Source: Chromohalobacter sp. 11-W
Lineage (GTDB): Bacteria > Pseudomonadota > Gammaproteobacteria > Pseudomonadales > Halomonadaceae
DNA: 64,000 bases
Assembly: GCF_029889905.1 (NCBI RefSeq)
Contig: NZ_JARANZ010000008.1
Coordinates: 124,001 to 188,000 of the forward strand
Direction: 5' to 3'
In this document: positions 1 through 64,000 of the stretch, one piece after another
Position numbering within the stretch: position 1 is the first letter of the stretch
How the letters are laid out: every line of letters begins with the position of its first letter
Translations under genes and position numbers: made by a program
The notes under the pieces: generated by a model
Database searches by the model: none
What the model was told of the DNA's origin: nothing
Seen by the model: the letters and a program-made list of their open reading frames with translations, nothing else

Positions 1-1
1 G

Positions 2-940
2 GCTGATCCCTCTCAGGCGCCCCAGAACATGAGCCGTCTGGTCAAGGGTGATGATGTCGACTTCGTTATCGGCCCGGTGCATTCCGGCGTAGCTATGGGT
101 ATGCTGCGGATGGCCAAGAAGACCGGTGCCATCACCATTATTCCCAATGCTGGTTTAGAAGCTGCCACTAACCAGCTGTGCATGCCCAACGTGTTCCGCA
201 CCTCGCACAGCATGTGGCAGGATAGCTACCCGATGGGCAAGGTCGCCTATGAGCGAGGCCACCGCAAGGTAGTGACTATTACCTGGGACTATGCTGCTGG
301 TAAGGAAGACGTGGCCGGCTTCAAGGAAGCCTTCACCAAGGCTGGAGGCGAGATCGTCGAGCAGATCTGGGTGCCTTTCCCCAGCACTGAATTCCAGAGC
401 TATCTCAGTCAGATCGCTAGTATCGACCCTGATGCAGTCTATACCTTCTTCGCTGGCGGCGGTGGAGTGAGCTTCGTGCGCGATTACGCTGCGGCTGGGC
501 TAAAGGAAAGTATTCCTTTACTTGGCTCAGGCTTTTTGACTGAGGGCAATCTTCAGGCGCTGGGCGAAGCAGGTGAGGGGGTGATGACCACGCTACACTA
601 TGCCGATACCCTTCAGAGTGAGGCGAATCGCAATTTCGTCTCAGCTTACCAGGAGGCCTATGGTGAGACTCCCGATGCCTACGCCGTCCATGGCTACGAT
701 ACTGGAAAAATGCTTGCTCAGGCCCTGTATTCTGTCAAAGGCGATACCGAGAATAAGGAAGCATTAATAGAGGCACTTTCCAACGTCCACTTGGATAGTC
801 CGCGCGGCCCAATAAGCTTCTCCGACTCTCATCATCCGATCCAGAACATCTATTTGCGTGAGATCCAGGATGGCAAGCAGGAAGTCGTCGATGTTGCCTA
901 TGAGCAACTTGAGGTGCCGGACGACGCCTGCAAGATGTAA
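2..940 (+). CDS. ABC transporter substrate-binding protein, branched-chain amino acid/aromatic acid type (5' truncated by window)
   Basis: Periplasmic receptor of the five-gene importer that follows. The frame is open from base 2, and residues before the first ATG (base 29) already look like receptor sequence, so the true start and signal peptide lie left of the window. Motifs typical of the leucine-binding fold (Peripla_BP_6) include FVIGPVHSGVA, IIPNAG and a late YDTGKMLAQAL segment. It ends 61 bases before the first permease. LivK-like receptors beside aromatic-degradation genes often bind benzoate-type acids. The ligand here is inferred only from the neighbouring ben, nah and gentisate genes. 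Confidence 0.85.
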   Translation, partial: ADPSQAPQNMSRLVKGDDVDFVIGPVHSGVAMGMLRMAKKTGAITIIPNAGLEAATNQLCMPNVFRTSHSMWQDSYPMGKVAYERGHRKVVTITWDYAAGKEDVAGFKEAFTKAGGEIVEQIWVPFPSTEFQSYLSQIASIDPDAVYTFFAGGGGVSFVRDYAAAGLKESIPLLGSGFLTEGNLQALGEAGEGVMTTLHYADTLQSEANRNFVSAYQEAYGETPDAYAVHGYDTGKMLAQALYSVKGDTENKEALIEALSNVHLDSPRGPISFSDSHHPIQNIYLREIQDGKQEVVDVAYEQLEVPDDACKM

Positions 941-1001
941 CACGGAACGTCTGACCTGCGGGGCGGGCCAAGCTCGCTCCGTCCATCGCGGAGGAGGTTA
1001 C

Positions 1002-1862
1002 ATGGATCTCGCATTTTTTGGCGTGCAGCTCCTTAATGGGCTGCAGTACGGGCTATTGCTATTCCTTATCGCCAGTGGCCTGACCCTGATCTTTGGCATC
1101 ATGGGTATCATCAACCTAGCCCATGGCGCTATGTACATGATCGGGGCCTACTTGGTCTATGACCTGAACCTGCGCCTGGGGAATTTCTGGTTGGCAATTG
1201 TCGTAGCTGTGCCGATTGCCGTTGCCTTGGGGCTGATTATCGAACGTCTCTTCCTTGACACGCTTTACAAGCGCGATCACCTCTATCAGGTGCTGCTGAC
1301 TTTCGGCCTGATCCTGGTGATCAACGAGGTTCAGCGCATCATCTGGGGAGGCGATGTGCATAGTGTAGCGGTGCCGTCACCCTTTGATACCAGCCTGCAG
1401 CTTACTAGTAACCTGCAATACTCGGTATACCGGCTGTTCTTGATGGGCGTGTGTCTAGCCTTGGCAGCCGTCATCTACTGGGTGATCCGACATACTCGGC
1501 TGGGTATTATCATCCGCGCCGGTGCCGTTGATCGCGATATGGTTGAGGGGCTGGGTATCAACGTACGCACTCTGTTTACCTTGATCTTTAGTGCCGGCGT
1601 AGCGCTGACGGCCTTCGCTGGAATGATCGCAGCCCCTCTGTCCACCATAGCTCCGGGAATGGGGGATAGCATCCTGATTACCTGTTTTGTCGTGGTGGTC
1701 ATAGGCGGGATTGGCTCGATCAAGGGCGCCTTTTGGGGGGCCATCTTGATTGGTATGGCTGAGACTTTCGGCTCGGTACTGATCCCTAGCCTCGCCAGCA
1801 TGGTGATATACCTGATCATGGCCGCTGTGCTGCTGGTCAAGCCACGCGGTCTTTTTGCCTGA
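1002..1862 (+). CDS. livH: Branched-chain amino acid-type ABC transporter permease (LivH family)
   Basis: Inner-membrane permease, 286 residues, first of two dissimilar permeases of the importer. The start at 1002 follows a strong GAGGAGG ribosome-binding site. An in-frame start at 858 would run back through the receptor gene and is unlikely. The N-terminus (LLNGLQYGLLLFLIASG) and the repeated hydrophobic segments, with the GIINLAHGAMYMIGAY stretch near residue 40, are LivH hallmarks. It is 12 bases from livM and clearly in the same operon. It probably imports an aromatic or branched-chain acid together with the next three genes. Confidence 0.9.
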   Translation: MDLAFFGVQLLNGLQYGLLLFLIASGLTLIFGIMGIINLAHGAMYMIGAYLVYDLNLRLGNFWLAIVVAVPIAVALGLIIERLFLDTLYKRDHLYQVLLTFGLILVINEVQRIIWGGDVHSVAVPSPFDTSLQLTSNLQYSVYRLFLMGVCLALAAVIYWVIRHTRLGIIIRAGAVDRDMVEGLGINVRTLFTLIFSAGVALTAFAGMIAAPLSTIAPGMGDSILITCFVVVVIGGIGSIKGAFWGAILIGMAETFGSVLIPSLASMVIYLIMAAVLLVKPRGLFA

Positions 1863-1874
1863 GGAGGCGCAGAC

Positions 1875-2927
1875 ATGCTGCATCGTTATCCGAGACGCGT
1901 CGCTATCATCATGCTGGCATTGACGCTCTGCGTAGCCGTATTCCCCCTGTGGGGCCCGGCTGTTTTCGGCGATCAGGTAGATTTCATTCAGGAGAAGCTT
2001 ACCCTGATGGTGATCCTAGCATTATTCACCATGAGCTTGGACCTGCTGGTGGGTATCGTCGGGCTAGTCAGTTTGGGGCATGCTCTGTTCTTTGGGGTCG
2101 GTGCCTACACACTGGCCTTGGCTAGCCCTGAATATAGTGCCGCCTCCCTATGGTGGATGTTGCCATTGGTCATTGCTGTCGCGGCGATAACGGCATTTGT
2201 GGTCGGCCTGCTGGTGATCCGGACCAAGGGCATTTTCTTCATCATGTCCACCCTGGCCTTCGGCCAAATGTTCTTCTATCTGATAAGCACTTCGCAATTC
2301 GCTGGTGGTACGGACGGCCTCTTCATCATGTTTCGCCCGAGCGTCACATTCGGCGAAACGACACTGCTGGATCTGAGTAATTCGCAGACGTTCTTCTACT
2401 TCTGCTTGGGATTGTTAATTGTCGGCTACCTGTTCATGCGCTGGCTGACTCGTTCTTACTTCGGCCAGGTGCTTGACGGCATCCATGACAACGAGCACCG
2501 CATGCAGGCGCTTGGCTATGCAACCAGTGGCTACAAGCTGGTAGCCTTTGTGATCGCCGGGGTCCTCGCCGCCATTGCCGGTATGCTGGCTGCTATGCAG
2601 TATGGCTTCGCCAACCCTGTACAGCTCGGCTGGCACACCTCTGGTGAGGTGCTGATGATGTTGATTCTTGGCGGCATGGGTACCATCTTCGGCCCAATCC
2701 TCGGCGCCTTCGCCTACGAGATCCTGCTATACGTTTACGAGCACCTGACCGTGCACTGGCCGATTCTGATGGGCCTTACCATCATCGCCTCCGTGTTGGT
2801 GCTGCCCCGAGGTATTGCCGGGCTGATTATTGCCCCGCCTTGGAACCGCAAGAAAACGCCGGTCGCAAAGGAGCAGGCCGCAGAATCAGTCATTCCGCCC
2901 AACAGCATTCAGCGCAATGAGGGGTAA
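1875..2927 (+). CDS. livM: Branched-chain amino acid-type ABC transporter permease (LivM family)
   Basis: Second inner-membrane permease, 350 residues. It has a GAGGAGG ribosome-binding site about 7 bases before the ATG. LivM features are visible: SLGHALFFGVGAYT near residues 70-85, the FFIMSTLAFGQM segment, and the conserved GGMGTIFGPILGAF stretch near residue 265. A hydrophilic tail of about 30 residues (KKTPVAKEQ onward) follows the last membrane span. The stop is 3 bases before livG. Family membership is firm; the substrate is not known. Confidence 0.9.
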   Translation: MLHRYPRRVAIIMLALTLCVAVFPLWGPAVFGDQVDFIQEKLTLMVILALFTMSLDLLVGIVGLVSLGHALFFGVGAYTLALASPEYSAASLWWMLPLVIAVAAITAFVVGLLVIRTKGIFFIMSTLAFGQMFFYLISTSQFAGGTDGLFIMFRPSVTFGETTLLDLSNSQTFFYFCLGLLIVGYLFMRWLTRSYFGQVLDGIHDNEHRMQALGYATSGYKLVAFVIAGVLAAIAGMLAAMQYGFANPVQLGWHTSGEVLMMLILGGMGTIFGPILGAFAYEILLYVYEHLTVHWPILMGLTIIASVLVLPRGIAGLIIAPPWNRKKTPVAKEQAAESVIPPNSIQRNEG

Positions 2928-2930
2928 GCC

Positions 2931-3698
2931 ATGAGCAATGAACCGATTCTGGCCACTCACGGGCTGATCCGTCGCTTCGGCGGTCTGGTAGCGGTCAGTG
3001 ACGTTGACTTCGATGTCAGGCCAGGTGAGATCCACGCCATTCTCGGGCCCAATGGAGCCGGAAAGAGTACCTTAATCAACCTTTTGTCGGGAGAGATCCC
3101 GCCCTCAGAGGGCCAGGTACTCTTTCACGGTAAGCCGATCCAGGGCAAGAGCGTGCGCCAGATCGCCCGCATGGGTATCGGTCGCAGCCATCAGAAGACC
3201 AATATCTTCCCTCGCCTCAACTGCCTGCAGAACTGTGAGCTGGCATCTCGCATCCACATGGGAGGCGTGTTCGGCAGCTGGCGTTCCCGCCAACGGGCAC
3301 GCAAGGTCAGCGAGCGGGCCCTTGAGGTGCTCGAGACCTGTCATCTGGTTCACCGCGCTTATACCCCGGCCGCCGACATGAGTTACGGCGAGCAGCGTCA
3401 GCTGCAAATCGCCATGGTGCTGGCTACAGCGCCCACCCTGATGCTACTCGACGAACCCATGGCCGGCATGGGCCGCGAGGAAACCTGGCAGGTCACAGAA
3501 CTGCTCAAGAGCCTTACCGACCGCTACACTCTGGTACTTATTGAGCACGACATGGACAGTGTCTTCTGTCTGGCTGACCGCATTACCGTGATGGTGGACG
3601 GCTGTGTACTGGAGAGCGGGACCACCGATCAGATCCGTACCAGCGAGAAGGTACGTGAAGTCTATCTCGGGCGCCACCACGAGGAGGCGACGGCATGA
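2931..3698 (+). CDS. livG: ABC transporter ATP-binding protein (LivG family)
   Basis: Cytoplasmic ATPase, 255 residues, energising the LivHM permease. Walker A is GPNGAGKS near residues 40-47. The signature region is atypical: MSYGEQRQLQIA replaces the usual LSGGQ, which is common in LivG. Walker B is LMLLDEPMAGM. The LivG-specific insertion between Walker A and the signature (HQKTNIFPRLNCLQN) is present. Its last four bases overlap the start of livF (ATGA), indicating translational coupling. Confidence 0.9.
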   Translation: MSNEPILATHGLIRRFGGLVAVSDVDFDVRPGEIHAILGPNGAGKSTLINLLSGEIPPSEGQVLFHGKPIQGKSVRQIARMGIGRSHQKTNIFPRLNCLQNCELASRIHMGGVFGSWRSRQRARKVSERALEVLETCHLVHRAYTPAADMSYGEQRQLQIAMVLATAPTLMLLDEPMAGMGREETWQVTELLKSLTDRYTLVLIEHDMDSVFCLADRITVMVDGCVLESGTTDQIRTSEKVREVYLGRHHEEATA

Positions 3699-4426
3699 CG
3701 GCACAGCAACAGATTATCCCGCTGATCGATGCCTGCAACCTTCACACCTATTATGGCGAAAGCCATGTACTGCACGGTGTCGATCTTACTCTTATGCCTG
3801 GAGAGACGCTGAGCCTACTGGGGCGTAATGGCATGGGTAAGACCACCACGCTGAGGTCGATCCTAGGCTTCGTGCCACCGCGCTACGGGGAGGTGCGCAT
3901 CAAGGGCGTGCCGGCGGCGAAGCACCGCCCCTGGCAATTGATCCGCCAGGGCATCGGTTATGTGCCGGAAGGGCGTGGCATCTTCCCGGGCATAAGCGTG
4001 CGTGAGCATCTCATCATGGCCGCTCGGCCTAACGACAGGGGCGAGTCACCCTGGACGCTGGAGCGCGTGCTGGACACTTTTCCACGGCTCGGACAGCGAA
4101 TTAATCATGATGGCTCTTTCCTATCGGGGGGCGAGCAGCAGATGCTGTCGATCGGGCGTGCGCTGACTACCAATCCCGATATGGTCATCCTCGACGAGGC
4201 TACCGAGGGTCTGGCTCCGTTGATTCGTGACGAGGTGTGGAAGATTATCCACGAGATCAAGGCTTCGGGTATCGCCGCCATCATTGTCGACAAAAATATT
4301 GACAACCTGCTGGAAGTGGCCGAGAAGCACATATTGCTGGTCAAGGGCGAGGTAATCTACAGCGGCGGTTCCAAAGGCCTGGAGGACGATCCCGCGATCC
4401 TTGAGACCCACCTCGGTGTCGCCTGA
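3695..4426 (+). CDS. livF: ABC transporter ATP-binding protein (LivF family)
   Basis: Second ATPase, 243 residues, the usual partner of LivG. Walker A is GRNGMGKTT, the signature is LSGGEQQMLSIGRAL and Walker B is MVILDEATEGLAP. The segment GIGYVPEGRGIFP is characteristic of LivF. It overlaps livG by four bases and is the last gene of the importer operon. No clear intrinsic terminator follows. The complete set (receptor, H, M, G, F) suggests a functional high-affinity importer for the island. Confidence 0.9.
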   Translation: MTAQQQIIPLIDACNLHTYYGESHVLHGVDLTLMPGETLSLLGRNGMGKTTTLRSILGFVPPRYGEVRIKGVPAAKHRPWQLIRQGIGYVPEGRGIFPGISVREHLIMAARPNDRGESPWTLERVLDTFPRLGQRINHDGSFLSGGEQQMLSIGRALTTNPDMVILDEATEGLAPLIRDEVWKIIHEIKASGIAAIIVDKNIDNLLEVAEKHILLVKGEVIYSGGSKGLEDDPAILETHLGVA

Positions 4427-4865
4427 GGGATAATGGATAGACGCTTTATGCGACTGCACACCAACTGGTTGATACCTCCTTATTCTTGGATAGTGAGCGG
4501 TGTATGGCAAGGGGGTTGAACAAAAAAGCGCCGCCTTTGGGGTATGTGTGAAAATGCTAAAATCCCTACAACACGCACCCAACATTGCGATCCCTACTGC
4601 TACGACTAATAAAAACGGGACCAATGAAAATACGAATGGTCTGTTTCGGCTATTCAAAGGGGATGACTCTCGGCAGGTGGCGGATGACGAGCTGAGAGGG
4701 GGTATTAAGCAGCCGGATAACCATCCTAGGAGCCGATTCGGTTATCAGGCACCGGGATGGGTGTTCTTGGGAGAATACTCAGGAGCTCTGGATACCGCAG
4801 TTATGGCTTGAGTTCTGAATTCAAGCCAGTCTGAATTTCCCAAATCAAGAACAGAAGGATATAGC
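4427..4865 (+). other. Intergenic region without a recognisable gene
   Basis: About 440 bases between livF and the NTF2-like gene. A 103-codon open frame (4500-4811) has neither a convincing ribosome-binding site nor a recognisable family, and its composition (several lysine/asparagine-rich stretches) looks non-coding. I see no convincing terminator, repeat or RNA. Given the broken genes just downstream, this may also be decayed sequence, but nothing in it could be named. Confidence 0.4.
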
Positions 4866-5273
4866 ATGGAAAACTCCATTAAATCTATCGATCAGACGCC
4901 TGAATATGATGAGATCGTGAATGTGGTACAACTGTATGTCGAAGGTTTTCAAGGGGAAATAGACAAGCTGAAGGAGGCCTTTCACGAGGATGCCTGGATT
5001 CTTGCTATTGCCGCAGATGGCGTTCTTAGCAAAGATTTGATCAGCGGCCGCTTTGAGCGCTGGGCGGCCAGCCACAGGCCGGTCAAGGGGCGCGTTATCC
5101 AAGTGACTCAAGCCGGCGAAGTCGCTAGCGTTCTGCTCGGCTTCGACAACATGGAAGATTTGGCGGACTCTTGGGTGGATGTGCTAACCCTACTCAAATT
5201 GGACGGCACTTGGAAAATCACTCATAAGAGCGCCGTCCACAGCAGCCGAGCGGCCTGGGCAAAACCGCAATAG
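4866..5273 (+). CDS. NTF2-like / lumazine-binding-like small protein
   Basis: Protein of 135 residues with the layout of the SnoaL/NTF2 superfamily (putative lumazine-binding branch): an N-terminal helix region EIVNVVQLYVEGF, then DKLKEAFHEDAWI, and a C-terminal sheet with WVDVLTLLKLDGTWKITHKS. An AAGGA ribosome-binding site lies 7 bases before the ATG. The fold serves as enzyme or small-molecule binding pocket in many pathways, so no reaction can be assigned. It sits between the importer operon and the broken cat genes, transcribed toward them. A role in aromatic metabolism is only a guess from location. Confidence 0.7.
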   Translation: MENSIKSIDQTPEYDEIVNVVQLYVEGFQGEIDKLKEAFHEDAWILAIAADGVLSKDLISGRFERWAASHRPVKGRVIQVTQAGEVASVLLGFDNMEDLADSWVDVLTLLKLDGTWKITHKSAVHSSRAAWAKPQ

Positions 5274-5470
5274 CTCCGGTCACATTCTCGTGGTTTGTAG
5301 TGCCGTTTGATTGGCACTACACGCCGTAACCCTACTTTGCAAACACCTCGAAGAGCAGACCACGTAGCCATCGGTTACGGTATTCTGATGAAAGCACCGA
5401 TGCCAGAAGAGATCGGCCAGCAGGTCCGGCCGGCGGATAGGTTCACTATGCCGCTACAGGTTGAGGACAT

Positions 5471-5864
5471 AGCCCTGAGCACTGGCGACTGAGTGCCCAC
5501 TCCAATCGGGTCACTGCAGTTCAATGTCATCATTTTGTCTAAGTAGCCGTATGAGTGTGGGGAGTTGCCCATAAAACGCGGAGGGCACGAAGCCAACTCC
5601 GAACAACTCGCGCGTGCTGCGTACCATGCGCTTTGTGCCATGGATGGTCGTATCTAACTTCTCAAGTGTCTGCAGGGAGTGCTGATGCAAGTAGTGGCCG
5701 GCCGGTGACAGACGTAAGCCACGTAGTTGACGGATAGGTAGTTGCCCTGATTTTATTATAAATGATTGATTTTTATAATAAAAATTGGATTAATCATGCG
5801 CTGCTTTGGTGAGGCTGAGTTCCTCGGTGAAAGCATAGGAGTAGTGGAAATGTCGTGGCTTCAT
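5471..5864 (-). pseudogene. catR: Broken LysR-type regulator, catR/catM/benM-like
   Basis: Starting at 5864 behind an intact AGGAGG site, the minus strand reads MKPRHFHYSYAFTEELSLTK and then AAHD and a stop at 5790. This is a LysR helix-turn-helix start. After an AT-rich interruption, homology resumes at 5741 and runs 76 codons in one frame, with LSPAGHYLHQHSLQTLEKLD, KRMVRSTRELFGVGFVPSAF and YGQLPTLIRLLRQNDDIEL, typical of CatR/CatM. It hits a stop at 5511. A further scrap (IGVGTQSPVLRA) continues in another frame to about 5471. The protein cannot be made intact. Divergent orientation to the catB remnant matches the normal catR-catB arrangement. Confidence 0.85.
5753..5781. repeat. AT-rich inverted repeat inside the catR remnant
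   Basis: Arms TTATTATAAA (5753-5762) and TTTATAATAA (5772-5781) are perfect complements around a 9-base spacer. The repeat lies in the interruption between the two readable parts of catR, where the helix-turn-helix coding should continue. It may be a scar of an insertion or an unrelated AT-rich hairpin. Nothing else identifies it. Confidence 0.6.
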
Positions 5865-5865
5865 G

Positions 5866-5880
5866 ATACCTCCTAGGTAT
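5866..5880. promoter_or_regulatory. CatR/CatM/BenM-type operator, ATAC-N7-GTAT
   Basis: The 15-base sequence ATACCTCCTAGGTAT is a perfect palindrome of the form ATAC-N7-GTAT, the consensus site reported for the LysR regulators BenM and CatM. It lies in the 101-base gap between the divergent catR and catB starts and overlaps the catR ribosome-binding site. This supports the identification of both remnants. Whether any regulator still uses it is unknown. Confidence 0.7.
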
Positions 5881-5965
5881 GGATGGCCACTCAAACAATA
5901 TTGGTGAGGGTGAGGACAAAAAGTAAGACTTAGGAGAAATACGAAACATCCTTGATGGAGGCCTC

Positions 5966-6028
5966 ATGTCCGTTGTCATTGAATATATTGAAACTAAACT
6001 CGTCGATCTACCGATGACTCAGCCGCAC
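5966..6028 (+). pseudogene. catB: catB (muconate cycloisomerase) N-terminal remnant, about 21 codons
   Basis: A GGAGG site precedes an ATG whose first 21 codons read MSVVIEYIETKLVDLPMTQP and H, matching the start of muconate cycloisomerase (IExIETxLVDLPTxRPH pattern). Right after this point similarity ends and benB-like sequence begins, so the remaining roughly 350 codons are gone. The open frame continues out of frame with benB to a stop at 6119. The enzyme would convert cis,cis-muconate to muconolactone; this copy cannot. Confidence 0.75.
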
Positions 6029-6029
6029 A

Positions 6030-6438
6030 TACGAGGCTGGCGCGCTGGACTTCGCGCGGATGGATACCGGTTTGGGAGGACAACCAGCGATCCCATGATC
6101 CGCAAACCGATATTTCGCTGATTTGTTATCCCAGCTGTGAGGGATTGCAAGACTGTGTCTATCGAATCAAGACCGAGCGCTCCGGGGCGACCAGCCTTCC
6201 CGAGCCGCGCACCACCCACCAGATCTCCAGCCTGGAGGTACTTAGTCAGGAGGGTGACAAGGTGGAACTGCGCTTCAACTGGCACACATTGAGTCATCGT
6301 TACCAGCAGACCAACGCTTATTTCGGCACGTCTTTCTACACATTGGACGTGTCCGGGGATGCCCCGCTGATCGAGCGGAAGACGGTGATCCTCAACAACG
6401 ATTACATCCACCAGGTCATCGACGTCTATCACGTCTGA
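6030..6438 (+). pseudogene. benB: benB (benzoate 1,2-dioxygenase beta subunit), 5'-truncated and frameshifted
   Basis: From 6061 one frame reads WIPVWEDNQRSHDPQTDISL and continues through YRIKTERSGA to the C-terminal FGTSFYTLDVSG and NNDYIHQVIDVYHV, all typical of BenB. A scrap EAGALDFARMD at 6033-6065 in another frame resembles the expected upstream EARLLD region, so a second small deletion probably lies near 6065. Two positions usually Tyr/Arg read Cys. The full protein is about 160 residues; only some 125 remain in frame, with no proper start. The preceding alpha-subunit gene benA is absent. The stop is 28 bases before benC. Confidence 0.85.
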
Positions 6439-6466
6439 GTACCGACCCGGTGGGAGGAGAACGACC

Positions 6467-7495
6467 ATGAGCTACACCATTGCGCTTAATTTCGAGGACG
6501 GCGTCTCCCGGTTCATTACCTGCAAGGCAGAAGAGACGGTGCTCGACGCTGCGTACCGCCAAAAGATCAATCTACCGATGGATTGCTCCGACGGCGTCTG
6601 CGGGACCTGCAAGGGCCATTGCGAGCAAGGCGCTTTCGACATGGGTGACGACTATCTGGAGGAGGCCCTTTCCGAAGAGGAAGAAGCTGAGGGCAAGGTG
6701 CTGACCTGTCAGATGGTGCCGTCTTCGGATTGCGTCATCCAAGTGCCGGTGGCCTCGACCCTTTGCAAGACTCAGGTAGGTGAGATCACTGGGCAGATGG
6801 CCTGCGTCGAGTCGCTCTCCGAAGATAGTATCGAATTGATGATCGACATGGACGAAGACGCTGAACTGGCCTTTCTACCCGGCCAGTACATCAATATTCA
6901 GGTACCGGGTAGCGAGGAAACGCGTTCCTACTCGTTTAGCTCGTGTCCCGGTGACAAACGGGTATCTTTCCTGATCCGCAATGTCCCGGATGGCTTGATG
7001 AGCGGTTATCTTACCCGTACGGCTCAGTCCGGTGACCCTCTAACCCTGACGGGGCCGTTGGGTAGCTTTTACCTACGTGACGTGAAGCGCCCTGTGCTGA
7101 TGTTGGCCGGTGGCACGGGCTTGGCACCATTGCTTTCCATGCTCAAAGTGCTGGAAGAGAAGGGCTGCGACCAACCGGTCCATATGATCTACGGCGTCAG
7201 CCGTGACGATCATCTCGTCAAACTCGATGAGCTCGACGCCTATGTCCAGCAACTGCCCCATTTCAGTTACACCACGGTGGTGGCCGACGAGGCTAGCGAG
7301 CACCCGCACAAGGGCTACGTAACGCATCACATGGACGCCGAGATACTTCACGACGGTAACGTGGACGTCTACCTGTGTGGGCCGCCGCCGATGGTCGATG
7401 CCGTGCTCAAGCATTTCCGCGAGCAGGACATTATGCCGGCGAGTTTCTACTACGAGAAATTCACGCCCAATCAGACCTCTGAGGAGGCCGCATGA
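6467..7495 (+). CDS. benC: Benzoate 1,2-dioxygenase electron-transfer component
   Basis: Reductase of 342 residues that passes electrons from NADH via FAD and a 2Fe-2S cluster to the dioxygenase. The plant-type ferredoxin domain is N-terminal, with cluster ligands in DCSDGVCGTCKGHC (about residues 40-53) and the last Cys in VLTCQM. The FAD-binding motif RSYSFSS is near residue 160 and the nucleotide-binding MLAGGTGLAPLLSML near 215. The YLCGPPPMVDAVL motif lies near the end. GGAGG precedes the ATG. The frame is intact even though its dioxygenase partner genes (benA, benB) are lost or broken here, so it is either an orphan or serves another oxygenase. Confidence 0.9.
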   Translation: MSYTIALNFEDGVSRFITCKAEETVLDAAYRQKINLPMDCSDGVCGTCKGHCEQGAFDMGDDYLEEALSEEEEAEGKVLTCQMVPSSDCVIQVPVASTLCKTQVGEITGQMACVESLSEDSIELMIDMDEDAELAFLPGQYINIQVPGSEETRSYSFSSCPGDKRVSFLIRNVPDGLMSGYLTRTAQSGDPLTLTGPLGSFYLRDVKRPVLMLAGGTGLAPLLSMLKVLEEKGCDQPVHMIYGVSRDDHLVKLDELDAYVQQLPHFSYTTVVADEASEHPHKGYVTHHMDAEILHDGNVDVYLCGPPPMVDAVLKHFREQDIMPASFYYEKFTPNQTSEEAA

Positions 7496-8277
7496 GCATG
7501 CAGCGCTTCACCGACAAGGTGGTCGTCATCACTGGTGCCGCTCAAGGTATCGGACGACGAATCGCTGAACTGGCCGCTCAAGAAGGAGCGCACTTGGCGG
7601 TGGTAGATCGTGCCGACGAGATCGATGAGGTCGTGGCGACGATCAATACCCAAGGTGGGGAAGCCGTTGCCATTCGAGCTGATCTTGAAACCTGGCAAGG
7701 CGCTGAAAGTGCCTTTCGCCAGGCCCATGAACGCTTCGGGCGGGTCGACGTGCTGATCAACAACGTCGGCGGGGCGATTAACTTCAAGCCGTTCACCGAG
7801 TTTACCGAAACTGAGATCGAAGCCGAGATCTCGCGTTCACTAATGCCAACATTGTGGTGCTGCCGCGCAGTGCTGCCAGCGATGATAAAGCAAGAAGAGG
7901 GCGTCATCGTCAACGTCTCGTCGGCGGCAACACGAGGCATTCACCGTATTCCTTACTCAGCCGCCAAGGGAGGCGTCAACGCCATGACGGCGTCGTTGGC
8001 CTTCGAGTACGCCGAGCACGGTATTCGTGTAGTGGCCACTGCACCGGGGGGCACCGAAGCACCCCCGCGCAAAATCTCGCGGGGCACGCCGGAAGCACAG
8101 ACCGAACAGGAAAAGGCTTGGTTTCAAGCGCATATCGATCAGACCAAGCAGAGCTGCCTGATGGGGCGTTACGGCACTTTAGATGAAATGGCTGCACCGA
8201 TTCTTTTCTTAGCATCAAGCGATGCCAGCTATATCACGGGTAGCGTTTTGCCAGTGGCGGGTGGTGATCAGGGCTAG
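7492..8277 (+). CDS. benD: 1,6-dihydroxycyclohexa-2,4-diene-1-carboxylate dehydrogenase (benzoate diol dehydrogenase)
   Basis: Short-chain dehydrogenase of 261 residues that oxidises and decarboxylates benzoate cis-diol to catechol. The Rossmann motif is TGAAQGIGR near residue 15, followed by INNVGG, the catalytic Ser region VNVSSAATRG and catalytic YSAAKG. The C-terminal LFLASSDASYITGSVLPVAG is standard for the family. It overlaps benC by four bases (ATGA), so it is co-translated. The gene is intact, but the upstream oxygenase that makes its substrate is missing from this locus. Confidence 0.85.
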   Translation: MSMQRFTDKVVVITGAAQGIGRRIAELAAQEGAHLAVVDRADEIDEVVATINTQGGEAVAIRADLETWQGAESAFRQAHERFGRVDVLINNVGGAINFKPFTEFTETEIEAEISRSLMPTLWCCRAVLPAMIKQEEGVIVNVSSAATRGIHRIPYSAAKGGVNAMTASLAFEYAEHGIRVVATAPGGTEAPPRKISRGTPEAQTEQEKAWFQAHIDQTKQSCLMGRYGTLDEMAAPILFLASSDASYITGSVLPVAGGDQG

Positions 8278-8323
8278 CGTTTGTCGGCCCAATTTTAAAT
8301 ATAACAATATTTTGGAGAACATC

Positions 8324-8434
8324 ATGAAGCATATCGAAAAGGGTGACTCCCGAACGCTAGAGCGCGAGACGTGCCATGGGGTCGGCACCGCTGCAGACGA
8401 GATAAACGTGATAATCAACGAGCCCGCGGCGTGA
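8324..8434 (+). CDS. Possible small ORF between benD and benE (36 residues), unrecognised
   Basis: An ATG 6 bases after a TTTGGAG ribosome-binding site opens a 36-codon frame (MKHIEKGDSRTLERE start, ending NEPAA). No family is recognisable. It may be a genuine small protein or the 5' end of a gene lost by deletion, which would fit the erosion seen upstream. The 300-base gap between benD and benE holds nothing else apart from the inverted repeat at 8437-8461. Confidence 0.3.
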   Translation: MKHIEKGDSRTLERETCHGVGTAADEINVIINEPAA

Positions 8435-8436
8435 CG

Positions 8437-8461
8437 TCTAGATGAGCTTTCTCATTCTAGA
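8437..8461. repeat. Inverted repeat after the benD-benE small ORF
   Basis: TCTAGATGAG and CTCATTCTAGA flank a CTTT loop and pair with a one-base bulge. No T-run follows, so it is a weak candidate for a factor-independent terminator. It could be an mRNA processing or stability hairpin between benCD and benE. Confidence 0.4.
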
Positions 8462-8581
8462 GACTCCTAAACTACCCGGCTGATATTTTTCTTGGCCCGC
8501 GTCCGAGAGGGTGGCGCGGTCCCTTTTTGCCTTTGCCGAGCTCCGGGATTTCCCTTTATTCCAAAAACAAGGACCGACGCC

Positions 8582-9787
8582 ATGAGTTTACGCAAAGATT
8601 GGTCGATACCCGCTGTCACTGCTGGCTTCGTGGCGGTGCTGGTATCCTATTCTGGGCCGTTGGCTATCTTCTTTCAGGCCGCCGAGAGCGCTGAAATATC
8701 GAGTGCCATGATGACTTCCTGGGTGTGGGCGATATCGGTCGGTGCCGCTGTCTCCAGCATTGGGCTAAGTCTTTGGCTCAAGGTGCCGGTGGTGACGGCC
8801 TGGTCAGCGCCGGGCACAGCGTTATTGGTGGGCCTATTTCCTGAGCTATCGCTGGGTGAGGCGGTAGGGGCTTACTTGACCTCGGCAATGGTGCTCTTCG
8901 TGATCGGTGTGACCGGATCCTTCGATCGGATCATCCAGCTGATTCCACCGGGTATCGCCAGCGCGATGATGGCCGGCATTTTATTCCAATTTGGTGTAGG
9001 GGTCTTCGAGTCCCTGGCCGCAGTGCCGGCATTGGTCATCGGTATGCTGCTGGCTTACCTAGTATTCAAGCGCCTCACGCCGCGCTATTGCCTGATCGTC
9101 TTACTGTTAGTCGGCGTTGGTTTAGCTATGACGTTGGAAGGCGCGAGCCTCGAAGGCGTGACGTTGGAAGTGGCCTCCCCGCAGTTCATTTACCCCGAGT
9201 GGACGTGGCATAGCACTCTGAGCCTCGCTATTCCGCTGGTATTGGTTAGCCTGACCGGACAGTTCTTGCCGGGCATGGCGATACTGCGTACCTCTGGCTA
9301 CCATACTCCGGCTCGGCCGATTGTCACCGTCGCTAGTCTGACTTCTTTCATCACGGCTTTCTTCGGTGGTATCACCACTGTGATCGCCGCCATCACGGCG
9401 GCAATCTGCACCAGTAAAGATGCCCACGAAGATCCAGACAAGCGCTATGTGGCGGGTGTGGCCAATGGCGTCTTCTATCTGATCGGCGGCACTTTCGCTG
9501 GCACTATCGTATTGTTGTTTACCTCGCTGCCAGGCGAATTCGTAGCTGTACTGGCTGGCTTGGCGCTGATCGGAGCCATTACGAGTAATATTAGTGCCTT
9601 CGCTGCCCAAAAAGATCATTTAGAGGCCTCGGTAATTACCTTTCTTGCAACTGCTTCAGGCGTTAGCTTCTTGGGACTGGGGTCGGCTTTTTGGGGGGTG
9701 ATGATTGGTGCCGTCGCCTATAACATCCTACACCGTCGTTTCGACACTCGAGGCGAATCGCCTCAGGTATCCGATAGCTCGCGTTGA
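8582..9787 (+). CDS. benE: Benzoate/H+ symporter, BenE family
   Basis: Inner-membrane protein of 401 residues with about 11-12 hydrophobic segments, belonging to the BenE family of benzoate transporters. The segments AGFVAVLVSYSGPLAIFFQA near the N-terminus and FFGGITTVIAAITAAICTS in the second half are characteristic. The start at 8582 follows AAGGACC; the longer frame from 8492 lacks a good site. It lies 304 bases after benD in the same direction. It would import benzoate or a related aromatic acid. Confidence 0.85.
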   Translation: MSLRKDWSIPAVTAGFVAVLVSYSGPLAIFFQAAESAEISSAMMTSWVWAISVGAAVSSIGLSLWLKVPVVTAWSAPGTALLVGLFPELSLGEAVGAYLTSAMVLFVIGVTGSFDRIIQLIPPGIASAMMAGILFQFGVGVFESLAAVPALVIGMLLAYLVFKRLTPRYCLIVLLLVGVGLAMTLEGASLEGVTLEVASPQFIYPEWTWHSTLSLAIPLVLVSLTGQFLPGMAILRTSGYHTPARPIVTVASLTSFITAFFGGITTVIAAITAAICTSKDAHEDPDKRYVAGVANGVFYLIGGTFAGTIVLLFTSLPGEFVAVLAGLALIGAITSNISAFAAQKDHLEASVITFLATASGVSFLGLGSAFWGVMIGAVAYNILHRRFDTRGESPQVSDSSR

Positions 9788-9841
9788 AGCTATCCGGCAT
9801 TGTGTCTGGGTGGGAGGCGCTACCAGACGAATGCCGCTAGC

Positions 9842-10750
9842 TCAAGTTTCCGCAAACATCTCATGAATCAGGCGTCGCAACCATTGATTGCCGGCATCTT
9901 GGTGGAAGCGGCGATGCCAAAAAAGGTTGATAGGCACTTCGGGTAGTGCCAACGGATGGGGGATGGCACATAGCCCAAAGCGAGAGGCTGTGGCCTCGGC
10001 CAGCTTGTCGGTGACGGTTACTACCAAGTCAGTATCGTTGATGATGTAGGGAACGGCGACGAAGTGCGGCAGCCTGAGTCGTATCGGGGGGTTGATACCA
10101 CTCCTGGCCAGCAGTTCCTCGATTCTGCCATGCCCTGTGCCCTGTGCCTCGACCACGATATGCTGCGCCTTGGCGAAGTCTTCCTGGGAAAACGTGCCGC
10201 GTGCAAGGTGATGATTCTCACGCATTAGGCAGACATAGTTCTGCACGAATAATCGCTGCTGGTAGAAACCAGCGCCCAGTTGTGGAATCAGTCCCACCGC
10301 GAGGTCGATATGACCTTCCTCCATGTCATGCTTAATGTCATAAAGATCACTGCGTGTGGTTCTCAGTGAGACGTGTGGGGCCACTTCAGCCAGCCGTGAC
10401 ATCAAGCGGGGTAGGAAATAAATTTCGCCGATATCACTCATGGTGATTTGAAAGCGGCGCTGGCTGGTCGCTGGATCAAAGCCATGACTTAGGTTGAGTG
10501 TCTCTTGGAGACTGGACAGCGCTTTGGAAATCGGTTCGTGGATGTGTGTGGCATAAGGTGTTGGCATCAGACCTTGCGAGGTGCGCTCAAATAGTTCATC
10601 ACCGAGCATCTTGCGTAGCCGCTTTAGTGCGTGGCTGACCGCAGGTTGGGTCTGGCCAAGTTGTTCGGCGACCACCTGAGTATTGCGATGTTGGTAAAGT
10701 AGATCGAATACCACGAGCAGGTTGGTATCGACCTCCGATAATTTACGCAT
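9842..10750 (-). CDS. nahR: LysR-type regulator, NahR/NagR-like
   Basis: Transcription factor of 302 residues. The N-terminal winged helix (DTNLLVVFDLLYQHRNTQVV, then TQPAVSHALKRLRKMLGDELF) and the middle segment ITMSDIGEIYFLPRLMSRLA closely resemble NahR, the salicylate-responsive activator of naphthalene/salicylate operons. The C-terminal part (PHFVAVPYIINDTDLVVTV, then INLFWHRRFHQD) matches the same subfamily. It is divergent from the NahG-like hydroxylase at 10988, the usual LysR arrangement, with a 237-base shared promoter region. It probably activates that gene in response to salicylate and represses itself; no operator could be pinned down. Confidence 0.85.
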   Translation of the reverse strand: MRKLSEVDTNLLVVFDLLYQHRNTQVVAEQLGQTQPAVSHALKRLRKMLGDELFERTSQGLMPTPYATHIHEPISKALSSLQETLNLSHGFDPATSQRRFQITMSDIGEIYFLPRLMSRLAEVAPHVSLRTTRSDLYDIKHDMEEGHIDLAVGLIPQLGAGFYQQRLFVQNYVCLMRENHHLARGTFSQEDFAKAQHIVVEAQGTGHGRIEELLARSGINPPIRLRLPHFVAVPYIINDTDLVVTVTDKLAEATASRFGLCAIPHPLALPEVPINLFWHRRFHQDAGNQWLRRLIHEMFAET

Positions 10751-10987
10751 GAAAGGCCTTCTGTGATGACGCTTAGCTGAGAAAAACGACTGTATACGTA
10801 ATAATATTCGCTATCCATCCCGGTTAGACAAAGGTCGTAAAAGGGGTGGGGCGGCTAATACAATATGCTGTTATTTATGGGTATTAGCGTCGTTTATTTG
10901 CCAAATGAAGGCGGTTTCGTTGTGGGGTATGTCGGCGGAAGTCTAGCGTGATGCTACACCATTCTTTTCTTGATAGGAGTAGTGATC

Positions 10988-12298
10988 ATGCAAACACGGA
11001 GCACAACAAAGACCCCTCAGGGAAAGCGCCTCAGCATCGGTATCGTCGGCGGCGGCATCGGAGGTGTGGCCCTAGCCGTGGGCCTCTCTCGCACTCGGGA
11101 CCTAGAAATTAACCTGTTTGAGGCCGCCGAACGCTTTTCTGAGATAGGTGCCGGAGTTTCGTTCGGTCCTAATGCCGTGCGAGCGATTTCCCTACTCGGC
11201 TTAGAGAAAGCCTATCGGCGCATTGCCGATGCCTCGCCGGCTCCCTATGGCGACGTCTGGTTCGAATGGCGACGCTGGCATGATGAGGCCTACCTGACAG
11301 CCTCGTTGGCCCCTGGCTGCGGTCAGTCCTCGGTTCATCGTGCTGATTTTCTCGGGGCTATCGTCTCTCACCTGCCTGAGGGTATTGCCCACTTTGGTAA
11401 GCGTTGTCGGTCAGTGGAGCAGGACGCTGAAGGTGTCAGCGTAAGCTTCGAGGATGGCAGTGACTTCCGCTGCGATATCCTAATCGGCTTCGATGGAATC
11501 AAGTCGGCGGTGCGTGAGCATGTGCTGCCGACTGTTGAATACGGCGCGTTTGATCCTAATTGGAGCGGAACCCAAGCGTATCGCGGCTTGGTGCCTACCG
11601 AGAGGCTTCGTCAGGCCCTCCGGGCGGTGGACGTCGACGAGAAGATGGCTACTGTGCCGCAGATGTATTTGGGACCTGATCGCCACATCCTGACCTTTCC
11701 GGTGAAGCAAGCGACGCTAGTTAATGTGGTCGCCTTCGTCACTGATCGTTCGATGCCCAATCCGCAACTATCGGAAGGCGCTCCCTGGGTCGAGGAGGTT
11801 AGCCAGGAGGAGATGCTTGATGACTTTCCTGGTTGGGGAGTCGCTTCCCGAGCAATTCTCGGTTGTATCGACCAACCAACACGCTGGGCGCTGCATGAGT
11901 TACCTGAGCTTCCTCGTTATGTGCGTGACCGCGTATTGATCACTGGTGACGCTGCCCATGCCATGCTGCCCCATCAAGGCGCTGGGGCTGGTCAGGCTTT
12001 GGAGGACGCCTATGTGCTGACCGAGCTATTGAGCGATCCAGCCTGTGATCGCGTCACCGCTGCTGAGGTATTAGCGGCTTTCGAGGGTGTTCGGCATGCG
12101 CGAACCTGTCGCGCGCAAGCCACCTCTCATGAGGCTGGAAACGTCTATGAGTACTGCGGTACCGGAATCGGCTCCGATGAAGCTCACATCGCCGCCGATC
12201 TCAAGCAACGTTTCGACTGGCTGTGGAACCACGACCCTCAAGACGATGTTGCGGCGGCGCGCCAGTGGTTGGGTGGGGAAATGGCTGTCGAATCATAA
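10988..12298 (+). CDS. nahG: Salicylate 1-hydroxylase-like FAD monooxygenase (NahG family)
   Basis: Class A flavoprotein of 436 residues. NahG converts salicylate to catechol with NADH and O2. The dinucleotide motif is IVGGGIGGVALAVGL near residue 20. The following GAGVSFGPNAVRAI, VWFEWRRW, SSVHRADFLGAIVSHLPEGI and the FAD motif ITGDAAHAMLPHQGAGAGQ run nearly in step with NahG, and the end (RFDWLWNHD) also matches. The ATG at 10988 follows AGGAGT; an upstream TTG at 10970 is less likely. A 3-hydroxybenzoate 6-hydroxylase is an alternative because gentisate genes are near, but the sequence looks clearly closer to NahG. Confidence 0.75.
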   Translation: MQTRSTTKTPQGKRLSIGIVGGGIGGVALAVGLSRTRDLEINLFEAAERFSEIGAGVSFGPNAVRAISLLGLEKAYRRIADASPAPYGDVWFEWRRWHDEAYLTASLAPGCGQSSVHRADFLGAIVSHLPEGIAHFGKRCRSVEQDAEGVSVSFEDGSDFRCDILIGFDGIKSAVREHVLPTVEYGAFDPNWSGTQAYRGLVPTERLRQALRAVDVDEKMATVPQMYLGPDRHILTFPVKQATLVNVVAFVTDRSMPNPQLSEGAPWVEEVSQEEMLDDFPGWGVASRAILGCIDQPTRWALHELPELPRYVRDRVLITGDAAHAMLPHQGAGAGQALEDAYVLTELLSDPACDRVTAAEVLAAFEGVRHARTCRAQATSHEAGNVYEYCGTGIGSDEAHIAADLKQRFDWLWNHDPQDDVAAARQWLGGEMAVES

Positions 12299-12333
12299 AG
12301 GGATCGGGTGGTATGAGGCGTTACTGTCACCGG

Positions 12334-12804
12334 CTATTCAGCAGTTCGGATCGGCACCCGGCTGCGTTCGTTATTGGCGTCGGCCATGCGTTGTAGCAAA
12401 TGGCATAGGGTTTCACGCTCCTCAGTGGAGAGGGGGGCCAGGATTTCCTCTTGGGCGTCGCGGACCGAGGCTTCGGCCTGATGGCGAAGATCACGCCCCG
12501 CTCCCGTCAAGGTGACGAGCATTGAGCGTCGATCCTGAGGGTTGCGCTGACGAGTGACCAGACCGCGCTCCTCAAGTTTTTTGACTACTACGGCGATCGT
12601 ATTGCGATCGAGCGCTGTATAACCACCGAGAGTGATCTGATCCAGTGAACCTTGTTCTTCAAGAGCCGAAAGGGCGACATATTGTAGCTGTGTAAGGTGG
12701 AAAGCCTCGCACTGTCGCAGGAAGATGGCCACGCTGCTTTGATGGCAGCGCCTGAGCAAATTGCCAGGCAAGGTGTTGGCTTCGGCGAGGGGCGAGTCGG
12801 TCAT
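12334..12804 (-). CDS. MarR-family transcriptional regulator
   Basis: Winged-helix repressor of about 156 residues, last gene of the gentisate operon. The DNA-binding part reads LTQLQYVALSALEEQGSLDQ, then LDRNTIAVVVKKLEERGLV and the wing RQRNPQDRRSMLVTLTGAGR, all typical of MarR. I chose the ATG at 12804. A TTG at 12894 overlapping the isomerase stop would add 30 residues. MarR proteins in aromatic operons usually repress and are released by a pathway acid or CoA ester. It is the best local candidate for the repeat-containing sites upstream of dctP and mobA. Confidence 0.8.
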   Translation of the reverse strand: MTDSPLAEANTLPGNLLRRCHQSSVAIFLRQCEAFHLTQLQYVALSALEEQGSLDQITLGGYTALDRNTIAVVVKKLEERGLVTRQRNPQDRRSMLVTLTGAGRDLRHQAEASVRDAQEEILAPLSTEERETLCHLLQRMADANNERSRVPIRTAE

Positions 12805-12890
12805 GGTGTCGAGAGCGTCCGGTGAAAATCGGTGGAAGGCCGCAGTATCGCGGGCCACGGCCTGAATGCTATGGGGATCGTCGCTTGACC

Positions 12891-13538
12891 TCAACCTGCA
12901 TGTGGATGGCTCTCGGGTAGAGCGTCGACGAACGCTGGTAGCTCAAGGCAGTTGGTGTTGATAGTCGCAAGCGTCGGATAGGGTGTCATATCGACTTCGA
13001 AGCGTCGGTTGTTGGCCATCTGAGCGAACAAGCAGATATCGGCTAGGCCGGGCGAGTCACCGTAGCAGAACTGGCCACGGCGCGGGTCGTCAGCCAGTTG
13101 GCGCTCGAGCGCGGTGAAACTTTCAGCAACCCAATGGCGGAACCACGTGGTGACGCCTGCCTCGATTACGTCCAATTCCTGCCCCAGGTATTGCAGCACT
13201 CGGAGATTGTTGAGTGGATGGATATCGCTGGCGATGGAATGTACCAGTCCACGCACCCAGGCACGATCTAACGGATCGCTGGGTAGCAGCAATGGCTTAG
13301 GATACACCTCGTCGAGATATTCGATGATCGCCAGCGACTGTGCCACCACCGTGCTGTCTTCAAGCTGCAGTGCTGGAACTAGTCCCTGTGGATTAAGCGA
13401 GAGGTAGGTGGGGGAGCGGTGCTCCCCTTGGCGTAAGGTGTAGGAGACATGCGTATACGTCAGCCCCTTGAGTTGAAGGGCGGCGCGTACACGCACTGAC
13501 GCCGAGCTACGGAAAAAATTGTGCAGGACGAGACTCAT
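12891..13538 (-). CDS. nagL: Maleylpyruvate isomerase, glutathione-dependent (zeta-class GST)
   Basis: Cytoplasmic enzyme of 215 residues that isomerises maleylpyruvate to fumarylpyruvate in the gentisate pathway using glutathione. The N-terminal thioredoxin-like domain carries FFRSSASVRVRAAL, the SSxxxRVR motif of the zeta class. LNPQGLVPAL and the glutathione-contacting VVAQSLAIIEYLDE follow. The C-terminal helical domain contains GDSPGLADICLFAQ. It overlaps nagK by four bases (ATGA). Order and direction (dioxygenase, hydrolase, isomerase) give a complete gentisate-to-fumarate-plus-pyruvate set. Confidence 0.85.
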   Translation of the reverse strand: MSLVLHNFFRSSASVRVRAALQLKGLTYTHVSYTLRQGEHRSPTYLSLNPQGLVPALQLEDSTVVAQSLAIIEYLDEVYPKPLLLPSDPLDRAWVRGLVHSIASDIHPLNNLRVLQYLGQELDVIEAGVTTWFRHWVAESFTALERQLADDPRRGQFCYGDSPGLADICLFAQMANNRRFEVDMTPYPTLATINTNCLELPAFVDALPESHPHAG

Positions 13539-14242
13539 AGTCCCTCCCGTGGTGTGACGATGGTGATCGAGTGATCACCGACGCCGTCAATGCCACCGGT
13601 CACCTTGTCGCCGACCTGGAGCGGGCCGACGCCGGCGGGAGTGCCGGTATAAATCAGGTCGCCAGGGCGGATGCGCATAGTGTGGGAGAGGAGCGAAACG
13701 ATTTCCTGCACGTCCCATATCAGGTCGGCAATATCTTGGTCCTGCTTGATCTCATCATTGACGGCGAGCCAGATACGGCCCTCGGTGGGATGACCGATAT
13801 CACGGGCCTTGCGCAAGGGGGAAATCACTGCGGACTCATCGAAGGCCTTGCCCCAATCCCAGGGCCGGCCCTTTTCACGTGCTTCGAGCTGCAGGTCGCG
13901 GCGGGTCAAATCATTACCGGCGGCGTAACCATAGATGTAATCGTTGGCCTCCTCGACCGGGACCTGGAAGCCGGCCTTGCCGATCGCTACCACCAGCTCC
14001 ATTTCGTAATGAAAATTTTGGGTCTCCGGTGGGTAGGGGACATCGCTGCCGTCAGGCACGATAGCGTCGGCGGGCTTGGTGAAGAAGAAGGGAAATTCGC
14101 GATTCGGGTCGCGCCCCATCTCTCGGGCATGCGCCTCATAGTTGCGGCCGACGCAGAAAATGCGGCGCACCGGAAAGCGCTTGTTGTCACCCTCAATGGC
14201 GACACTGCTGACGGACTGCGGGTCGAAGACGTAATCGGTCAT
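13535..14242 (-). CDS. nagK: Fumarylpyruvate hydrolase (FAH family)
   Basis: Enzyme of 235 residues that cleaves fumarylpyruvate to fumarate and pyruvate. It carries the FAH-family opening IFCVGRNYEAHAREM, FFFTKPADAI, the metal-binding glutamates in NFHYEMELVVAIGK, YAAGNDLTRRDLQ, and the C-terminal IRPGDLIYTGTPAGVGPL. The ATG at 14242 gives the family's normal length. The frame stays open to 14401, overlapping the dioxygenase gene, so the longer version is unlikely. It overlaps the isomerase start. Confidence 0.9.
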   Translation of the reverse strand: MTDYVFDPQSVSSVAIEGDNKRFPVRRIFCVGRNYEAHAREMGRDPNREFPFFFTKPADAIVPDGSDVPYPPETQNFHYEMELVVAIGKAGFQVPVEEANDYIYGYAAGNDLTRRDLQLEAREKGRPWDWGKAFDESAVISPLRKARDIGHPTEGRIWLAVNDEIKQDQDIADLIWDVQEIVSLLSHTMRIRPGDLIYTGTPAGVGPLQVGDKVTGGIDGVGDHSITIVTPREGL

Positions 14243-14289
14243 GGTATATCGCTCTTGGTATGGAGTGAAAAAGGTTGAGTGACAAAGAG

Positions 14290-15339
14290 TCAGTCGGCAC
14301 TGCGCTGCTCGCGCCAGATGCCCAGCTTTTGCTGAGTTACCCGGTCGGAGAAACTGAATAAAACAGCATCTTCGTGGGCCTGATGGACTACCGGGCACCA
14401 ACTGGGTATCACGACAATGTCCTTGGGTTTCCAGTGGTAAGTAGTGTCGCCAATGGTGGTCGTACCACTACCCTCAACGACGGTGAACACCGTGGCATCG
14501 GTCGAACGATAGCTAGCGGTCTTGAAGCCTTTGGGCAGCAGTTGCACGAAGGGAGAAATGGTGGGCATCGCTGAGCCACCGTCGAGTGGATTGATGTAGC
14601 GCATCTTGAGACCGTGACATGGGTCCCACTCATCATGACGTTGCATGACCTCGAGAGCTTCGCGGGTTCGCGTATAGGGATAGTTGAAAAGAGGAGAACT
14701 TAGCCCCGTGCGCTCGAAGTCGACGGGTAGCAAGTTGGCGCCATAGCGGGCCTGTGAATCTCCGTTGGGCTTGGTGAGTGCCTGCGTATCTTCGCCCAAT
14801 CCTTCGGCAAAAGAAGCATCGAAGAACGACAGCATCGGAATGTCGAGGCCATCCATCCAAATCATCGGGTCGTTCGACTCATTCCCGTGATCATGCCAAG
14901 CATTAGGCGGTGTGATCACGAAGTCACCCACTTCCATATACGTTCGCTCGCCGTCGACGGCGGTGCAGGCCCCGCTACCCTCCATCACGAAGCGCAACGC
15001 TGATTGGCTGTGACGATGGGCGGGTGCCACTTCGCCAGGCAGAACCAGCTGCAGTCCCGCATAGAGCGACGTGGTGATACGACTCTGGCCGCGCATTCCG
15101 GGATTCTCTAGGATCAGTACTCGCCGTTCGGCCTCCTTGGCAGTGATCAGATTGCCGGCCTCCATCAGCAGCTCGCGGGCTGGGTCGAACTCCCAGCGAT
15201 GCGGTTGGCATTCGCTCTTCGGTGTGGGCGTAATGAGATTGTTAAGTACGGTCCAAAGTGCGCTGAAGTTTTTATCGTTAAGCTTGGTATAAAACGCATC
15301 GCGCTCCGGTGATCTTTTTGGAGCTTCGGTGAGTGACAT
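14290..15339 (-). CDS. nagI: Gentisate 1,2-dioxygenase
   Basis: Bicupin ring-cleaving enzyme of 349 residues; Fe(II)-dependent conversion of gentisate to maleylpyruvate. The first cupin carries the metal ligands in APAHRHSQSALRFVMEG and NAWHDHGNE; the second, less conserved cupin includes VVEGSGTTTIGD and WCPVVHQAHEDAVLF. A strong AAGGAGG site lies just before the ATG. It is 79 bases downstream of dctM on the same strand, so uptake and cleavage genes may share a transcript. No enzyme that clearly forms gentisate is in this window. Confidence 0.9.
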   Translation of the reverse strand: MSLTEAPKRSPERDAFYTKLNDKNFSALWTVLNNLITPTPKSECQPHRWEFDPARELLMEAGNLITAKEAERRVLILENPGMRGQSRITTSLYAGLQLVLPGEVAPAHRHSQSALRFVMEGSGACTAVDGERTYMEVGDFVITPPNAWHDHGNESNDPMIWMDGLDIPMLSFFDASFAEGLGEDTQALTKPNGDSQARYGANLLPVDFERTGLSSPLFNYPYTRTREALEVMQRHDEWDPCHGLKMRYINPLDGGSAMPTISPFVQLLPKGFKTASYRSTDATVFTVVEGSGTTTIGDTTYHWKPKDIVVIPSWCPVVHQAHEDAVLFSFSDRVTQQKLGIWREQRSAD

Positions 15340-15418
15340 GACACACCTCCTTGCGGATTAGGGGTATCGCACCTGTTCTCGTCTTTTCGAGAGCTTTTTG
15401 CGGTCCATGCCAGTGACG

Positions 15419-16678
15419 CTATAGAAAGGCTGTGACCAGTGCGGGATAAAAGATCGTCAGCAGAATCACCAAGCTGGCGGCGAGGATGAACGGCAAAATC
15501 CAAAATGTGATCCGCGCCAGGCTGACATTGCTTATTGCTGAGGCCATGAACAGGCCGGCACCGACGGGGGGCGTCAGCAGTCCCAAGGTCAGAGTCATGC
15601 AGGTCACCACACCGAAGGCGACTGGATCGATGCCATAGCCCTGCTGAGCGACCGGTAGCAGGATCGGCACCAGAATGATCAGTGCGGCGATGCCGTCGAG
15701 GACCATTCCGACCACGATCAGCAAGGCGAAGACCATGAGCATGAAGAGCAGCGGGCTCTGGGTGGTGGTCTGCATCATCCCCGCGACCTGCTGCGGGATT
15801 TGGTTGAATACCAGTACCCAACCAAAAGCCTTGGCCGCAGCAATCAGGAACAGCACGATGGCGGTGTTGCGGGCTGTGCGTTGCAGCAGGGCGGGCAGGC
15901 TGGCGAGCTTGAGCTCACGAAACACCAAGCCACCGAGAAGCACCGCGAGCAGCGTCGCTACTGCGGCCGACTCGGTGGGCGTGACGATGCCGAAAGCAAT
16001 GCCGCCGACGATCACCAGCGGAATCGACAAGGTCAGTAGCGCGCCGCGTGTGGCCTGCCACTTGTCGATGTGTGTCGGTCTTGGAGCGTTCGCCGATTTG
16101 GCGCGGTGGGCAAAGAGTGCGATTAGGCCACTGATGATCACGAACAGCGCTAATCCTGGCAGGATGCCGCCTAGAAACATCGATCCGATGGATACCTGTC
16201 CGATCACCCCGTAGATGATGAAGATCATCGACGGTGGAATGATCGGTCCGAGTAGACCGGAACCGGCGGTCAGCGCGGCGGCAAAGCCCTTGTCGTAGCC
16301 GTCCTTTTCCAGCTCGGGGGTCATTACGCGGCTCATGATCGCAATCTGGGCGGTGGCCGAGCCCATAATCGAAGCGAGCATCAGGTTCGAGGTCAGCGAC
16401 ACATAAGCAATGCTGTGCGGTAACCATGAGAACCAGGCACGCGCTGCGAGGATGATGCGCCGGGTTATTCCACCCTCGTTCATGATCTCACCAAGCAGGA
16501 TGAACAGCGGAATCGCCAGCAGATCGAAGACCTCCAGCGAGCCAAATAGCACCTGTGGCAGCGTCTCGAGGGCACGGAAGTTACCGTCGAGCAGGATGAA
16601 CGCAAAGGTGGTTGCCAGCAAAACGAAGGCGATTGGCATGCCCATGAGCATGAGCAGGATGAATATGCCGAGCGTCAT
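15419..16678 (-). CDS. dctM: TRAP transporter large permease (DctM)
   Basis: Inner-membrane protein of 419 residues with about 12 hydrophobic segments, the ion-coupled translocating subunit of a tripartite ATP-independent transporter. Typical stretches are MGMPIAFVLLATT, SGLLGPIIPPSMIFIIYGV and LLTPPVGAGLFMASAI. Its ribosome-binding site (AGGAGG) lies within the end of dctQ. The position in front of the gentisate dioxygenase suggests an aromatic acid substrate such as a hydroxybenzoate, as in other TRAP systems beside aromatic genes. Confidence 0.9.
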   Translation of the reverse strand: MTLGIFILLMLMGMPIAFVLLATTFAFILLDGNFRALETLPQVLFGSLEVFDLLAIPLFILLGEIMNEGGITRRIILAARAWFSWLPHSIAYVSLTSNLMLASIMGSATAQIAIMSRVMTPELEKDGYDKGFAAALTAGSGLLGPIIPPSMIFIIYGVIGQVSIGSMFLGGILPGLALFVIISGLIALFAHRAKSANAPRPTHIDKWQATRGALLTLSIPLVIVGGIAFGIVTPTESAAVATLLAVLLGGLVFRELKLASLPALLQRTARNTAIVLFLIAAAKAFGWVLVFNQIPQQVAGMMQTTTQSPLLFMLMVFALLIVVGMVLDGIAALIILVPILLPVAQQGYGIDPVAFGVVTCMTLTLGLLTPPVGAGLFMASAISNVSLARITFWILPFILAASLVILLTIFYPALVTAFL

Positions 16679-16681
16679 AGG

Positions 16682-17200
16682 TCAGTCCTCCTGCACGCCG
16701 AGGGGAAAGGCATGGCATGAGCGGTCGGTGAGGCGGGCGGTTATGTGCAGCAGGGACGTAGCCGAGAACAGAGGGATAATCAGATAAAAGATCCATTTGT
16801 CCCAACCCAATGTGATTGCCATATCGAAGGCCACGGCCGGGGATGTGACCCAGTCAAGCGAGTACTTGAGCAGCACCGCCAAGATGGCCAGACAGATCAA
16901 TTCGCTGATCCAGTAGCAGGCCGCGCGTAGCGGGTCTGGCATTACTCCCGTGAGCATGGTAAGCCGCACATGGCTGTCATGGTGGATGCCGATCGAGATG
17001 GCCATAAAAGCCATCCAGATCAAGATGTAAACGCCTAACTCCTCGGCGAAGAACAATGGGCTGTTGAAGGCGTAACGAAGGATCACGTTGATAATCAGCA
17101 GTATGCCGAAAGTGACGATCAGTGCGCTGCAAACCCATTGCTCTACGTGAACGACGGCACGGCTGGCACGGGTGAGGAGGGTTCCATGGGAAGTTGTCAT
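16682..17200 (-). CDS. dctQ: TRAP transporter small permease (DctQ)
   Basis: Inner-membrane protein of 172 residues with four hydrophobic segments. It bridges the receptor and the large permease. The second segment region FFAEELGVYILIWMAFMA with the conserved E-E pair and the following GIHHDSHVRLTML are standard for DctQ. It is 47 bases after dctP and 3 bases before dctM, all in one operon. Confidence 0.85.
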   Translation of the reverse strand: MTTSHGTLLTRASRAVVHVEQWVCSALIVTFGILLIINVILRYAFNSPLFFAEELGVYILIWMAFMAISIGIHHDSHVRLTMLTGVMPDPLRAACYWISELICLAILAVLLKYSLDWVTSPAVAFDMAITLGWDKWIFYLIIPLFSATSLLHITARLTDRSCHAFPLGVQED

Positions 17201-17247
17201 GGTGTCACCTGCATCGCGGTAATGGATAAGCGGCCACCGTGGCTCGT

Positions 17248-18255
17248 TTATTGCTCGGTATGCTGGTCAGCGACTTGCTGCTGGAATTGGCTGATCAGCG
17301 GCAAAACCGAGAACTTGTCATCGAAGGCGGCATTGGCCTTGGCAAACTGCGTCTTGGCGTCGTCGAGGTGACGGACATCGATGTGTTTCTCGAGGTAGGC
17401 GAGATTGTCGGCCTCGGCATCGATTTGAGCCTGGTTGGCCCAGTCCAACGCCTCGTGCATGGCATGGTTCACGACCTTGCGTTCGTTTTCGCTCAGTGTG
17501 TTCCAAGTGGTTGTGCTGATCATGGCAATCGCCGGGAAGGCCATGTGGTTAGTCAACGTGAGGTGCTGAGCCACTTCATCGAAGCCAGAGCCGACCAAGG
17601 CGTCGAGATCAATGCCGACACCGTCGATCATTTTATTCTGCAAGCCTTGGTAGACGTCGGGCAGTTGAATGGGGGTTGGCACCGCACCCGTTGCGCGCCA
17701 CCAAGTTTGCATGGCAGAGATGGGAATGATGCGGATCTTCTGATGATCGAGGTCGTCGAGTGAGGTGACGGCGTGGTCGCGCATCAGGATGTGGCGCATG
17801 CCGGCGAAGGTATAGCCAAAGGCGTGAAGGCCCTTATCTTCGAGATTATCGAGCATCTGCTCAGCGGCGGGGGTGTGCGCGGCTTGGATAGCGTCCTCGA
17901 CACTATCGAACAGGAATGGCGTGAACCAGCCGTTAACTGACGGCTCGCGTTGGCTGGTGATAGCGGCGGTCATAATGCCCATGTCCAACAAGCCGGACTG
18001 CATCTGTGCAAACATCGCCGGCTCGTCCCCGAGTTGCCCGGCGGGGAATAGGGCCACGCTCAAGTCGCCGTCGCTTTCCGACTCCACTCGCTCGGCGAAT
18101 TCGTGAGCGGCCTTAGTCCAGACATGCTGGGGAGGCGTTATTAGCCCTAGTTTCAGCTCCTTAGCCTCGCCAGGAACCGAGAAACTAAGAAGTGCGCTGC
18201 CGAGTGCGAGGGCAGCAAAGGTCAGGGGGCGTGCTGTCAGGGGATAGATTCTCAT
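17248..18255 (-). CDS. dctP: TRAP transporter solute-binding protein (DctP)
   Basis: Periplasmic receptor of 335 residues. The start at 18255 gives a clear signal peptide (MRIYPLTARPLTFAALALGS then LLSFSVPGEAKE, cleavage probably after GEA). Family features are HVWTKAAHEFAERVE, the arginine-containing DLDHQKIRIIPISAMQTWW and the ligand-region GAVPTPIQLPDVYQGLQNKMIDGV. It heads the dctPQM-nagIKL-marR gene run. The shared repeat at 18316-18348 lies about 60 bases upstream of its start. Confidence 0.9.
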   Translation of the reverse strand: MRIYPLTARPLTFAALALGSALLSFSVPGEAKELKLGLITPPQHVWTKAAHEFAERVESESDGDLSVALFPAGQLGDEPAMFAQMQSGLLDMGIMTAAITSQREPSVNGWFTPFLFDSVEDAIQAAHTPAAEQMLDNLEDKGLHAFGYTFAGMRHILMRDHAVTSLDDLDHQKIRIIPISAMQTWWRATGAVPTPIQLPDVYQGLQNKMIDGVGIDLDALVGSGFDEVAQHLTLTNHMAFPAIAMISTTTWNTLSENERKVVNHAMHEALDWANQAQIDAEADNLAYLEKHIDVRHLDDAKTQFAKANAAFDDKFSVLPLISQFQQQVADQHTEQ

Positions 18256-18315
18256 TGTCTTGGTCTCGTTGTTGTTGGGAACTGAGCTGTGACCCAAGGC
18301 GTATTGGGCTATTAA

Positions 18316-18348
18316 TCAGTATTATGATTGTCAGTATTGTGCTCAATT
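18316..18348. promoter_or_regulatory. Operator-like tandem repeat upstream of dctP
   Basis: Two adjacent 15-base units, TCAGTATTATGATTG (18316-18330) and TCAGTATTGTGCTCA (18331-18345), share 11 positions. The second unit runs into an 18-base sequence, TCAGTATTGTGCTCAATT, that recurs with one change upstream of mobA at 20433-20450. It contains the inverted repeat ATTG-N4-CAAT. The position 60-90 bases upstream of dctP suggests a regulator site for the transport/gentisate operon. Confidence 0.6.
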
Positions 18349-18425
18349 ATACAAAGGTGGCAATCAGTCGCTGTGCCTCTCGGTTGATAACGTCTATAGC
18401 TCTCTAGATAGAGCGGAAATTCGTC

Positions 18426-20387
18426 TCAACCGGTGTCGAGCATGAAGTTGGCGAAGAAGGCTGCGAGCTGGTCGTGGGCCTCCAGTGGCAGCACCTGGGC
18501 GACGTGCTGGTCGGGTCGCACTACCACCAGGCAGCCTTGCTCGCGATCTATGCCGCGCATGTCGAATATATCCTGGCCGCTTTTGAGATCCGCACAGAAC
18601 ACCTTTTCGTAGTCACGCAGGCCATAGCGGCCTTTTCGCGGCCAGAGCAAGCTTGGGAAGTCATCCAAAGAGAGGTCACGAAAGCCCTGCTGGCAGACAG
18701 CGCGCAGGTCGAACACTGCGTCGATGTCTTCTCCCGCTGGGGTGTAGCGGCGCAGGGGGCTATCCAAGGATTCGGAGAGGAACTGACAGAGTGTCCGCAG
18801 TGCTGATCCCTCGGCGGTGGGGTTGCCGTTTCCGGCGAAGGCGAATAGCCGCCAGCGTCCATCGGCCTCGACCACATGCCCTAGATGCATGGGCTTGGCA
18901 TCAGAGAGGCGCACCACCGGGGCGGAATGGAAGCGGGTGCCGGTTATGAAACCCTTGGCCAACGGCTGATGGGCCGGCTCGGCGCAGATCAGCGATGGAT
19001 AATACTGAATCGCCGTGCCGGCGGTGAAACGTCCTTGCTGGATAAAATATTGCTGGAACTCCTTGGGATCCACGCCGTCGCCCTGGTCTTTGCAAGAGCC
19101 TTCAGGAGAGCCCTTGGGCGGGGCGCTGAACATCTTGGCGAACTTGCGATCGAAGTCGATCAACTCCTTGGCCACGGTCTGGCGCTCAGCGGTATAGGTG
19201 TGTAGCAGCGTCGGTGCGGCCTGCCCGCGTAGCACGGCAGCCAGTTTCCAGCCGAGGTTGAAAGTGTCACGCATCGAAACGTTCATGCCCTGCCCGGCCT
19301 TGGGACTGTGAGTATGGCAGGCGTCCCCGGCGATAAATACATGCGGAAAGCGGCTTTCCATCTCCGATACGGGCACATCATCGAACTTGTCGCATAGCCG
19401 CTGGCCGATCTCGTAGACCGACCACCAGGCGATCTCCTTCACCTCCAATGTATAGGGGTGGAGGATGCGCTGGGCGACGGCAACTAGCTGTTCGGCGGTG
19501 ATGTGGCGATTCGTGACGCGCTCGTCTTGCTTGAGCTTGTCGAGTTCGATATAGAGTCGCACCAAATAGCCACCCTCCCGTGGGATGACCAGGATATTGC
19601 CCTCGTTGGCGGAGTGGATCGCCGTCTTCATGCGGATATCCGGAAAGTCGGTGACCGCCAGCACATCCATGACACCCCAGGCCTGATTGGCGGAGTCGCC
19701 TTTCAAAGACCGGCCCAGCGACTTGCGTACAACGCTACGCGCCCCGTCACAGCCCACCACGTAGCGGGCGCGCACGGTTTCGACCTCGCCGGCATGGGCT
19801 TTATCGGTGCGCTCGAGGGTCACCGTCACCGGGTGGTCGTCGTCTTCCAGGATGGTTGCGGCGGCCAGGGTCGGGTCGATCTCCACGTCGAGGACACGTC
19901 GTGCGTAGTTGGGCTCCAGGCGAGTGGGTGAATTGCGCATCACCTCCAGATAGAAGTCGTGGACCCGTGCCTGGTTGAGCACCGTATGAGGGAACTCGGA
20001 TAGATCATCTTCGGTGTCTTGAACGCGACCGTGGCGCACGATGTGTTGACGGTTTTCTTCGTCGGGCTTCCAGAACACCGTCTCGTTGATCCAGCAAGCC
20101 TCCTTGAGCACCTTCTCGGCGAAGCCGAAAGCATTGAACATCTCCATGGTACGGCAGGCGATGCCATCGGCCTGGCCGAGCTCCAGAGGCCCGCTCTTCT
20201 GTTCGACAATACGCGTCTTGATATCTGGGAAAGCCGACAGCTGGGCCGCCAGTGTCAGGCCAGCCGGGCCGCAGCCAACGATTAGCACGTCGACTTCTTC
20301 GGGTAAGGCATCGGTATTGGCAGGGCCCCCAATGGGAGTGTGAAGGGCCGGGTTGCCGGTGCGGAAGCCATCACGATGGAATTGCAT
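18426..20387 (-). CDS. mobA: 3-hydroxybenzoate 4-monooxygenase-like FAD hydroxylase (MobA family)
   Basis: Flavoprotein of 653 residues of the phenol-hydroxylase type with a C-terminal thioredoxin-like domain. MobA converts 3-hydroxybenzoate to protocatechuate using NADPH and O2. The FAD motif is VLIVGCGPAGLTLAAQLS near residue 35. The NADPH/FAD motif VGCDGARSVVRKSLG lies near 215, the second FAD motif FIAGDACHTHSPKAGQGMN near 350 and GWKLAAVLRG near 375. Phenol 2-monooxygenase is the main alternative. Its own upstream region carries the same 18-base site as dctP, so it may be controlled with the transporter. Confidence 0.75.
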   Translation of the reverse strand: MQFHRDGFRTGNPALHTPIGGPANTDALPEEVDVLIVGCGPAGLTLAAQLSAFPDIKTRIVEQKSGPLELGQADGIACRTMEMFNAFGFAEKVLKEACWINETVFWKPDEENRQHIVRHGRVQDTEDDLSEFPHTVLNQARVHDFYLEVMRNSPTRLEPNYARRVLDVEIDPTLAAATILEDDDHPVTVTLERTDKAHAGEVETVRARYVVGCDGARSVVRKSLGRSLKGDSANQAWGVMDVLAVTDFPDIRMKTAIHSANEGNILVIPREGGYLVRLYIELDKLKQDERVTNRHITAEQLVAVAQRILHPYTLEVKEIAWWSVYEIGQRLCDKFDDVPVSEMESRFPHVFIAGDACHTHSPKAGQGMNVSMRDTFNLGWKLAAVLRGQAAPTLLHTYTAERQTVAKELIDFDRKFAKMFSAPPKGSPEGSCKDQGDGVDPKEFQQYFIQQGRFTAGTAIQYYPSLICAEPAHQPLAKGFITGTRFHSAPVVRLSDAKPMHLGHVVEADGRWRLFAFAGNGNPTAEGSALRTLCQFLSESLDSPLRRYTPAGEDIDAVFDLRAVCQQGFRDLSLDDFPSLLWPRKGRYGLRDYEKVFCADLKSGQDIFDMRGIDREQGCLVVVRPDQHVAQVLPLEAHDQLAAFFANFMLDTG

Positions 20388-20432
20388 GGGGTTACCTTTT
20401 CAGTGGCGAAATTATCGTCACTATGGTGATTA

Positions 20433-20450
20433 TCAGTATTGTGATCAATT
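20433..20450. promoter_or_regulatory. Operator-like site upstream of mobA, shared with dctP
   Basis: TCAGTATTGTGATCAATT differs by one base from the dctP-upstream copy at 18331-18348 and includes ATTG-TGAT-CAAT. It sits 46 bases before the mobA start. A nearby TCAC-TATG-GTGA dyad (20418-20429) adds a second candidate half-site pair. The surrounding 280 bases up to the MipA gene hold no other gene. A 12-base palindrome TACGATATCGTA occurs at 20575-20586. Confidence 0.6.
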
Positions 20451-20669
20451 CGGCCAAAGTCGTAACTCGATCAAATGTAGACGGTAGATTGCAATTGCTT
20501 GATACGGGCCGTTATGAATCGACTCCCTGGTTGTCTATCGGCCATGTTTGGCATGGCTGGCACGGCCCGGATACCTACGATATCGTATGTAAAGGGCCGG
20601 GTGCGTGTGCCTGCAAAGTGGCAGGCGCCCAACCGGTGGTCATGCAATGAATCCAGGGAGTCAGACGAC

Positions 20670-21440
20670 ATGCAGGCAGGATATCGATACGCGGCGCTGG
20701 TTGTTGGACTGCCGCTGATAGCAGTGGCAATGCCCAGCCATGCACAGGACAGCGGCTGGCAAGGGAGTCTGGGCGCGGGGGCGGTTTACGCGCCCGATTA
20801 TCTGGGAAGCGACGATTACGAGACGTCCGTATGGCCATCGGTCGACCTGACCTATGGCGATAGCGTGTATATCAACGCGCGCGATGGCGTGGGCTGGAAT
20901 GTCATTCATCGGGATGGCTGGCAGGTGTCGCCGTTTCTTGGCTACACCTTCGGACGCGACGACGAGGACGATCTGCATCGCCTGGACAAGGTCGACGGCG
21001 GCGTCACGGCAGGACTGCGGGCCGAATACACCGAGGGCCATTGGCAGTACAGTGCGGCCGTGGAAACGCCGCTGAGCGGGGACGTGGATGGGTATCATGC
21101 CAGCGCCAAGGCACATTGGCGCTCGCGCTTGACCCAGCGACTTTCCGTTTCGCTGGGCCCAAGCGTCGCCTATGGAAGCGAGTCCTGGGCCGAGGATATG
21201 TTCGGCATCTCGGCGCGTGAAAGCCAGCGTTCGGGGTTGAATGCGTATTCACCGAACGAGGGCTATTTCAAAGTGGGTGCCGATGCCAGCGCCAGTTATT
21301 ATCTCACGCCGACATGGTCCGTCACGGGTATGGTCGGCGTGTCGCGCCTGACCGGCGACGCCAAGGACAGCCCCATCGTCGACGAGATCGGTGATGAGAC
21401 TCAGGCCTACGTGGGCGGATTCATCAACTACAATTTCTAG
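20670..21440 (+). CDS. MipA/OmpV family outer-membrane protein
   Basis: Predicted outer-membrane beta-barrel of 256 residues. The ATG at 20670 follows a GGGAG site and begins a signal peptide (YAALVVGLPLIAVAMPSHAQ, cleavage near HAQ-DS). The mature part starts GWQGSLGAGAVYAPDYLGSDDYET, typical of MipA/OmpV, and ends in the aromatic-terminated strand YVGGFINYNF expected of barrel proteins. Members act as scaffold for murein synthesis or as stress-linked porins; no role is certain here. It marks the change to the GC-rich part of the window. Confidence 0.8.
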   Translation: MQAGYRYAALVVGLPLIAVAMPSHAQDSGWQGSLGAGAVYAPDYLGSDDYETSVWPSVDLTYGDSVYINARDGVGWNVIHRDGWQVSPFLGYTFGRDDEDDLHRLDKVDGGVTAGLRAEYTEGHWQYSAAVETPLSGDVDGYHASAKAHWRSRLTQRLSVSLGPSVAYGSESWAEDMFGISARESQRSGLNAYSPNEGYFKVGADASASYYLTPTWSVTGMVGVSRLTGDAKDSPIVDEIGDETQAYVGGFINYNF

Positions 21441-21533
21441 TCTGAGGGGTTGGCCGTGCGGGGCGTTTATTAGACCAAAGTGTAAAGACTAAGGTATAAT
21501 GCTTGTGTATCCACCGACACAGGCACGTTATCC

Positions 21534-21662
21534 ATGACGATTTCGACTGCACGACCGACTCTGCTCAAGCGTTTTGGCAAGTATGGAGGCCGTGTGCTGG
21601 AAATGATGACCGAGAGTGCTTATCGCAGCTTTCAAGAGCGGTCATTGCACGCCTATATCTAA
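21534..21662 (+). CDS. Small basic protein, 42 residues, unrecognised
   Basis: The frame starts MTISTARPTLLKRFGKYGGR and ends ERSLHAYI. A good -10 box (TATAAT, 21495-21500) with a TTAGAC element 19 bases before it lies just upstream, giving a leader of roughly 25 bases; no strong ribosome-binding site is visible. The codon pattern looks bacterial-coding, and the segment RVLEMMTESAYRSFQERS could form an amphipathic helix. I do not recognise a family. It could instead be chance. Confidence 0.4.
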   Translation: MTISTARPTLLKRFGKYGGRVLEMMTESAYRSFQERSLHAYI

Positions 21663-21740
21663 GGGATCCAGTCTAGGGGACCCATAGCCGCGACATGGCT
21701 GGCCTAGCTGGTGATGGCAAATAGCGGATGCCGAACGACA

Positions 21741-21774
21741 AAGCGCCCCGCCCAATTATTTGGGCGGGGCGCTT
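21741..21774 (-). terminator. Intrinsic terminator after the dhaK-to-aldehyde dehydrogenase operon
   Basis: A perfect 14-bp stem (AAGCGCCCCGCCCA pairing with TGGGCGGGGCGCTT) closes a 6-base loop. It lies 25 bases past the aldehyde dehydrogenase stop and on the minus strand is followed by a short T-rich stretch. It may also stop plus-strand transcripts from the small ORF. Confidence 0.85.
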
Positions 21775-21798
21775 GCGTTGGGTGCGCTCAAGGCATGC

Positions 21799-23178
21799 TT
21801 ACTCGGCGATGTAGACCGTGCGCACGTTGAGGAAGGCGCCGAAGCCATATTCGCTCTGCTCGCGACCGTAACCACTTTCCTTGACGCCACCGAACGGAAG
21901 CTCGGCGAAGGGCGTGGTGGGCTGATTGACGAAGCTCATACCGACTTCGAGACGGCGCGCGACCTGCTCGGCGCGCTTCACGTCCTGACCGACCACGGTG
22001 CCACCCAATCCATAGCGGCAATTGTTGGCCAGCTCGATGGCGTGATCGGCGTCGTCAGCGACGATGACCGAGGCCACCGGGCCGAACAGCTCCTCGTCGA
22101 AGGCCGGATTGCCGGGCGCGACATTGGTCAGCACCGTGGGCGCATACCAGGCGCCGGGGCGGTCGAGTATTTCGCCGCCGGTTTCTAGCTGCGCCCCTTG
22201 TTTGATCGCCCGCTGAACTTGGTCATGGAGATCGTCACGCAGATCCTTGCGCGACATGGGGCCGACCTCGGTATCGCCGTCCATGGGATCACCGATACGC
22301 ATCGTCTGAACACGGTCAATGAGCCGTTCGGTGAAGCGCTCCAGCATCGGGCGTTCCACGATCAGGCGCTTGGAGGCCGCGCAGCTTTGCCCGGTGTTAT
22401 CGAAGCGACCGTTCACGGCCAGTTCCACTGCCTTGTCGACATCGGCGTCGTCGAGCACGATCAACGGGTCGATACCGCCGAGTTCGAGCACGCTGGGCTT
22501 GATGGCATCGCCGGCGATCTTGGCCACAGCGCGACCGGCATCTTCGCTGCCGGTCAGCGTGACGCCGCAGACGAGCGGATCGTGAACGATGCCCTCGACC
22601 TTGTCGGAACCGATCGGTAGCCAGGTGAAGGTGCCTTCCTTGAAGCCGGCGTCATGAAACAGCTTGGTAATGTATTTGGCACAGCCTGGCACGTTGGAGG
22701 CGTGCTTGAGCAGGCAGACGTTGCCACCCGCCAAGTTGGGCGCTGCGAAACGCACCACCTGATAAAGCGGATAGTTCCACGGCATCACGCCGAGTACGGC
22801 GCCCATCGGGTCGTGAACGATTTCGGCCTTTTGAGCGCCTTCCACCTGACGTGATTGGGGTTTGAGCAGGGACTCCAGGTTGTCGGCGTAGAAGCGAACG
22901 ATGGCCGAGGAAATCTGTGTCTCGGCAATCCCCTGGTGGAAGGGCTTGCCCATCTCATGGGCGATGATCTCGGCCATTTCGCGCTGATGCTGGTCGATCA
23001 AGTCGGCCAGTGCGGTGAGCCGTTGGCGACGATCGGCTAACGGCAAGTGGCGGAATTCGGCATAGCCCGCGCGGGCTTGGTCGAGCTTTTCAGCCAACTG
23101 GGCATCGTCGAGCATCTCGTGCTCGCCGAGTACTTGATCGTTGGCGGGATTGACGGCGGTGAGGGTCTTGCGGCTCAT
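21799..23178 (-). CDS. NAD(P)-dependent aldehyde dehydrogenase, Sad/YneI-like
   Basis: Soluble enzyme of 459 residues oxidising an aldehyde to an acid, probably a semialdehyde or short hydroxyaldehyde. The start at 23178 follows AAGGAGGAT; the longer frame has no such site. The cofactor region [16 protein letters not shown], general base VLELGGIDP and catalytic Cys in [11 protein letters not shown] are present, and the end [14 protein letters not shown] is standard. The pattern is close to succinate-semialdehyde dehydrogenase Sad (YneI). As the last gene of the dhaK-dhaL-tal-tkt run it may remove glycolaldehyde or another sugar-derived aldehyde; this is inferred. Confidence 0.85.
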
Positions 23179-23398
23179 GTCATCCTCCTTAACGGGATCG
23201 TCGGCGACGAGTCTTCCCGAGGCAGCCTTCCTGCTTGCCTCACTACTCGTTCTGGCGATGCTGAAGGAGAGAATCAAGGGGTATTTCCATGGCGCCTTCA
23301 TACTCATCGAGCCATGGTGTTTCGAAGCGGCCGCCGATCAGGACGATCGGATCCGGGCAAATGGCGACACGACCTTGGCGGCCATGTCGCCAGGCGGG

Positions 23399-25390
23399 TC
23401 AGTCGAGCAAGGCGCGGGCCTTGTCGATCACGTTTTCGACGGTGAAGCCGAAGTGCCGGAACAGGTCCTCGGCCTTGCCCGATTCGCCATAGCCGGTCAT
23501 GCCGATCACGTTGCCGCGAGGGCCGACGTACTTACGCCAATAGTCGGGATGCGAAGCTTCGATGGCGAGCCGGCGTGTCACCGTGGGTGGTAGCACTGCC
23601 TCCTGGTAATCGGCGTCTTGGGCATCGAATTCGCTGGCGCAGGGCATCGAGACGACGCGGACCTGCCGTCCCTGATCGTTGAGCTGGGCAGCCGCTTCCA
23701 TGGCCAGACCGACTTCCGAGCCGGTGGCGATGAGGATCAACTCGGGCGTGCCCTCGCAATCGTCGAGCACGTAACCGCCGCGTTCGATAGCGGCGAGCTG
23801 GGCGACATCGCGTGCTTGCCCGGGAAGCCCTTGGCGAGAGAACACCAAAGCCGTGGGGCCGTCCTGGCGCTTGAGCGCCGCCAGCCAGGCCACGCTGGTT
23901 TCGGTGGCGTCGCAGGGGCGCCACGTTGCCAAGTTGGGCGTGATGCGCAGCGCATTGAGCTGTTCGATGGGCTGGTGAGTCGGGCCGTCTTCGCCAAGGC
24001 CAATGGAGTCGTGGGTGTAAACGAAGATCACCTGGCGCCGCGCAATGGCGGCCATGCGCACGGCGTTGTGCATGTATTCCATGAACGTCAGGAAGGTGGC
24101 TCCATAGGGAATGAAGCCGCCGTGCATGCTGATGCCGTTCATGATGGCGCCCATGGCGAATTCACGGACACCGTAATGCAGGTAGTTGCCGTCGGGCGCC
24201 TGGGCCGAGATGGCGCGTGCGCCCTCCCAGATCGTCAGATTCGACGGCGCGAGGTCGGCGCTACCACCCAGCAGTTCCGGCAGGCGTGGTCCCAGGTGGT
24301 TGAGCACACCGAGTGAGGCCTTGCGCGAGGCCAGCGTATCGCAGGCTTGCTGGGCGTCTTCGATCAGGGCGCTGCCGCCCAGATCGCCCGGCAGCTCGCC
24401 ACGCCAGCGGCGCTCGAGCTCTGCGGCAAGCTCGGGATACGCCTCGGCGTAGCGCGCGAAGCGTTGGCGCCACTCGTCCTCGGCTTGCTGGCCGGCCGCG
24501 TCGGCGTTCCAGCCCGCGTAAACCTCGTCGGGGACGTGGAACGGCGGGTGTGACCATTCGAGGCGCTGGCGCGCGGCGGCGACTTCATCCTCGCCCAGGG
24601 CGGCACCATGACAGGCGCCGGTGCCCTGTTTGTTGGGCGCGCCGAAGCCGATGACCGTCTTGCAGATGATCAAGGTCGGGCGCTGGTCGTCTTGCGTGGC
24701 GGCGTTGATGGCGTCTTCGATGGCGGCGGGGTCATGCCCATCGACGTCGGCGATGACCTGCCAGTTATAGGCCTCGAAGCGCTTGGCGGTGTCATCGGTG
24801 AACCAGCCCGCGACCTCGCCGTCGATGGAGATGCCGTTGTCGTCGTAAATGACGGTCAGCTTGCCGAGCCCCTGCGTTCCTGCCAGCGAGCAGGCTTCGT
24901 GGCTGATGCCCTCCATCAGGCAACCATCGCCGACGAAGCACCAGGTGCGGTGATCGACGATGTCATGCCCTGGGCGATTGTACTGCGCGGCCAGGGTACG
25001 TTCGGCCAGCGCCAAGCCCACGGCGTTGGCCAGCCCCTGACCCAGCGGGCCGGTGGTGGTCTCGACCCCAGGCGTGTAGCCGAGCTCGGGATGACCCGGC
25101 GTGCGTGAATGGAGCTGGCGAAACTGCTTGATGTCGTCGATGGCCAGGTCGTAGCCGCTGAGATGCAATAGCGAGTACAAGAGCATCGAACCATGCCCGT
25201 TGGAGAGCACGAAACGGTCGCGGTCGGGCCAGGTCGGGTTGCCGGGGTTGTGTTTTAGATGGTCGTTCCACAGCACTTCTGCGATATCGGCCATACCCAT
25301 CGGCGCGCCGGGATGGCCGGAATTGGCTGCCTGCACGGCATCCATCGACAGGGCGCGAATGGCATTGGCTAGCGTGAAGCGAGAGGGCAT
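23399..25390 (-). CDS. tkt: Transketolase (copy 1, in the polyol operon)
   Basis: Thiamine-diphosphate enzyme of 663 residues moving two-carbon units among sugar phosphates (including erythrose-4-phosphate plus xylulose-5-phosphate). The thiamine motif [13 protein letters not shown]...DNGISIDG lies near residue 155, the N-terminal [20 protein letters not shown] is typical, and [19 protein letters not shown] sits near 470. GGAGGAG precedes the ATG. It is a same-length paralogue of the gene at 50082-52073, placed here with transaldolase, apparently a pathway-dedicated copy. A 220-base gap separates it from the aldehyde dehydrogenase. Confidence 0.95.
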
Positions 25391-25415
25391 CGGTATCTCC
25401 TCCGTGAGCGATGAT

Positions 25416-26372
25416 TCAGTTAGCGAGCCGGTCGGCGATCAAGTCCTCGAGACAGGCCTGGTCGTCGGCGAAGCGACGAATGCCTTCGGCCAGCTTGTCG
25501 ATGGCCATGGGGTCTTGGTTATGCTGCCAGCGAAAGGTGTTTTCCTCTAGGGGAGGGGCAGGCTGCGCCTCGGGATGCGTGAAGCGGACCTTGGCGTCGA
25601 CATCACCTTCGCGTGCCTCGAGCGTTTCCAGCAAGGCGGGGGAGATCGTCAGTCGATGACAGCCGGCGAGGGCGAGGACTTGCTCCGGCGTGCGGAAGCT
25701 GGCCCCCATGACGACGGTGTCGTAGCCACCCTGGTCGGCGCGCTCGCAGACCTGGCGCACGAACCGTACGCCGGGATCGTCCTCCGGGGAGAACGTTTGC
25801 TCGGTTTCTTTCTGATACCAGTCGGTGACACGCCCCACGAAGGGTGAAATCAGGAACACGCCGGCATCGAAGCAGGCCTGCGCCTGAGCGTCGCTGAACA
25901 GGAGCGTGAGGTTGCACTGGATGCCCTCGCGCTCGAGCACCTCGGCGGCGCGGATGCCCTCCCAGGTCGAGGCGAGCTTGATCAAGATACGCTCGCGGCC
26001 GATACCCAGTGCCTCGTAACGCGCCACCAACTCATGGGCCTTGCGGATACTGGCCTGGGTATCGAACGAGAGCTTGGCGGCGACCTCGGTGGAGACGCGT
26101 CCCGGAATGAGTTGGGCGACCTCGCTGCCTATGCCTACCGAGAGTCGATCGACGATGCGCTCCAATTGGTCGGTGTCATGTGGCTTCTCGTCACGCGCCT
26201 CTTCCAGGATCCGCTCGATCAGTGGCTGATAGCCGGGCAGCTCGAATGCCTTGAGGATCAAGGAAGGATTGGTGGTGGCATCGATGGGCCGATAACGTTC
26301 GATGGCGGCTGGGTCCCCGGTATCGGCGACCACTTGCGACAGTGCCTTGAGTGAGTCGAGCTGTGAAACCAT
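25416..26372 (-). CDS. tal: Transaldolase
   Basis: Enzyme of 318 residues, type TalB, moving the dihydroxyacetone unit between sedoheptulose-7-phosphate and glyceraldehyde-3-phosphate to give erythrose-4-phosphate and fructose-6-phosphate. The opening [12 protein letters not shown] and the Schiff-base lysine in [13 protein letters not shown] (about residue 130) are clear. It is 25 bases before transketolase in the same operon. Pairing tal with tkt implies the substrate enters as a tetrose or pentose phosphate. Confidence 0.95.
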
Positions 26373-26471
26373 GTTGTGCTCCGCCGCAGTATGCGGGCGT
26401 GAAGGCCCACGACGTGCCAGGTAGCGTCGGGGCGAGAAAATGGAAGGGACCGAGCGAGCGGCCGCCAGTAC

Positions 26472-27125
26472 TCAGGCGGCGGCTTTTTCCAGGCGGCGTT
26501 CGGTGCTATCGGCCAATCGGGTCAGCAGCAGGCAGCATGACACTGCGCCGGCATCCAGATGGCCACACGAGCGTTCGCCGAGGCGTGCCGCGCGCCCGAT
26601 CTTGGCTTCCAGGTCGAGCGTCGAATCGCGTCCCTGCTGGGCGCCGTTGCGCAATGCCTGCAGCGCATTCGGGAAATCGTCGCTGACCTCGATGGCCTGA
26701 CGGTAGCTTTCGATGGCCGGCACCAGGGTGTCGAGCAGGCACTTGTCGCCGACCTTGGCATCGCTGATCTGTTCGAGCGCTTCGCGTCCATCGGACAGCA
26801 TGTCGCCGAAATCCTTGGCGTCGAGGACGTTCTTGTCCTTGACCGATTTGGCCATGCCCATGAAGAGGCTGCCATAAAGCGGCCCCATCGAACCGCCGAT
26901 CGAGCCCATCAAGGTCGTGGCGAGCGTGCCCAGCGCCTTGGAAAGCGACAGCGATTGGCCGGCGACCGATTCCCCGCAAAGCCGAAACCCCTTGGCCATG
27001 TTAATGCCGTGATCGCCGTCGCCGATCGCGCCGTCGACGTCGCTCAGGTATTGGCGGTTGTCGACGATGACCTCGACCAGCTCCTCGAGAATGTCCCTGC
27101 CTTGAGTCGCGTCCAGAACTTGCAT
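26472..27125 (-). CDS. dhaL: Dihydroxyacetone kinase-type subunit DhaL
   Basis: Nucleotide-binding subunit of 217 residues, all-helical barrel. The metal-ADP motif is GAIGDGDHGINMAKGF near residue 35; TTLMGSIGGSMGPLYGSLF near 90 is the glycine-rich loop. It is 27 bases after dhaK. In the PTS type, DhaL needs DhaM as phosphate donor, yet no dhaM or PTS gene is visible here, so this pair may use ATP. Substrate may be erythrulose rather than dihydroxyacetone given the neighbours. Confidence 0.9.
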   Translation of the reverse strand: MQVLDATQGRDILEELVEVIVDNRQYLSDVDGAIGDGDHGINMAKGFRLCGESVAGQSLSLSKALGTLATTLMGSIGGSMGPLYGSLFMGMAKSVKDKNVLDAKDFGDMLSDGREALEQISDAKVGDKCLLDTLVPAIESYRQAIEVSDDFPNALQALRNGAQQGRDSTLDLEAKIGRAARLGERSCGHLDAGAVSCCLLLTRLADSTERRLEKAAA

Positions 27126-27152
27126 GATGAGTCTCCGTGGTAGCGGTTCCGA

Positions 27153-28145
27153 TCAGCGTTGCGTGATGGCCAGCGAGCGTGCCGGGGCGTCCAGTAGCGG
27201 TTTGAGCTCGTCGTCGAGCTTCATCAGCGTGAGCGTGGCGCCCATCATCTCCAGCGAGGTGAAGTAATTGCCGATGTCCGTACGATGCACGCGAATATCG
27301 GCGCCTTCGAGCCGTTCGGCGATGTGCGCGTAGAGGATATTGAGTTCCATCACCGGCGTGGCGCCAAGCCCGGAGATCAACACCGCCACCTCGCTGCCGG
27401 CGAAGTCTTGGTCGGCGAGAACGGGGTCGCACATGGCCGTGGCGATGGCCTCGGCACTGGTCAGCGGCGCGACTTCTATTCCCGGTTCGCCGTGGTGGCC
27501 GATGCCGAGCTCCATGTGGCCGGGCTCGATCGAAAAGTTGGGCTTGCCATTGGCGGGGATGGTGCAGCTACTCAGCCCGACGCCGATGCTCGAACACGCA
27601 TCGACGGCTTTTTGCGCCAGGCGAATGACCTCGTCGAGACTATCGCCGCGGGCCGCTGCCGCGCCGCCGATTTTCCACATCATCACCTCGCCGGCCACGC
27701 CGCGCCGCTTGTCGCGCTCCGCTGCCGGTGCCGAGGCCACATCGTCGCGTGCAATCACCGTCTTGACCTCGATGTCTTCCATCTCGGCCATCTGCTTGGC
27801 CATCTTCACGTTCATGTTGTCGCCCGCGTAGTTGCCGTAGAGGCAGGCGACACCCTGCTCATGGGGGGCGGCACGAAAGGCTTCGAGGAATGCATCGGCG
27901 GTAGGCGACGAGAATATCTCGCCGATGGCCACCGCATCACACATTCCTTCACCGATATATCCCAGGAAGGCGGGTTCGTGGCCGGAACCGCCACCGGTGA
28001 CGATGCCGACCTTGTCGCTGGGGCTGTCCGGGTACTTGAGAACGCGCGGGTGGTCGGTGGCGACAAACAAGCTCGGCGAGGCGCGCAAGTAACCTTTGAT
28101 GGCATCGTCTACGACGTTGTCGGGGTCATTGATGATGCGTTGCAT
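27153..28145 (-). CDS. dhaK: Dihydroxyacetone kinase-type subunit DhaK (possible erythrulose kinase)
   Basis: Substrate-binding subunit of 330 residues. The start at 28145 follows AGAGGAA; the frame running back to 28580 is not supported. Hallmarks are GIVTGGGSGHEPAFLGYIG near residue 48, YGNYAGDNMNVKMAKQMAE near 105, and the histidine that binds the keto group covalently in MELGIGHHGEPGIE near 210-220. DhaK homologues phosphorylate dihydroxyacetone or, in tetritol loci of Mycobacterium, D- or L-erythrulose. It heads the minus-strand operon and is divergent from the RpiB-like gene. Confidence 0.9.
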   Translation of the reverse strand: MQRIINDPDNVVDDAIKGYLRASPSLFVATDHPRVLKYPDSPSDKVGIVTGGGSGHEPAFLGYIGEGMCDAVAIGEIFSSPTADAFLEAFRAAPHEQGVACLYGNYAGDNMNVKMAKQMAEMEDIEVKTVIARDDVASAPAAERDKRRGVAGEVMMWKIGGAAAARGDSLDEVIRLAQKAVDACSSIGVGLSSCTIPANGKPNFSIEPGHMELGIGHHGEPGIEVAPLTSAEAIATAMCDPVLADQDFAGSEVAVLISGLGATPVMELNILYAHIAERLEGADIRVHRTDIGNYFTSLEMMGATLTLMKLDDELKPLLDAPARSLAITQR

Positions 28146-28225
28146 GGCGTATTCCTCTTGTTCGTTGTGGCCGACGGCGTGGCGATCCGACACCTGGGAT
28201 GGTGGCTTATATAATGATCTTTCAC

Positions 28226-28456
28226 TGAACAGATGTTTAGGCTTGGGGCCCAAGGCTGTCAAGGCATGGTCGGTGTCGGCGCCTGAGACTTTGGTCGTGA
28301 ATAAGAGGCTTGAAAGCGTCATTTCAAGATATATATTTGAAATATAAGCTTTTTTATTTCTTTCCTTGGAAGCTGGATTATCGGGTGTTCGAGGCTTGAC
28401 CTGACTTTTCGTGATCAAGAATTTTACAAATGTTCGGTTAGTGATATTTTGAACAT
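28226..28456. promoter_or_regulatory. Divergent regulatory region between dhaK and the RpiB-like gene, three dyads
   Basis: The 371-base gap (28146-28516) holds three inverted repeats: TGAACA-GA-TGTTTA (28226-28239), ATTTCAA-N9-TTGAAAT (28321-28343) and ATGTTC-N15-GAACAT (28430-28456). The TGAACA/TGTTC half-sites recur on both sides, which suggests one regulator, most simply the SorC-type protein encoded at 29103. The region is AT-rich and otherwise has no gene. Confidence 0.5.
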
Positions 28457-28516
28457 AGCGCGAACGGTAACAGCATGCCGATCGCAAGCGGGAGGAATCA
28501 TCACGGGAGACAATAC

Positions 28517-29011
28517 ATGTCAGACTCAAGAGGTCGCGCGCCGGCAAAGCGCATCGCACTGGGCGGCGACGAAGCCGCATTCGAGCTCAAGGCTTTGCTG
28601 ATCGAGCACATTCGCGCTCTGGGATATGAGCCTGTCGATTACGGCACCTATAACGCCGAGCCGGTGCTGTACCCCGATGTGGCGGTCAAAGTGGCGCGCG
28701 CCATCGACTCGGGAGAGGTGGCGCAGGGAGTGCTGGTCTGTGGGACCGGCATAGGCGTAGCGATTTCAGCCAATAAGGTGCGCGGGATTCGTGCCGCTCA
28801 GGCGCATGACACTTATTCGGCTGCCAAGGCGCGCTCGAGCAACGATGCGCAAATCGTGACGCTCGGCGCCCGTGTGGTCGGCCCGGAGCTGGCCAAGGCC
28901 GTGGTGACGACATTCCTGGAAACCGAGTTCGGCGGTGGCGGCTCGCGCGCCAAGATAGAGCGTATTGCCGAGTATGAGAAGGAAGCCTTTCGCGACTCCC
29001 CGAACGTCTGA
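28517..29011 (+). CDS. RpiB/LacAB-family sugar-phosphate isomerase
   Basis: Protein of 164 residues. The RpiB fold is shown by RIALGGDEAAFELKALL at the N-terminus, DYGTYNAEPVLYPDVAVKVA and the active-site cysteine in VLVCGTGIGVAISANKVRGI. RpiB interconverts ribose- and ribulose-5-phosphate; close homologues in tetritol loci turn D-erythrulose-4-phosphate into D-erythrose-4-phosphate. The latter fits the kinase, transaldolase and transketolase across the divergent promoter. The ATG at 28517 follows GGGAGA. The next gene is its likely regulator. Confidence 0.85.
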   Translation: MSDSRGRAPAKRIALGGDEAAFELKALLIEHIRALGYEPVDYGTYNAEPVLYPDVAVKVARAIDSGEVAQGVLVCGTGIGVAISANKVRGIRAAQAHDTYSAAKARSSNDAQIVTLGARVVGPELAKAVVTTFLETEFGGGGSRAKIERIAEYEKEAFRDSPNV

Positions 29012-29102
29012 TCGTTAAGAGTACGCCTGTTCGCTGTGGTATCTTGTGCGCGTCGCCCGAAGTGGACCGGAACCGGGAAGCGGATCGTATGAGGCTAGTG
29101 CC

Positions 29103-30083
29103 ATGAGTGAACGTGTCGAGAGCGCCGAAGTCGCGCTGATGACTGAAATCGCCTCTCTGTATTATGTGGAGGGCGAAACCCAGGAGGCGATCGCCAACCG
29201 GCTGGGGATTTCCCGGGTCAAGGCGGGCCGGCTTTTAAAACGCGCGCATGCCGAAGGGATCGTCGATGTGCGGGTGCGCCAGCACCCGGCGGTGAGTGCC
29301 GAACTCGAACAGGCGCTGATCCGGCGTTTCGGTATCAAGCGCGCCTTGATTGCGCTCGACCACACCGAGCCTGACGTTCAACGTTCCGGTGTGGCCAGCC
29401 TGGTGGCCGATCATCTGTCGCGCGAGCTGCACGATGGTTCGATCGTGGCAGTGGGGATGGGGCGTAACGTGGGCGCGGTGGCCGATAATGTCTTCGAGCA
29501 AGGCGAGCGCAAATGCTCGTTCGTGTGTGCCATTGGCGGCTCGCTGCGTGCCGGCGAATACATGAACCCCGACCATATTTGTCGTCGCCTGGCGGTGAAG
29601 TATGGCGGTGAAAGCGAAACGCTTTATGCCCCGGCGCTGGTGCAGAACCCGGCGTTGCGCGATTCGATGTATGAAAACCCTACCGTGCGCCAGACGTTGG
29701 ACAGGGCGCGCCGCGCGGATATCGCGATGATCGGCGTCGGCGATCTCAGTGAGGACAGCAACATGGTACGCATGGGCTGGTTCACGCCGCAGGAAATCGC
29801 CGAGGCGCGCCTCTCGGGTACCGTTGGGGACATGATGGGGTACGACTTCATCGACATGCATGGTCGGCCATCGGAAACGCCCATGCAGGGTCGGGTCATT
29901 GGCTTGACCATCACGGATCTGGCGCGGATTCCCGATGTGGTGGCGATCGCCAGCGAAAACACCAAGGCGGCGGGGATCCTGGGGGCACTGCGTACAGGCG
30001 TCATCGATACCTTGGCCACTAGTGTGACCAACGCCCATACCATCCTGCGCTTGGATGAGGCGACCACCTCAACGGCGAGCTAA
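29103..30083 (+). CDS. SorC/DeoR-type sugar-binding transcriptional regulator
   Basis: Regulator of 326 residues. The N-terminal helix-turn-helix (ASLYYVEGETQEAIANRLGI, then SRVKAGRLLKRAHAEGIVDV) is followed by the SorC sugar-binding domain (VGMGRNVGAVADNV near residue 120, then IGGSL and VGDLSEDSNMV). Members sense phosphorylated sugars. The start at 29103 leaves a GAGG site 8 bases upstream. It is 91 bases after the isomerase gene and probably co-transcribed. Its likely targets are the dyads around dhaK and the one before the dehydrogenase at 30370. Confidence 0.9.
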   Translation: MSERVESAEVALMTEIASLYYVEGETQEAIANRLGISRVKAGRLLKRAHAEGIVDVRVRQHPAVSAELEQALIRRFGIKRALIALDHTEPDVQRSGVASLVADHLSRELHDGSIVAVGMGRNVGAVADNVFEQGERKCSFVCAIGGSLRAGEYMNPDHICRRLAVKYGGESETLYAPALVQNPALRDSMYENPTVRQTLDRARRADIAMIGVGDLSEDSNMVRMGWFTPQEIAEARLSGTVGDMMGYDFIDMHGRPSETPMQGRVIGLTITDLARIPDVVAIASENTKAAGILGALRTGVIDTLATSVTNAHTILRLDEATTSTAS

Positions 30084-30110
30084 GTCAAAGTGTCGCCGAT
30101 TGCCGTGCAG

Positions 30111-30155
30111 AGCCGTTCATATGAACACTAATGTGTTTATGTGAACGGCTTTTTT
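30111..30155 (+). terminator. Intrinsic terminator after the SorC regulator
   Basis: An 18-bp stem (AGCCGTTCATATGAACAC with GTGTTTATGTGAACGGCT, two G-U positions) with a TAAT loop is followed by six T. The left arm contains the palindrome GTTCATATGAAC, so the site could double as a regulator target upstream of the dehydrogenase. Confidence 0.85.
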
Positions 30156-30312
30156 GTGCAGGCTTTCTTTTTCTCCTTACACTCTGCGGGCGTTAGCTTT
30201 CGCAGGGACCTCTATAAAGTTTATTATTTTCAGCAGCTTAAAAAGCAATCCTAAAGTATAAGGCGAAAAGGTCGCCGACTGCATTGACCTGGCTATACTG
30301 AAAAGCGTTAAT

Positions 30313-30339
30313 TCATTTGAGCAACAAAAGATCAAATGA
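30313..30339. promoter_or_regulatory. Operator-like dyad upstream of the polyol dehydrogenase
   Basis: TCATTTGA and TCAAATGA are perfect 8-base complements separated by 11 bases, centred about 45 bases before the dehydrogenase start. Placement between terminator and gene suggests a repressor or activator site for the dehydrogenase-transporter operon, presumably for the SorC protein. Confidence 0.55.
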
Positions 30340-30369
30340 TAAATAAGCGCCAGCTCAATGGAGGCCGTC

Positions 30370-31470
30370 ATGAACGATACGCCCACCCCATCCCCCGACA
30401 TCCCCGACACGATGCGTGCCATCGTCGCCTACGCACCGGAAGACTATCGACTGGAAAACGTTGCGGTCCCTGGTATCGGTGAAAAGGAGATTCTGGTCAA
30501 GGTCGAGGCCTGTGGCATCTGTGCCGGTGACCTCAAGGCTTATGAAGGTGCGCCGAGTTTCTGGGGCGACGAGGAACAGCCTGCCTATATCAAAGCGCCG
30601 ATGATTCCAGGGCACGAGTTCATCGGGCATGTCGTCAAGATGGGCCCCGGTGCGACGGGTTTCGAGATCGGGGATCGGGTCATTTCCGAGCAGATCGTGC
30701 CGTGCTGGGACTGCCGCTTCTGTCATCGCGGCCAGTACTGGATGTGCGAGAAGCACGACGTGTATGGCTTCCAGAATAACGTCAACGGCGGCATGGCCGA
30801 GTACATGAAGTTTCCCAAGGAAGCCATCAACCACAAGCTGCCAGACGATGTGCCGGTGGAAAACATCGTGCTCACCGAGCCGTTTTCCTGCTCGATGCAC
30901 GCAGTGGAGCGAGCGCAAATCCAGTTGGGAGATATCGTGGTGCTCTCCGGTGCCGGCACCCTGGGGCTGGGAATGATCGGCCCGGCCAAGAAGTCCGGTC
31001 CCGCCAAGCTGGTGGTGCTCGATCTTCACGGTGAACGCTTGGAACTGGCCAAGAAATTCGGCGCCGATGTGGTGCTTAATCCAGCTGACGAAGATGTCGT
31101 TCAGATCGTCAAAGACATGACCGACGGCTATGGCTGTGACATCTACATCGAAGCGACCGGTGCACCCAAGTCGGTGGAGCAGGGGCTGGCGATGTTGCGC
31201 AAGCTGGGACGCTTCGTGGAGTTCAGCGTGTTCAAGGATCCGGTGACGGTCGATTGGAGCATCATCAGTGATCGCAAGGAGCTTGACGTGCTGGGTTCGC
31301 ATCTGGGGCCTTACTGCTACCCACACGTGATCGAGGGTATCGAGAGCGGTGACTTCCCCACCGAGGGTGTGGTGACCCACAAGCTGCCATTGGCGGATTT
31401 CCACAAGGGTATCGAGCTGATGAGGCACGACAGCAGCGCACTCAAGATCATTCTCATGCCCGGGGCGTGA
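30370..31470 (+). CDS. Zinc-dependent polyol dehydrogenase, probable erythritol/threitol dehydrogenase
   Basis: Medium-chain dehydrogenase of 366 residues. Catalytic zinc ligands are in ACGICAGDLKAY and PGHEFIGHV; four structural-zinc cysteines are in CWDCRFCHRGQYWMC. The Rossmann part shows VVLSGAGTLGLGMIG near residue 200. The N-terminal half (APEDYRLENVAVP, then FWGDEEQPAYIKAPMIPGHE, SEQIVPCWDC) resembles the erythritol/L-threitol dehydrogenase of actinobacterial tetritol loci. It would make erythrulose in the cytoplasm. A GGAGG site favours the ATG at 30370 over 30358. It is the first gene of the transporter operon. Confidence 0.8.
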   Translation: MNDTPTPSPDIPDTMRAIVAYAPEDYRLENVAVPGIGEKEILVKVEACGICAGDLKAYEGAPSFWGDEEQPAYIKAPMIPGHEFIGHVVKMGPGATGFEIGDRVISEQIVPCWDCRFCHRGQYWMCEKHDVYGFQNNVNGGMAEYMKFPKEAINHKLPDDVPVENIVLTEPFSCSMHAVERAQIQLGDIVVLSGAGTLGLGMIGPAKKSGPAKLVVLDLHGERLELAKKFGADVVLNPADEDVVQIVKDMTDGYGCDIYIEATGAPKSVEQGLAMLRKLGRFVEFSVFKDPVTVDWSIISDRKELDVLGSHLGPYCYPHVIEGIESGDFPTEGVVTHKLPLADFHKGIELMRHDSSALKIILMPGA

Positions 31471-31558
31471 TGTCGCGATGTCCTGCGTGACGACAACAAT
31501 CGTCATCCGGCGCGGGACTTTATCACCACTCATCAGCGACGCCAGGGGGCGCTTCATC

Positions 31559-32209
31559 ATGACTTCAAATACGGCCGCCATGCCTACGAAACGATGGCGA
31601 AAAGGGCGCGGTAGGGCGGTAATGATCGGCGTTGCGGTCGTCCTGCTTGCCGTCATGGCCTGGGATACCACGGTGGTGCCGATCGGCGCGGAAGAGGAGC
31701 AGGAAGGCGCGAAAATGGCACGCTTCGCCGAAGAAGAATTTCCCAAGATTCGCGACGATGTCGAGGCGCGTGCCGTCGATATCGAGCAGCTTTCCAGTGC
31801 AATTGCCGACGACCAGAGCGCGGCGGGGGAAAAATACGGCGTGCCAGGCGGCGTCGGGCCGATCATGCCCGTCACCTTTACCGGTGTGGTGGGAGACGGC
31901 ACGTCCGGGACATATGAGGTCAAGGCTGACGGGGCGCCCGATGACCTCGTGGTACGGGTTCAGACCGGTCCGGCCATCAATGGTACCGACCTGCGGGATG
32001 CCACTGGAGAAATCGAGTTCGGTCAATTCAAGAATCAGATCGAATATCAGAATGCGGGCGCCGCTCTGAACGATGCCATGAAGGCCCAGGTGCTATCGGA
32101 TATCGATACACAAGGCCTGCAAGGCAAGACCGTGACGGTGACGGGTGTGTTCCAGTTGATCAATCCGAATAACTGGCTCGTGACGCCGGTCGACTTTAGC
32201 GTGGAATGA
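31559..32209 (+). CDS. DUF2291 family membrane-anchored protein
   Basis: Protein of 216 residues with one hydrophobic segment (VMIGVAVVLLAVMAWDTTVV, about residues 21-40) after a basic N-terminus. The rest is probably periplasmic and includes PVTFTGVVGDGTSGTYEVKA and the C-terminal FQLINPNNWLVTPVDFSVE, features of DUF2291. The family is found next to ribose-type ABC importers for sugar alcohols; its job is unknown. The stop overlaps a possible ATG of the ATPase gene by four bases. The ATG at 31559 is preferred over 31478 because it follows AGGGGG. Confidence 0.8.
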   Translation: MTSNTAAMPTKRWRKGRGRAVMIGVAVVLLAVMAWDTTVVPIGAEEEQEGAKMARFAEEEFPKIRDDVEARAVDIEQLSSAIADDQSAAGEKYGVPGGVGPIMPVTFTGVVGDGTSGTYEVKADGAPDDLVVRVQTGPAINGTDLRDATGEIEFGQFKNQIEYQNAGAALNDAMKAQVLSDIDTQGLQGKTVTVTGVFQLINPNNWLVTPVDFSVE

Positions 32210-32226
32210 GCCGGAGGCTTGATGCG

Positions 32227-33774
32227 ATGAACGAACATGCAACCAGTCAAGAAGGGACGCTAGGAAAGGTGATCCTGTCGGCGCGTAATATCGCCAAGTC
32301 ATTCGGTAATGTTCATGCGTTGAAGGCCGTGAATTTCGATGTTCACTACGGGCAAGTGACGACGCTTTTCGGTGAGAATGGCGCGGGAAAATCGACGTTA
32401 ATGAAAATTCTCTCGGGTGTCATGCAGCCATCCTCGGGGGAAATCGTTCTCGAAGGCGAGCCGGTTCGCTTCTCTTCGACCACGGAGGCGCAGCGCCAGG
32501 GGATATCGATCATTCACCAGGAGCTTAGCTTGGCGCCCAATTTGAGCGTCCGCGATAACGTCTTCATGGGCCGTGAAATCGTCGGCAAGGGCGGCGTCGA
32601 TTATGCGGAGGAGGCGCGTCAGACGCGCCAACTCATGGAAGAACTGGATGAACCCATCGATCCACTCACGCCTGTGGAAGATCTGCGTCTCGGGCAGCAG
32701 CAGATCGTCGAGATTGCCCGTGCGTTATCCGTCAATTCGCGCATTTTGATCATGGATGAGCCGACTTCGGCATTGAGCGCCTCGGAAGTCGAGGTGCTGT
32801 TTCGCGTGATTCGTGACCTGAAAAGCCGTGGTGTTTCACTCGTATATATCTCCCACCATCTCGAGGAAGCCCTGACCATTACCGACCATGCTGTGGTATT
32901 GCGCGATGGTCGGATGACGGCCTATGCCGCGCGTCAGGAGATCGATCTCGAGTGGATCGTACGCAACATGGTGGGAGAGAACTTCGATCTTGGTTCCCCG
33001 CCGGACGGGTACGCGATGGGGGATGCCGTGCTGTCGATCGAGGGCATCACCATTCCCGATGTATCGGTGCCCGGACGCGCCGTGGTCGATGACGTGTCGT
33101 TGAGCGTACGTGCCGGCGAGATCGTCTGCATCTATGGGTTGATGGGGGCGGGCCGCACCGAACTGCTTGAAAGCGTGGCAGGACGTGGCGGTATGAGTGC
33201 GGGCCGAGTCCTGCTGCATGGTGAGGACATCTCGCGGCTGAGTATCGCGGAGCGTATCGAAAAAGGCCTGGTGTTGGTGCCGGAGGACCGCCAGCGCGAT
33301 GGCCTGGTACAGACGATGTCGGTGGGCGAAAACCTGTCGCTTGCCAGCATCGGTGCCTTTACCAAAGGGCTACTGACATCGCGTGGGCGTGAGCGTCACG
33401 TGGTGCGGGAATCGATCAGCAATGTCCACATTAAGACTGACGGCTCTGCAGCCTCCATCGGGTCGTTATCCGGGGGCAACCAGCAGAAAGTCGTGATTGG
33501 CAAGATGATGGCGACGCATCCCCGGGTCGTGCTGCTCGATGAACCCAGCCGAGGTATCGATATCGGTGCCAAGGCCGAGGTCTTCAGGCTGCTGAGTGAG
33601 GGGGCGGCGCAACAGGGCCTGGCCGTGGTGTTCTCGACCTCGGAAGTCGGCGAATGCCTGAGTATTGCCCATCGTATCGTCGTCATGAGCCGTGGCCGGA
33701 TTGCGGCCGAATTCGGTGCCGATGCCAACAAAGAAGAGATTATGGCTGCCTCGGGCGAGGCCGTGGTCGCTTGA
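32227..33774 (+). CDS. Sugar ABC transporter ATP-binding protein (RbsA/XylG type)
   Basis: Double ATPase of 515 residues. The N-terminal half has Walker A GENGAGKST near residue 50 and LRLGQQQIVEIARAL, ILIMDEPTSAL; the C-terminal half has a degenerate Walker A (GLMGAGRTELL) and LSGGNQQKVVIGKMM, VVLLDEPSRGIDIG, as in RbsA. GGAGG precedes the ATG at 32227. An ATG at 32206 overlapping the DUF2291 stop is possible. It powers the permease encoded next. Confidence 0.9.
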   Translation: MNEHATSQEGTLGKVILSARNIAKSFGNVHALKAVNFDVHYGQVTTLFGENGAGKSTLMKILSGVMQPSSGEIVLEGEPVRFSSTTEAQRQGISIIHQELSLAPNLSVRDNVFMGREIVGKGGVDYAEEARQTRQLMEELDEPIDPLTPVEDLRLGQQQIVEIARALSVNSRILIMDEPTSALSASEVEVLFRVIRDLKSRGVSLVYISHHLEEALTITDHAVVLRDGRMTAYAARQEIDLEWIVRNMVGENFDLGSPPDGYAMGDAVLSIEGITIPDVSVPGRAVVDDVSLSVRAGEIVCIYGLMGAGRTELLESVAGRGGMSAGRVLLHGEDISRLSIAERIEKGLVLVPEDRQRDGLVQTMSVGENLSLASIGAFTKGLLTSRGRERHVVRESISNVHIKTDGSAASIGSLSGGNQQKVVIGKMMATHPRVVLLDEPSRGIDIGAKAEVFRLLSEGAAQQGLAVVFSTSEVGECLSIAHRIVVMSRGRIAAEFGADANKEEIMAASGEAVVA

Positions 33775-33801
33775 TCCACTTATAAAGCGGAGATAATCAC
33801 A

Positions 33802-34953
33802 ATGTCTGATGTCAGCCAAGATAACGACAATGAGAGAGGCAAGCTATTCGGCGGCGATTTCGATATAAAGCGCATGCTTCTGGAGGGGCGTGCGTTCTTC
33901 GCCTTGATCGCGATCATTGTCATTTTCTCGATTCTTTCCCCTGTCTATTTCTCGACCAGTAATTTCCTGACCATGTCGTCTCACGTCGCCATCTTCGGGT
34001 TGCTATCGCTCGGGATGCTGTTGGTCATCCTGACGGGCGGCATCGACCTTTCCGTGGGCTCGACGCTTGGCCTGGCAGGTGTCTTCGCAGGCTTTCTGAT
34101 GCAAGGCGTGTCTTTCGAAATACTGGGCGTCGTGTTCTATCCCCCCGTATGGGTCGTGGTCATTCTGACGTGTGGACTGGGCGCTCTGGTCGGTGCCATC
34201 AACGGTGTGCTCATCGCATATTTCAAGGTGCCCGCCTTCGTGGCGACCCTGGGGCTCTTGTACGTGGCCAGAGGCGTCGCCCTACTGATGACCAACGGCC
34301 TGACCTATAACAATCTGGGCGGTAGCCCTGAGCTGGGTAACACCGGATTCGACTGGTTGGGCTTCAATCGATTGTTCGGGGTTCCGGTCGGTGTCCTGAT
34401 TTTGGCGGCCGTGGCGATCGCCTGCATCCTGCTGCTGGCGCGCACGCCGTTTGGGCGTTGGGTGTATTCCACCGGCGGTAACGCCCGTGCCGCAGAGCTT
34501 TCGGGCGTACCGGTCAAACGCGTGCAAGTGCTGGTGTATGTGCTATCAGGCATTTGCGCGGCCATCGCCGGGTTGGTGCTGTCATCCCAGCTGACGTCGG
34601 CAGGGCCGACGGCCGGGACGACCTATGAATTGACCGCGATTGCCGGTGTCGTCATCGGCGGTGCGGCACTCACCGGTGGCCGCGGCAATGTGCGCGGCAC
34701 TTTGCTGGGGGCCTTCGTGATCGGGTTCCTCTCCGATGGTCTGGTCATCATCGGGGTTTCTTCCTACTGGCAGACCGTGTTCACCGGGGCCGTCATCATT
34801 CTCGCGGTCTTGCTCAACAGCATTCAATACAGCGGTCGGAAGAAGCAGCAAGCCTCTTCCGATGGCAAGACGACTTCGCCGCAACCGGAGAGCGCCGTTG
34901 AGCGTTCGCCGGCCTCGGGAAGTACTGCCGGTAAAGCCGGTACACAATCATAA
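33802..34953 (+). CDS. Sugar ABC transporter permease (RbsC type)
   Basis: Inner-membrane permease of 383 residues with about 9-10 hydrophobic segments. Family stretches include ILTGGIDLSVGSTLGLAGV near residue 75, KVPAFVATLGLLYVARGVA, GGNARAAELSGVPVKRV and IGGAALTGGRGNVRGTLLGA. A hydrophilic serine/threonine-rich tail of about 40 residues follows the last span. It is 27 bases after the ATPase and 18 before the receptor. Confidence 0.9.
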   Translation: MSDVSQDNDNERGKLFGGDFDIKRMLLEGRAFFALIAIIVIFSILSPVYFSTSNFLTMSSHVAIFGLLSLGMLLVILTGGIDLSVGSTLGLAGVFAGFLMQGVSFEILGVVFYPPVWVVVILTCGLGALVGAINGVLIAYFKVPAFVATLGLLYVARGVALLMTNGLTYNNLGGSPELGNTGFDWLGFNRLFGVPVGVLILAAVAIACILLLARTPFGRWVYSTGGNARAAELSGVPVKRVQVLVYVLSGICAAIAGLVLSSQLTSAGPTAGTTYELTAIAGVVIGGAALTGGRGNVRGTLLGAFVIGFLSDGLVIIGVSSYWQTVFTGAVIILAVLLNSIQYSGRKKQQASSDGKTTSPQPESAVERSPASGSTAGKAGTQS

Positions 34954-34971
34954 GAGTAAAGGTGGTCGATT

Positions 34972-35928
34972 ATGTTCATGAAAGGAAAACGCCTGCTGAT
35001 AGCTGCACTGGCCGTGAGCGCGCCGCTCTTCGCGGGTGGGGTCGCGGCTCAGGACGAAGGACGTATCTCCATTATCGTCAACGACACCTCCAACCCCTAC
35101 TGGTTTACTGAGGGTAAGATCGCCCGAGAGACGGCCGAAGAATTGGGGTATGAGGCCAACGTGAACTCGCACAAAGGAGACACCAACACCGAGAGCAATC
35201 AGATCGATACGGCGATCACCAATCAGGCAGAGGCCATCATTCTCGACCCAGCCAATGCCGATGGCTCTATTGGGGCGGTACGCAAGGCCGTCGATGCGGG
35301 TATCCCGGTGTTTATCATCAACGCCGAAATCAACGAGAAGGGGCTGGCCCAGGCGCAGCTCGTCTCGAACAACGCCCAGGGTGCGGCGCTTGGGGCACAG
35401 CAGTGGATCAAGAGCGTCGGCGATTCGGCAAGCTACGTGGAACTCAAGGGTGCGCCTTCGGATAATAACGCCGCCACCCGTTCCAACGGCTACGAAACCG
35501 TGCTCAGCCAATATCCCGGCCTCGAGCGGGTCGGCGTCGATGTCGCCAACTGGGATAGAACCCAGGGCTTCAACAAGACGCAGAGCATGTTGCAGGCCAA
35601 CCCCGACATCGATGGCGTGATCAGCGGTAACGACGAGATGGCGCTGGGCGCGATCTCAGCCTTGAAGGAGGCCGGTAAGCTCGATGATGTCGTCGTGGGG
35701 GGCTTCGATGGTTCGCCCGACGCGGTCGAGGCGGTAAAAGCCGGTGAGATGGAATATACCGTACTGCAGCCGGTGGCCATCTTCTCTGAAATGGCGGTGC
35801 GTATGGCGGATAAATACATCAAGAACGGTGATACCGGCATCGACGGCGAGAAGAAGCTCTTCGACTGCTTCCTCATCACCGCGGACAACGCCGATCAATA
35901 TACCGACCCGTTCGTGCTTAAGCAGTAA
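34972..35928 (+). CDS. Sugar/polyol ABC transporter substrate-binding protein
   Basis: Periplasmic receptor of 318 residues (ribose-binding type, Peripla_BP_4). The signal peptide is KRLLIAALAVSAPLFAGGVA with cleavage near VAA-QD. The mature N-terminus reads ISIIVNDTSNPYWFTEGKIA; GVISGNDEMALGAISALKEA and VVGGFDGSPDAVEAVKAGEM are family motifs. Receptors of this family beside DhaK/RpiB genes were reported to bind tetritols; the ligand here is inferred from that context. A bidirectional terminator follows at 35944. Confidence 0.9.
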   Translation: MFMKGKRLLIAALAVSAPLFAGGVAAQDEGRISIIVNDTSNPYWFTEGKIARETAEELGYEANVNSHKGDTNTESNQIDTAITNQAEAIILDPANADGSIGAVRKAVDAGIPVFIINAEINEKGLAQAQLVSNNAQGAALGAQQWIKSVGDSASYVELKGAPSDNNAATRSNGYETVLSQYPGLERVGVDVANWDRTQGFNKTQSMLQANPDIDGVISGNDEMALGAISALKEAGKLDDVVVGGFDGSPDAVEAVKAGEMEYTVLQPVAIFSEMAVRMADKYIKNGDTGIDGEKKLFDCFLITADNADQYTDPFVLKQ

Positions 35929-35943
35929 TCCTTGCCTGAATCG

Positions 35944-35970
35944 CTTGAGAGCGCCAGTGGCGCTCTCAAG
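35944..35970. terminator. Bidirectional hairpin between the receptor gene and fba
   Basis: CTTGAGAGCGCC pairs perfectly with GGCGCTCTCAAG around an AGT loop. It lies between convergent genes and is followed by pyrimidine-rich sequence on the plus strand, so it can serve both directions. Confidence 0.75.
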
Positions 35971-35992
35971 TCTCTCCCGGTCTCGATAGGCC

Positions 35993-37057
35993 TTACGAGA
36001 CCTGCGGCTTCAACTCGCCGCTTGCGTAACGCTCGAACATGCGTTCGAGGTTGAGCGGGGCGATCTTGCTGGCCTGGCCGGCGGTGCCGAAAGCTTCGAA
36101 GCGCTGGATGCACACATCGCGCATGGCGGTGACGCTTTCCTTGAGGAACTTGCGCGGATCGAATTCGCTGGGGTTCTCGGCCAGGAAACGACGTACCGCA
36201 CCGGTGGACGCCAAGCGCAGGTCGGTGTCGATGTTGACCTTGCGCACGCCGTGCTTGATGCCTTCGACGATTTCCTCGACCGGGACGCCATAGGTCTCGG
36301 GAATCTCGCCACCGTGAGCGTTGATGGTCTCCAGCCATTCCTGCGGTACAGAGCTTGAGCCATGCATCACCAGGTGCGTGTCGGGGATACGCGCGTGGAT
36401 CTCCTTGATGCGCTGGATGGAGAGAATGTCGCCGGTCGGCGGCCGCGTGAACTTGTAGGCGCCGTGGCTGGTGCCGATGGCGATGGCCAGGGCGTCGACC
36501 TGGGTGGCGGCGACGAACTGTGCGGCCTCTTCCGGGTCGGTCAGCAGCTGGCTGTGATCCAGCGTGCCTTCGGCGCCGACGCCGTCTTCCTCGCCGGCCT
36601 GGCCGGTTTCCAGCGAGCCCAGGCAACCCAGCTCGCCTTCCACCGAGACGCCACAGGCGTGCGCCATTTCCACCGCGCGACGGGTGACGTCGACGTTATA
36701 GGCGTAGTCGGCGGGGGTCTTGCCGTCTTCCTTGAGCGAGCCGTCCATCATCACCGACGAGAAGCCGAGCTGGATGGAGCGCTGGCACACGCCGGGGCTG
36801 GTGCCATGGTCCTGGTGCATGACCACCGGGATATGTGGAAATTCTTCCACGGCGGCCTGGATCAGATGACGCAGGAAGGGCGCGCCGGCGTATTTGCGGG
36901 CGCCCGCGGAGGCCTGGACGATCACCGGCGAGTCGGTGCGGTCGGCGGCCTCCATGATGGCACGCATCTGTTCCAGGTTGTTGACGTTGAACGCGGGAAC
37001 GCCGTAGGCGTGTTCGGCGGCGTGGTCGAGCAGTTGACGCAGGCTGATCAGAGCCAT
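35993..37057 (-). CDS. fba: Fructose-bisphosphate aldolase, class II
   Basis: Zinc-dependent aldolase of 354 residues, the Calvin-cycle-type subgroup. Metal/substrate motifs are [12 protein letters not shown] near residue 80, [29 protein letters not shown] in two adjacent stretches near 130-150, [11 protein letters not shown] and [12 protein letters not shown]. It is the last gene of the minus-strand epd-pgk-fba run. A second aldolase of class I is encoded at 40862. Confidence 0.95.
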
Positions 37058-37085
37058 GGGGAGTGTGATTCCTCTAGAAGTACAA

Positions 37086-37103
37086 GGCGGCCCGCAGGCC
37101 GCC
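37086..37103 (-). terminator. Weak hairpin between pgk and fba
   Basis: GGCGGCC and GGCCGCC pair around a four-base loop in the 116-base gap between pgk and fba. Only a short TT follows on the minus strand, so it may attenuate rather than stop transcription. Confidence 0.4.
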
Positions 37104-37173
37104 GATCGTGACGTAGTGGCTTGAGTAGTTAGTTATAATTCGTAGTTATAAGTCGTGCCGTAGTGAGTCAGGC

Positions 37174-38337
37174 CTATCGGGAGGCGGCTTCGAGCGCCGC
37201 CACGGCGGGGAGTTGCTTGCCTTCCACGTATTCGAGGAAGGCGCCGCCGCCGGTGGAAATGTAGGAGACGTCATCGGCAACGCCGTACTTGTCGATGGCC
37301 GCCAGGGTGTCGCCGCCACCGGCGATCGAGAACGCCGAACTGGCGGCGATGGCACGCGAGAGCGTCTCGGTGCCCTTGCCGAACTGGTCGATCTCGAACA
37401 CGCCGACGGGGCCGTTCCATAGGATGGTGCCGGCGTTTTCGAGCAGCGCGGCGAAGCGCTTGGCGGTATCCGGGCCGATGTCGAGGATCATGTCATCGTC
37501 GTTGAGCTGGTCGACCGGCTTCACTTTGGCCTCGGCCTGCTCGGAGAATTCGGTGGCGACCACTACGTCGGAAGGCAGTGGAATATCGACCTTGGCCATG
37601 AAGGCCTTGGCTTGATCGACCAGGTCCGCTTCATGCAGCGACTTGCCGACGTTGTAGCCCGCGGCGGCGATGAAGGTGTTGGCGATGCCGCCGCCGACGA
37701 TCAACTGGTCGCACTTTTCGGACAGTGCGGTGAGCACGTCGAGCTTGGTGGATACCTTGGAGCCACCGACGATGGCCAGCATCGGGCGTGCCGGCGTGGC
37801 CAGCGCCTTTTCCAGCGCGTCGAGTTCGCCTGCCAGCAAGGGGCCCGCACAGGCGGTGGGTGCGTATCGCGCCACGCCGTGGGTCGAGGCCTGGGCGCGA
37901 TGCGCGGTACCGAAAGCGTCCATCACGTAGACATCGCAGAGCGCGGCGTAGGTCTTGGCCAGTGCCTCGTCGTCCTTCTTCTCGCCGGTGTTGTAGCGCA
38001 CGTTCTCGAGCAGCACCACCTCACCCTCGGCGATATCGACGCTGCCGTCGAGATAGTCCTTTTCCAGGCGTACCTCGCGGCCCAGCAGCTTGCCGAGGTG
38101 CGTCGCCACCGGGGCGAGCGAGAATTCATCGGCGGGCTCGCCTTCGGTGGGGCGGCCCAGGTGGCTCATCAGCATCACCCGAGCGCCGGCATCTAGCGCG
38201 GCCTGGATGGTCGGCAGGCAGGCGCGCAGGCGCGCGTCGCTGGTGACTTGGTCGCCCTTGATGGGCACGTTGAGGTCTTCACGAATCAGTACACGTTTTC
38301 CGGCGAGATCCAGATCGGTCATCTTGCGCACGTTCAT
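37174..38337 (-). CDS. pgk: Phosphoglycerate kinase
   Basis: Glycolytic kinase of 387 residues, the family's normal length with the start at 38337 ([20 protein letters not shown]). Signatures include [59 protein letters not shown] and the nucleotide-contacting GGGDTLAA. It follows epd by 11 bases and precedes fba. It transfers phosphate between 1,3-bisphosphoglycerate and ADP. Confidence 0.95.
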
Positions 38338-38348
38338 GGGCGTGTTCC

Positions 38349-39440
38349 TCACTTGGGTGAAGGGATGTCAGACGACAACGAGGAGGTCGAGGGCGCGGTG
38401 CACGTCGTCGAAGCGGGAGCGTTCTGGGCGGCGAGTGCCAGCCAGTGCGTCGCCACGTCGAGCATGCGGTTGGCGAAGCCCCACTCGTTGTCGAACCAGC
38501 ACAGCATCTTGATCAGATGGCTGCCGGCCACGCGGGTCTGGGTGGCGTCCACGATACCCGAGCGCGGATCGTGGTTGAAGTCGACCGACGTCACCGGTTC
38601 TTGGGTATGGCCGAGCAGGCCGTTGAGGCGCTCGTGGCTGGCGGCCTGCAACAGCGCATTGACCTGCTCGGCCGAGGTGGCCTCGCGCACCGAGAGCGCC
38701 ATGTCCATGGCCGAGACGTTGATGGTCGGCACGCGCACGTGCAGGCACTCGAAGCGCCCGGCCAGATGTGGCATGAGGCGTTCGATGCCACGGGCCAAGC
38801 CGGTGTCCACGGGGATGATCGAATGCATGGCCGAGCGCGTCAGGCGTAGATCGGTCTTGTGGTAGGCATCGATCACCGGTTGGTCGTTCATCGCCGAGTG
38901 AATGGTGGTGGTCACGCCATGCTCGAGCCCCAGGGCCTCGTCGATCACCGTCAACAGCGGCACCAGACAGTTGGTGGTGCAGGACGCGGCGGAGACGATG
39001 CGCATGTCGGCACGCAGCTCGGCGTCGTTGATGCCATGCACGATGGTAGCGTCGACATCGGCCTCGGCGGGCTGCGAGAACAGCAGCCGTTGGGCGCCGG
39101 CGGCGATATGCCGCTCGGCGGTGGCGCGGTCCTTGAAGCTACCCGAGCATTCCAGCACCAGGTCGATGCCAAGCTCCGCCCAGGGGAGGCGCGAGGGGTC
39201 GGACTCGGACAGCACGCGGATGGCATGGCCGTCGGTGACCAGCGCACCGTCGCGGGTTTCTACCTGGCCAGGAAAGCGCCCATGGGTGGTGTCGTAGCGC
39301 GTCAGGTAGGCGATGGTATCGAGATCGGAAAGCTCGTTGATGGCTACGACGACCAGGTCAGTAGCATGGCGCTCGGTGAGGGCTCGCAGGACACATTGGC
39401 CGATACGGCCGTAACCATTGATGGCGATGCGATAGGACAT
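38349..39440 (-). CDS. epd: Erythrose-4-phosphate dehydrogenase / GAPDH-family enzyme
   Basis: NAD-dependent dehydrogenase of 363 residues. Rossmann start [18 protein letters not shown], catalytic cysteine in [15 protein letters not shown], and the C-terminal [16 protein letters not shown]. Length, the tail and gene order before pgk match Epd, which makes 4-phosphoerythronate for pyridoxal phosphate synthesis, rather than glycolytic GapA. The ATG at 39440 removes a 32-residue extension without support. Erythrose-4-phosphate would also be the proposed product of the polyol pathway nearby. A GAPDH role cannot be excluded. Confidence 0.8.
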
Positions 39441-39578
39441 GGACAGACGCTCGGGAGCCCCGCTTCGACAGTGAAACGCCGATGTTAGCGCAGTTACGCC
39501 CTGCTTGCCCAAGACCGCGTGACGTGGGCATGACATGACACGATTCAGCTAGGGAGTTCATGCCACCGCAGGCGAGGT

Positions 39579-40307
39579 CTAACCCACGAAATGCCACATC
39601 AATGGCAGCCATAGCGCAGTGAATACGCCGGTCAGGCTCATGCCCAGCGAGGCGAAGGCGCCGGCGGTGGGGCCGATATCGAAGGCACGCACGGTGCCGA
39701 TGGCGTGGCCGTTGATGCCCAGCGCGAAGCCGATGACGCGCTGATCGTGGATGTTTCCCCAGCGCGCCAACAGCGTGATGCTGAGCGTGGCCATCACCCC
39801 GGTGATCAGCAAGGCGCCCATCAACAGCGAGACCGAGCCCCGCAGCTCCTCGACGATGCCCATGGCGATGGGCGCGGTCACCGACTTGGGCGCCAGCGAG
39901 GCCAGCACCGTCGGCGTTGCATCTAGCAGCCAGGCGATGCCCATCGCGTAACCGGCCGCGAGCATGGCGGCGGGTGGCAAGGTCAGCACGATGGGTTTCC
40001 ACAGTGTTCGAATGTGATGCACCTGCTGATAGAGCGGCACGCCCAGCGCCACGGTGGCCGGACCCAGCAGCCAGGTCAGCCAGCCGACACCCCGGCGGTA
40101 CTCGATGTAGTCGAGCGGTAAAAGCGCCAGCAAGCCGGCCAGCAGGCAGGCGGCGAGCAGAATGGGGGGACACCAGGCGGGCGAGCGCAACCAGCTAAAA
40201 AGTCGCAGGCCTGCGAAATAGGCCGCCAGAGTGAGCACGATGGCGGTTTCGGGGCGTTGCGGGAGCGTGTGGACCAGACCTTCCAGGCGGAGTAAAAGCT
40301 CACTCAT
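39579..40307 (-). CDS. lrgB: LrgB/CidB family membrane protein
   Basis: Inner-membrane protein of 242 residues with about six or seven spans. LrgB motifs are GPATVALGVPLYQQ, LAPKSVTAPIAMGI and the C-terminal GINGHAIGTVRAFDIGPTAG. LrgAB/CidAB pairs act in holin-like control of cell lysis or in glycolate/pyruvate export. It overlaps lrgA by eight bases. The pair is separated by 138 bases from epd on the same strand. Confidence 0.85.
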   Translation of the reverse strand: MSELLLRLEGLVHTLPQRPETAIVLTLAAYFAGLRLFSWLRSPAWCPPILLAACLLAGLLALLPLDYIEYRRGVGWLTWLLGPATVALGVPLYQQVHHIRTLWKPIVLTLPPAAMLAAGYAMGIAWLLDATPTVLASLAPKSVTAPIAMGIVEELRGSVSLLMGALLITGVMATLSITLLARWGNIHDQRVIGFALGINGHAIGTVRAFDIGPTAGAFASLGMSLTGVFTALWLPLMWHFVG

Positions 40308-40665
40308 GCGGTCGCTCCCGGAGCGTGGCAACCAGACGTTGCATCAGCCACAGCGTGGTTAACGAGCTGAGCAGCGTGCCCAGGATCAGAGCGATGAAGA
40401 TGGTCAGCCATTGGCCGCTGAATTCGTCGGCCTGGAAGAAGATGCCAACGACGCCTGGCATGATGAGCAGCGCCAGCATACCGATCAACGGTTGGCTGGC
40501 GGCGCCGAGGTCGTGGCTCAAGCGGCGGCGCAGCAACAGCCAAAGGGTGAGCAATAACATACCGGCCACCCCGCTGGAGAGCGGGAGTGCGAACAGCTCG
40601 ACGGCGATGTCGCCGAGCATCAAAAACGCCGTCAGGATCAGAAAACCCCGTAGGATGGACAGCAT
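40300..40665 (-). CDS. lrgA: LrgA/CidA family holin-like protein
   Basis: Small membrane protein of 121 residues with four spans; PLSSGVAGMLLLTLWLLLRR and IMPGVVGIFFQADEF match LrgA/CidA. The start at 40665 (MLSILRGFLILTAF) gives normal length; ATG codons at 40707-40710 would add a basic leader. It is coupled to lrgB and divergent from the class I aldolase. Function in lysis control or small-acid export is known only for relatives. Confidence 0.8.
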   Translation of the reverse strand: MLSILRGFLILTAFLMLGDIAVELFALPLSSGVAGMLLLTLWLLLRRRLSHDLGAASQPLIGMLALLIMPGVVGIFFQADEFSGQWLTIFIALILGTLLSSLTTLWLMQRLVATLRERPHE

Positions 40666-40861
40666 GCGGATGGCCCTTGCATGAGTGTGCCGGAGATTGA
40701 TGCGCATCATACCAGAGCACGCGGCGGATGCCGGACGCGACATTGACGCTTACGTGGCGGGCGTGAATTGCTATGCTCCACAAGCATGTGCCAGCCTGAC
40801 GATCGACGTCGGCTGCCACGCCGTGCGCATAGCCAGGCTTGGATGACAGGGAGGAAACTAC

Positions 40862-41914
<1,053 letters not shown>

Positions 41915-41940
41915 CCCAAGGCGATCCAGTGACGCTAAAT

Positions 41941-41976
41941 GACGACTCGGCCTTGCCGGGTCGTCTTGCCGATTTT
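41941..41976 (+). terminator. Intrinsic terminator after fbaB
   Basis: GACGACTCGGC pairs with GCCGGGTCGTC around a short loop, followed after TTGCCGA by five T (41972-41976). It lies 26 bases past the fbaB stop. Confidence 0.75.
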
Positions 41977-42089
41977 TCGTACATAGCCTAGGGTCGCGAC
42001 CCATTGTCACGCTTATGACGCGCGAGCGTCGTGCCGATTATGATGGTGGCGTGCCCAGCCCGGGCACGTTCATTCGATGTGGAGGGCGC

Positions 42090-43322
42090 ATGTCGCAACT
42101 TGCCGAAGATATCGCGCTTCAGGATGTCGCTATCAGAGATGTCGCCATCGTCGGCGCGGGGCCGGTGGGGCTGTGCCTGGCGCTGGAACTGGCGGCACTG
42201 AATTTGTCGGTGACGTTGATCGATGCCGCGCCGTACACGGCGTTGGCTTCGCCTGACGACGACGGGCGTGAGATCGCCCTGACACATGCCTCGCGTGAGC
42301 AACTGGCGGCGGCGGGCATCGATATCCCCGCAGACCAGATGGCACCGATTCGCGAGGCACGTCTCTATAATGGAGCCAGCCCGCGGGGCATGACCCTGGC
42401 CAGTGCACGAGGAAAGGGCCAAGGGAGAGAGGGCCAAGACCGCATCGGCCAACTCGTCGCCAATCATGTCATCAGGCGCGCCGCGTTCGAGGCGGTGCAG
42501 GATGTCGAGCATATCGAGCTCGTCACCGGACGCCGGGTGAGCGCATTGGGCACCGGCGCTGGCGGGCGTAGTGTGTGGCTCGACGACCAGTCGTACATTC
42601 CCGCGCGTCTGGTGGTGGCCGCCGATGGTCGTCTGTCGGCGACGCGCCGCCTGGCGGGGCTCTCCGCGCAGATTCACGATACCGGCCAGCGTCTGCTGGT
42701 GCGCCGCATGGCGCATGCGCGGTCACATCGAGAAGTGACCTGGTCATGGTTCAACGGTGAGCGTGGCTTGGCATTGCTGCCGCTGGCGGGCGATACCGCG
42801 TCGCTGGTGATGACGCTGCCGCCGCACGACGCCGAGTGGCTCAAGGCGTTGTCGTCTGACGCATTCGCGGCGGAGGCGACTCGGCTTTACCAAGGCAGTG
42901 TGGGCGAAATGAGCTGTCGTGGCGCGTTGCACGATTATCCGCTCTCGGTCAGCCGTGCCGAGCATCTGGTTGCCGGTCGCGTGGCGTTGGTGGGGGATGC
43001 GGCGGTAGGGCTGCATCCGGTCACGGCGCATGGCTTCAACGTCGGGTTGGCCAGCGTGCGTCGGCTGGTCGAGGCGCTGACGCATCACGGTAAGGCGGTG
43101 GAGGATGTCGGTGCAGCGGCGGGTCTGGCGAGCTATGCGCGACACCATCAGCGTGCGATCCTGCCGTTGTGGCATGCCTCGCGCGCCTTGGTGACGTTGT
43201 ACGGCGATACGCGGCCGCCGGCACGTCTCGTGCGCCATTTGGCCTTGGGGGCCGCGCGCCAGGCCGCGCCGCTTCAGTGGCTGATGGAAGGCTATCTGGC
43301 CAAGTCGCCCGCGCGTCGCTGA
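42090..43322 (+). CDS. UbiH/UbiF/COQ6 family FAD-dependent hydroxylase
   Basis: Flavin monooxygenase of 410 residues of the ubiquinone-biosynthesis family. The FAD motif VAIVGAGPVGLCLALELA is near residue 18; the second FAD motif GRVALVGDAAVGLHPVTAHGF lies near 305, with N-V-G-L following as in UbiH/F. A GGAGG site precedes the ATG at 42090. It stands alone, with no ubi neighbours, so which ring position it would hydroxylate, or whether it acts on another phenol, cannot be told. Confidence 0.8.
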   Translation: MSQLAEDIALQDVAIRDVAIVGAGPVGLCLALELAALNLSVTLIDAAPYTALASPDDDGREIALTHASREQLAAAGIDIPADQMAPIREARLYNGASPRGMTLASARGKGQGREGQDRIGQLVANHVIRRAAFEAVQDVEHIELVTGRRVSALGTGAGGRSVWLDDQSYIPARLVVAADGRLSATRRLAGLSAQIHDTGQRLLVRRMAHARSHREVTWSWFNGERGLALLPLAGDTASLVMTLPPHDAEWLKALSSDAFAAEATRLYQGSVGEMSCRGALHDYPLSVSRAEHLVAGRVALVGDAAVGLHPVTAHGFNVGLASVRRLVEALTHHGKAVEDVGAAAGLASYARHHQRAILPLWHASRALVTLYGDTRPPARLVRHLALGAARQAAPLQWLMEGYLAKSPARR

Positions 43323-43488
43323 AAGGGTGTTTATCCAAGGACGGCACTCGGCAATACAGCGTTGAAAATGGCCTCAAAATGCTAGTTCATCTCGTGTAGA
43401 CTCCGCTTCTTCGTCCAACTCCGTCGTGTCTTCCCTCGTCTTCTTTGTCGACATCCCGCTAGTTACGTTTCTTCATTTCTTGCCAGAT

Positions 43489-43528
43489 ATACACCACGTC
43501 CCGTTTTGTACTACCATATGTGGTGTAT
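43489..43528. promoter_or_regulatory. Paired inverted 9-mers upstream of nrdHIEF
   Basis: ATACACCAC (43489-43497) and GTGGTGTAT (43520-43528) are perfect complements with centres 31 bases apart, about three helical turns. Paired sites at that spacing are how NrdR binds ahead of ribonucleotide reductase operons, though these 9-mers do not match the NrdR consensus well. The 300-base gap (43323-43621) holds no gene. Confidence 0.5.
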
Positions 43529-43621
43529 TGAGACGCGGTGCCTGAGAAGGCGGCGTGTCATTCCCGAAAGATATTTGTACCTCCTATTTCTTCTTTGCGA
43601 AAACAAAGGCTTATCATTCTC

Positions 43622-43846
43622 ATGAGCATTAAGATTTACAGCAAGCCGGATTGCATGCAGTGCCACGCCACCTATCGCGCCCTCGACAAGCAGGGGCTCG
43701 ATTACACGGTGGTGGATGTCAGCGTGGACCCCGAAGCGGTACGGACCGTCGAATCGCTGGGCTATCGCCAGCTGCCGGTGGTCGTCGCGGCGGAGTCGCA
43801 GCATTGGTCAGGTTTTCGTCCCGAGCTGATTCGCCAACTCGCGTGA
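43622..43846 (+). CDS. nrdH: Glutaredoxin-like protein NrdH
   Basis: Redoxin of 74 residues that reduces the class Ib ribonucleotide reductase. The redox motif is SKPDCMQCHATYRAL (CMQC) at residues 11-14; the typical LPVVV and WSGFRPELIRQL follow. The ATG at 43622 gives the normal length, while the frame upstream to 43538 is unlikely. First gene of nrdHIEF. Confidence 0.92.
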   Translation: MSIKIYSKPDCMQCHATYRALDKQGLDYTVVDVSVDPEAVRTVESLGYRQLPVVVAAESQHWSGFRPELIRQLA

Positions 43847-43861
43847 GAGGAAGGGGGCAGC

Positions 43862-44266
43862 ATGCGCGATGTAGTGTATTTTTCCACGCAATCGGGCAAT
43901 ACGCGGCGCTTCGTCGAAAAGCTCGACGTGTCGGCGCAGGCCATCCCGCGTAGCCGTAACGAAGCCCCGTTGCGCGTGGAACGCCCCTATATCTTGATCT
44001 TGCCGACGTATGGCGATGGCGATCCACGTACGGCGGTACCAGGACCGGTGATCCGGTTCTTGAACGACCCCCACAACCGGACCTTGATCGAAGGCGTGGT
44101 GGCCGGCGGCAATACCAACTTCGGTGCTGCCTTCGGCTTGGCCGGTCGCGTGGTAGCGCACAAGTGCCAGGTGCCGTTGCTGCACCGTTTCGAACTGATG
44201 GGAACGCCCGAGGATGTCGCCAAGGTGCATGGCTGCTTGGCGACGGAGATGACAGATGCTGGATGA
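43862..44266 (+). CDS. nrdI: Flavodoxin-like protein NrdI
   Basis: FMN protein of 134 residues that supplies oxidant to build the dimanganese-tyrosyl radical in NrdF. The N-terminal [18 protein letters not shown] is the flavin phosphate loop; [20 protein letters not shown] and [16 protein letters not shown] are standard. It overlaps nrdE by 11 bases. Confidence 0.92.
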
Positions 44267-46430
44267 TACCGTGGAAACTACCGAGAACACGTCCTCCGTC
44301 GAGCTGAGCCGCACGACGCAGACGCTGGATTATCACGCCCTCAATGCGATGCTCAACCTCTACGATAACGAGGGGCGCCTGCAACTGCAGGCGGACCGTG
44401 AGGCGTCGCGTCAGTACTTCCTGCAGCACGTCAACCAGAATACGGTTTTCTTCCATTCGCTGGCGGAAAAGCTCGAGTATCTGGTCGCGGAGAACTATTA
44501 CGAGAAGGAGGTGCTTGACCAGTACGACTTTGCCTTCATCAAGTCGCTGTTCGAGCGCGCCTATGCCGTGAAATTCCGCTTTCAAAGCTTTCTCGGTGCG
44601 TTCAAGTACTACACCAGTTATACGCTCAAGACCTTCGACGGGCGCCGTTACCTAGAGCGTTTCGAGGACCGTGTGTGCATGGTCGCGCTGACCTTGGCGC
44701 AGGGTGACGAGACGGTGGCTCGGCAGCTGATGGATGAAATCATCCACGGACGCTTCCAGCCGGCCACGCCGACGTTTCTCAATTGCGGCAAGAAGCAGCG
44801 CGGCGAACTGGTCTCGTGCTTCCTGCTGCGCATCGAGGACAACATGGAGTCCATCGGGCGCTCCATCAATTCGGCGCTGCAACTCTCCAAGCGTGGCGGC
44901 GGTGTGGCGTTTCTGCTCAGCAATATCCGCGAGGCGGGCGCCCCGATCAAGCATATCGAGAATCAGTCCTCGGGCATCATCCCGATCATGAAGATGCTCG
45001 AAGACGCTTTTTCCTATGCCAACCAGCTGGGCGCGCGCCAGGGCGCCGGCGCGGTGTATCTCAACGCGCATCATCCGGACATCCTGCGTTTCCTCGATAC
45101 CAAGCGCGAAAACGCCGACGAGAAGATTCGCATCAAGACGCTGTCGCTGGGTGTGGTAATTCCCGACATCACCTTCGAGCTGGCTAGGCGCAACGAGCAG
45201 ATGTATCTGTTCTCGCCCTACGATGTGGAGAACGTCTACGGCAAGCCGTTCGGCGACATCAGTGTCACCGAGAAGTACGACGATATGGTCGACGACGCGC
45301 GTATTCGCAAGACCAAGATCAACGCGCGCGAGCTATTCCAGACGCTGGCGGAGGTTCAGTTCGAGTCGGGCTATCCGTATGTGATGTTCGAGGACACGGT
45401 GAATCGCGCCAACCCGATTGCCGGTCGCATCAACATGAGCAACCTGTGCTCGGAGATCCTGCAGGTCAACACGCCGTCCGATTACGATGCGGATCTCGGT
45501 TATGAGCGTATCGGCGAGGACATTTCCTGCAATCTTGGCTCGCTGAACATCGCCAGGACCATGGACTCTTCGGACTTCGGCGCCACGGTCGAAACCGCGA
45601 TTCGCGGGCTGACGGCAGTCTCCGAGATGAGCGATATCCGCTCGGTGCCGTCGATTTCCGAGGCCAACAAGCATTCGCATGCCATCGGCCTGGGACAGAT
45701 GAACCTGCACGGTTACTTGGCCCGCGAGCATATTCATTACGGCAGCGAAGAAGGTTTGGATTTCACCAACCTCTACTTCTACACCGTGACCTACCACGCG
45801 CTGCGCGCCTCCAACCAGCTGGCCATCGAACGGGGCGTGGCGTTCGCCGGTTTCGCGGATTCGGACTATGCCAGCGGCGTGTATTTCGACAAGTATACCG
45901 AGCAGGCGTGGGGCCCGCGTACCGCGCGTGTCCGTGAGCTGTTCGACAAGGCCGGCATCCATGTGCCGACCCAGGACGATTGGCGCGAGCTCAAGGCGTC
46001 GGTCATGGCGCATGGACTCTTCAACCGTAACCTCCAGGCGGTGCCGCCGACCGGTTCGATTTCTTATATCAACCATTCGACGTCGAGCATTCACCCGGTG
46101 GTGTCGAAGATTGAGATCCGCAAGGAAGGCAAGCTGGGGCGCGTCTATTACCCGGCGCCGTATCTCAACGACGACAACCAGGAATACTACCAGGACGCCT
46201 ACGAGATCGGCCCCGAGGCGATCATCGACACTTACGCCGAGGCCACGCAGCACGTCGACCAGGGCCTGTCGCTGACGCTGTTCTTCCGCGATACCGCGAC
46301 GACGCGCGATATCAATCGGGCGCAGATCTACGCCTGGCGCCGGGGCATCAAGACGCTTTACTACGTGCGCCTGCGCCAGGCCGCGCTTGAAGGCACGGAA
46401 GTCGAAGGTTGCGTGTCCTGCACCCTGTAA
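44256..46430 (+). CDS. nrdE: Ribonucleoside-diphosphate reductase class Ib, alpha subunit
   Basis: Catalytic subunit of 724 residues reducing ribonucleoside diphosphates. The substrate-site cysteines include [20 protein letters not shown] near residue 190 and the radical cysteine region [11 protein letters not shown] near 390. [18 protein letters not shown] is the phosphate-binding part, and the C-terminal CVSC pair accepts electrons from NrdH. The short N-terminus without a full ATP cone fits class Ib. Co-translated with nrdI. Confidence 0.95.
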
Positions 46431-46478
46431 GCTGTCGCCCCCGCGACCACGCCATCGAGATTACCGGTGCGCTGGTGA

Positions 46479-47495
<1,017 letters not shown>

Positions 47496-47539
47496 GTCGT
47501 TCCTATCAACGTTTGCTGGCGCATTATCGATCAGCATCT

Positions 47540-47578
47540 CCCGGGTGCCCGACACCGGTTCGTGTCGCGGCGCCCGGG
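47540..47578. terminator. GC-rich hairpin after nrdHIEF
   Basis: CCCGGG-T-GCC-CGACAC pairs with the downstream GTGTCG-CGGC-G-CCCGGG with a small bulge, 45 bases after the nrdF stop. No T-run follows, so it may be a stability hairpin rather than a strict terminator. Confidence 0.5.
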
Positions 47579-47692
47579 GGCACGTCCTCCGCTTGCCTCT
47601 CTCGTAAATCTTGTCAAAGCTGCGCTCGGCGACCACGCTGGATAGCGTTCCGGAATGCGGCACGCCGCCGTTGACAGGCAAAGGAGAGCAAC

Positions 47693-48691
47693 ATGGAAAG
47701 CATCACCATACCAGGGACCGACCTCACGCCGTCACGCGTGGGGCTCGGCACCTGGGCCATCGGTGGTTGGAAATGGGGCGGTGCCGACGACGCCAATGCG
47801 GTGCGTACCATTCATGCCGCGCTGGATCGCGGCATTACGCTGATCGATACCGCGCCGGCCTACGGGTTTGGGCATTCCGAAGAAGTCGTCGGTCGGGCGC
47901 TGGCCGAGTATGGGCAGCGCGATAAGGTAGTGCTCGCCACCAAGACGGCGCTGGAGTGGCAAGAAGGCAGCGACGGCGTGGTGCGCAATGCCTCGGCGGC
48001 ACGCATCGAGAAGGAGGTGGAAGACTCGCTGCGGCGCTTGCGCACCGAAGCGATCGATCTGTACCAGATCCATTGGCCGGACCCCCGGGTGCCGATGGAG
48101 GAAACCGCCGACGCCATGCGTCGCCTGCACCGCGATGGCAAGATTCGCGCCATCGGTGTCAGCAACTTCACCTCCGCGCAGTGCGATGCCTTTCGTCAGG
48201 TGGCGCCGTTGCACAGTGTGCAGCCCCCGCTCAATCTGTTCGAGCGCGATGCCGAGCGCGACATCATTCCCTATTCGCAGCGCGAAGGGTTGGTCTTTCT
48301 GGCCTATGGTGCGCTGTGTCGCGGCTTGCTGACGGGCAAGATGCACGCAGATTCGGCCTTCACCGGCGACGATCTGCGCCAATCCGATCCCAAGTTCCAA
48401 TCGCCTCGCTTCGCGCAGTATCTCGCGGCGGTCGAGGCGTTGACGCAACTCGCTCGCGAACGCCACGACAAGCCGGTATTGGCCTTGGCGGTGCGCTGGG
48501 TGCTCGATTCCCATCCCAATGCCATTGCCCTGTGGGGGGCAAGGCGCCCAGATCAGGTAACACCGCTGGATGCGCTTGGCGACTGGTCGCTGACATCCAG
48601 CGACCTGCGCGATATCGACGCCATCCTCGACGCGCACATCACGGACCCCGTAGGCCCCGAATTCATGGCACCTCCCGCACGGCAGGGGTGA
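47693..48691 (+). CDS. Aldo/keto reductase (first of two)
   Basis: NADPH-dependent oxidoreductase of 332 residues, TIM barrel. The catalytic aspartate and tyrosine are in LIDTAPAYGFGHSEEVVG, lysine in VVLATKTALEW and histidine in IDLYQIHWPDP. The C-terminal cofactor stretch IALWGARRPDQV is present. Substrate not predictable. AAAGGAG precedes the ATG. The second reductase follows 62 bases later but the two are only distantly alike, so this is not a recent duplication. Confidence 0.9.
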   Translation: MESITIPGTDLTPSRVGLGTWAIGGWKWGGADDANAVRTIHAALDRGITLIDTAPAYGFGHSEEVVGRALAEYGQRDKVVLATKTALEWQEGSDGVVRNASAARIEKEVEDSLRRLRTEAIDLYQIHWPDPRVPMEETADAMRRLHRDGKIRAIGVSNFTSAQCDAFRQVAPLHSVQPPLNLFERDAERDIIPYSQREGLVFLAYGALCRGLLTGKMHADSAFTGDDLRQSDPKFQSPRFAQYLAAVEALTQLARERHDKPVLALAVRWVLDSHPNAIALWGARRPDQVTPLDALGDWSLTSSDLRDIDAILDAHITDPVGPEFMAPPARQG

Positions 48692-48753
48692 TAGTCGCGC
48701 AAGCGGCCGTCTAGCGGACGGCTGTCATTTCGTCATCAATCAGGAGAGCCAAC

Positions 48754-49809
48754 ATGGAATATCGCAATCTCGGCCAATCAGGTCTGCGCATCTCGCCGCT
48801 GACGCTAGGCACCATGACTTTCGGCGGCGTCGGCAAGATGGCCAGTGTCGGCGACACCGGTTTGAGCGACGCCCAGCGCCAGATCGACATGGCCATCGAG
48901 CGTGGCGTCAACTTCTTCGACACCGCCAACATGTATTCCGAGGGCCGCTCGGAAGAGATCCTCGGCGAGGCGCTCAAAGCCAAGCGTGACGATGTACTGA
49001 TCGCCAGCAAGGTGCGCTTCCCAATGGGCGAAGGCCCCAACGACGACGGCCTGTCGCGTTACCACATCCTGCGCCAGTGCGAGGCCAGCCTGAAACGGCT
49101 GCAGACCGACCACCTGGATCTCTACCTGATGCACCAGTGGGATGGCTTGACGCCCCTGGAAGAAACGCTGGAGACCATGGATCAACTGGTGCGCGCCGGC
49201 AAGATCCGCTACTACGGCGTGTCCAACTGGTCCGCCTGGCACGTCATGAAGGCGCTCAAGATCTGCGAACGGCACAACTTTATCAAGCCGATCTGCCAGC
49301 AGATCCATTACACCGCTCAGGCCCGCGATGCCGAGTTCGAGCTGATGCCGGCGGCCGTCGATCAGGGGCTGGGCACCATGGTCTGGAGTCCGCTCGCCGG
49401 GGGCCTGCTATCGGGCAAGTATCGCCGTGGCCAGCGCAACCCCGACGGCACGCGCTTCAGCCAAGGCTGGACCGAGCCGCCGATCCACGACGAGGAAAAG
49501 CTCTTCGACTTGATCGATACGCTGGTCGAAGTCGCCGACGGCCATGGCGTGTCCGCCGCTCAGGTAGCGCTGGCCTGGACGCTGACCCGCCCCGGCGTGT
49601 CCACCGCGGTGATCGGCGCGCGCAAGGATGAGCAGCTCAAGGACAACCTGGCGAGCGCCGAGCTCACGTTAAAGCCCGACGAGATCGCCGCCATCGAGAA
49701 AGTCAGCCGCCCGGAGCTGCTGTATCCGTATTGGCATCAGCATAATACGGCGGCCAACCGCTTGGGCCATGCCGACCGTGTGCTGCATGGTCAGTACCTC
49801 GACGATTGA
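48754..49809 (+). CDS. Aldo/keto reductase (second of two)
   Basis: Oxidoreductase of 351 residues. Motifs: FFDTANMYSEGRSEEILGEA, VLIASKVRFPM, LDLYLMHQWDG (catalytic histidine) and STAVIGARKDEQLKDNL near the C-terminus. The opening MEYRNLGQSGLRISPLTLGT is typical of the YajO-like group. AGGAGA precedes the ATG. A strong terminator follows. Substrate unknown. Confidence 0.9.
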   Translation: MEYRNLGQSGLRISPLTLGTMTFGGVGKMASVGDTGLSDAQRQIDMAIERGVNFFDTANMYSEGRSEEILGEALKAKRDDVLIASKVRFPMGEGPNDDGLSRYHILRQCEASLKRLQTDHLDLYLMHQWDGLTPLEETLETMDQLVRAGKIRYYGVSNWSAWHVMKALKICERHNFIKPICQQIHYTAQARDAEFELMPAAVDQGLGTMVWSPLAGGLLSGKYRRGQRNPDGTRFSQGWTEPPIHDEEKLFDLIDTLVEVADGHGVSAAQVALAWTLTRPGVSTAVIGARKDEQLKDNLASAELTLKPDEIAAIEKVSRPELLYPYWHQHNTAANRLGHADRVLHGQYLDD

Positions 49810-49849
49810 GCACTAGCCGATAGCCCGTCGCGTGGCGGCGCGGCATGCA

Positions 49850-49882
49850 AAACGCCCGGCAAGCCATGCTTGCCGGGCGTTT
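49850..49882 (+). terminator. Intrinsic terminator after the aldo/keto reductases
   Basis: AAACGCCCGGCAAGC pairs perfectly with GCTTGCCGGGCGTTT around a CAT loop, 40 bases past the stop. The last arm supplies the T-run. It directly abuts the MITE-like element. Confidence 0.85.
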
Positions 49883-50029
49883 AGGGAAACACTGCATAAA
49901 TGCCTACGCGAGCGAATCGCTGCGTTGCGTGGTACTCGAACACTCGCCTAACCCCATGTTATGTCTCGTGCTCTGTGTTCCATGCGCCTTGCGCTTCATC
50001 TCGCTCGTCTATTTATTCAGCATTTCCTC
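49883..50029. mobile_element. MITE-like imperfect inverted-repeat element, about 147 bp
   Basis: The ends AGGGAAACACTGCATAAAT (49883-49901) and ATTTATTCAGCATTTCCTC (50011-50029) are imperfect inverted repeats (14 of 19 matching). Pairing continues less perfectly inward (for example GCGAGCGA near the left against TCTCGCTCG near the right), so the whole piece could fold into one long hairpin. It has no coding capacity and its base composition differs from the flanking genes. It lies between two terminators. This looks like a miniature transposable or REP-like element; copies elsewhere in the genome cannot be seen from here. Confidence 0.5.
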
Positions 50030-50051
50030 AGATTATGCGGCGGGCATTAAA

Positions 50052-50074
50052 GGCCTGGCGAATGTCGCCAGGCC
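50052..50074 (-). terminator. Intrinsic terminator after transketolase copy 2
   Basis: GGCCTGGCG pairs with CGCCAGGCC around a 5-base loop and on the minus strand is followed by TTT. It lies 8 bases past the transketolase stop. Confidence 0.8.
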
Positions 50075-50081
50075 GGGCGCG

Positions 50082-52073
50082 TCATGCCAGCAGGGCCTTG
50101 GCCTGGTCGACGACGTTATCGACGGTGAAGCCGAAGTGCTTGAACAGATCGCCGGCGGGGGCGGATTCGCCGTAGGTGGTCATGCCGACGATGCCGCCGT
50201 CGAGGCCCACGTACTTGAACCAGGAGTCGCGATGCGCGGCTTCGATGGCCAGACGCGCGGTGACACCACGCGGCAAGACCGATTCACGATAGTCAGCGTC
50301 CTGGGCGTCGAAGGTGTCGGTGGAGGGCATGGAGACCACGCGCACGCGCTTGCCTGCGTTTTCCAGCTCACTGGCGGCATCCATCGCCAGGCCGACCTCG
50401 GAGCCGGTGGCGATGAGAAGCAGTTCCGGTGTCCCGTCACAGTCCTTGAGAACGTACCCACCACGCTCGATATTGGCTAGCTGCTGCTTGTCGCGGGCCT
50501 GATGGGGCAAGCCTTGGCGTGAAAGCACCAGCGCGGAGGGGCCGGCCTGACGCTTGAGCGCCGCGTCCCAGGCCACGGCGGTTTCCACCGCGTCGCAGGG
50601 GCGCCAGGTGGAGAGGTTGGGCGTCGAGCGTAGCGTGGTGAGCTGCTCGATCGGCTGGTGCGTCGGGCCATCTTCGCCCAACCCGATGGAATCATGTGTG
50701 AAGACGTGGATGACCTGCTGGCCCATCAGCGCTGCCATGCGCACGGCGTTGCGCATGTATTCCATGAAGATCAGGAAGGTGGCGCCATAGGGCACGAAGC
50801 CGCCATGCAGCGCGATACCGTTCATGATCGCGGCCATGCCGAACTCGCGCACGCCGTAATGCAAGTAGTTGCCGCTGGCCTCGGACTGCGTGATGGCCTT
50901 GGCGCCCTTCCAGAAGGTCAGGTTGGACGGCGCCAAATCGGCGCTGCCGCCGAGTAGCTCGGGCAGTTGCGGACCGAGTTCGTTGAGGCATGCCAGCGAG
51001 GCCTTGCGCGAGGCGAGGCTTTCGCCTTTTTCCTGGGCGTCCTCGATGAGTTTTTCGCTGGTCAACGCGGCGGGTAGTTCGCCCTTGAGGCGGCGTTCGA
51101 GCTCGCGAGCCTCTTCCGGATAGGCGGCTTGATAGCGCGCGAAACGCTCGTCCCAGTTGGCTTCGGCCTCGCGACCGCGCTGGGTGGCGTCCCAGGATTG
51201 GTAGATGTCTTCCGGCACGTGGAAGGGGGGGTGAGCCCAGCCGAGCTGCTCGCGGGCGGCGGCGACTTCGTCTTCGCCCAATGCCGCGCCATGACTTTCT
51301 TCCTTGCCCTGCTTGTTGGGCGCGCCGAAGCCGATGATCGTCTTGCAGATGATCATGCTGGGCTTGTCGTCGTTGGTGCGGGCCAGCTCGATGGCCGCCT
51401 TGACCGCCTCGGGGTCGTGACCATCGACGTTAGGCACCACATGCCAGCCGTATGCTTCGAAACGCTTGGCGGTATCGTCGGTGAACCAGCCTTCGACTTC
51501 CCCATCGATGGAAATGCCGTTGGCATCGTAGAAGGCGATCAGCTTGCCTAGCCCCTGGGTGCCCGCCAGCGAGGAAACTTCGTGCGAGATGCCTTCCATC
51601 AGGCAGCCATCGCCGACGAAGACATAGGTGTAGTGGTCGACGATTGCATGGCCGGGGCGATTGTATTGCGCGGCGAGGGTGCGCTCGGCGATGGCCATGC
51701 CCACGGCATTGGCCAGGCCCTGGCCCAGGGGCCCGGTGGTGGTCTCGATGCCCGGTGCGTAGCCGAGTTCCGGATGCCCGGCGGTCTTCGAGTGCAGTTG
51801 GCGGAAGTTCTGCAAGTCTTCCAGCGAAATGCCGTAGCCCGTCAGGTGCAAAAGCGAGTAGAGCAGCATCGAGCCGTGCCCGTTGGAAAGCACGAAGCGA
51901 TCACGGTTGGCCCAGTGCGGATTGGCCGGGTTGTGCGCGAGGTAGTCATTCCACAGCACCTGCGCGATGTCGGCCATGCCCATGGGGGCGCCGGGGTGGC
52001 CGGAATTGGCCTTCTGGACGGCATCCATGGATAGGGCACGAATGGCATTGGCCATTTCGAAACGGGACGGCAT
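50082..52073 (-). CDS. tktA: Transketolase (copy 2, housekeeping)
   Basis: Enzyme of 663 residues, same length as the copy at 23399 and alike along the whole sequence. The thiamine motif is [13 protein letters not shown]...[27 protein letters not shown] is identical to copy 1. The position next to metK is the ancestral gammaproteobacterial one, so this is presumably the central pentose-phosphate enzyme. The ribosome-binding site is GGAG about 7 bases before the ATG. A long hairpin lies in its leader at 52106-52172. Confidence 0.95.
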
Positions 52074-52105
52074 TGGCTAGCTCCTCGCCTGCGGCATCGG
52101 GTAAA

Positions 52106-52172
52106 GCGGCGTAGGAAAGAGCCCCGACGCGTGAACGCGTGTTCGGTTTTTCTTAACTCTTTCCTACGCCGC
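52106..52172. promoter_or_regulatory. Long stem-loop in the tktA leader
   Basis: GCGGCGTAGGAAAGAG (52106-52121) and CTCTTTCCTACGCCGC (52157-52172) are perfect 16-base complements. The 35-base loop contains two ACGCGT copies that can pair with each other. On the minus strand the stem ends 33 bases before the tktA ATG and is followed by TTT, so it could be an attenuator or mRNA-stability element. The rest of the 376-base gap up to metK shows no gene and no riboswitch I recognise. Confidence 0.55.
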
Positions 52173-52449
52173 CGATATCGAGCGCGGGGCGCCGCCTGTG
52201 CGGCCCCCGGGATTCGGTCCGGTATTGTCGCCGAGAAGTCACGTGGCATCAAATGCCGCCGAGGGCCAATCGCTAGGCAGCTAGTCATCCAGCGTGTAAA
52301 CTTTGCACCCCCGAGCCGGCCTCGTCTCGCGCCGGACCTGTCATGCGTCGTGCCGAAATCGCCATCGGCTGACGGCGTAATTTCATCTCCTTAACGATGG
52401 CGGTCGTGTTTCGGCTCGCCAGCATGTGATAGAGAGAGTCGAGGACGCC

Positions 52450-53670
52450 ATGAGCGAATACTCCCTGTTTACTTCCGAGTCCGTCTCCGAGGGGCACCCG
52501 GACAAGATCGCCGATCAGATTTCCGACGCGGTACTGGATGCCATCATCGCCCGCGACAAGCAGGCGCGCGTGGCCTGTGAAACCATGGTCAAGACCGGTG
52601 TCGCCATCGTCGCCGGCGAGATCACCACGTCCGCCTGGGTGGATCTGGAAGACTTGGTGCGTCATGTCATCAATGACATCGGTTATACCTCCTCGGAGGT
52701 GGGCTTCGACGGTAATACCTGTGGCGTGCTCAATCTGATCGGCAAGCAGAGCGTGGATATCGCCCAGGGCGTCGACCGCTCCAAGCCCGAAGACCAGGGC
52801 GCGGGCGACCAGGGACTGATGTTCGGTTACGCTACCGACGAGACCGACTCTTACATGCCGGCGCCGATTCACTATTCTCACCGTCTGGTGGAGCGCCAGG
52901 CCGAGCTGCGCAAGCACGGCTTGCTGCCTTGGCTGCGTCCGGATGCCAAAAGCCAGTTGACCTTCCGCTACGACGCGCAGGGCAAGCCGTGCAGCGTCGA
53001 TGCCATCGTTTTGTCCACCCAGCATGATCCGGACATCGATCAGGAAGAACTGCGTGACATGATCAAGCGCGAGATCATCGAAGAGGTGATTCCCGCTGAA
53101 TGGTTGACCGAGAACACCAAGTATCACATCAACCCGACCGGTAACTTCGTCATCGGTGGCCCGGTGGGCGACTGTGGCCTGACGGGGCGCAAGATCATCG
53201 TCGATACCTACGGCGGCATGGCGCGCCATGGTGGCGGAGCGTTCTCGGGCAAGGATCCGTCCAAGGTCGACCGCAGTGCTGCTTATGCCGGACGTTATGT
53301 GGCCAAGAACATCGTCGCCGCGGGTCTCGCCGAGCGCTGCGAGATTCAGATCTCCTACGCCATCGGCGTGGCCGAGCCGACATCCGTCTCGGTGGATACC
53401 TTCGGTACTGGCAAGATCAGCGACGCCAAGATCGTCGAGCTGGTCCGTGAGCACTTCGACCTGCGTCCGAATGCGATTACCAGCATGCTCAATCTGCTGC
53501 ATCCCATGTATCAACTGACGGCGGCTTATGGACACTTCGGCCGCGAGCCGTTCGAGCATAGCTACACCTGGACCGATGCCAATGGCGAGCAGCAGACCGA
53601 GACCTTCACGGCCTTCCCCTGGGAAAAGGTCGACCGTGCCGATGCCTTGCGGCAGGCGGCGGGCCTGTGA
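52450..53670 (+). CDS. metK: S-adenosylmethionine synthetase
   Basis: Enzyme of 406 residues making S-adenosylmethionine from methionine and ATP. Signatures: [20 protein letters not shown] at the N-terminus, [12 protein letters not shown] near residue 118, and the phosphate-binding [19 protein letters not shown] near 258. GAGG precedes the ATG at 52450. It is divergent from tktA, the usual arrangement in related bacteria, and has a strong terminator. Confidence 0.97.
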
Positions 53671-53734
53671 GGGGAAGCCTGCTGGTAATATCCGACGTAT
53701 GAGGCTCGATCGACAAGCGACGGTATGACGGCAT

Positions 53735-53765
53735 AGCGGACCCGGGTTCCCGGGTCCGCTTTTTT
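53735..53765 (+). terminator. Intrinsic terminator after metK
   Basis: AGCGGACCCGGG pairs perfectly with CCCGGGTCCGCT around TT and is followed by six T. It lies about 65 bases past the metK stop. Confidence 0.9.
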
Positions 53766-53891
53766 GATCGATTGTCGGCGCGCTAAATCCGCATCATGAT
53801 CGTCTCTATCGAGAGCCTCTATCGTTGAATGACGGAGACGTGAGCTCCAGCGACAATTCGCCATGGTTGGCAGCGACAGGGAAGTCTTTGC

Positions 53892-55139
53892 ATGCTGGAA
53901 ATCGCAGCAGTCTTCATCACGATCACCGCGTTGTTTGCGTGGTTCAACTACCGCTTCATCAAATTACCGGCGACGATCGGCGTGATGTGCATCTCGCTGT
54001 TGGCGTCGGTGTTGCTGATCACATTGAGTCACTTCGGTTTCGGCGGCATTACCGATTGGGCGGAAGCCTGGCTGGGCCAGATAAACTTCAACGCCTTGCT
54101 GATGGACGGCATGCTGTCTTGTCTGTTGTTTGCCGGTGCTTTGCACGTCGATTTCCACAAGCTCAAACGCTACCGTTACTCGATCGGCTTTCTCGCCACC
54201 ATCGGCGTAGTGATCTCGACCGTGGCGATCGGCAGCGCAGCTTGGTGGCTCTTCGCCACTTTTCATGTCGGGGTGCCCTACCTTTATTGCCTGGTCTTCG
54301 GGGCGCTGATCTCGCCAACGGATCCGATTGCCGTGCTCGGCATCATGCGAAGCGCCGGCGCGCCCGAGGATATGGAGATCAAGATCGTCGGCGAGTCCCT
54401 GTTCAATGATGGCGTCGCGGTGGTGGTGTTCACCATGATGCTGGGGGCGGCGACTGCGACCGAAACGCTGACTTTCACACACTCCGCGGTCCTGTTTCTG
54501 GAAGAGGCCGGTGGCGGGGCGCTGCTCGGATTGGTCATGGGGTATATCGCCTACTGGATGATGAAGAGCATCGATCAGTATCAGGTCGAGGTGCTGGTCA
54601 GCCTGGCGCTGGTGCTGGGGGGTTATACGCTGGCCACGCATCTGCACGTATCGGGGCCGATTTCGATGGTCATCGCCGGCCTTTTCATCGGTAATCGTGG
54701 TCGTGAACATGCCATGTCGGATACCACCCGCCGTTATGTCGATGGCTTCTGGGAGCTGATCGACGAGATTCTCAACGCGGTATTGTTCGTGCTGATCGGG
54801 CTCGAACTGCTGCTGATTCCTTTCCAGTGGTCCTATTTGATCGTTGCGGGCCCCATGATTGTTGTCATCCTGATGATGCGCTTGCTCACCATTGGTCTCC
54901 CCATCATCGTACTGAGGCGTTGGGTGCCTTATCGGCATGGGACGACGCGAGTGCTCACTTGGGGTGGGCTGCGAGGCGGCATCTCGGTGGCGCTGGCGCT
55001 GGGGCTGCCCGAGAGCGACTATCGCAACACTATCGTGATGGTAACCTACATCATCGTTCTCTTTTCGATTCTGGCTCAGGGGCTGACGATCGGCCGCCTG
55101 GTTCAGCGTGTCTTATCTCAAGACTCCAAACAGAGTTAG
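53892..55139 (+). CDS. nhaP: CPA1-family Na+/H+ antiporter (NhaP type)
   Basis: Inner-membrane antiporter of 415 residues with about 12 spans. The ion-binding region reads LISPTDPIAVLGIMRSAGAP and GESLFNDGVAVVVFTMMLG, with the N-D pair typical of CPA1. The late GGLRGGISVALALGLPESDY is also conserved. It exports sodium in exchange for protons, which fits a halophile. It stands alone between metK and the TAXI transporter. Confidence 0.9.
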   Translation: MLEIAAVFITITALFAWFNYRFIKLPATIGVMCISLLASVLLITLSHFGFGGITDWAEAWLGQINFNALLMDGMLSCLLFAGALHVDFHKLKRYRYSIGFLATIGVVISTVAIGSAAWWLFATFHVGVPYLYCLVFGALISPTDPIAVLGIMRSAGAPEDMEIKIVGESLFNDGVAVVVFTMMLGAATATETLTFTHSAVLFLEEAGGGALLGLVMGYIAYWMMKSIDQYQVEVLVSLALVLGGYTLATHLHVSGPISMVIAGLFIGNRGREHAMSDTTRRYVDGFWELIDEILNAVLFVLIGLELLLIPFQWSYLIVAGPMIVVILMMRLLTIGLPIIVLRRWVPYRHGTTRVLTWGGLRGGISVALALGLPESDYRNTIVMVTYIIVLFSILAQGLTIGRLVQRVLSQDSKQS

Positions 55140-55263
55140 ACTTTAGTAGTAGTTGCCAGTTCAGGCATGGTATCCCCGCCGGGCGTTCCTTACTCTATCC
55201 TTCATTGTATTAAGTTTTGCTTCGGCCGAATGCGTCGAGGACGTTCAAATGATGGGGTGAATA

Positions 55264-56409
55264 ATGATGTTACGCACAGGCATGTTGGTCGCGGCGCTGG
55301 GCCTTTCCGGTGCTCTGTTGGCCGGTTGCGGTGACGACGGGAGTGACGCCGAGACCGAGGAGGCGACGCAAAACGGCGAGTCGAGCTCGCAGGCGTCCGA
55401 AGAGCAGACCTCGGCTGGTGACACCAATGGTGAAGGCGGCCAGCAGACCGCGAGCGCCGAGCCGGTCAGCCTGATCTTTGGCACCGGGGGCACGGGGGGC
55501 ACCTACTATCCCATCGGCGGCGCCTTGAAGGGCGTCTTCGAAGCCAGTGATCTCGTCGATGACGTTCAGGTCGTCTCCACCGGCGCGTCGGTGCAGAACA
55601 TCAACAATATCACCGATGGCCTCAATCAGATCGCCATCGTGATGAGCGATGTCGCCTACGATGCCGTCAACGGTGAAAACCAGTTCGATGGTCAGCCCGC
55701 CGATATCCAGGCGCTCGCCGGCCTTTATCCCAACGTCGTGCAGATCGTGGCCACCGAGGACAGTGGCATCGAGAGCATTGCTGATCTCGAAGGCAAGCGC
55801 GTCGGCGTAGGCAAGGTCGGTTCCGGCGTCGAGCAGAGCGCAGCCAAGGTGCTCGAGTCCGCCGACTTGAGCTATGACGACCTGGCTCAGGTCAGCCATA
55901 CCGGGTATGCCGATAGCGTGACCAGCATGAGCAACGGCAATCTGGATGCGGCCTTCTTTACGTCCGGCGTGCCCAACTCGAGCATCACCGGGTTGATGCA
56001 GAGCACCGACATCACCTTCGTGCCGGTGAGCGGTGACGTGGCGGACAAGCTGCTGGAAGCCTATCCGTATTACGAGACATATACGCTGCCGGCGGGCGCG
56101 CCCGAGCGTTACGATCTCGGTGAAGAAGTCGACACCGTGGCGATCCGCAACATGTTGATCGTCAGTGGCGATATGCGCGATGACGTCGCCGAAGAGCTGA
56201 CCCAGCGTTTCCATGACTATCTCAATTCCGAGAACGTCTCGGTCGGCGCTCTCAAGCAGTTCGATCCTGACACCATGAATCAGAACCTGGTGGCGCCGGT
56301 GCATCCTGGGGCTCAGGAATTCTACGATTCGTTGTCCTCAGAGGACGGTGACGACGATGCCAGCGACGACGCCTCGAGCGAGGATAGCGCCGACGACGCG
56401 CAATCCTGA
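55264..56409 (+). CDS. TAXI-family TRAP solute-binding lipoprotein
   Basis: Extracytoplasmic receptor of 381 residues. The N-terminus carries a lipobox (GALLAGC, Cys about 22), then a 45-residue acidic, serine/glutamine-rich linker before the TAXI domain, which begins LIFGTGGTGGTYYPIGGALK. VGVGKVGSGVEQSA and GNLDAAFFTSGVPNSSITGL are family motifs. An acidic Asp/Ser tail of about 20 residues ends the protein. Most TAXI receptors are soluble periplasmic proteins; membrane tethering and acidic tails fit a high-salt periplasm. The ligand may be glutamate or another dicarboxylate. Confidence 0.9.
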   Translation: MMLRTGMLVAALGLSGALLAGCGDDGSDAETEEATQNGESSSQASEEQTSAGDTNGEGGQQTASAEPVSLIFGTGGTGGTYYPIGGALKGVFEASDLVDDVQVVSTGASVQNINNITDGLNQIAIVMSDVAYDAVNGENQFDGQPADIQALAGLYPNVVQIVATEDSGIESIADLEGKRVGVGKVGSGVEQSAAKVLESADLSYDDLAQVSHTGYADSVTSMSNGNLDAAFFTSGVPNSSITGLMQSTDITFVPVSGDVADKLLEAYPYYETYTLPAGAPERYDLGEEVDTVAIRNMLIVSGDMRDDVAEELTQRFHDYLNSENVSVGALKQFDPDTMNQNLVAPVHPGAQEFYDSLSSEDGDDDASDDASSEDSADDAQS

Positions 56410-56435
56410 TGCAAGGCCTAGCGGTATGATGCACT

Positions 56436-56933
56436 ATGCCGCGTAAGCGTTGGTGGATCGGTGGCACGGTGGCGATCATGGCGATTGCCACCGTGTTGTA
56501 TCCATGGCCTTGGTTGGCGGTACGCGAAGGGTCTCAATGGCGCTATGCCTTCCCGGGTTGGGAGGGGACATCGTTCACGTTGCGTTGGACGCACTCGGTC
56601 GAGAAGGAAGACTGGGAAGAGTGGTTCGAGGTGACCGAAGGTGGCGCGATCGAGATCACTGGCACCCGTTTCAAAACCTTTGGGGCAGGCGTACCGGCAT
56701 CGGCAGGCAAGGAAACACACCTCGAGGATGGATGGGTGGTGATGACGGGCATCGACCGCGTCGTGGACCCTCTCGCCGTCCAGGCAGCCTCCGCTGAGCA
56801 TTACCGCATGCGCTATGCCGGGCATATGTTCGCGTTATCGCATGCCTCTCCGCCGCCGATTTACACGTTTAGCGTCCGCAGGGCCCCACTCTGGCGAGTA
56901 TTGCCGGCATTGGTGCGGCCCTGGTTGTCGTAA
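56436..56933 (+). CDS. DUF1850 domain protein
   Basis: Protein of 165 residues with one N-terminal hydrophobic segment (WWIGGTVAIMAIATVLYPWP) and a DUF1850 body (FTLRWTHSVEKEDWEEWFEV, then RFKTFGAGVPASAG). DUF1850 genes typically sit between the TAXI receptor and the fused permease, as here, and may be an accessory subunit. Its TAA overlaps the next ATG by one base, indicating coupled translation. Confidence 0.85.
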   Translation: MPRKRWWIGGTVAIMAIATVLYPWPWLAVREGSQWRYAFPGWEGTSFTLRWTHSVEKEDWEEWFEVTEGGAIEITGTRFKTFGAGVPASAGKETHLEDGWVVMTGIDRVVDPLAVQAASAEHYRMRYAGHMFALSHASPPPIYTFSVRRAPLWRVLPALVRPWLS

Positions 56934-59137
56934 TGACTCGCCTTGCGAGGATGAAGATCCCTATGTCTCAAGATAAAAGTGCACCCGCCGCCGAGGATAA
57001 TGACAAGGCGGTCCAGGAGGCGCTGGAAAAGTTTGATCGTGAAAGTCTGCTGCGTGATGCCTTGCCGGATCTAGTGGTCAAGTTTGTCACTGGCCTGGCG
57101 ATATTGCTGGCATTATTTCACCTGTATACCTCGTTCTCGGGGCCGCTGGTCGATGTGGCTCAGCGCAGTATCCACTTGTATACCCTGCTGGGTCTGACGT
57201 TCATTCTCTACCCGTTGACCCGCAAGGGCGCGCGCGACCGGGTGCCGTGGGGGGATGCCGTTCTGGCGGTACTGGCGTTTGGCGTCGGTGTTTATATGCT
57301 GGTGGTGTCCGATCGCGTCATTGCCTCGGCGGGGCGCATCAACGATGTCGATATGCTGGTGGGCTTTGTGGCCATTCTGCTGGTGCTCGATGCCACCAGG
57401 CGTGCGACCGGGTGGGGGTTGACGCTGCTGGCGACGATTTTCCTGGCCTACGGGTTCTACGCCAAGTTGTCGTTCTATCCGCAGTTGAACGAGTCGATCA
57501 TTTTGGCCACCTGTCGCCAGATCATGTCGCATCTGGTGTTCATCACCGAGGGCTTGCTGGGTACCGCCATCGGCGTATCGGCCAGCTATATCATTCTGTT
57601 CATCTTGTTCGGTGCCTTTCTGGGCAAGTCGGGACTGGGCCAACTCTTCAATGATCTGGCGCTTGCCGTGGCAGGGCATACACGCGGCGGCCCGGCCAAG
57701 GTGGCGGTCATCGCCAGCGGCTTTCTGGGATCGATCAATGGTTCGGCGATCGCCAATGTGGTGACCACGGGGGCCTTCACCATTCCGCTGATGAAGCGCA
57801 CCGGTTACAAGCCGAATTTCGCGGGTGCCGTCGAGGCCTCGGCGAGTGTCGGCGGACAGATCCTGCCTCCGATCATGGGCGCGGCTGCCTTCATCATGGC
57901 GGAAGTCCTGTCGGTGCCTTACACCCAGGTGGTCCTGGCTGGCATTATCCCCGCTTTGCTGTTCTATCTGGGGGTGTTGTTCCAGGTGCACCTACGTGCT
58001 CTGCGCAATGGCCTCGAGGGCATCCCGCGCTCCGAGTTGACGCCGCTCAAGGCCGTGATGCTCAAGCGCGGACATCTGCTGGTGCCGATGGTGGTGTTGC
58101 TGTGGCTACTGTTCGATGGCCGGGCGCCATTCTTCGCGGCCTTCTGGTCGATTGCCGCGACCGTGCTGATCTGTGGCACGCGTCGGGTCACCGTGGGTGT
58201 CAGCGCGATTCTGGCGCTGTTGATCTTCGAGCCGCAATTGCGGGCATTGTTTGCCGATTATGCGCAGCCCAACATGCCGGCGAGTCGCTGGTCACTGTTC
58301 CTGATCATTGCGGTACCGGTGGCGATCAACGCCGTGCGTGCCAAGCTCGGCTTGGTAGCGGAGAAAATGGATATCGCCGAGTGCCGCGATGCAATGCACG
58401 ACGGCGTGCGCAATGCCATTCCCGTGGCGGTCGCCTGTGGTGCGGTGGGCATCATCGTGGGGATCGCCACGCTCACCGGTATCGCCCTGGACGCTGCCGA
58501 CGCCGTGGTCACGCTGGGCCAGCAGATTCCGATCCCCATGATTCAGCTTCTGGTCACGCTGTTTCTGACCATGATCGCGTCCATCGTGCTGGGGATGGGG
58601 CTGCCGAGCATTCCCACCTACATCATTACCAGCACCATGGCGGCGCCGATCCTGCTCAACCTGCCGTTGTTCCGTGAATTGGCGGGCAGTAACGAGACGG
58701 CGATCTTCGTGGCGCACATGTTCGTGTTCTATTTCGGGCTGTTTGCCAACCTGACCCCGCCGGTGGCCTTGGCGGCCTATGCCGGTGCCGGCATCAGCGG
58801 TGGCTCGCCCAATGCTACGGGATTCCAGGCCATGAAATTGGCCATCGCCGGGTTCGTGGTGCCCTACATGTTCGTGTTCGCGCACAGTATGCTGATGATC
58901 GATGCGACGCTTGGCAATATTCTGTGGGTGATCGTCACCGGTGTGGTCGGCGTCTTGTTGCTGGCCGTGGCGGTGGAAGGTTATCTGCGCCGGCCGCTCA
59001 ATCCGTTCTGGCGTCTGCTGGCAGCGGTGGGAGCGCTGGCATTGATCTACCCGGGATTGCTCAGCGATATCGTCGGTGCGGCCATCACGGCAGTCTTGTT
59101 CCTGCTGGCCAAGAAGACGCAACCCGCGACGGCGTGA
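56933..59137 (+). CDS. TRAP transporter fused permease (4TM/12TM, TAXI type)
   Basis: Large inner-membrane protein of 734 residues combining small and large TRAP permeases. A hydrophilic N-terminus of about 45 residues precedes the spans. Motifs include GGPAKVAVIASGFLGSINGS, ASVGGQILPPIMGAAAFIMA, LGMGLPSIPTYIITSTMAAP and NLTPPVALAAYAGAGISGG. The start may instead be the ATG at 56963. It ends the TAXI operon, closed by the terminator at 59181. Coupling ion (Na+ likely) and substrate are inferred. Confidence 0.9.
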   Translation: MTRLARMKIPMSQDKSAPAAEDNDKAVQEALEKFDRESLLRDALPDLVVKFVTGLAILLALFHLYTSFSGPLVDVAQRSIHLYTLLGLTFILYPLTRKGARDRVPWGDAVLAVLAFGVGVYMLVVSDRVIASAGRINDVDMLVGFVAILLVLDATRRATGWGLTLLATIFLAYGFYAKLSFYPQLNESIILATCRQIMSHLVFITEGLLGTAIGVSASYIILFILFGAFLGKSGLGQLFNDLALAVAGHTRGGPAKVAVIASGFLGSINGSAIANVVTTGAFTIPLMKRTGYKPNFAGAVEASASVGGQILPPIMGAAAFIMAEVLSVPYTQVVLAGIIPALLFYLGVLFQVHLRALRNGLEGIPRSELTPLKAVMLKRGHLLVPMVVLLWLLFDGRAPFFAAFWSIAATVLICGTRRVTVGVSAILALLIFEPQLRALFADYAQPNMPASRWSLFLIIAVPVAINAVRAKLGLVAEKMDIAECRDAMHDGVRNAIPVAVACGAVGIIVGIATLTGIALDAADAVVTLGQQIPIPMIQLLVTLFLTMIASIVLGMGLPSIPTYIITSTMAAPILLNLPLFRELAGSNETAIFVAHMFVFYFGLFANLTPPVALAAYAGAGISGGSPNATGFQAMKLAIAGFVVPYMFVFAHSMLMIDATLGNILWVIVTGVVGVLLLAVAVEGYLRRPLNPFWRLLAAVGALALIYPGLLSDIVGAAITAVLFLLAKKTQPATA

Positions 59138-59180
59138 CCAGCGGGTCGACGACACATGTCGATAATGCGTATTGATAATC

Positions 59181-59210
59181 AAGGGCGCCTGGCTGGCGCC
59201 CTTGTTTTTT
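59181..59210 (+). terminator. Intrinsic terminator after the TAXI operon
   Basis: AAGGGCGCC pairs with GGCGCCCTT around a TGGCT loop, followed by G and six T, 44 bases past the stop. Confidence 0.9.
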
Positions 59211-59218
59211 ATCCTTTC

Positions 59219-59249
59219 GTTCTTTAAAAAGAACGGAATCGTTCTTTTT
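59219..59249. promoter_or_regulatory. Triple GTTCTTT repeat before the XRE-cupin regulator
   Basis: GTTCTTT (59219), AAAGAAC (59228) and GTTCTTT (59241) alternate in orientation; AAAAAGAACG and CGTTCTTTTT form a perfect 10-base inverted repeat around GAAT. It ends 12 bases before the regulator's ATG and looks like an autoregulatory operator. Confidence 0.65.
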
Positions 59250-59261
59250 GGTAAACGCTGC

Positions 59262-59798
59262 ATGTCATCACCGAGTCCTACCATCGTCGCCAACTTGCGC
59301 CGCCTCCGCGAGATACGGGGTTATTCATTGAGCGCGCTGGCCGAACGGGCCGCGATCAGTAAATCGACGCTCTCGCAGCTTGAAGCCGGCAAGGGCAATC
59401 CCACCATCGAAACGCTTTGGACACTCGCCAATACGCTGGGTGTGGCTTTCAGTGAGTTGATCGCCGAGGGCGAAGATGGCATGACCGTCAACGAACCCGG
59501 TGGTGGCGGTGTGCAACTGATGGTGCGCGGGCAACAGTCGCCTCGGGTGGAGGTCTATCTCATGCCCCTGGCGCCGGGGGAAATGAAGACCTCGCGGGCG
59601 CATCCGCGCGGCGTGCGGGAGCATGTCATGGTGGTCGAAGGCACGTTGCGCGTGGGGGCGCTCGATGCGCTGGCCGTTTGTCGGCCGGGCGAAGGGCACG
59701 AGTTCGCGGCGGACGTCGAACATCGCTATGAAGCCCTGCTGGACGCCACACGGCTCGTGGTCAGCATCGTCTATCCGCATGACGAGGAGGCTCGATGA
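59262..59798 (+). CDS. XRE-family regulator with C-terminal cupin
   Basis: Regulator of 178 residues. The helix-turn-helix covers about residues 8-62 (IVANLRRLREIRGYSLSALA, then ISKSTLSQLEAGKGNPTIET). A small cupin follows (VMVVEGTLRVGA, then CRPGEGHEFAADVEHRYEAL), which would bind the effector. The ATG at 59262 is chosen because the longer frame reads through the operator. Its last four bases overlap azlC, so it probably controls that exporter, perhaps in response to an amino acid. Confidence 0.85.
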   Translation: MSSPSPTIVANLRRLREIRGYSLSALAERAAISKSTLSQLEAGKGNPTIETLWTLANTLGVAFSELIAEGEDGMTVNEPGGGGVQLMVRGQQSPRVEVYLMPLAPGEMKTSRAHPRGVREHVMVVEGTLRVGALDALAVCRPGEGHEFAADVEHRYEALLDATRLVVSIVYPHDEEAR

Positions 59799-60523
59799 AT
59801 CTCGAACGGGCAACCTCGTCGCCTTGGCGCTCCGCCGGCCAAGGCCTGCGCGAAAGTCTGTCGTTGGTCGTCGGGTATGCGCCGATCGCGTTCTCGTTCG
59901 GGGTCATCGCCGTGCAGTCCGGACTGACGCTATGGCAGGCCGTGGGCATTTCGTTGCTGGTCTTCGCCGGTGCCAGCCAGTTCGTGATGGTGGCGATGAT
60001 GGCCGCAGGCAGTGGCGGGCTCACGGTGTTGTCGGCGGTGCTGATGATGAATCTACGCCATGTGTTCTATGGTCCGGCGCTGGCGACACGTCTCGTGGCA
60101 TTGCCGCGTCGTCTGGCGCCCTGGCTGGCGTTCGGGCTGACCGATGAAGTTTTCGCCACGGCGATGGCCAAGGGGGCGTCGCGGCCTCTCGAGCCAGCCT
60201 GGTGCCTGGGCCTGGCGTCGGGCGCCTATCTGGCCTGGGTCGGCGGTACGGCGCTGGGCGCCAGCGTGGGGGCGGGATGGGCAAACGATCGTGGCTATGT
60301 GGCACAGGCACTCGACTTCGTACTCCCCGCGCTGTTCCTGGCCTTGCTGGCGCAGGCGTGGCGTTGTGCTCGATGGCCGGTGGTGGCAGTCGCGGCCAGT
60401 GTCACGCTATTGGGGATGGTGTGGTGGCCAGGGCATGTGGCCATGCTTCTCGGCATGCTGGCGGGGGCCACGGTGGGTAGCCGCCGACCTCGTGCCGGAT
60501 GCTCTCAGGAGGCAATGACATGA
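59795..60523 (+). CDS. azlC: AzlC family branched-chain amino acid exporter, large subunit
   Basis: Inner-membrane protein of 242 residues with about seven spans. VGYAPIAFSFGVIAVQSGL, LVFAGASQFVMVAMMAAG, MNLRHVFYGPALATRLV and FGLTDEVFATAMAKGAS are AzlC features. It pairs with AzlD to export branched-chain or other hydrophobic amino acids. It overlaps both neighbours by four bases or less. Confidence 0.9.
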   Translation: MNLERATSSPWRSAGQGLRESLSLVVGYAPIAFSFGVIAVQSGLTLWQAVGISLLVFAGASQFVMVAMMAAGSGGLTVLSAVLMMNLRHVFYGPALATRLVALPRRLAPWLAFGLTDEVFATAMAKGASRPLEPAWCLGLASGAYLAWVGGTALGASVGAGWANDRGYVAQALDFVLPALFLALLAQAWRCARWPVVAVAASVTLLGMVWWPGHVAMLLGMLAGATVGSRRPRAGCSQEAMT

Positions 60524-60846
60524 CATGGTGGGGTATCGTGGTCGCGGCGGGAGTGGGTACGTTTCTGATACGTTATCTGCCGCTGCTTTCCGGGACGCGC
60601 CTGGCGCGTGGTGAGGGCTGGCTGAGCCGCTTCCTCGGGGCATTGGGGCTTGCCGCCATTGCGGCGTTGATCGCCCTCTCGATGAGCGATCTATGGTGGC
60701 AGGCGCCGCACTGGCGCGGCGGGGTACGCTTGGCGCTGGGCGCGGCGGCGGTGTTGCTGGTGCAGCGTTTGACGCCTAACGTGGGCTTGGCCACGTTGGT
60801 TGGCGCCGGTGTCTATGGTGCGGCCGGCTGGGCCCTGGCCGATTGA
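60520..60846 (+). CDS. azlD: AzlD family exporter small subunit
   Basis: Membrane protein of 108 residues with four spans; GVGTFLIRYLPLLSGTRLA at the N-terminus and ALGLAAIAALIALSMSDLWW match AzlD. AGGAGG precedes the ATG, which overlaps the azlC stop (ATGA). Partner of AzlC. Confidence 0.88.
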   Translation: MTWWGIVVAAGVGTFLIRYLPLLSGTRLARGEGWLSRFLGALGLAAIAALIALSMSDLWWQAPHWRGGVRLALGAAAVLLVQRLTPNVGLATLVGAGVYGAAGWALAD

Positions 60847-60860
60847 GATGAGCCGCTGCC

Positions 60861-61583
60861 ATGTCGAATGAATGTTTGCTGCCCACCGCCGAAACACGCT
60901 GCTACCCGGACCGGGTGCTGACCGATCGCCATGGCTTTAACCAGTGGCTGATCGGGCTCGAGGGCGTTGTCGAGCTGGAAGCGGGAGGACGCGGCGCGCA
61001 CGTGGATGCGGGGCGGCTTGTCACTATCGCCAGCGGCAGCGAGCATCACTATCTAGCGCCGTGCCACAATCGCACGCTGGTGCTCGATCTACCCGTCGCC
61101 TGGTGCGAGGCGGCGGGGCTTGGCGATGTCACGTCGCGTCGTTTGCCCTCGACCGTGCGTGCGGATGTCTCTGCGCTCGTCGACGCGCGTCCCGATGTCC
61201 TGGCGAGGCGGCTCCATGCGCTGCTCGACGTGGGGCGCACGACGCATACCGAGCCGCGCTTGCGCTTGTTGCATTTGCTGCCGGAGGTCGAGGCGGATCT
61301 GGCGGCACCTTGGCGTGTGCGTGACTGGGCGGCGCGCTGCCACATGGCGGAGGCGGCATTCGCGCGGCGTTTTCGTGTCCTTACCGGTGCCTCGCCCCAC
61401 GCCTGGTTGATTGAGCGTCGGCTTCAACGCGCCTGCACGCTGATGCAGGATACCCGCCGCCCCCTCACCGAGATCGCCCAGGCATGCGGGTTTCACGACA
61501 GCGCGCATTTTTCGCGTGCCTTCCGCGCCCGTCATGCGCTGTCACCACGCGCGTGGCGGCAACGTTGCCACGCGCCAGATTAA
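60861..61583 (+). CDS. AraC-family transcriptional regulator
   Basis: Regulator of 240 residues with an N-terminal cupin-like sensor (VVELEAGGRGAHVDAGRLVT, then SGSEHHYLAP) and two C-terminal helix-turn-helix motifs (DWAARCHMAEAAFARRFRVL, then RPLTEIAQACGFHDSAHFSR). It follows azlD by 14 bases, so it is probably in the same transcript and may control export or a neighbouring transporter. Inducer unknown. Confidence 0.88.
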   Translation: MSNECLLPTAETRCYPDRVLTDRHGFNQWLIGLEGVVELEAGGRGAHVDAGRLVTIASGSEHHYLAPCHNRTLVLDLPVAWCEAAGLGDVTSRRLPSTVRADVSALVDARPDVLARRLHALLDVGRTTHTEPRLRLLHLLPEVEADLAAPWRVRDWAARCHMAEAAFARRFRVLTGASPHAWLIERRLQRACTLMQDTRRPLTEIAQACGFHDSAHFSRAFRARHALSPRAWRQRCHAPD

Positions 61584-61597
61584 CGAGAGCCGGTACG

Positions 61598-62527
61598 CTA
61601 ACCGAGTCCTGCGATTCGCCAAAGGATGTCGAGATAGGGTGGAATGATCAGCGGCGCCGCCATGGTCGTCACGAGAACGGCGATGGCGCCTTTGGCAGGG
61701 CGGATGTTCAGCTCCATGGCGATGACCACGACATTGGCCGCCATGGGCACCACGCCCAGCAAAAGAAGTGCGCCGGCCAGCGTCGCCGAAATGCCCATTG
61801 CCGCTTGCAGGCCGAGCACCAGGCCCAGCATCACCAAGGGCCACATCACGTAGCGTGCGGCGATGCAGACGCCCAGAAAGCGGGCGTCGAACGCACGCAG
61901 CGAGACGCCGCCCAGCGTCATGCCGATGATCATCATGCCGAGCACGGTATAGCTGGCGCGGAAATAGTCGAGCCCTTCGATCACGGCGCCGGGCACCGGC
62001 CAAGGCAAACGAGAGGCGACCAGTGCTGCCAGAAAGGCATAGAGCAACGGCAGGCGGACGATCTTGCCGAGGCTCTCGCGGACCGAGAATTGCCCCCGGG
62101 CGCTGATGTAAAAGCCCACGCTGAATTCGAAGAGCGTGACGCCCAGCAAACAGAACAGATAAGCGGCGACGCCCTCCGGTGGGAGCAACGCCATGGCCAG
62201 GGGCAGCCCGAAGTAGCCGGTGTTGCCGGTGCCGGCGGAAAACGCCAGCAGCGCTGCTTCCTGTGGGGCGAAATAACGCCTCACGACGGCGTGAGTCGTC
62301 AGGCAGAGTATGCTTGCCAGCGCGAACATGCCCGCCGTCAGGCCCAGCAAGGCAGGCGAGGGCTCGCCCAGATAGAGCCCGCGAAAGAACGTCAGCGGCG
62401 CGATGAGATAGATCAATAGCGTGGCGATGGGGCGCGGGTCGACGGCGAGGCGTCGCGCACAGAGCCAGCCCAGTGCCACGAAGATCAGCAGCATCCACAG
62501 CGGTTGAGAAAGGTCGACTTGGGACAT
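61598..62527 (-). CDS. AEC family transporter
   Basis: Membrane transporter of 309 residues with about ten spans in two halves. Features: LIYLIAPLTFFRGL, GTGNTGYFGLPLAMALL (conserved GNTGYFGLP) and LGVVPMAANVVVIAMELNI. The start at 62527 follows AGGAAG. Members export or import small carboxylates such as malate; the substrate here is unknown. Convergent with the AraC gene, divergent from the EamA gene. Confidence 0.88.
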   Translation of the reverse strand: MSQVDLSQPLWMLLIFVALGWLCARRLAVDPRPIATLLIYLIAPLTFFRGLYLGEPSPALLGLTAGMFALASILCLTTHAVVRRYFAPQEAALLAFSAGTGNTGYFGLPLAMALLPPEGVAAYLFCLLGVTLFEFSVGFYISARGQFSVRESLGKIVRLPLLYAFLAALVASRLPWPVPGAVIEGLDYFRASYTVLGMMIIGMTLGGVSLRAFDARFLGVCIAARYVMWPLVMLGLVLGLQAAMGISATLAGALLLLGVVPMAANVVVIAMELNIRPAKGAIAVLVTTMAAPLIIPPYLDILWRIAGLG

Positions 62528-62677
62528 GCACGCTTCCTGATGATGAGCGCTCATGATGCCCCTGATGCGCTTGCAATGCACCCACTGCGACAGCTCGCTG
62601 AGTCAGGATTCGACAAGTTTGTGGCGTGTCGGCGTGACAGCCTGAGCGCTCGTGTTCATGTCACATGGGAGTTCATC

Positions 62678-63574
62678 ATGTCGCTCGAGTCGTCCGCGTC
62701 TCGCCGAGCCACGCTGATCGGCGCCACTACCGTGCTTAACTGGGCCTTGCTGGCGGCATTGACGCAATTGGCTGGTCCCGTGCCTCCTTTTTTGCTCACC
62801 GCGCTGGCGTTCGGTCTGGCCTTCGTTTGCTTCATGGTCTGGTTGCGGCTACGCGGCGAATCGCTGCGGGCGCCGTTGCGTCAGCCGCCGCGTGTCTGGG
62901 CGTTGGGTGTCGGCGGACTATTCGGCTACCACGCTCTGTACTTCGTCGCCCAGCAGAATGCACCGCCGGCCAATGCCGGGTTGATCAGCTATTTGTGGCC
63001 GCTTTTGATCGTGTTGTTCGTGGCGCTGCTGCCCGGCGAGCGACTGCGCGCGCGCCACGTCGTGGGAGCGCTGTTGGGCTTCGTGGGGGCCGCCTTGCTG
63101 GTGGGAGGCGATGTCAGCGCCTCGGGTAGCACAGTAGGGTATGTTGCGGCGTTCGCTTGCGCCTTCCTATGGAGCGGCTACTCGGTGCTCTCACGCGCCA
63201 ACCGCGCCGTTCCCACGGCCGCGGTGGGGGGCTTTTGCCTGGCGACGGCCGTGCTGGCGGCGTTGTGTCACTGGCTTTTCGAGCCCTCGCGCTGGCCCCA
63301 AGGCATCGGTTGGCTGGGTGTGGTCGGTCTGGGCCTCGGCCCGGTGGGAAGCGCATTCTTCACCTGGGACGTGGGCGTCAAGCATGGCGATCTGCGCTTG
63401 CTAGGGCTGTTGGCTTACTTTACGCCATTGCTCTCGACGCTGGTGCTGATCGCCACCGGCTACGCCACCGCGACTCTGTGGCTGGTGCTGGCCGCGGCCC
63501 TTATCACGCTGGGCATGCTCATCGGCAGTGGCTGGTTACGCGCGCCGCGACATGGCAAAGGGGCGGCGGATTGA
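62678..63574 (+). CDS. EamA (DMT) family transporter
   Basis: Inner-membrane protein of 298 residues with ten spans in two EamA repeats. GYHALYFVAQQNAPPANAGL and SYLWPLLIVLF in the first half and AFACAFLWSGYSVLSRANR in the second are typical of the aromatic amino acid/drug exporter group (YddG-like). The ATG at 62678 follows GGGAG. Substrate not known. Confidence 0.88.
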   Translation: MSLESSASRRATLIGATTVLNWALLAALTQLAGPVPPFLLTALAFGLAFVCFMVWLRLRGESLRAPLRQPPRVWALGVGGLFGYHALYFVAQQNAPPANAGLISYLWPLLIVLFVALLPGERLRARHVVGALLGFVGAALLVGGDVSASGSTVGYVAAFACAFLWSGYSVLSRANRAVPTAAVGGFCLATAVLAALCHWLFEPSRWPQGIGWLGVVGLGLGPVGSAFFTWDVGVKHGDLRLLGLLAYFTPLLSTLVLIATGYATATLWLVLAAALITLGMLIGSGWLRAPRHGKGAAD

Positions 63575-63631
63575 CCCTGAAGTCCACTCCAGACATTACA
63601 CTGGAGGAAAGCCATCGAGAGGCACGACGGT

Positions 63632-64000
<369 letters not shown>

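Follow-up and report, generated by a model that had tools for sequence, protein, structure and literature searches.

The genes at positions 21799-35928 of the window, by which we mean the whole 64,000-nucleotide stretch of DNA analyzed, from the salt-loving bacterium Chromohalobacter, very probably constitute an erythritol utilization locus, with EryEFG-type uptake, a route via D-erythrulose-4-phosphate and entry into the pentose phosphate pathway through its own transaldolase and transketolase. Its gene families, their order and conservation, the kinship of the importer with EryEFG and the exchange of the middle enzymes among relatives are read directly from the sequences.

Gene content, conservation and regulation

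All genes named in the first-pass annotation are present as stop-free open reading frames, and family models agree with them. The single operon it proposed gave way to divergent units, as judged from strands and gene gaps. The minus-strand unit, dhaK-dhaL-tal-tkt-aldh, has gaps of 25 to 99 bases and encodes DhaK (27153-28145; PF02733), DhaL (26472-27125; TIGR02365 above cut-off, PF02734), a transaldolase (25416-26372; TIGR00874 above cut-off), a transketolase (23399-25390; TIGR00232 above cut-off) and an accessory aldehyde dehydrogenase (21799-23307; PF00171). The plus strand carries genes for an RpiB-like isomerase (28517-29011) and a SorC/DeoR-type sugar-binding regulator (29103-30083), followed by a zinc-dependent dehydrogenase (30358-31470; PF08240/PF00107), a DUF2291 protein (about 31559-32209, with an inferred start; PF10054) and the importer, made up of a double ATPase (32206-33774; PF00005 in two stretches), a permease (33802-34953; PF02653) and the EryG-type receptor of a ribose-type (CUT2) system (34972-35928).

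The 475-residue frame at 27153-28580 is overlong for DhaK. Since matching begins only at residue 163 for Dak1 and at residue 146 for the DhaK models, the start most likely lies at 28145. The RpiB-DhaK fusion suggested by this frame was rejected, as RpiB is encoded separately and Pfam gave no match to the first 145 residues of the frame. The DUF2291 gene starts later than its longest frame, as shown by an upstream stop in most of the other Chromohalobacter copies, and that of the aldehyde dehydrogenase may do so too, its PF00171 match beginning only at residue 45.

From receptor to transketolase, eleven genes follow one another identically in all 10 Chromohalobacter genomes, our own among them (the G003 contig ends within the transketolase), indicating that the set is more than a chance neighborhood. 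The transketolase is 74% identical to a second one at 50082-52073, and the transaldolase has a lysine at position 132, presumably the catalytic site. For the aldehyde dehydrogenase, the best NCBIfam match was an NADP-dependent succinic semialdehyde dehydrogenase, below cut-off. Its gene occurs in 8 of the 9 Chromohalobacter genomes with a readable place (it was not found in C. marismortui, and G003 is cut by the contig end) and in only 2 of 80 surveyed loci. Of the transaldolase, transketolase and aldehyde dehydrogenase proposed earlier, the last lies outside the widely conserved core.

Dehydrogenase, DhaK and RpiB genes lie together within the flanks in 63 of 80 dehydrogenase loci from 30 named genera, and the same holds for 49 of the 58 whose flanks were complete; DhaK, RpiB or both are missing in 17 of the 80, 9 of these with full flanks. 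The enzyme core of dehydrogenase, DhaK, DhaL and RpiB was also found, with other transporters, in Bacillota and Enterobacterales (Serratia, Klebsiella plasmids, Listeria, staphylococci and bacilli), so that this core is not peculiar to halophiles.

The SorC assignment was confirmed by a PF04198 match, and the regulator is 28% identical to that of the Rhizobium ruizarguesonis erythritol locus. It is predicted to act locally, probably sensing a pathway sugar and controlling both divergent units. A non-coding block in the dhaK/rpiB gap (28423-28455), a candidate operator or promoter, is largely conserved across 10 aligned loci of three genera. The block 5' of the dehydrogenase gene (30282-30341) is almost invariant across 9 aligned loci, again of three genera, and contains the inverted repeat TTCATTTGA...TCAAATGA, a pattern present once in the window (0 expected). 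We considered the word GATCARATGWTWA as an operator shared by both intergenic regions and rejected it; it occurs once in the window and just once in the whole genome, leaving a common operator unsupported. Promoter and terminator scans performed no better than shuffles (4 versus 5.1 expected and 13 versus 11.2 expected, respectively).

The importer and its substrate

The ribose-type ABC importer with DUF2291 described in the first-pass annotation is present, and its kinship points to the EryEFG type. Over 318 of 318 residues, the receptor is 73.0 to 74.2% identical to receptors from Rhizobium, Shinella and Paracoccus (30 among the matches listed), and the Paracoccus and R. ruizarguesonis regions, the two opened with gene tables, are erythritol-type loci. 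Identity to the R. leguminosarum records among the matches listed is 73.0 to 73.3%, thus at least 73% and at the very edge of the 73% cut-off given for EryG in a published survey (PMC3599248), where the query was EryG itself and not, as here, the window receptor. The same source states that growth of R. leguminosarum on erythritol depends on eryEFG. The permease is 73% and the ATPase 73 to 77% identical to their R. ruizarguesonis and Paracoccus counterparts, and the order accessory-ATPase-permease-receptor is that expected of an EryEFG importer. A DUF2291 gene likewise precedes the ATPase gene in the Rhizobium and Paracoccus loci; from the L032 locus we infer that the "hypothetical gene" mentioned in PMC3599248 is DUF2291. 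The structure model of DUF2291 has a mean pLDDT of 85 and its best PDB fold match is 2f4i (TM0957; E 3.8e-9), in line with its predicted role as a membrane-anchored accessory to the importer with an OB fold; it has no lipobox, since cysteine is absent from residue 28 on.

The best solved relative of the receptor is 5ibq/4ry0, which we take to be an R. etli receptor with D-apiose or D-ribose bound; identity to 5ibq is 52 to 53% (279 bits), compared with 120 and 114 bits for 4rs3 and 4rsm, presumably mycobacterial receptors. R. etli is said in PMC3599248 to lack an erythritol locus.

It seems improbable that D-threitol, some other C4/C5 polyol or a branched sugar such as one of the apiose type is the main substrate of the locus and erythritol a minor one. 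D-Threitol fits the same three enzyme steps, and the 52% identity to 5ibq, in our understanding an apiose/ribose binder, would suit a branched sugar. However, the receptor is 73% identical to erythritol-locus receptors versus this 52%, on which apiose was rejected as a substrate, and in related genomes the importer is coupled to EryA/EryB. In addition, C. salexigens, which presumably has the locus as judged from ten congeners, uses erythritol and does not use adonitol (PMC3034673, Table 2). Erythritol is thus the most likely main substrate.

From erythritol to erythrose-4-phosphate

In the proposed route, the importer would take up erythritol through its predicted periplasmic receptor, the zinc dehydrogenase would convert it to D-erythrulose, and DhaK with DhaL would act as a D-erythrulose 4-kinase, probably ATP driven. 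The RpiB-like enzyme would then turn D-erythrulose-4-phosphate into D-erythrose-4-phosphate, which the dedicated transaldolase and transketolase, as outlets and in the case of the transaldolase possibly also for recycling, would feed into the pentose phosphate pathway. Every substrate and product in this scheme, the phosphate donor and the regulation are our deductions.

The dehydrogenase, predicted from sequence to make D-erythrulose from erythritol, is 54.5% identical to a Providencia protein annotated as erythritol/L-threitol dehydrogenase, yet it falls into a separate clade ("clade 1") of a 53-row tree, split 100/99 from the clade with this EltD-annotated protein, which stood in for the Mycolicibacterium smegmatis EltD sequence itself. 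Profile matches confirmed both members of the DhaK-DhaL pair claimed earlier, giving the DhaK-family kinase expected of an M. smegmatis-type erythritol branch, with a predicted substrate. DhaK retains the motifs GSGHEP, NYAGD and GHHGEPG; their histidine and aspartate residues, presumably catalytic, align with those of solved PTS-dependent DhaK. DhaK falls into a 16-row split-kinase group (support 100/100), and DhaL carries GDGDHGIN. Because a TIGR02364 (DhaM) search of the genome gave no hit with an E-value of 0.1 or below (controls matched in 4 of 14 genomes, 3 above cut-off), ATP is the likely phosphate donor. The RpiB-like enzyme scored 151 bits against NF051858 (DerI, Rhizobium type), below the cut-off of 240, compared with 108 bits for the genome's other RpiB, and it groups (9 rows, 97/98) with the RpiB of the EryA/EryB locus of G036.

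According to PMC10733421, in which the known tetritol enzymes were expressed, EltD and LerK give D-erythrulose-4-phosphate from erythritol and L-erythrulose-1-phosphate from L-threitol, and DerI gives erythrose-4-phosphate; the erythritol branch, running via D-erythrulose-4-phosphate, thus needs no LerI. Use of L-threitol would require an L-erythrulose-1-phosphate isomerase, yet a search of the genome for a LerI-type enzyme found a single TIM-family gene, and L-threitol was rejected. Of the erythritol/threitol use initially proposed, erythritol is upheld by the EryEFG-type importer and the EryA/EryB genes beside it in relatives, D-threitol is possible and L-threitol is unsupported.

There is a small chance that the dehydrogenase makes L-erythrulose and DhaKL L-erythrulose-1-phosphate, with the housekeeping triosephosphate isomerase, or an unrecognized enzyme, performing the L-to-D step before RpiB. 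In Salinicola, a window-type dehydrogenase does occur in loci that also carry a fused kinase and a TIM-family gene, and evolved formaldehyde-cycle strains are reported to have needed both LerI and TpiA mutations (PMC10733421). A second TIM-family gene was present in 6 of 6 genomes with the other, clade-2 dehydrogenase versus 3 of 52 others (Fisher p 2.1e-6, before locus inspection); in G013 and G036 this gene is the TpiB belonging to the EryA/EryB route, whereas the G029 copy adjoins FGGY and G3PDH-like genes. After cleaning, a cassette combining RpiB with a fused-type Dak and a TIM gene was counted in 5 of 6 clade-2 genomes versus 1 of 52 (p 7.7e-6, post hoc). Against the L-erythrulose route, only one TIM-family gene is present in 9 of 10 Chromohalobacter genomes (the tenth has a second), that of our own genome lies in a housekeeping setting with a GlmM-like frame (recognized by eye), and the published erythritol branch runs via the D-isomer. 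Across the survey, only 4 of 80 loci showed a TIM-family gene close to the dehydrogenase. A formaldehyde/dihydroxyacetone cycle (alcohol dehydrogenase to formaldehyde, transketolase to dihydroxyacetone, phosphorylation by DhaKL, and regeneration of the acceptor by transaldolase, transketolase, RpiB and FBA) is very unlikely since, even with every enzyme type present and fba, pgk and gap adjoining, it leaves the sugar importer and its EryA/EryB link unexplained, and the transketolase passes the ordinary model TIGR00232.

Exchange of enzymes and relation to known systems

The importer (E 1e-110 or better, 66 to 100% identity) was found in 18 of 58 related genomes. Sixteen of these have the window-type dehydrogenase (at least 75% identity), which is present in 16 of the 58 relatives, all with the importer, and in 0 of the 40 without it (Fisher p 1.9e-12 over 58 relatives, species not being independent). 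The other two, G013 and G036, have EryB instead and pair the importer with the classical EryA/EryB/TpiB route; their receptors, adjoining EryA/EryB, are 85 to 86% identical to that of the window. In G036, the importer adjoins EryB (57 to 81%, two pieces), EryA (44%), EryD (43%) and TpiB (56%), and the locus also has RpiB, transaldolase and transketolase 71%, 70% and 67 to 75% (two pieces) identical to those of the window, supporting the wiring into the pentose phosphate pathway seen in the first-pass annotation; the G013 contig starts inside a transketolase match, and the comparison of RpiB and transaldolase beside the importer thus covers G036 alone. Since the same importer occurs with either middle and G036 keeps RpiB, transaldolase and transketolase, uptake and the erythrose-4-phosphate end are kept and the middle enzymes exchanged. 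In our own genome, the best EryA match was 25%, EryC gave no match (in a search without positive control), and matches to the G036 EryB reached only 46 to 48% and are probably GlpD-like; a classical set of EryA, EryB and EryC homologues was thus not found there.

These data reasonably favor a modular model of erythritol catabolism in Halomonadaceae. A constant importer, often accompanied by RpiB, transaldolase and transketolase, would be combined with one of two interchangeable middles: EryA/EryB/TpiB, or a dehydrogenase working with a kinase that is itself either split (DhaK/DhaL) or a fused Dak from a different lineage. The window would then carry a route that reaches erythrose-4-phosphate in three enzyme steps, shorter than the route most familiar from related bacteria, and whose D-erythrulose 4-kinase is encoded by two genes and depends on ATP. 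Among the matches listed, titles and abstract starts of open-access papers held no description of the gene set, and this three-enzyme version with a two-gene kinase was not found in the literature searched; its parts are familiar and the combination looks new. We take EC 2.7.1.27 to be erythritol kinase. As described, the published C. salexigens genome-scale model used erythritol only after reactions including this one had been added. The locus offers genes for erythritol growth of Chromohalobacter and suggests that the real chemistry differs from that added to the model. For the consortium studied in PMC5507952, an erythritol ABC transporter and the use of erythritol are predicted, and Halomonas HL-93 is reported there to grow on this compound; the supplement of that paper may already annotate part of the gene set.

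An importer that stays as the enzymes behind it are exchanged is a clean case for studying pathway replacement. Our reading further predicts a short, partly plasmid-borne erythritol module in many bacteria. Its recognition would aid the naming of genes at present annotated as alcohol dehydrogenase, DhaK or RpiB, and its enzymes could serve as parts for engineering tetrose metabolism.

Compared with known systems, the window shares a split DhaK/DhaL and active-site motifs with PTS-dependent DhaKLM, whereas its genome lacks a detectable DhaM. With the Rhizobium/Brucella locus (eryABCD, eryEFG, tpiB, rpiB) it has in common the SorC-type regulator, the RpiB-type last isomerase and the erythrose-4-phosphate end, and with the Rhizobium and Paracoccus loci the EryEFG-type importer with DUF2291, but in place of EryA, EryB, EryC and TpiB it has the dehydrogenase, DhaKL and its own transaldolase and transketolase. 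The M. smegmatis tetritol pathway (EltD, LerK, LerI, DerI and a D-threitol branch), whose kinase and isomerase we take to be of the DhaK and RpiB families, likewise begins with a dehydrogenase and ends in erythrose-4-phosphate. In contrast to its presumably fused kinase, that of the window is split in two genes; moreover, no LerI-type isomerase was found, transaldolase and transketolase are added, and the receptor is much nearer to EryG than to 4rs3/4rsm. Finally, the Klebsiella/Salmonella plasmid clusters L029 and L027 (ADH-MFS-DhaK-DhaL-SorC/RpiB-tal-(tkt)) resemble the window in dehydrogenase (74%), DhaK (66%), regulator family, RpiB and transaldolase, and L029 also in transketolase, but have an MFS transporter instead of the ABC importer and, in L027, an additional SDR enzyme.

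Gene organization of the locus in Chromohalobacter

The first-pass annotation had proposed a tetritol (erythritol/threitol) locus formed by a single operon that included transaldolase, transketolase and aldehyde dehydrogenase genes. All of the genes that it named were present, as 12 open reading frames of firm family assignment between 21799 and 35928, but they form divergent units and not one operon. Family models placed dhaK, dhaL and the transaldolase, transketolase and aldehyde dehydrogenase genes on the minus strand, and the rpiB-like gene, a SorC-type regulator, the zinc dehydrogenase (30358-31470), DUF2291 (31559-32209) and the ATPase, permease and receptor genes on the plus strand. The closest named relatives among the matches listed were from Chromohalobacter (96-98% identity in the dehydrogenase). 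Both receptor and dehydrogenase were carried by all 10 Chromohalobacter genomes examined, with identical gene order from receptor to transketolase (10/10), although in one of them the contig stops within the transketolase gene.

The intergenic regions 28146-28516, between the divergent units, and 30084-30357, preceding the dehydrogenase, contained strongly conserved non-coding blocks when compared across Chromohalobacter, Modicisalibacter and Aidingimonas (10 and 9, respectively, of the 12 available rows aligned). An inverted repeat, TTCATTTGA...TCAAATGA, lies within the conserved blocks before the dehydrogenase; an operator sequence common to both regions was looked for in the window and the genome, and none was established.

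Downstream of the locus, a class II fructose-bisphosphate aldolase gene (35993-37057) has a class I counterpart close by at 40862-41914. At least one of fba, pgk and gap (35993-39536 in the window; loci L037, L136, L137 and L141) is found near erythritol genes or a related cassette in several genera, namely, in Chromohalobacter, Modicisalibacter and the related genomes G023, G024 and G029, and this neighborhood may be a favored landing place for such genes. In Halomonas-type loci, a PfkB/ribokinase-family gene follows the receptor gene (L039:15586-16491; also L033, L040, L043 and L127), and the Chromohalobacter loci that were searched for this gene gave no match.

The importer and its likely substrate

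The window receptor was 73 to 74% identical, over its full length, to each of the 30 receptors listed, which came from Paracoccus, Shinella and Rhizobium, and only 52% identical to the nearest solved receptor, 5ibq, from R. etli. Two of the corresponding regions, from Paracoccus and Rhizobium, were inspected, and both contained an FGGY kinase gene together with genes of the G3P-dehydrogenase-like, TIM-barrel and SorC types, laid out as in an erythritol locus, with DUF2291 standing before the ATPase. The DUF2291 product of the window is predicted to be anchored in the membrane and to adopt an OB fold, with a match to T. maritima TM0957 (2f4i), a protein of a ribose importer operon. A survey of erythritol loci set its EryG cut-off at 73% identity to the R. 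leguminosarum receptor, and its Table 2 contains no genome with EryG that lacks EryA and EryB; the same paper reports that the eryEFG transcript begins with a hypothetical gene and that R. leguminosarum needs eryEFG to grow on erythritol (PMC3599248). Judged from sequence, the kinship of the importer points to erythritol as the substrate.

Erythritol kinase is the enzyme numbered EC 2.7.1.27. The C. salexigens model accounted for erythritol use only after the addition of reactions including EC 2.7.1.27, and a table entry for this species gives erythritol as used and adonitol as not used (PMC3034673). Erythritol also supports growth of Halomonas HL-93, and the same study predicted an erythritol ABC transporter (PMC5507952).

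Erythritol versus L-threitol

According to a study that employed the known tetritol enzymes, EltD and LerK convert erythritol to D-erythrulose-4-phosphate and L-threitol to L-erythrulose-1-phosphate, the onward steps to erythrose-4-phosphate (E4P) being carried out by LerI and DerI (PMC10733421). The same study describes a selection based on an E. coli tktA tktB double mutant, which depends on a supply of E4P. The proposed use of both tetritols was supported for erythritol, the window having a dehydrogenase, a DhaK-type kinase and an RpiB-type isomerase, but not for L-threitol, as a TIM-family isomerase (triosephosphate-isomerase-like, the LerI and TpiB kind) is missing from the window. Since the genome has a single TIM-family gene, as do 9 of the 10 Chromohalobacter genomes, we consider the window to be without a part needed for L-threitol. 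In the remaining genome, G006, a further TIM gene forms a cassette with RpiB and a fused-type Dak kinase (L117:634-3200), and an additional dehydrogenase, belonging to clade 2, lies about 11 kb away (L116:10235); the window-type locus is present in this genome as well. Such a cassette was present in five of the six genomes with a clade-2 dehydrogenase versus 1 of the 52 others, a count over 58 genomes that was cleaned after looking and in which species are not independent. In all, it was seen in six of the 58 relatives (G006 plus loci L121, L123, L136, L138 and L141) and is probably an L-threitol/L-erythrulose arm. Clade 1, which includes the window dehydrogenase, separated from clade 2 (support, 100/99) in a tree for which 53 of 106 rows were selected and the program issued a warning on some long branches; a Providencia protein annotated as erythritol/L-threitol dehydrogenase fell in clade 2. 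We infer all substrate assignments in the locus from gene company, and the stereochemistry of the dehydrogenase is the weakest step of the proposed route.

DhaK and DhaL are encoded by two separate genes in the window, and DhaK retains the active-site motifs of the solved PTS-dependent DhaK. Because a DhaM model that detects E. coli, B. subtilis, L. lactis and Haloferax found no DhaM in the genome, ATP is the likely phosphate donor. In a tree of 36 DhaK rows selected from 93, the window DhaK belonged to a 16-row split-kinase group spanning several phyla (100/100), and a separate ten-row group (100/100) comprised the fused kinases from Halomonas and Salinicola, indicating that the kinase was exchanged even within the dehydrogenase route. 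The genome also encodes a second kinase, a fused Dak1-Dak2 (G000:C38:67447-69096; L130:9447-11096), flanked by an oxidoreductase gene and an ORF without Pfam match and only 34% identical to the Salinicola kinase.

Exchange of the middle enzymes and spread of the module

The importer was found, at an E value of 1e-110 or better, in 18 of the 58 related genomes. The window-type dehydrogenase (at least 75% identity) was present in 16 of these 18 and absent from all 40 genomes that lack the importer; the dehydrogenase search had returned 18 genomes, but G013 and G024 were represented there by the second clade alone (about 53%), hence the 16. The two importer genomes devoid of the window-type enzyme, G013 and G036, belong to one genus; their receptors are 85 to 86% identical to that of the window, and EryB, EryA and TpiB adjoin the importer. 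The EryA/EryB neighborhood of G036 also has RpiB (71%), transaldolase (70%) and transketolase (67 to 75%, in two pieces) matching those of the window, while the view in G013 ends where its contig starts, inside a transketolase match. In a tree built from 30 selected rows, the RpiB proteins of the window and G036 fell in the same nine-member group (97/98), and the second RpiB of the window's own genome, 42% identical to the first, was on a long branch. The most parsimonious interpretation is that uptake and the E4P end are shared and are served by two non-homologous middle routes. The classical EryA/EryB/TpiB locus with the same importer was seen in these two Halomonadaceae genomes of one genus (loci L139, L140, L144 and L145); a PF01261 TIM-barrel gene near TpiB (L140:8121-9134) gave no BLAST match to Rhizobium EryC.

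We then surveyed the neighborhoods of the best 80 of 584 dehydrogenase relatives in named genomes, where contig ends cut 22 loci, so that the counts are lower bounds. Among these best 80, DhaK was near in 66, RpiB in 65 and both in 63, the latter distributed over 30 named genera, chiefly Bacillota and Pseudomonadota; of the 58 loci whose flanks were complete, 49 had both. An EryG-type receptor (at least 60%) was near in 21 of the 80 and a Salmonella- or Pseudalkalibacillus-type MFS transporter in 36, the two occurring together in none and 23 loci having neither. Transketolase (31), transaldolase (16) and aldehyde dehydrogenase (2) were near in some of the 80, as was a TIM-family isomerase (4, all Salinicola), and neither EryA at 50% or more nor EryC was found near any of them. 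The module with the MFS transporter also occurs on Klebsiella and Salmonella plasmids, and similar dehydrogenase DNA was found in one E. coli genome among 5,426 complete ones, where it is plasmid-borne. A description of the combination seen in the window was not found in the open-access literature searched. The importer is of a known type and the chemistry is known; what would be new is their combination.
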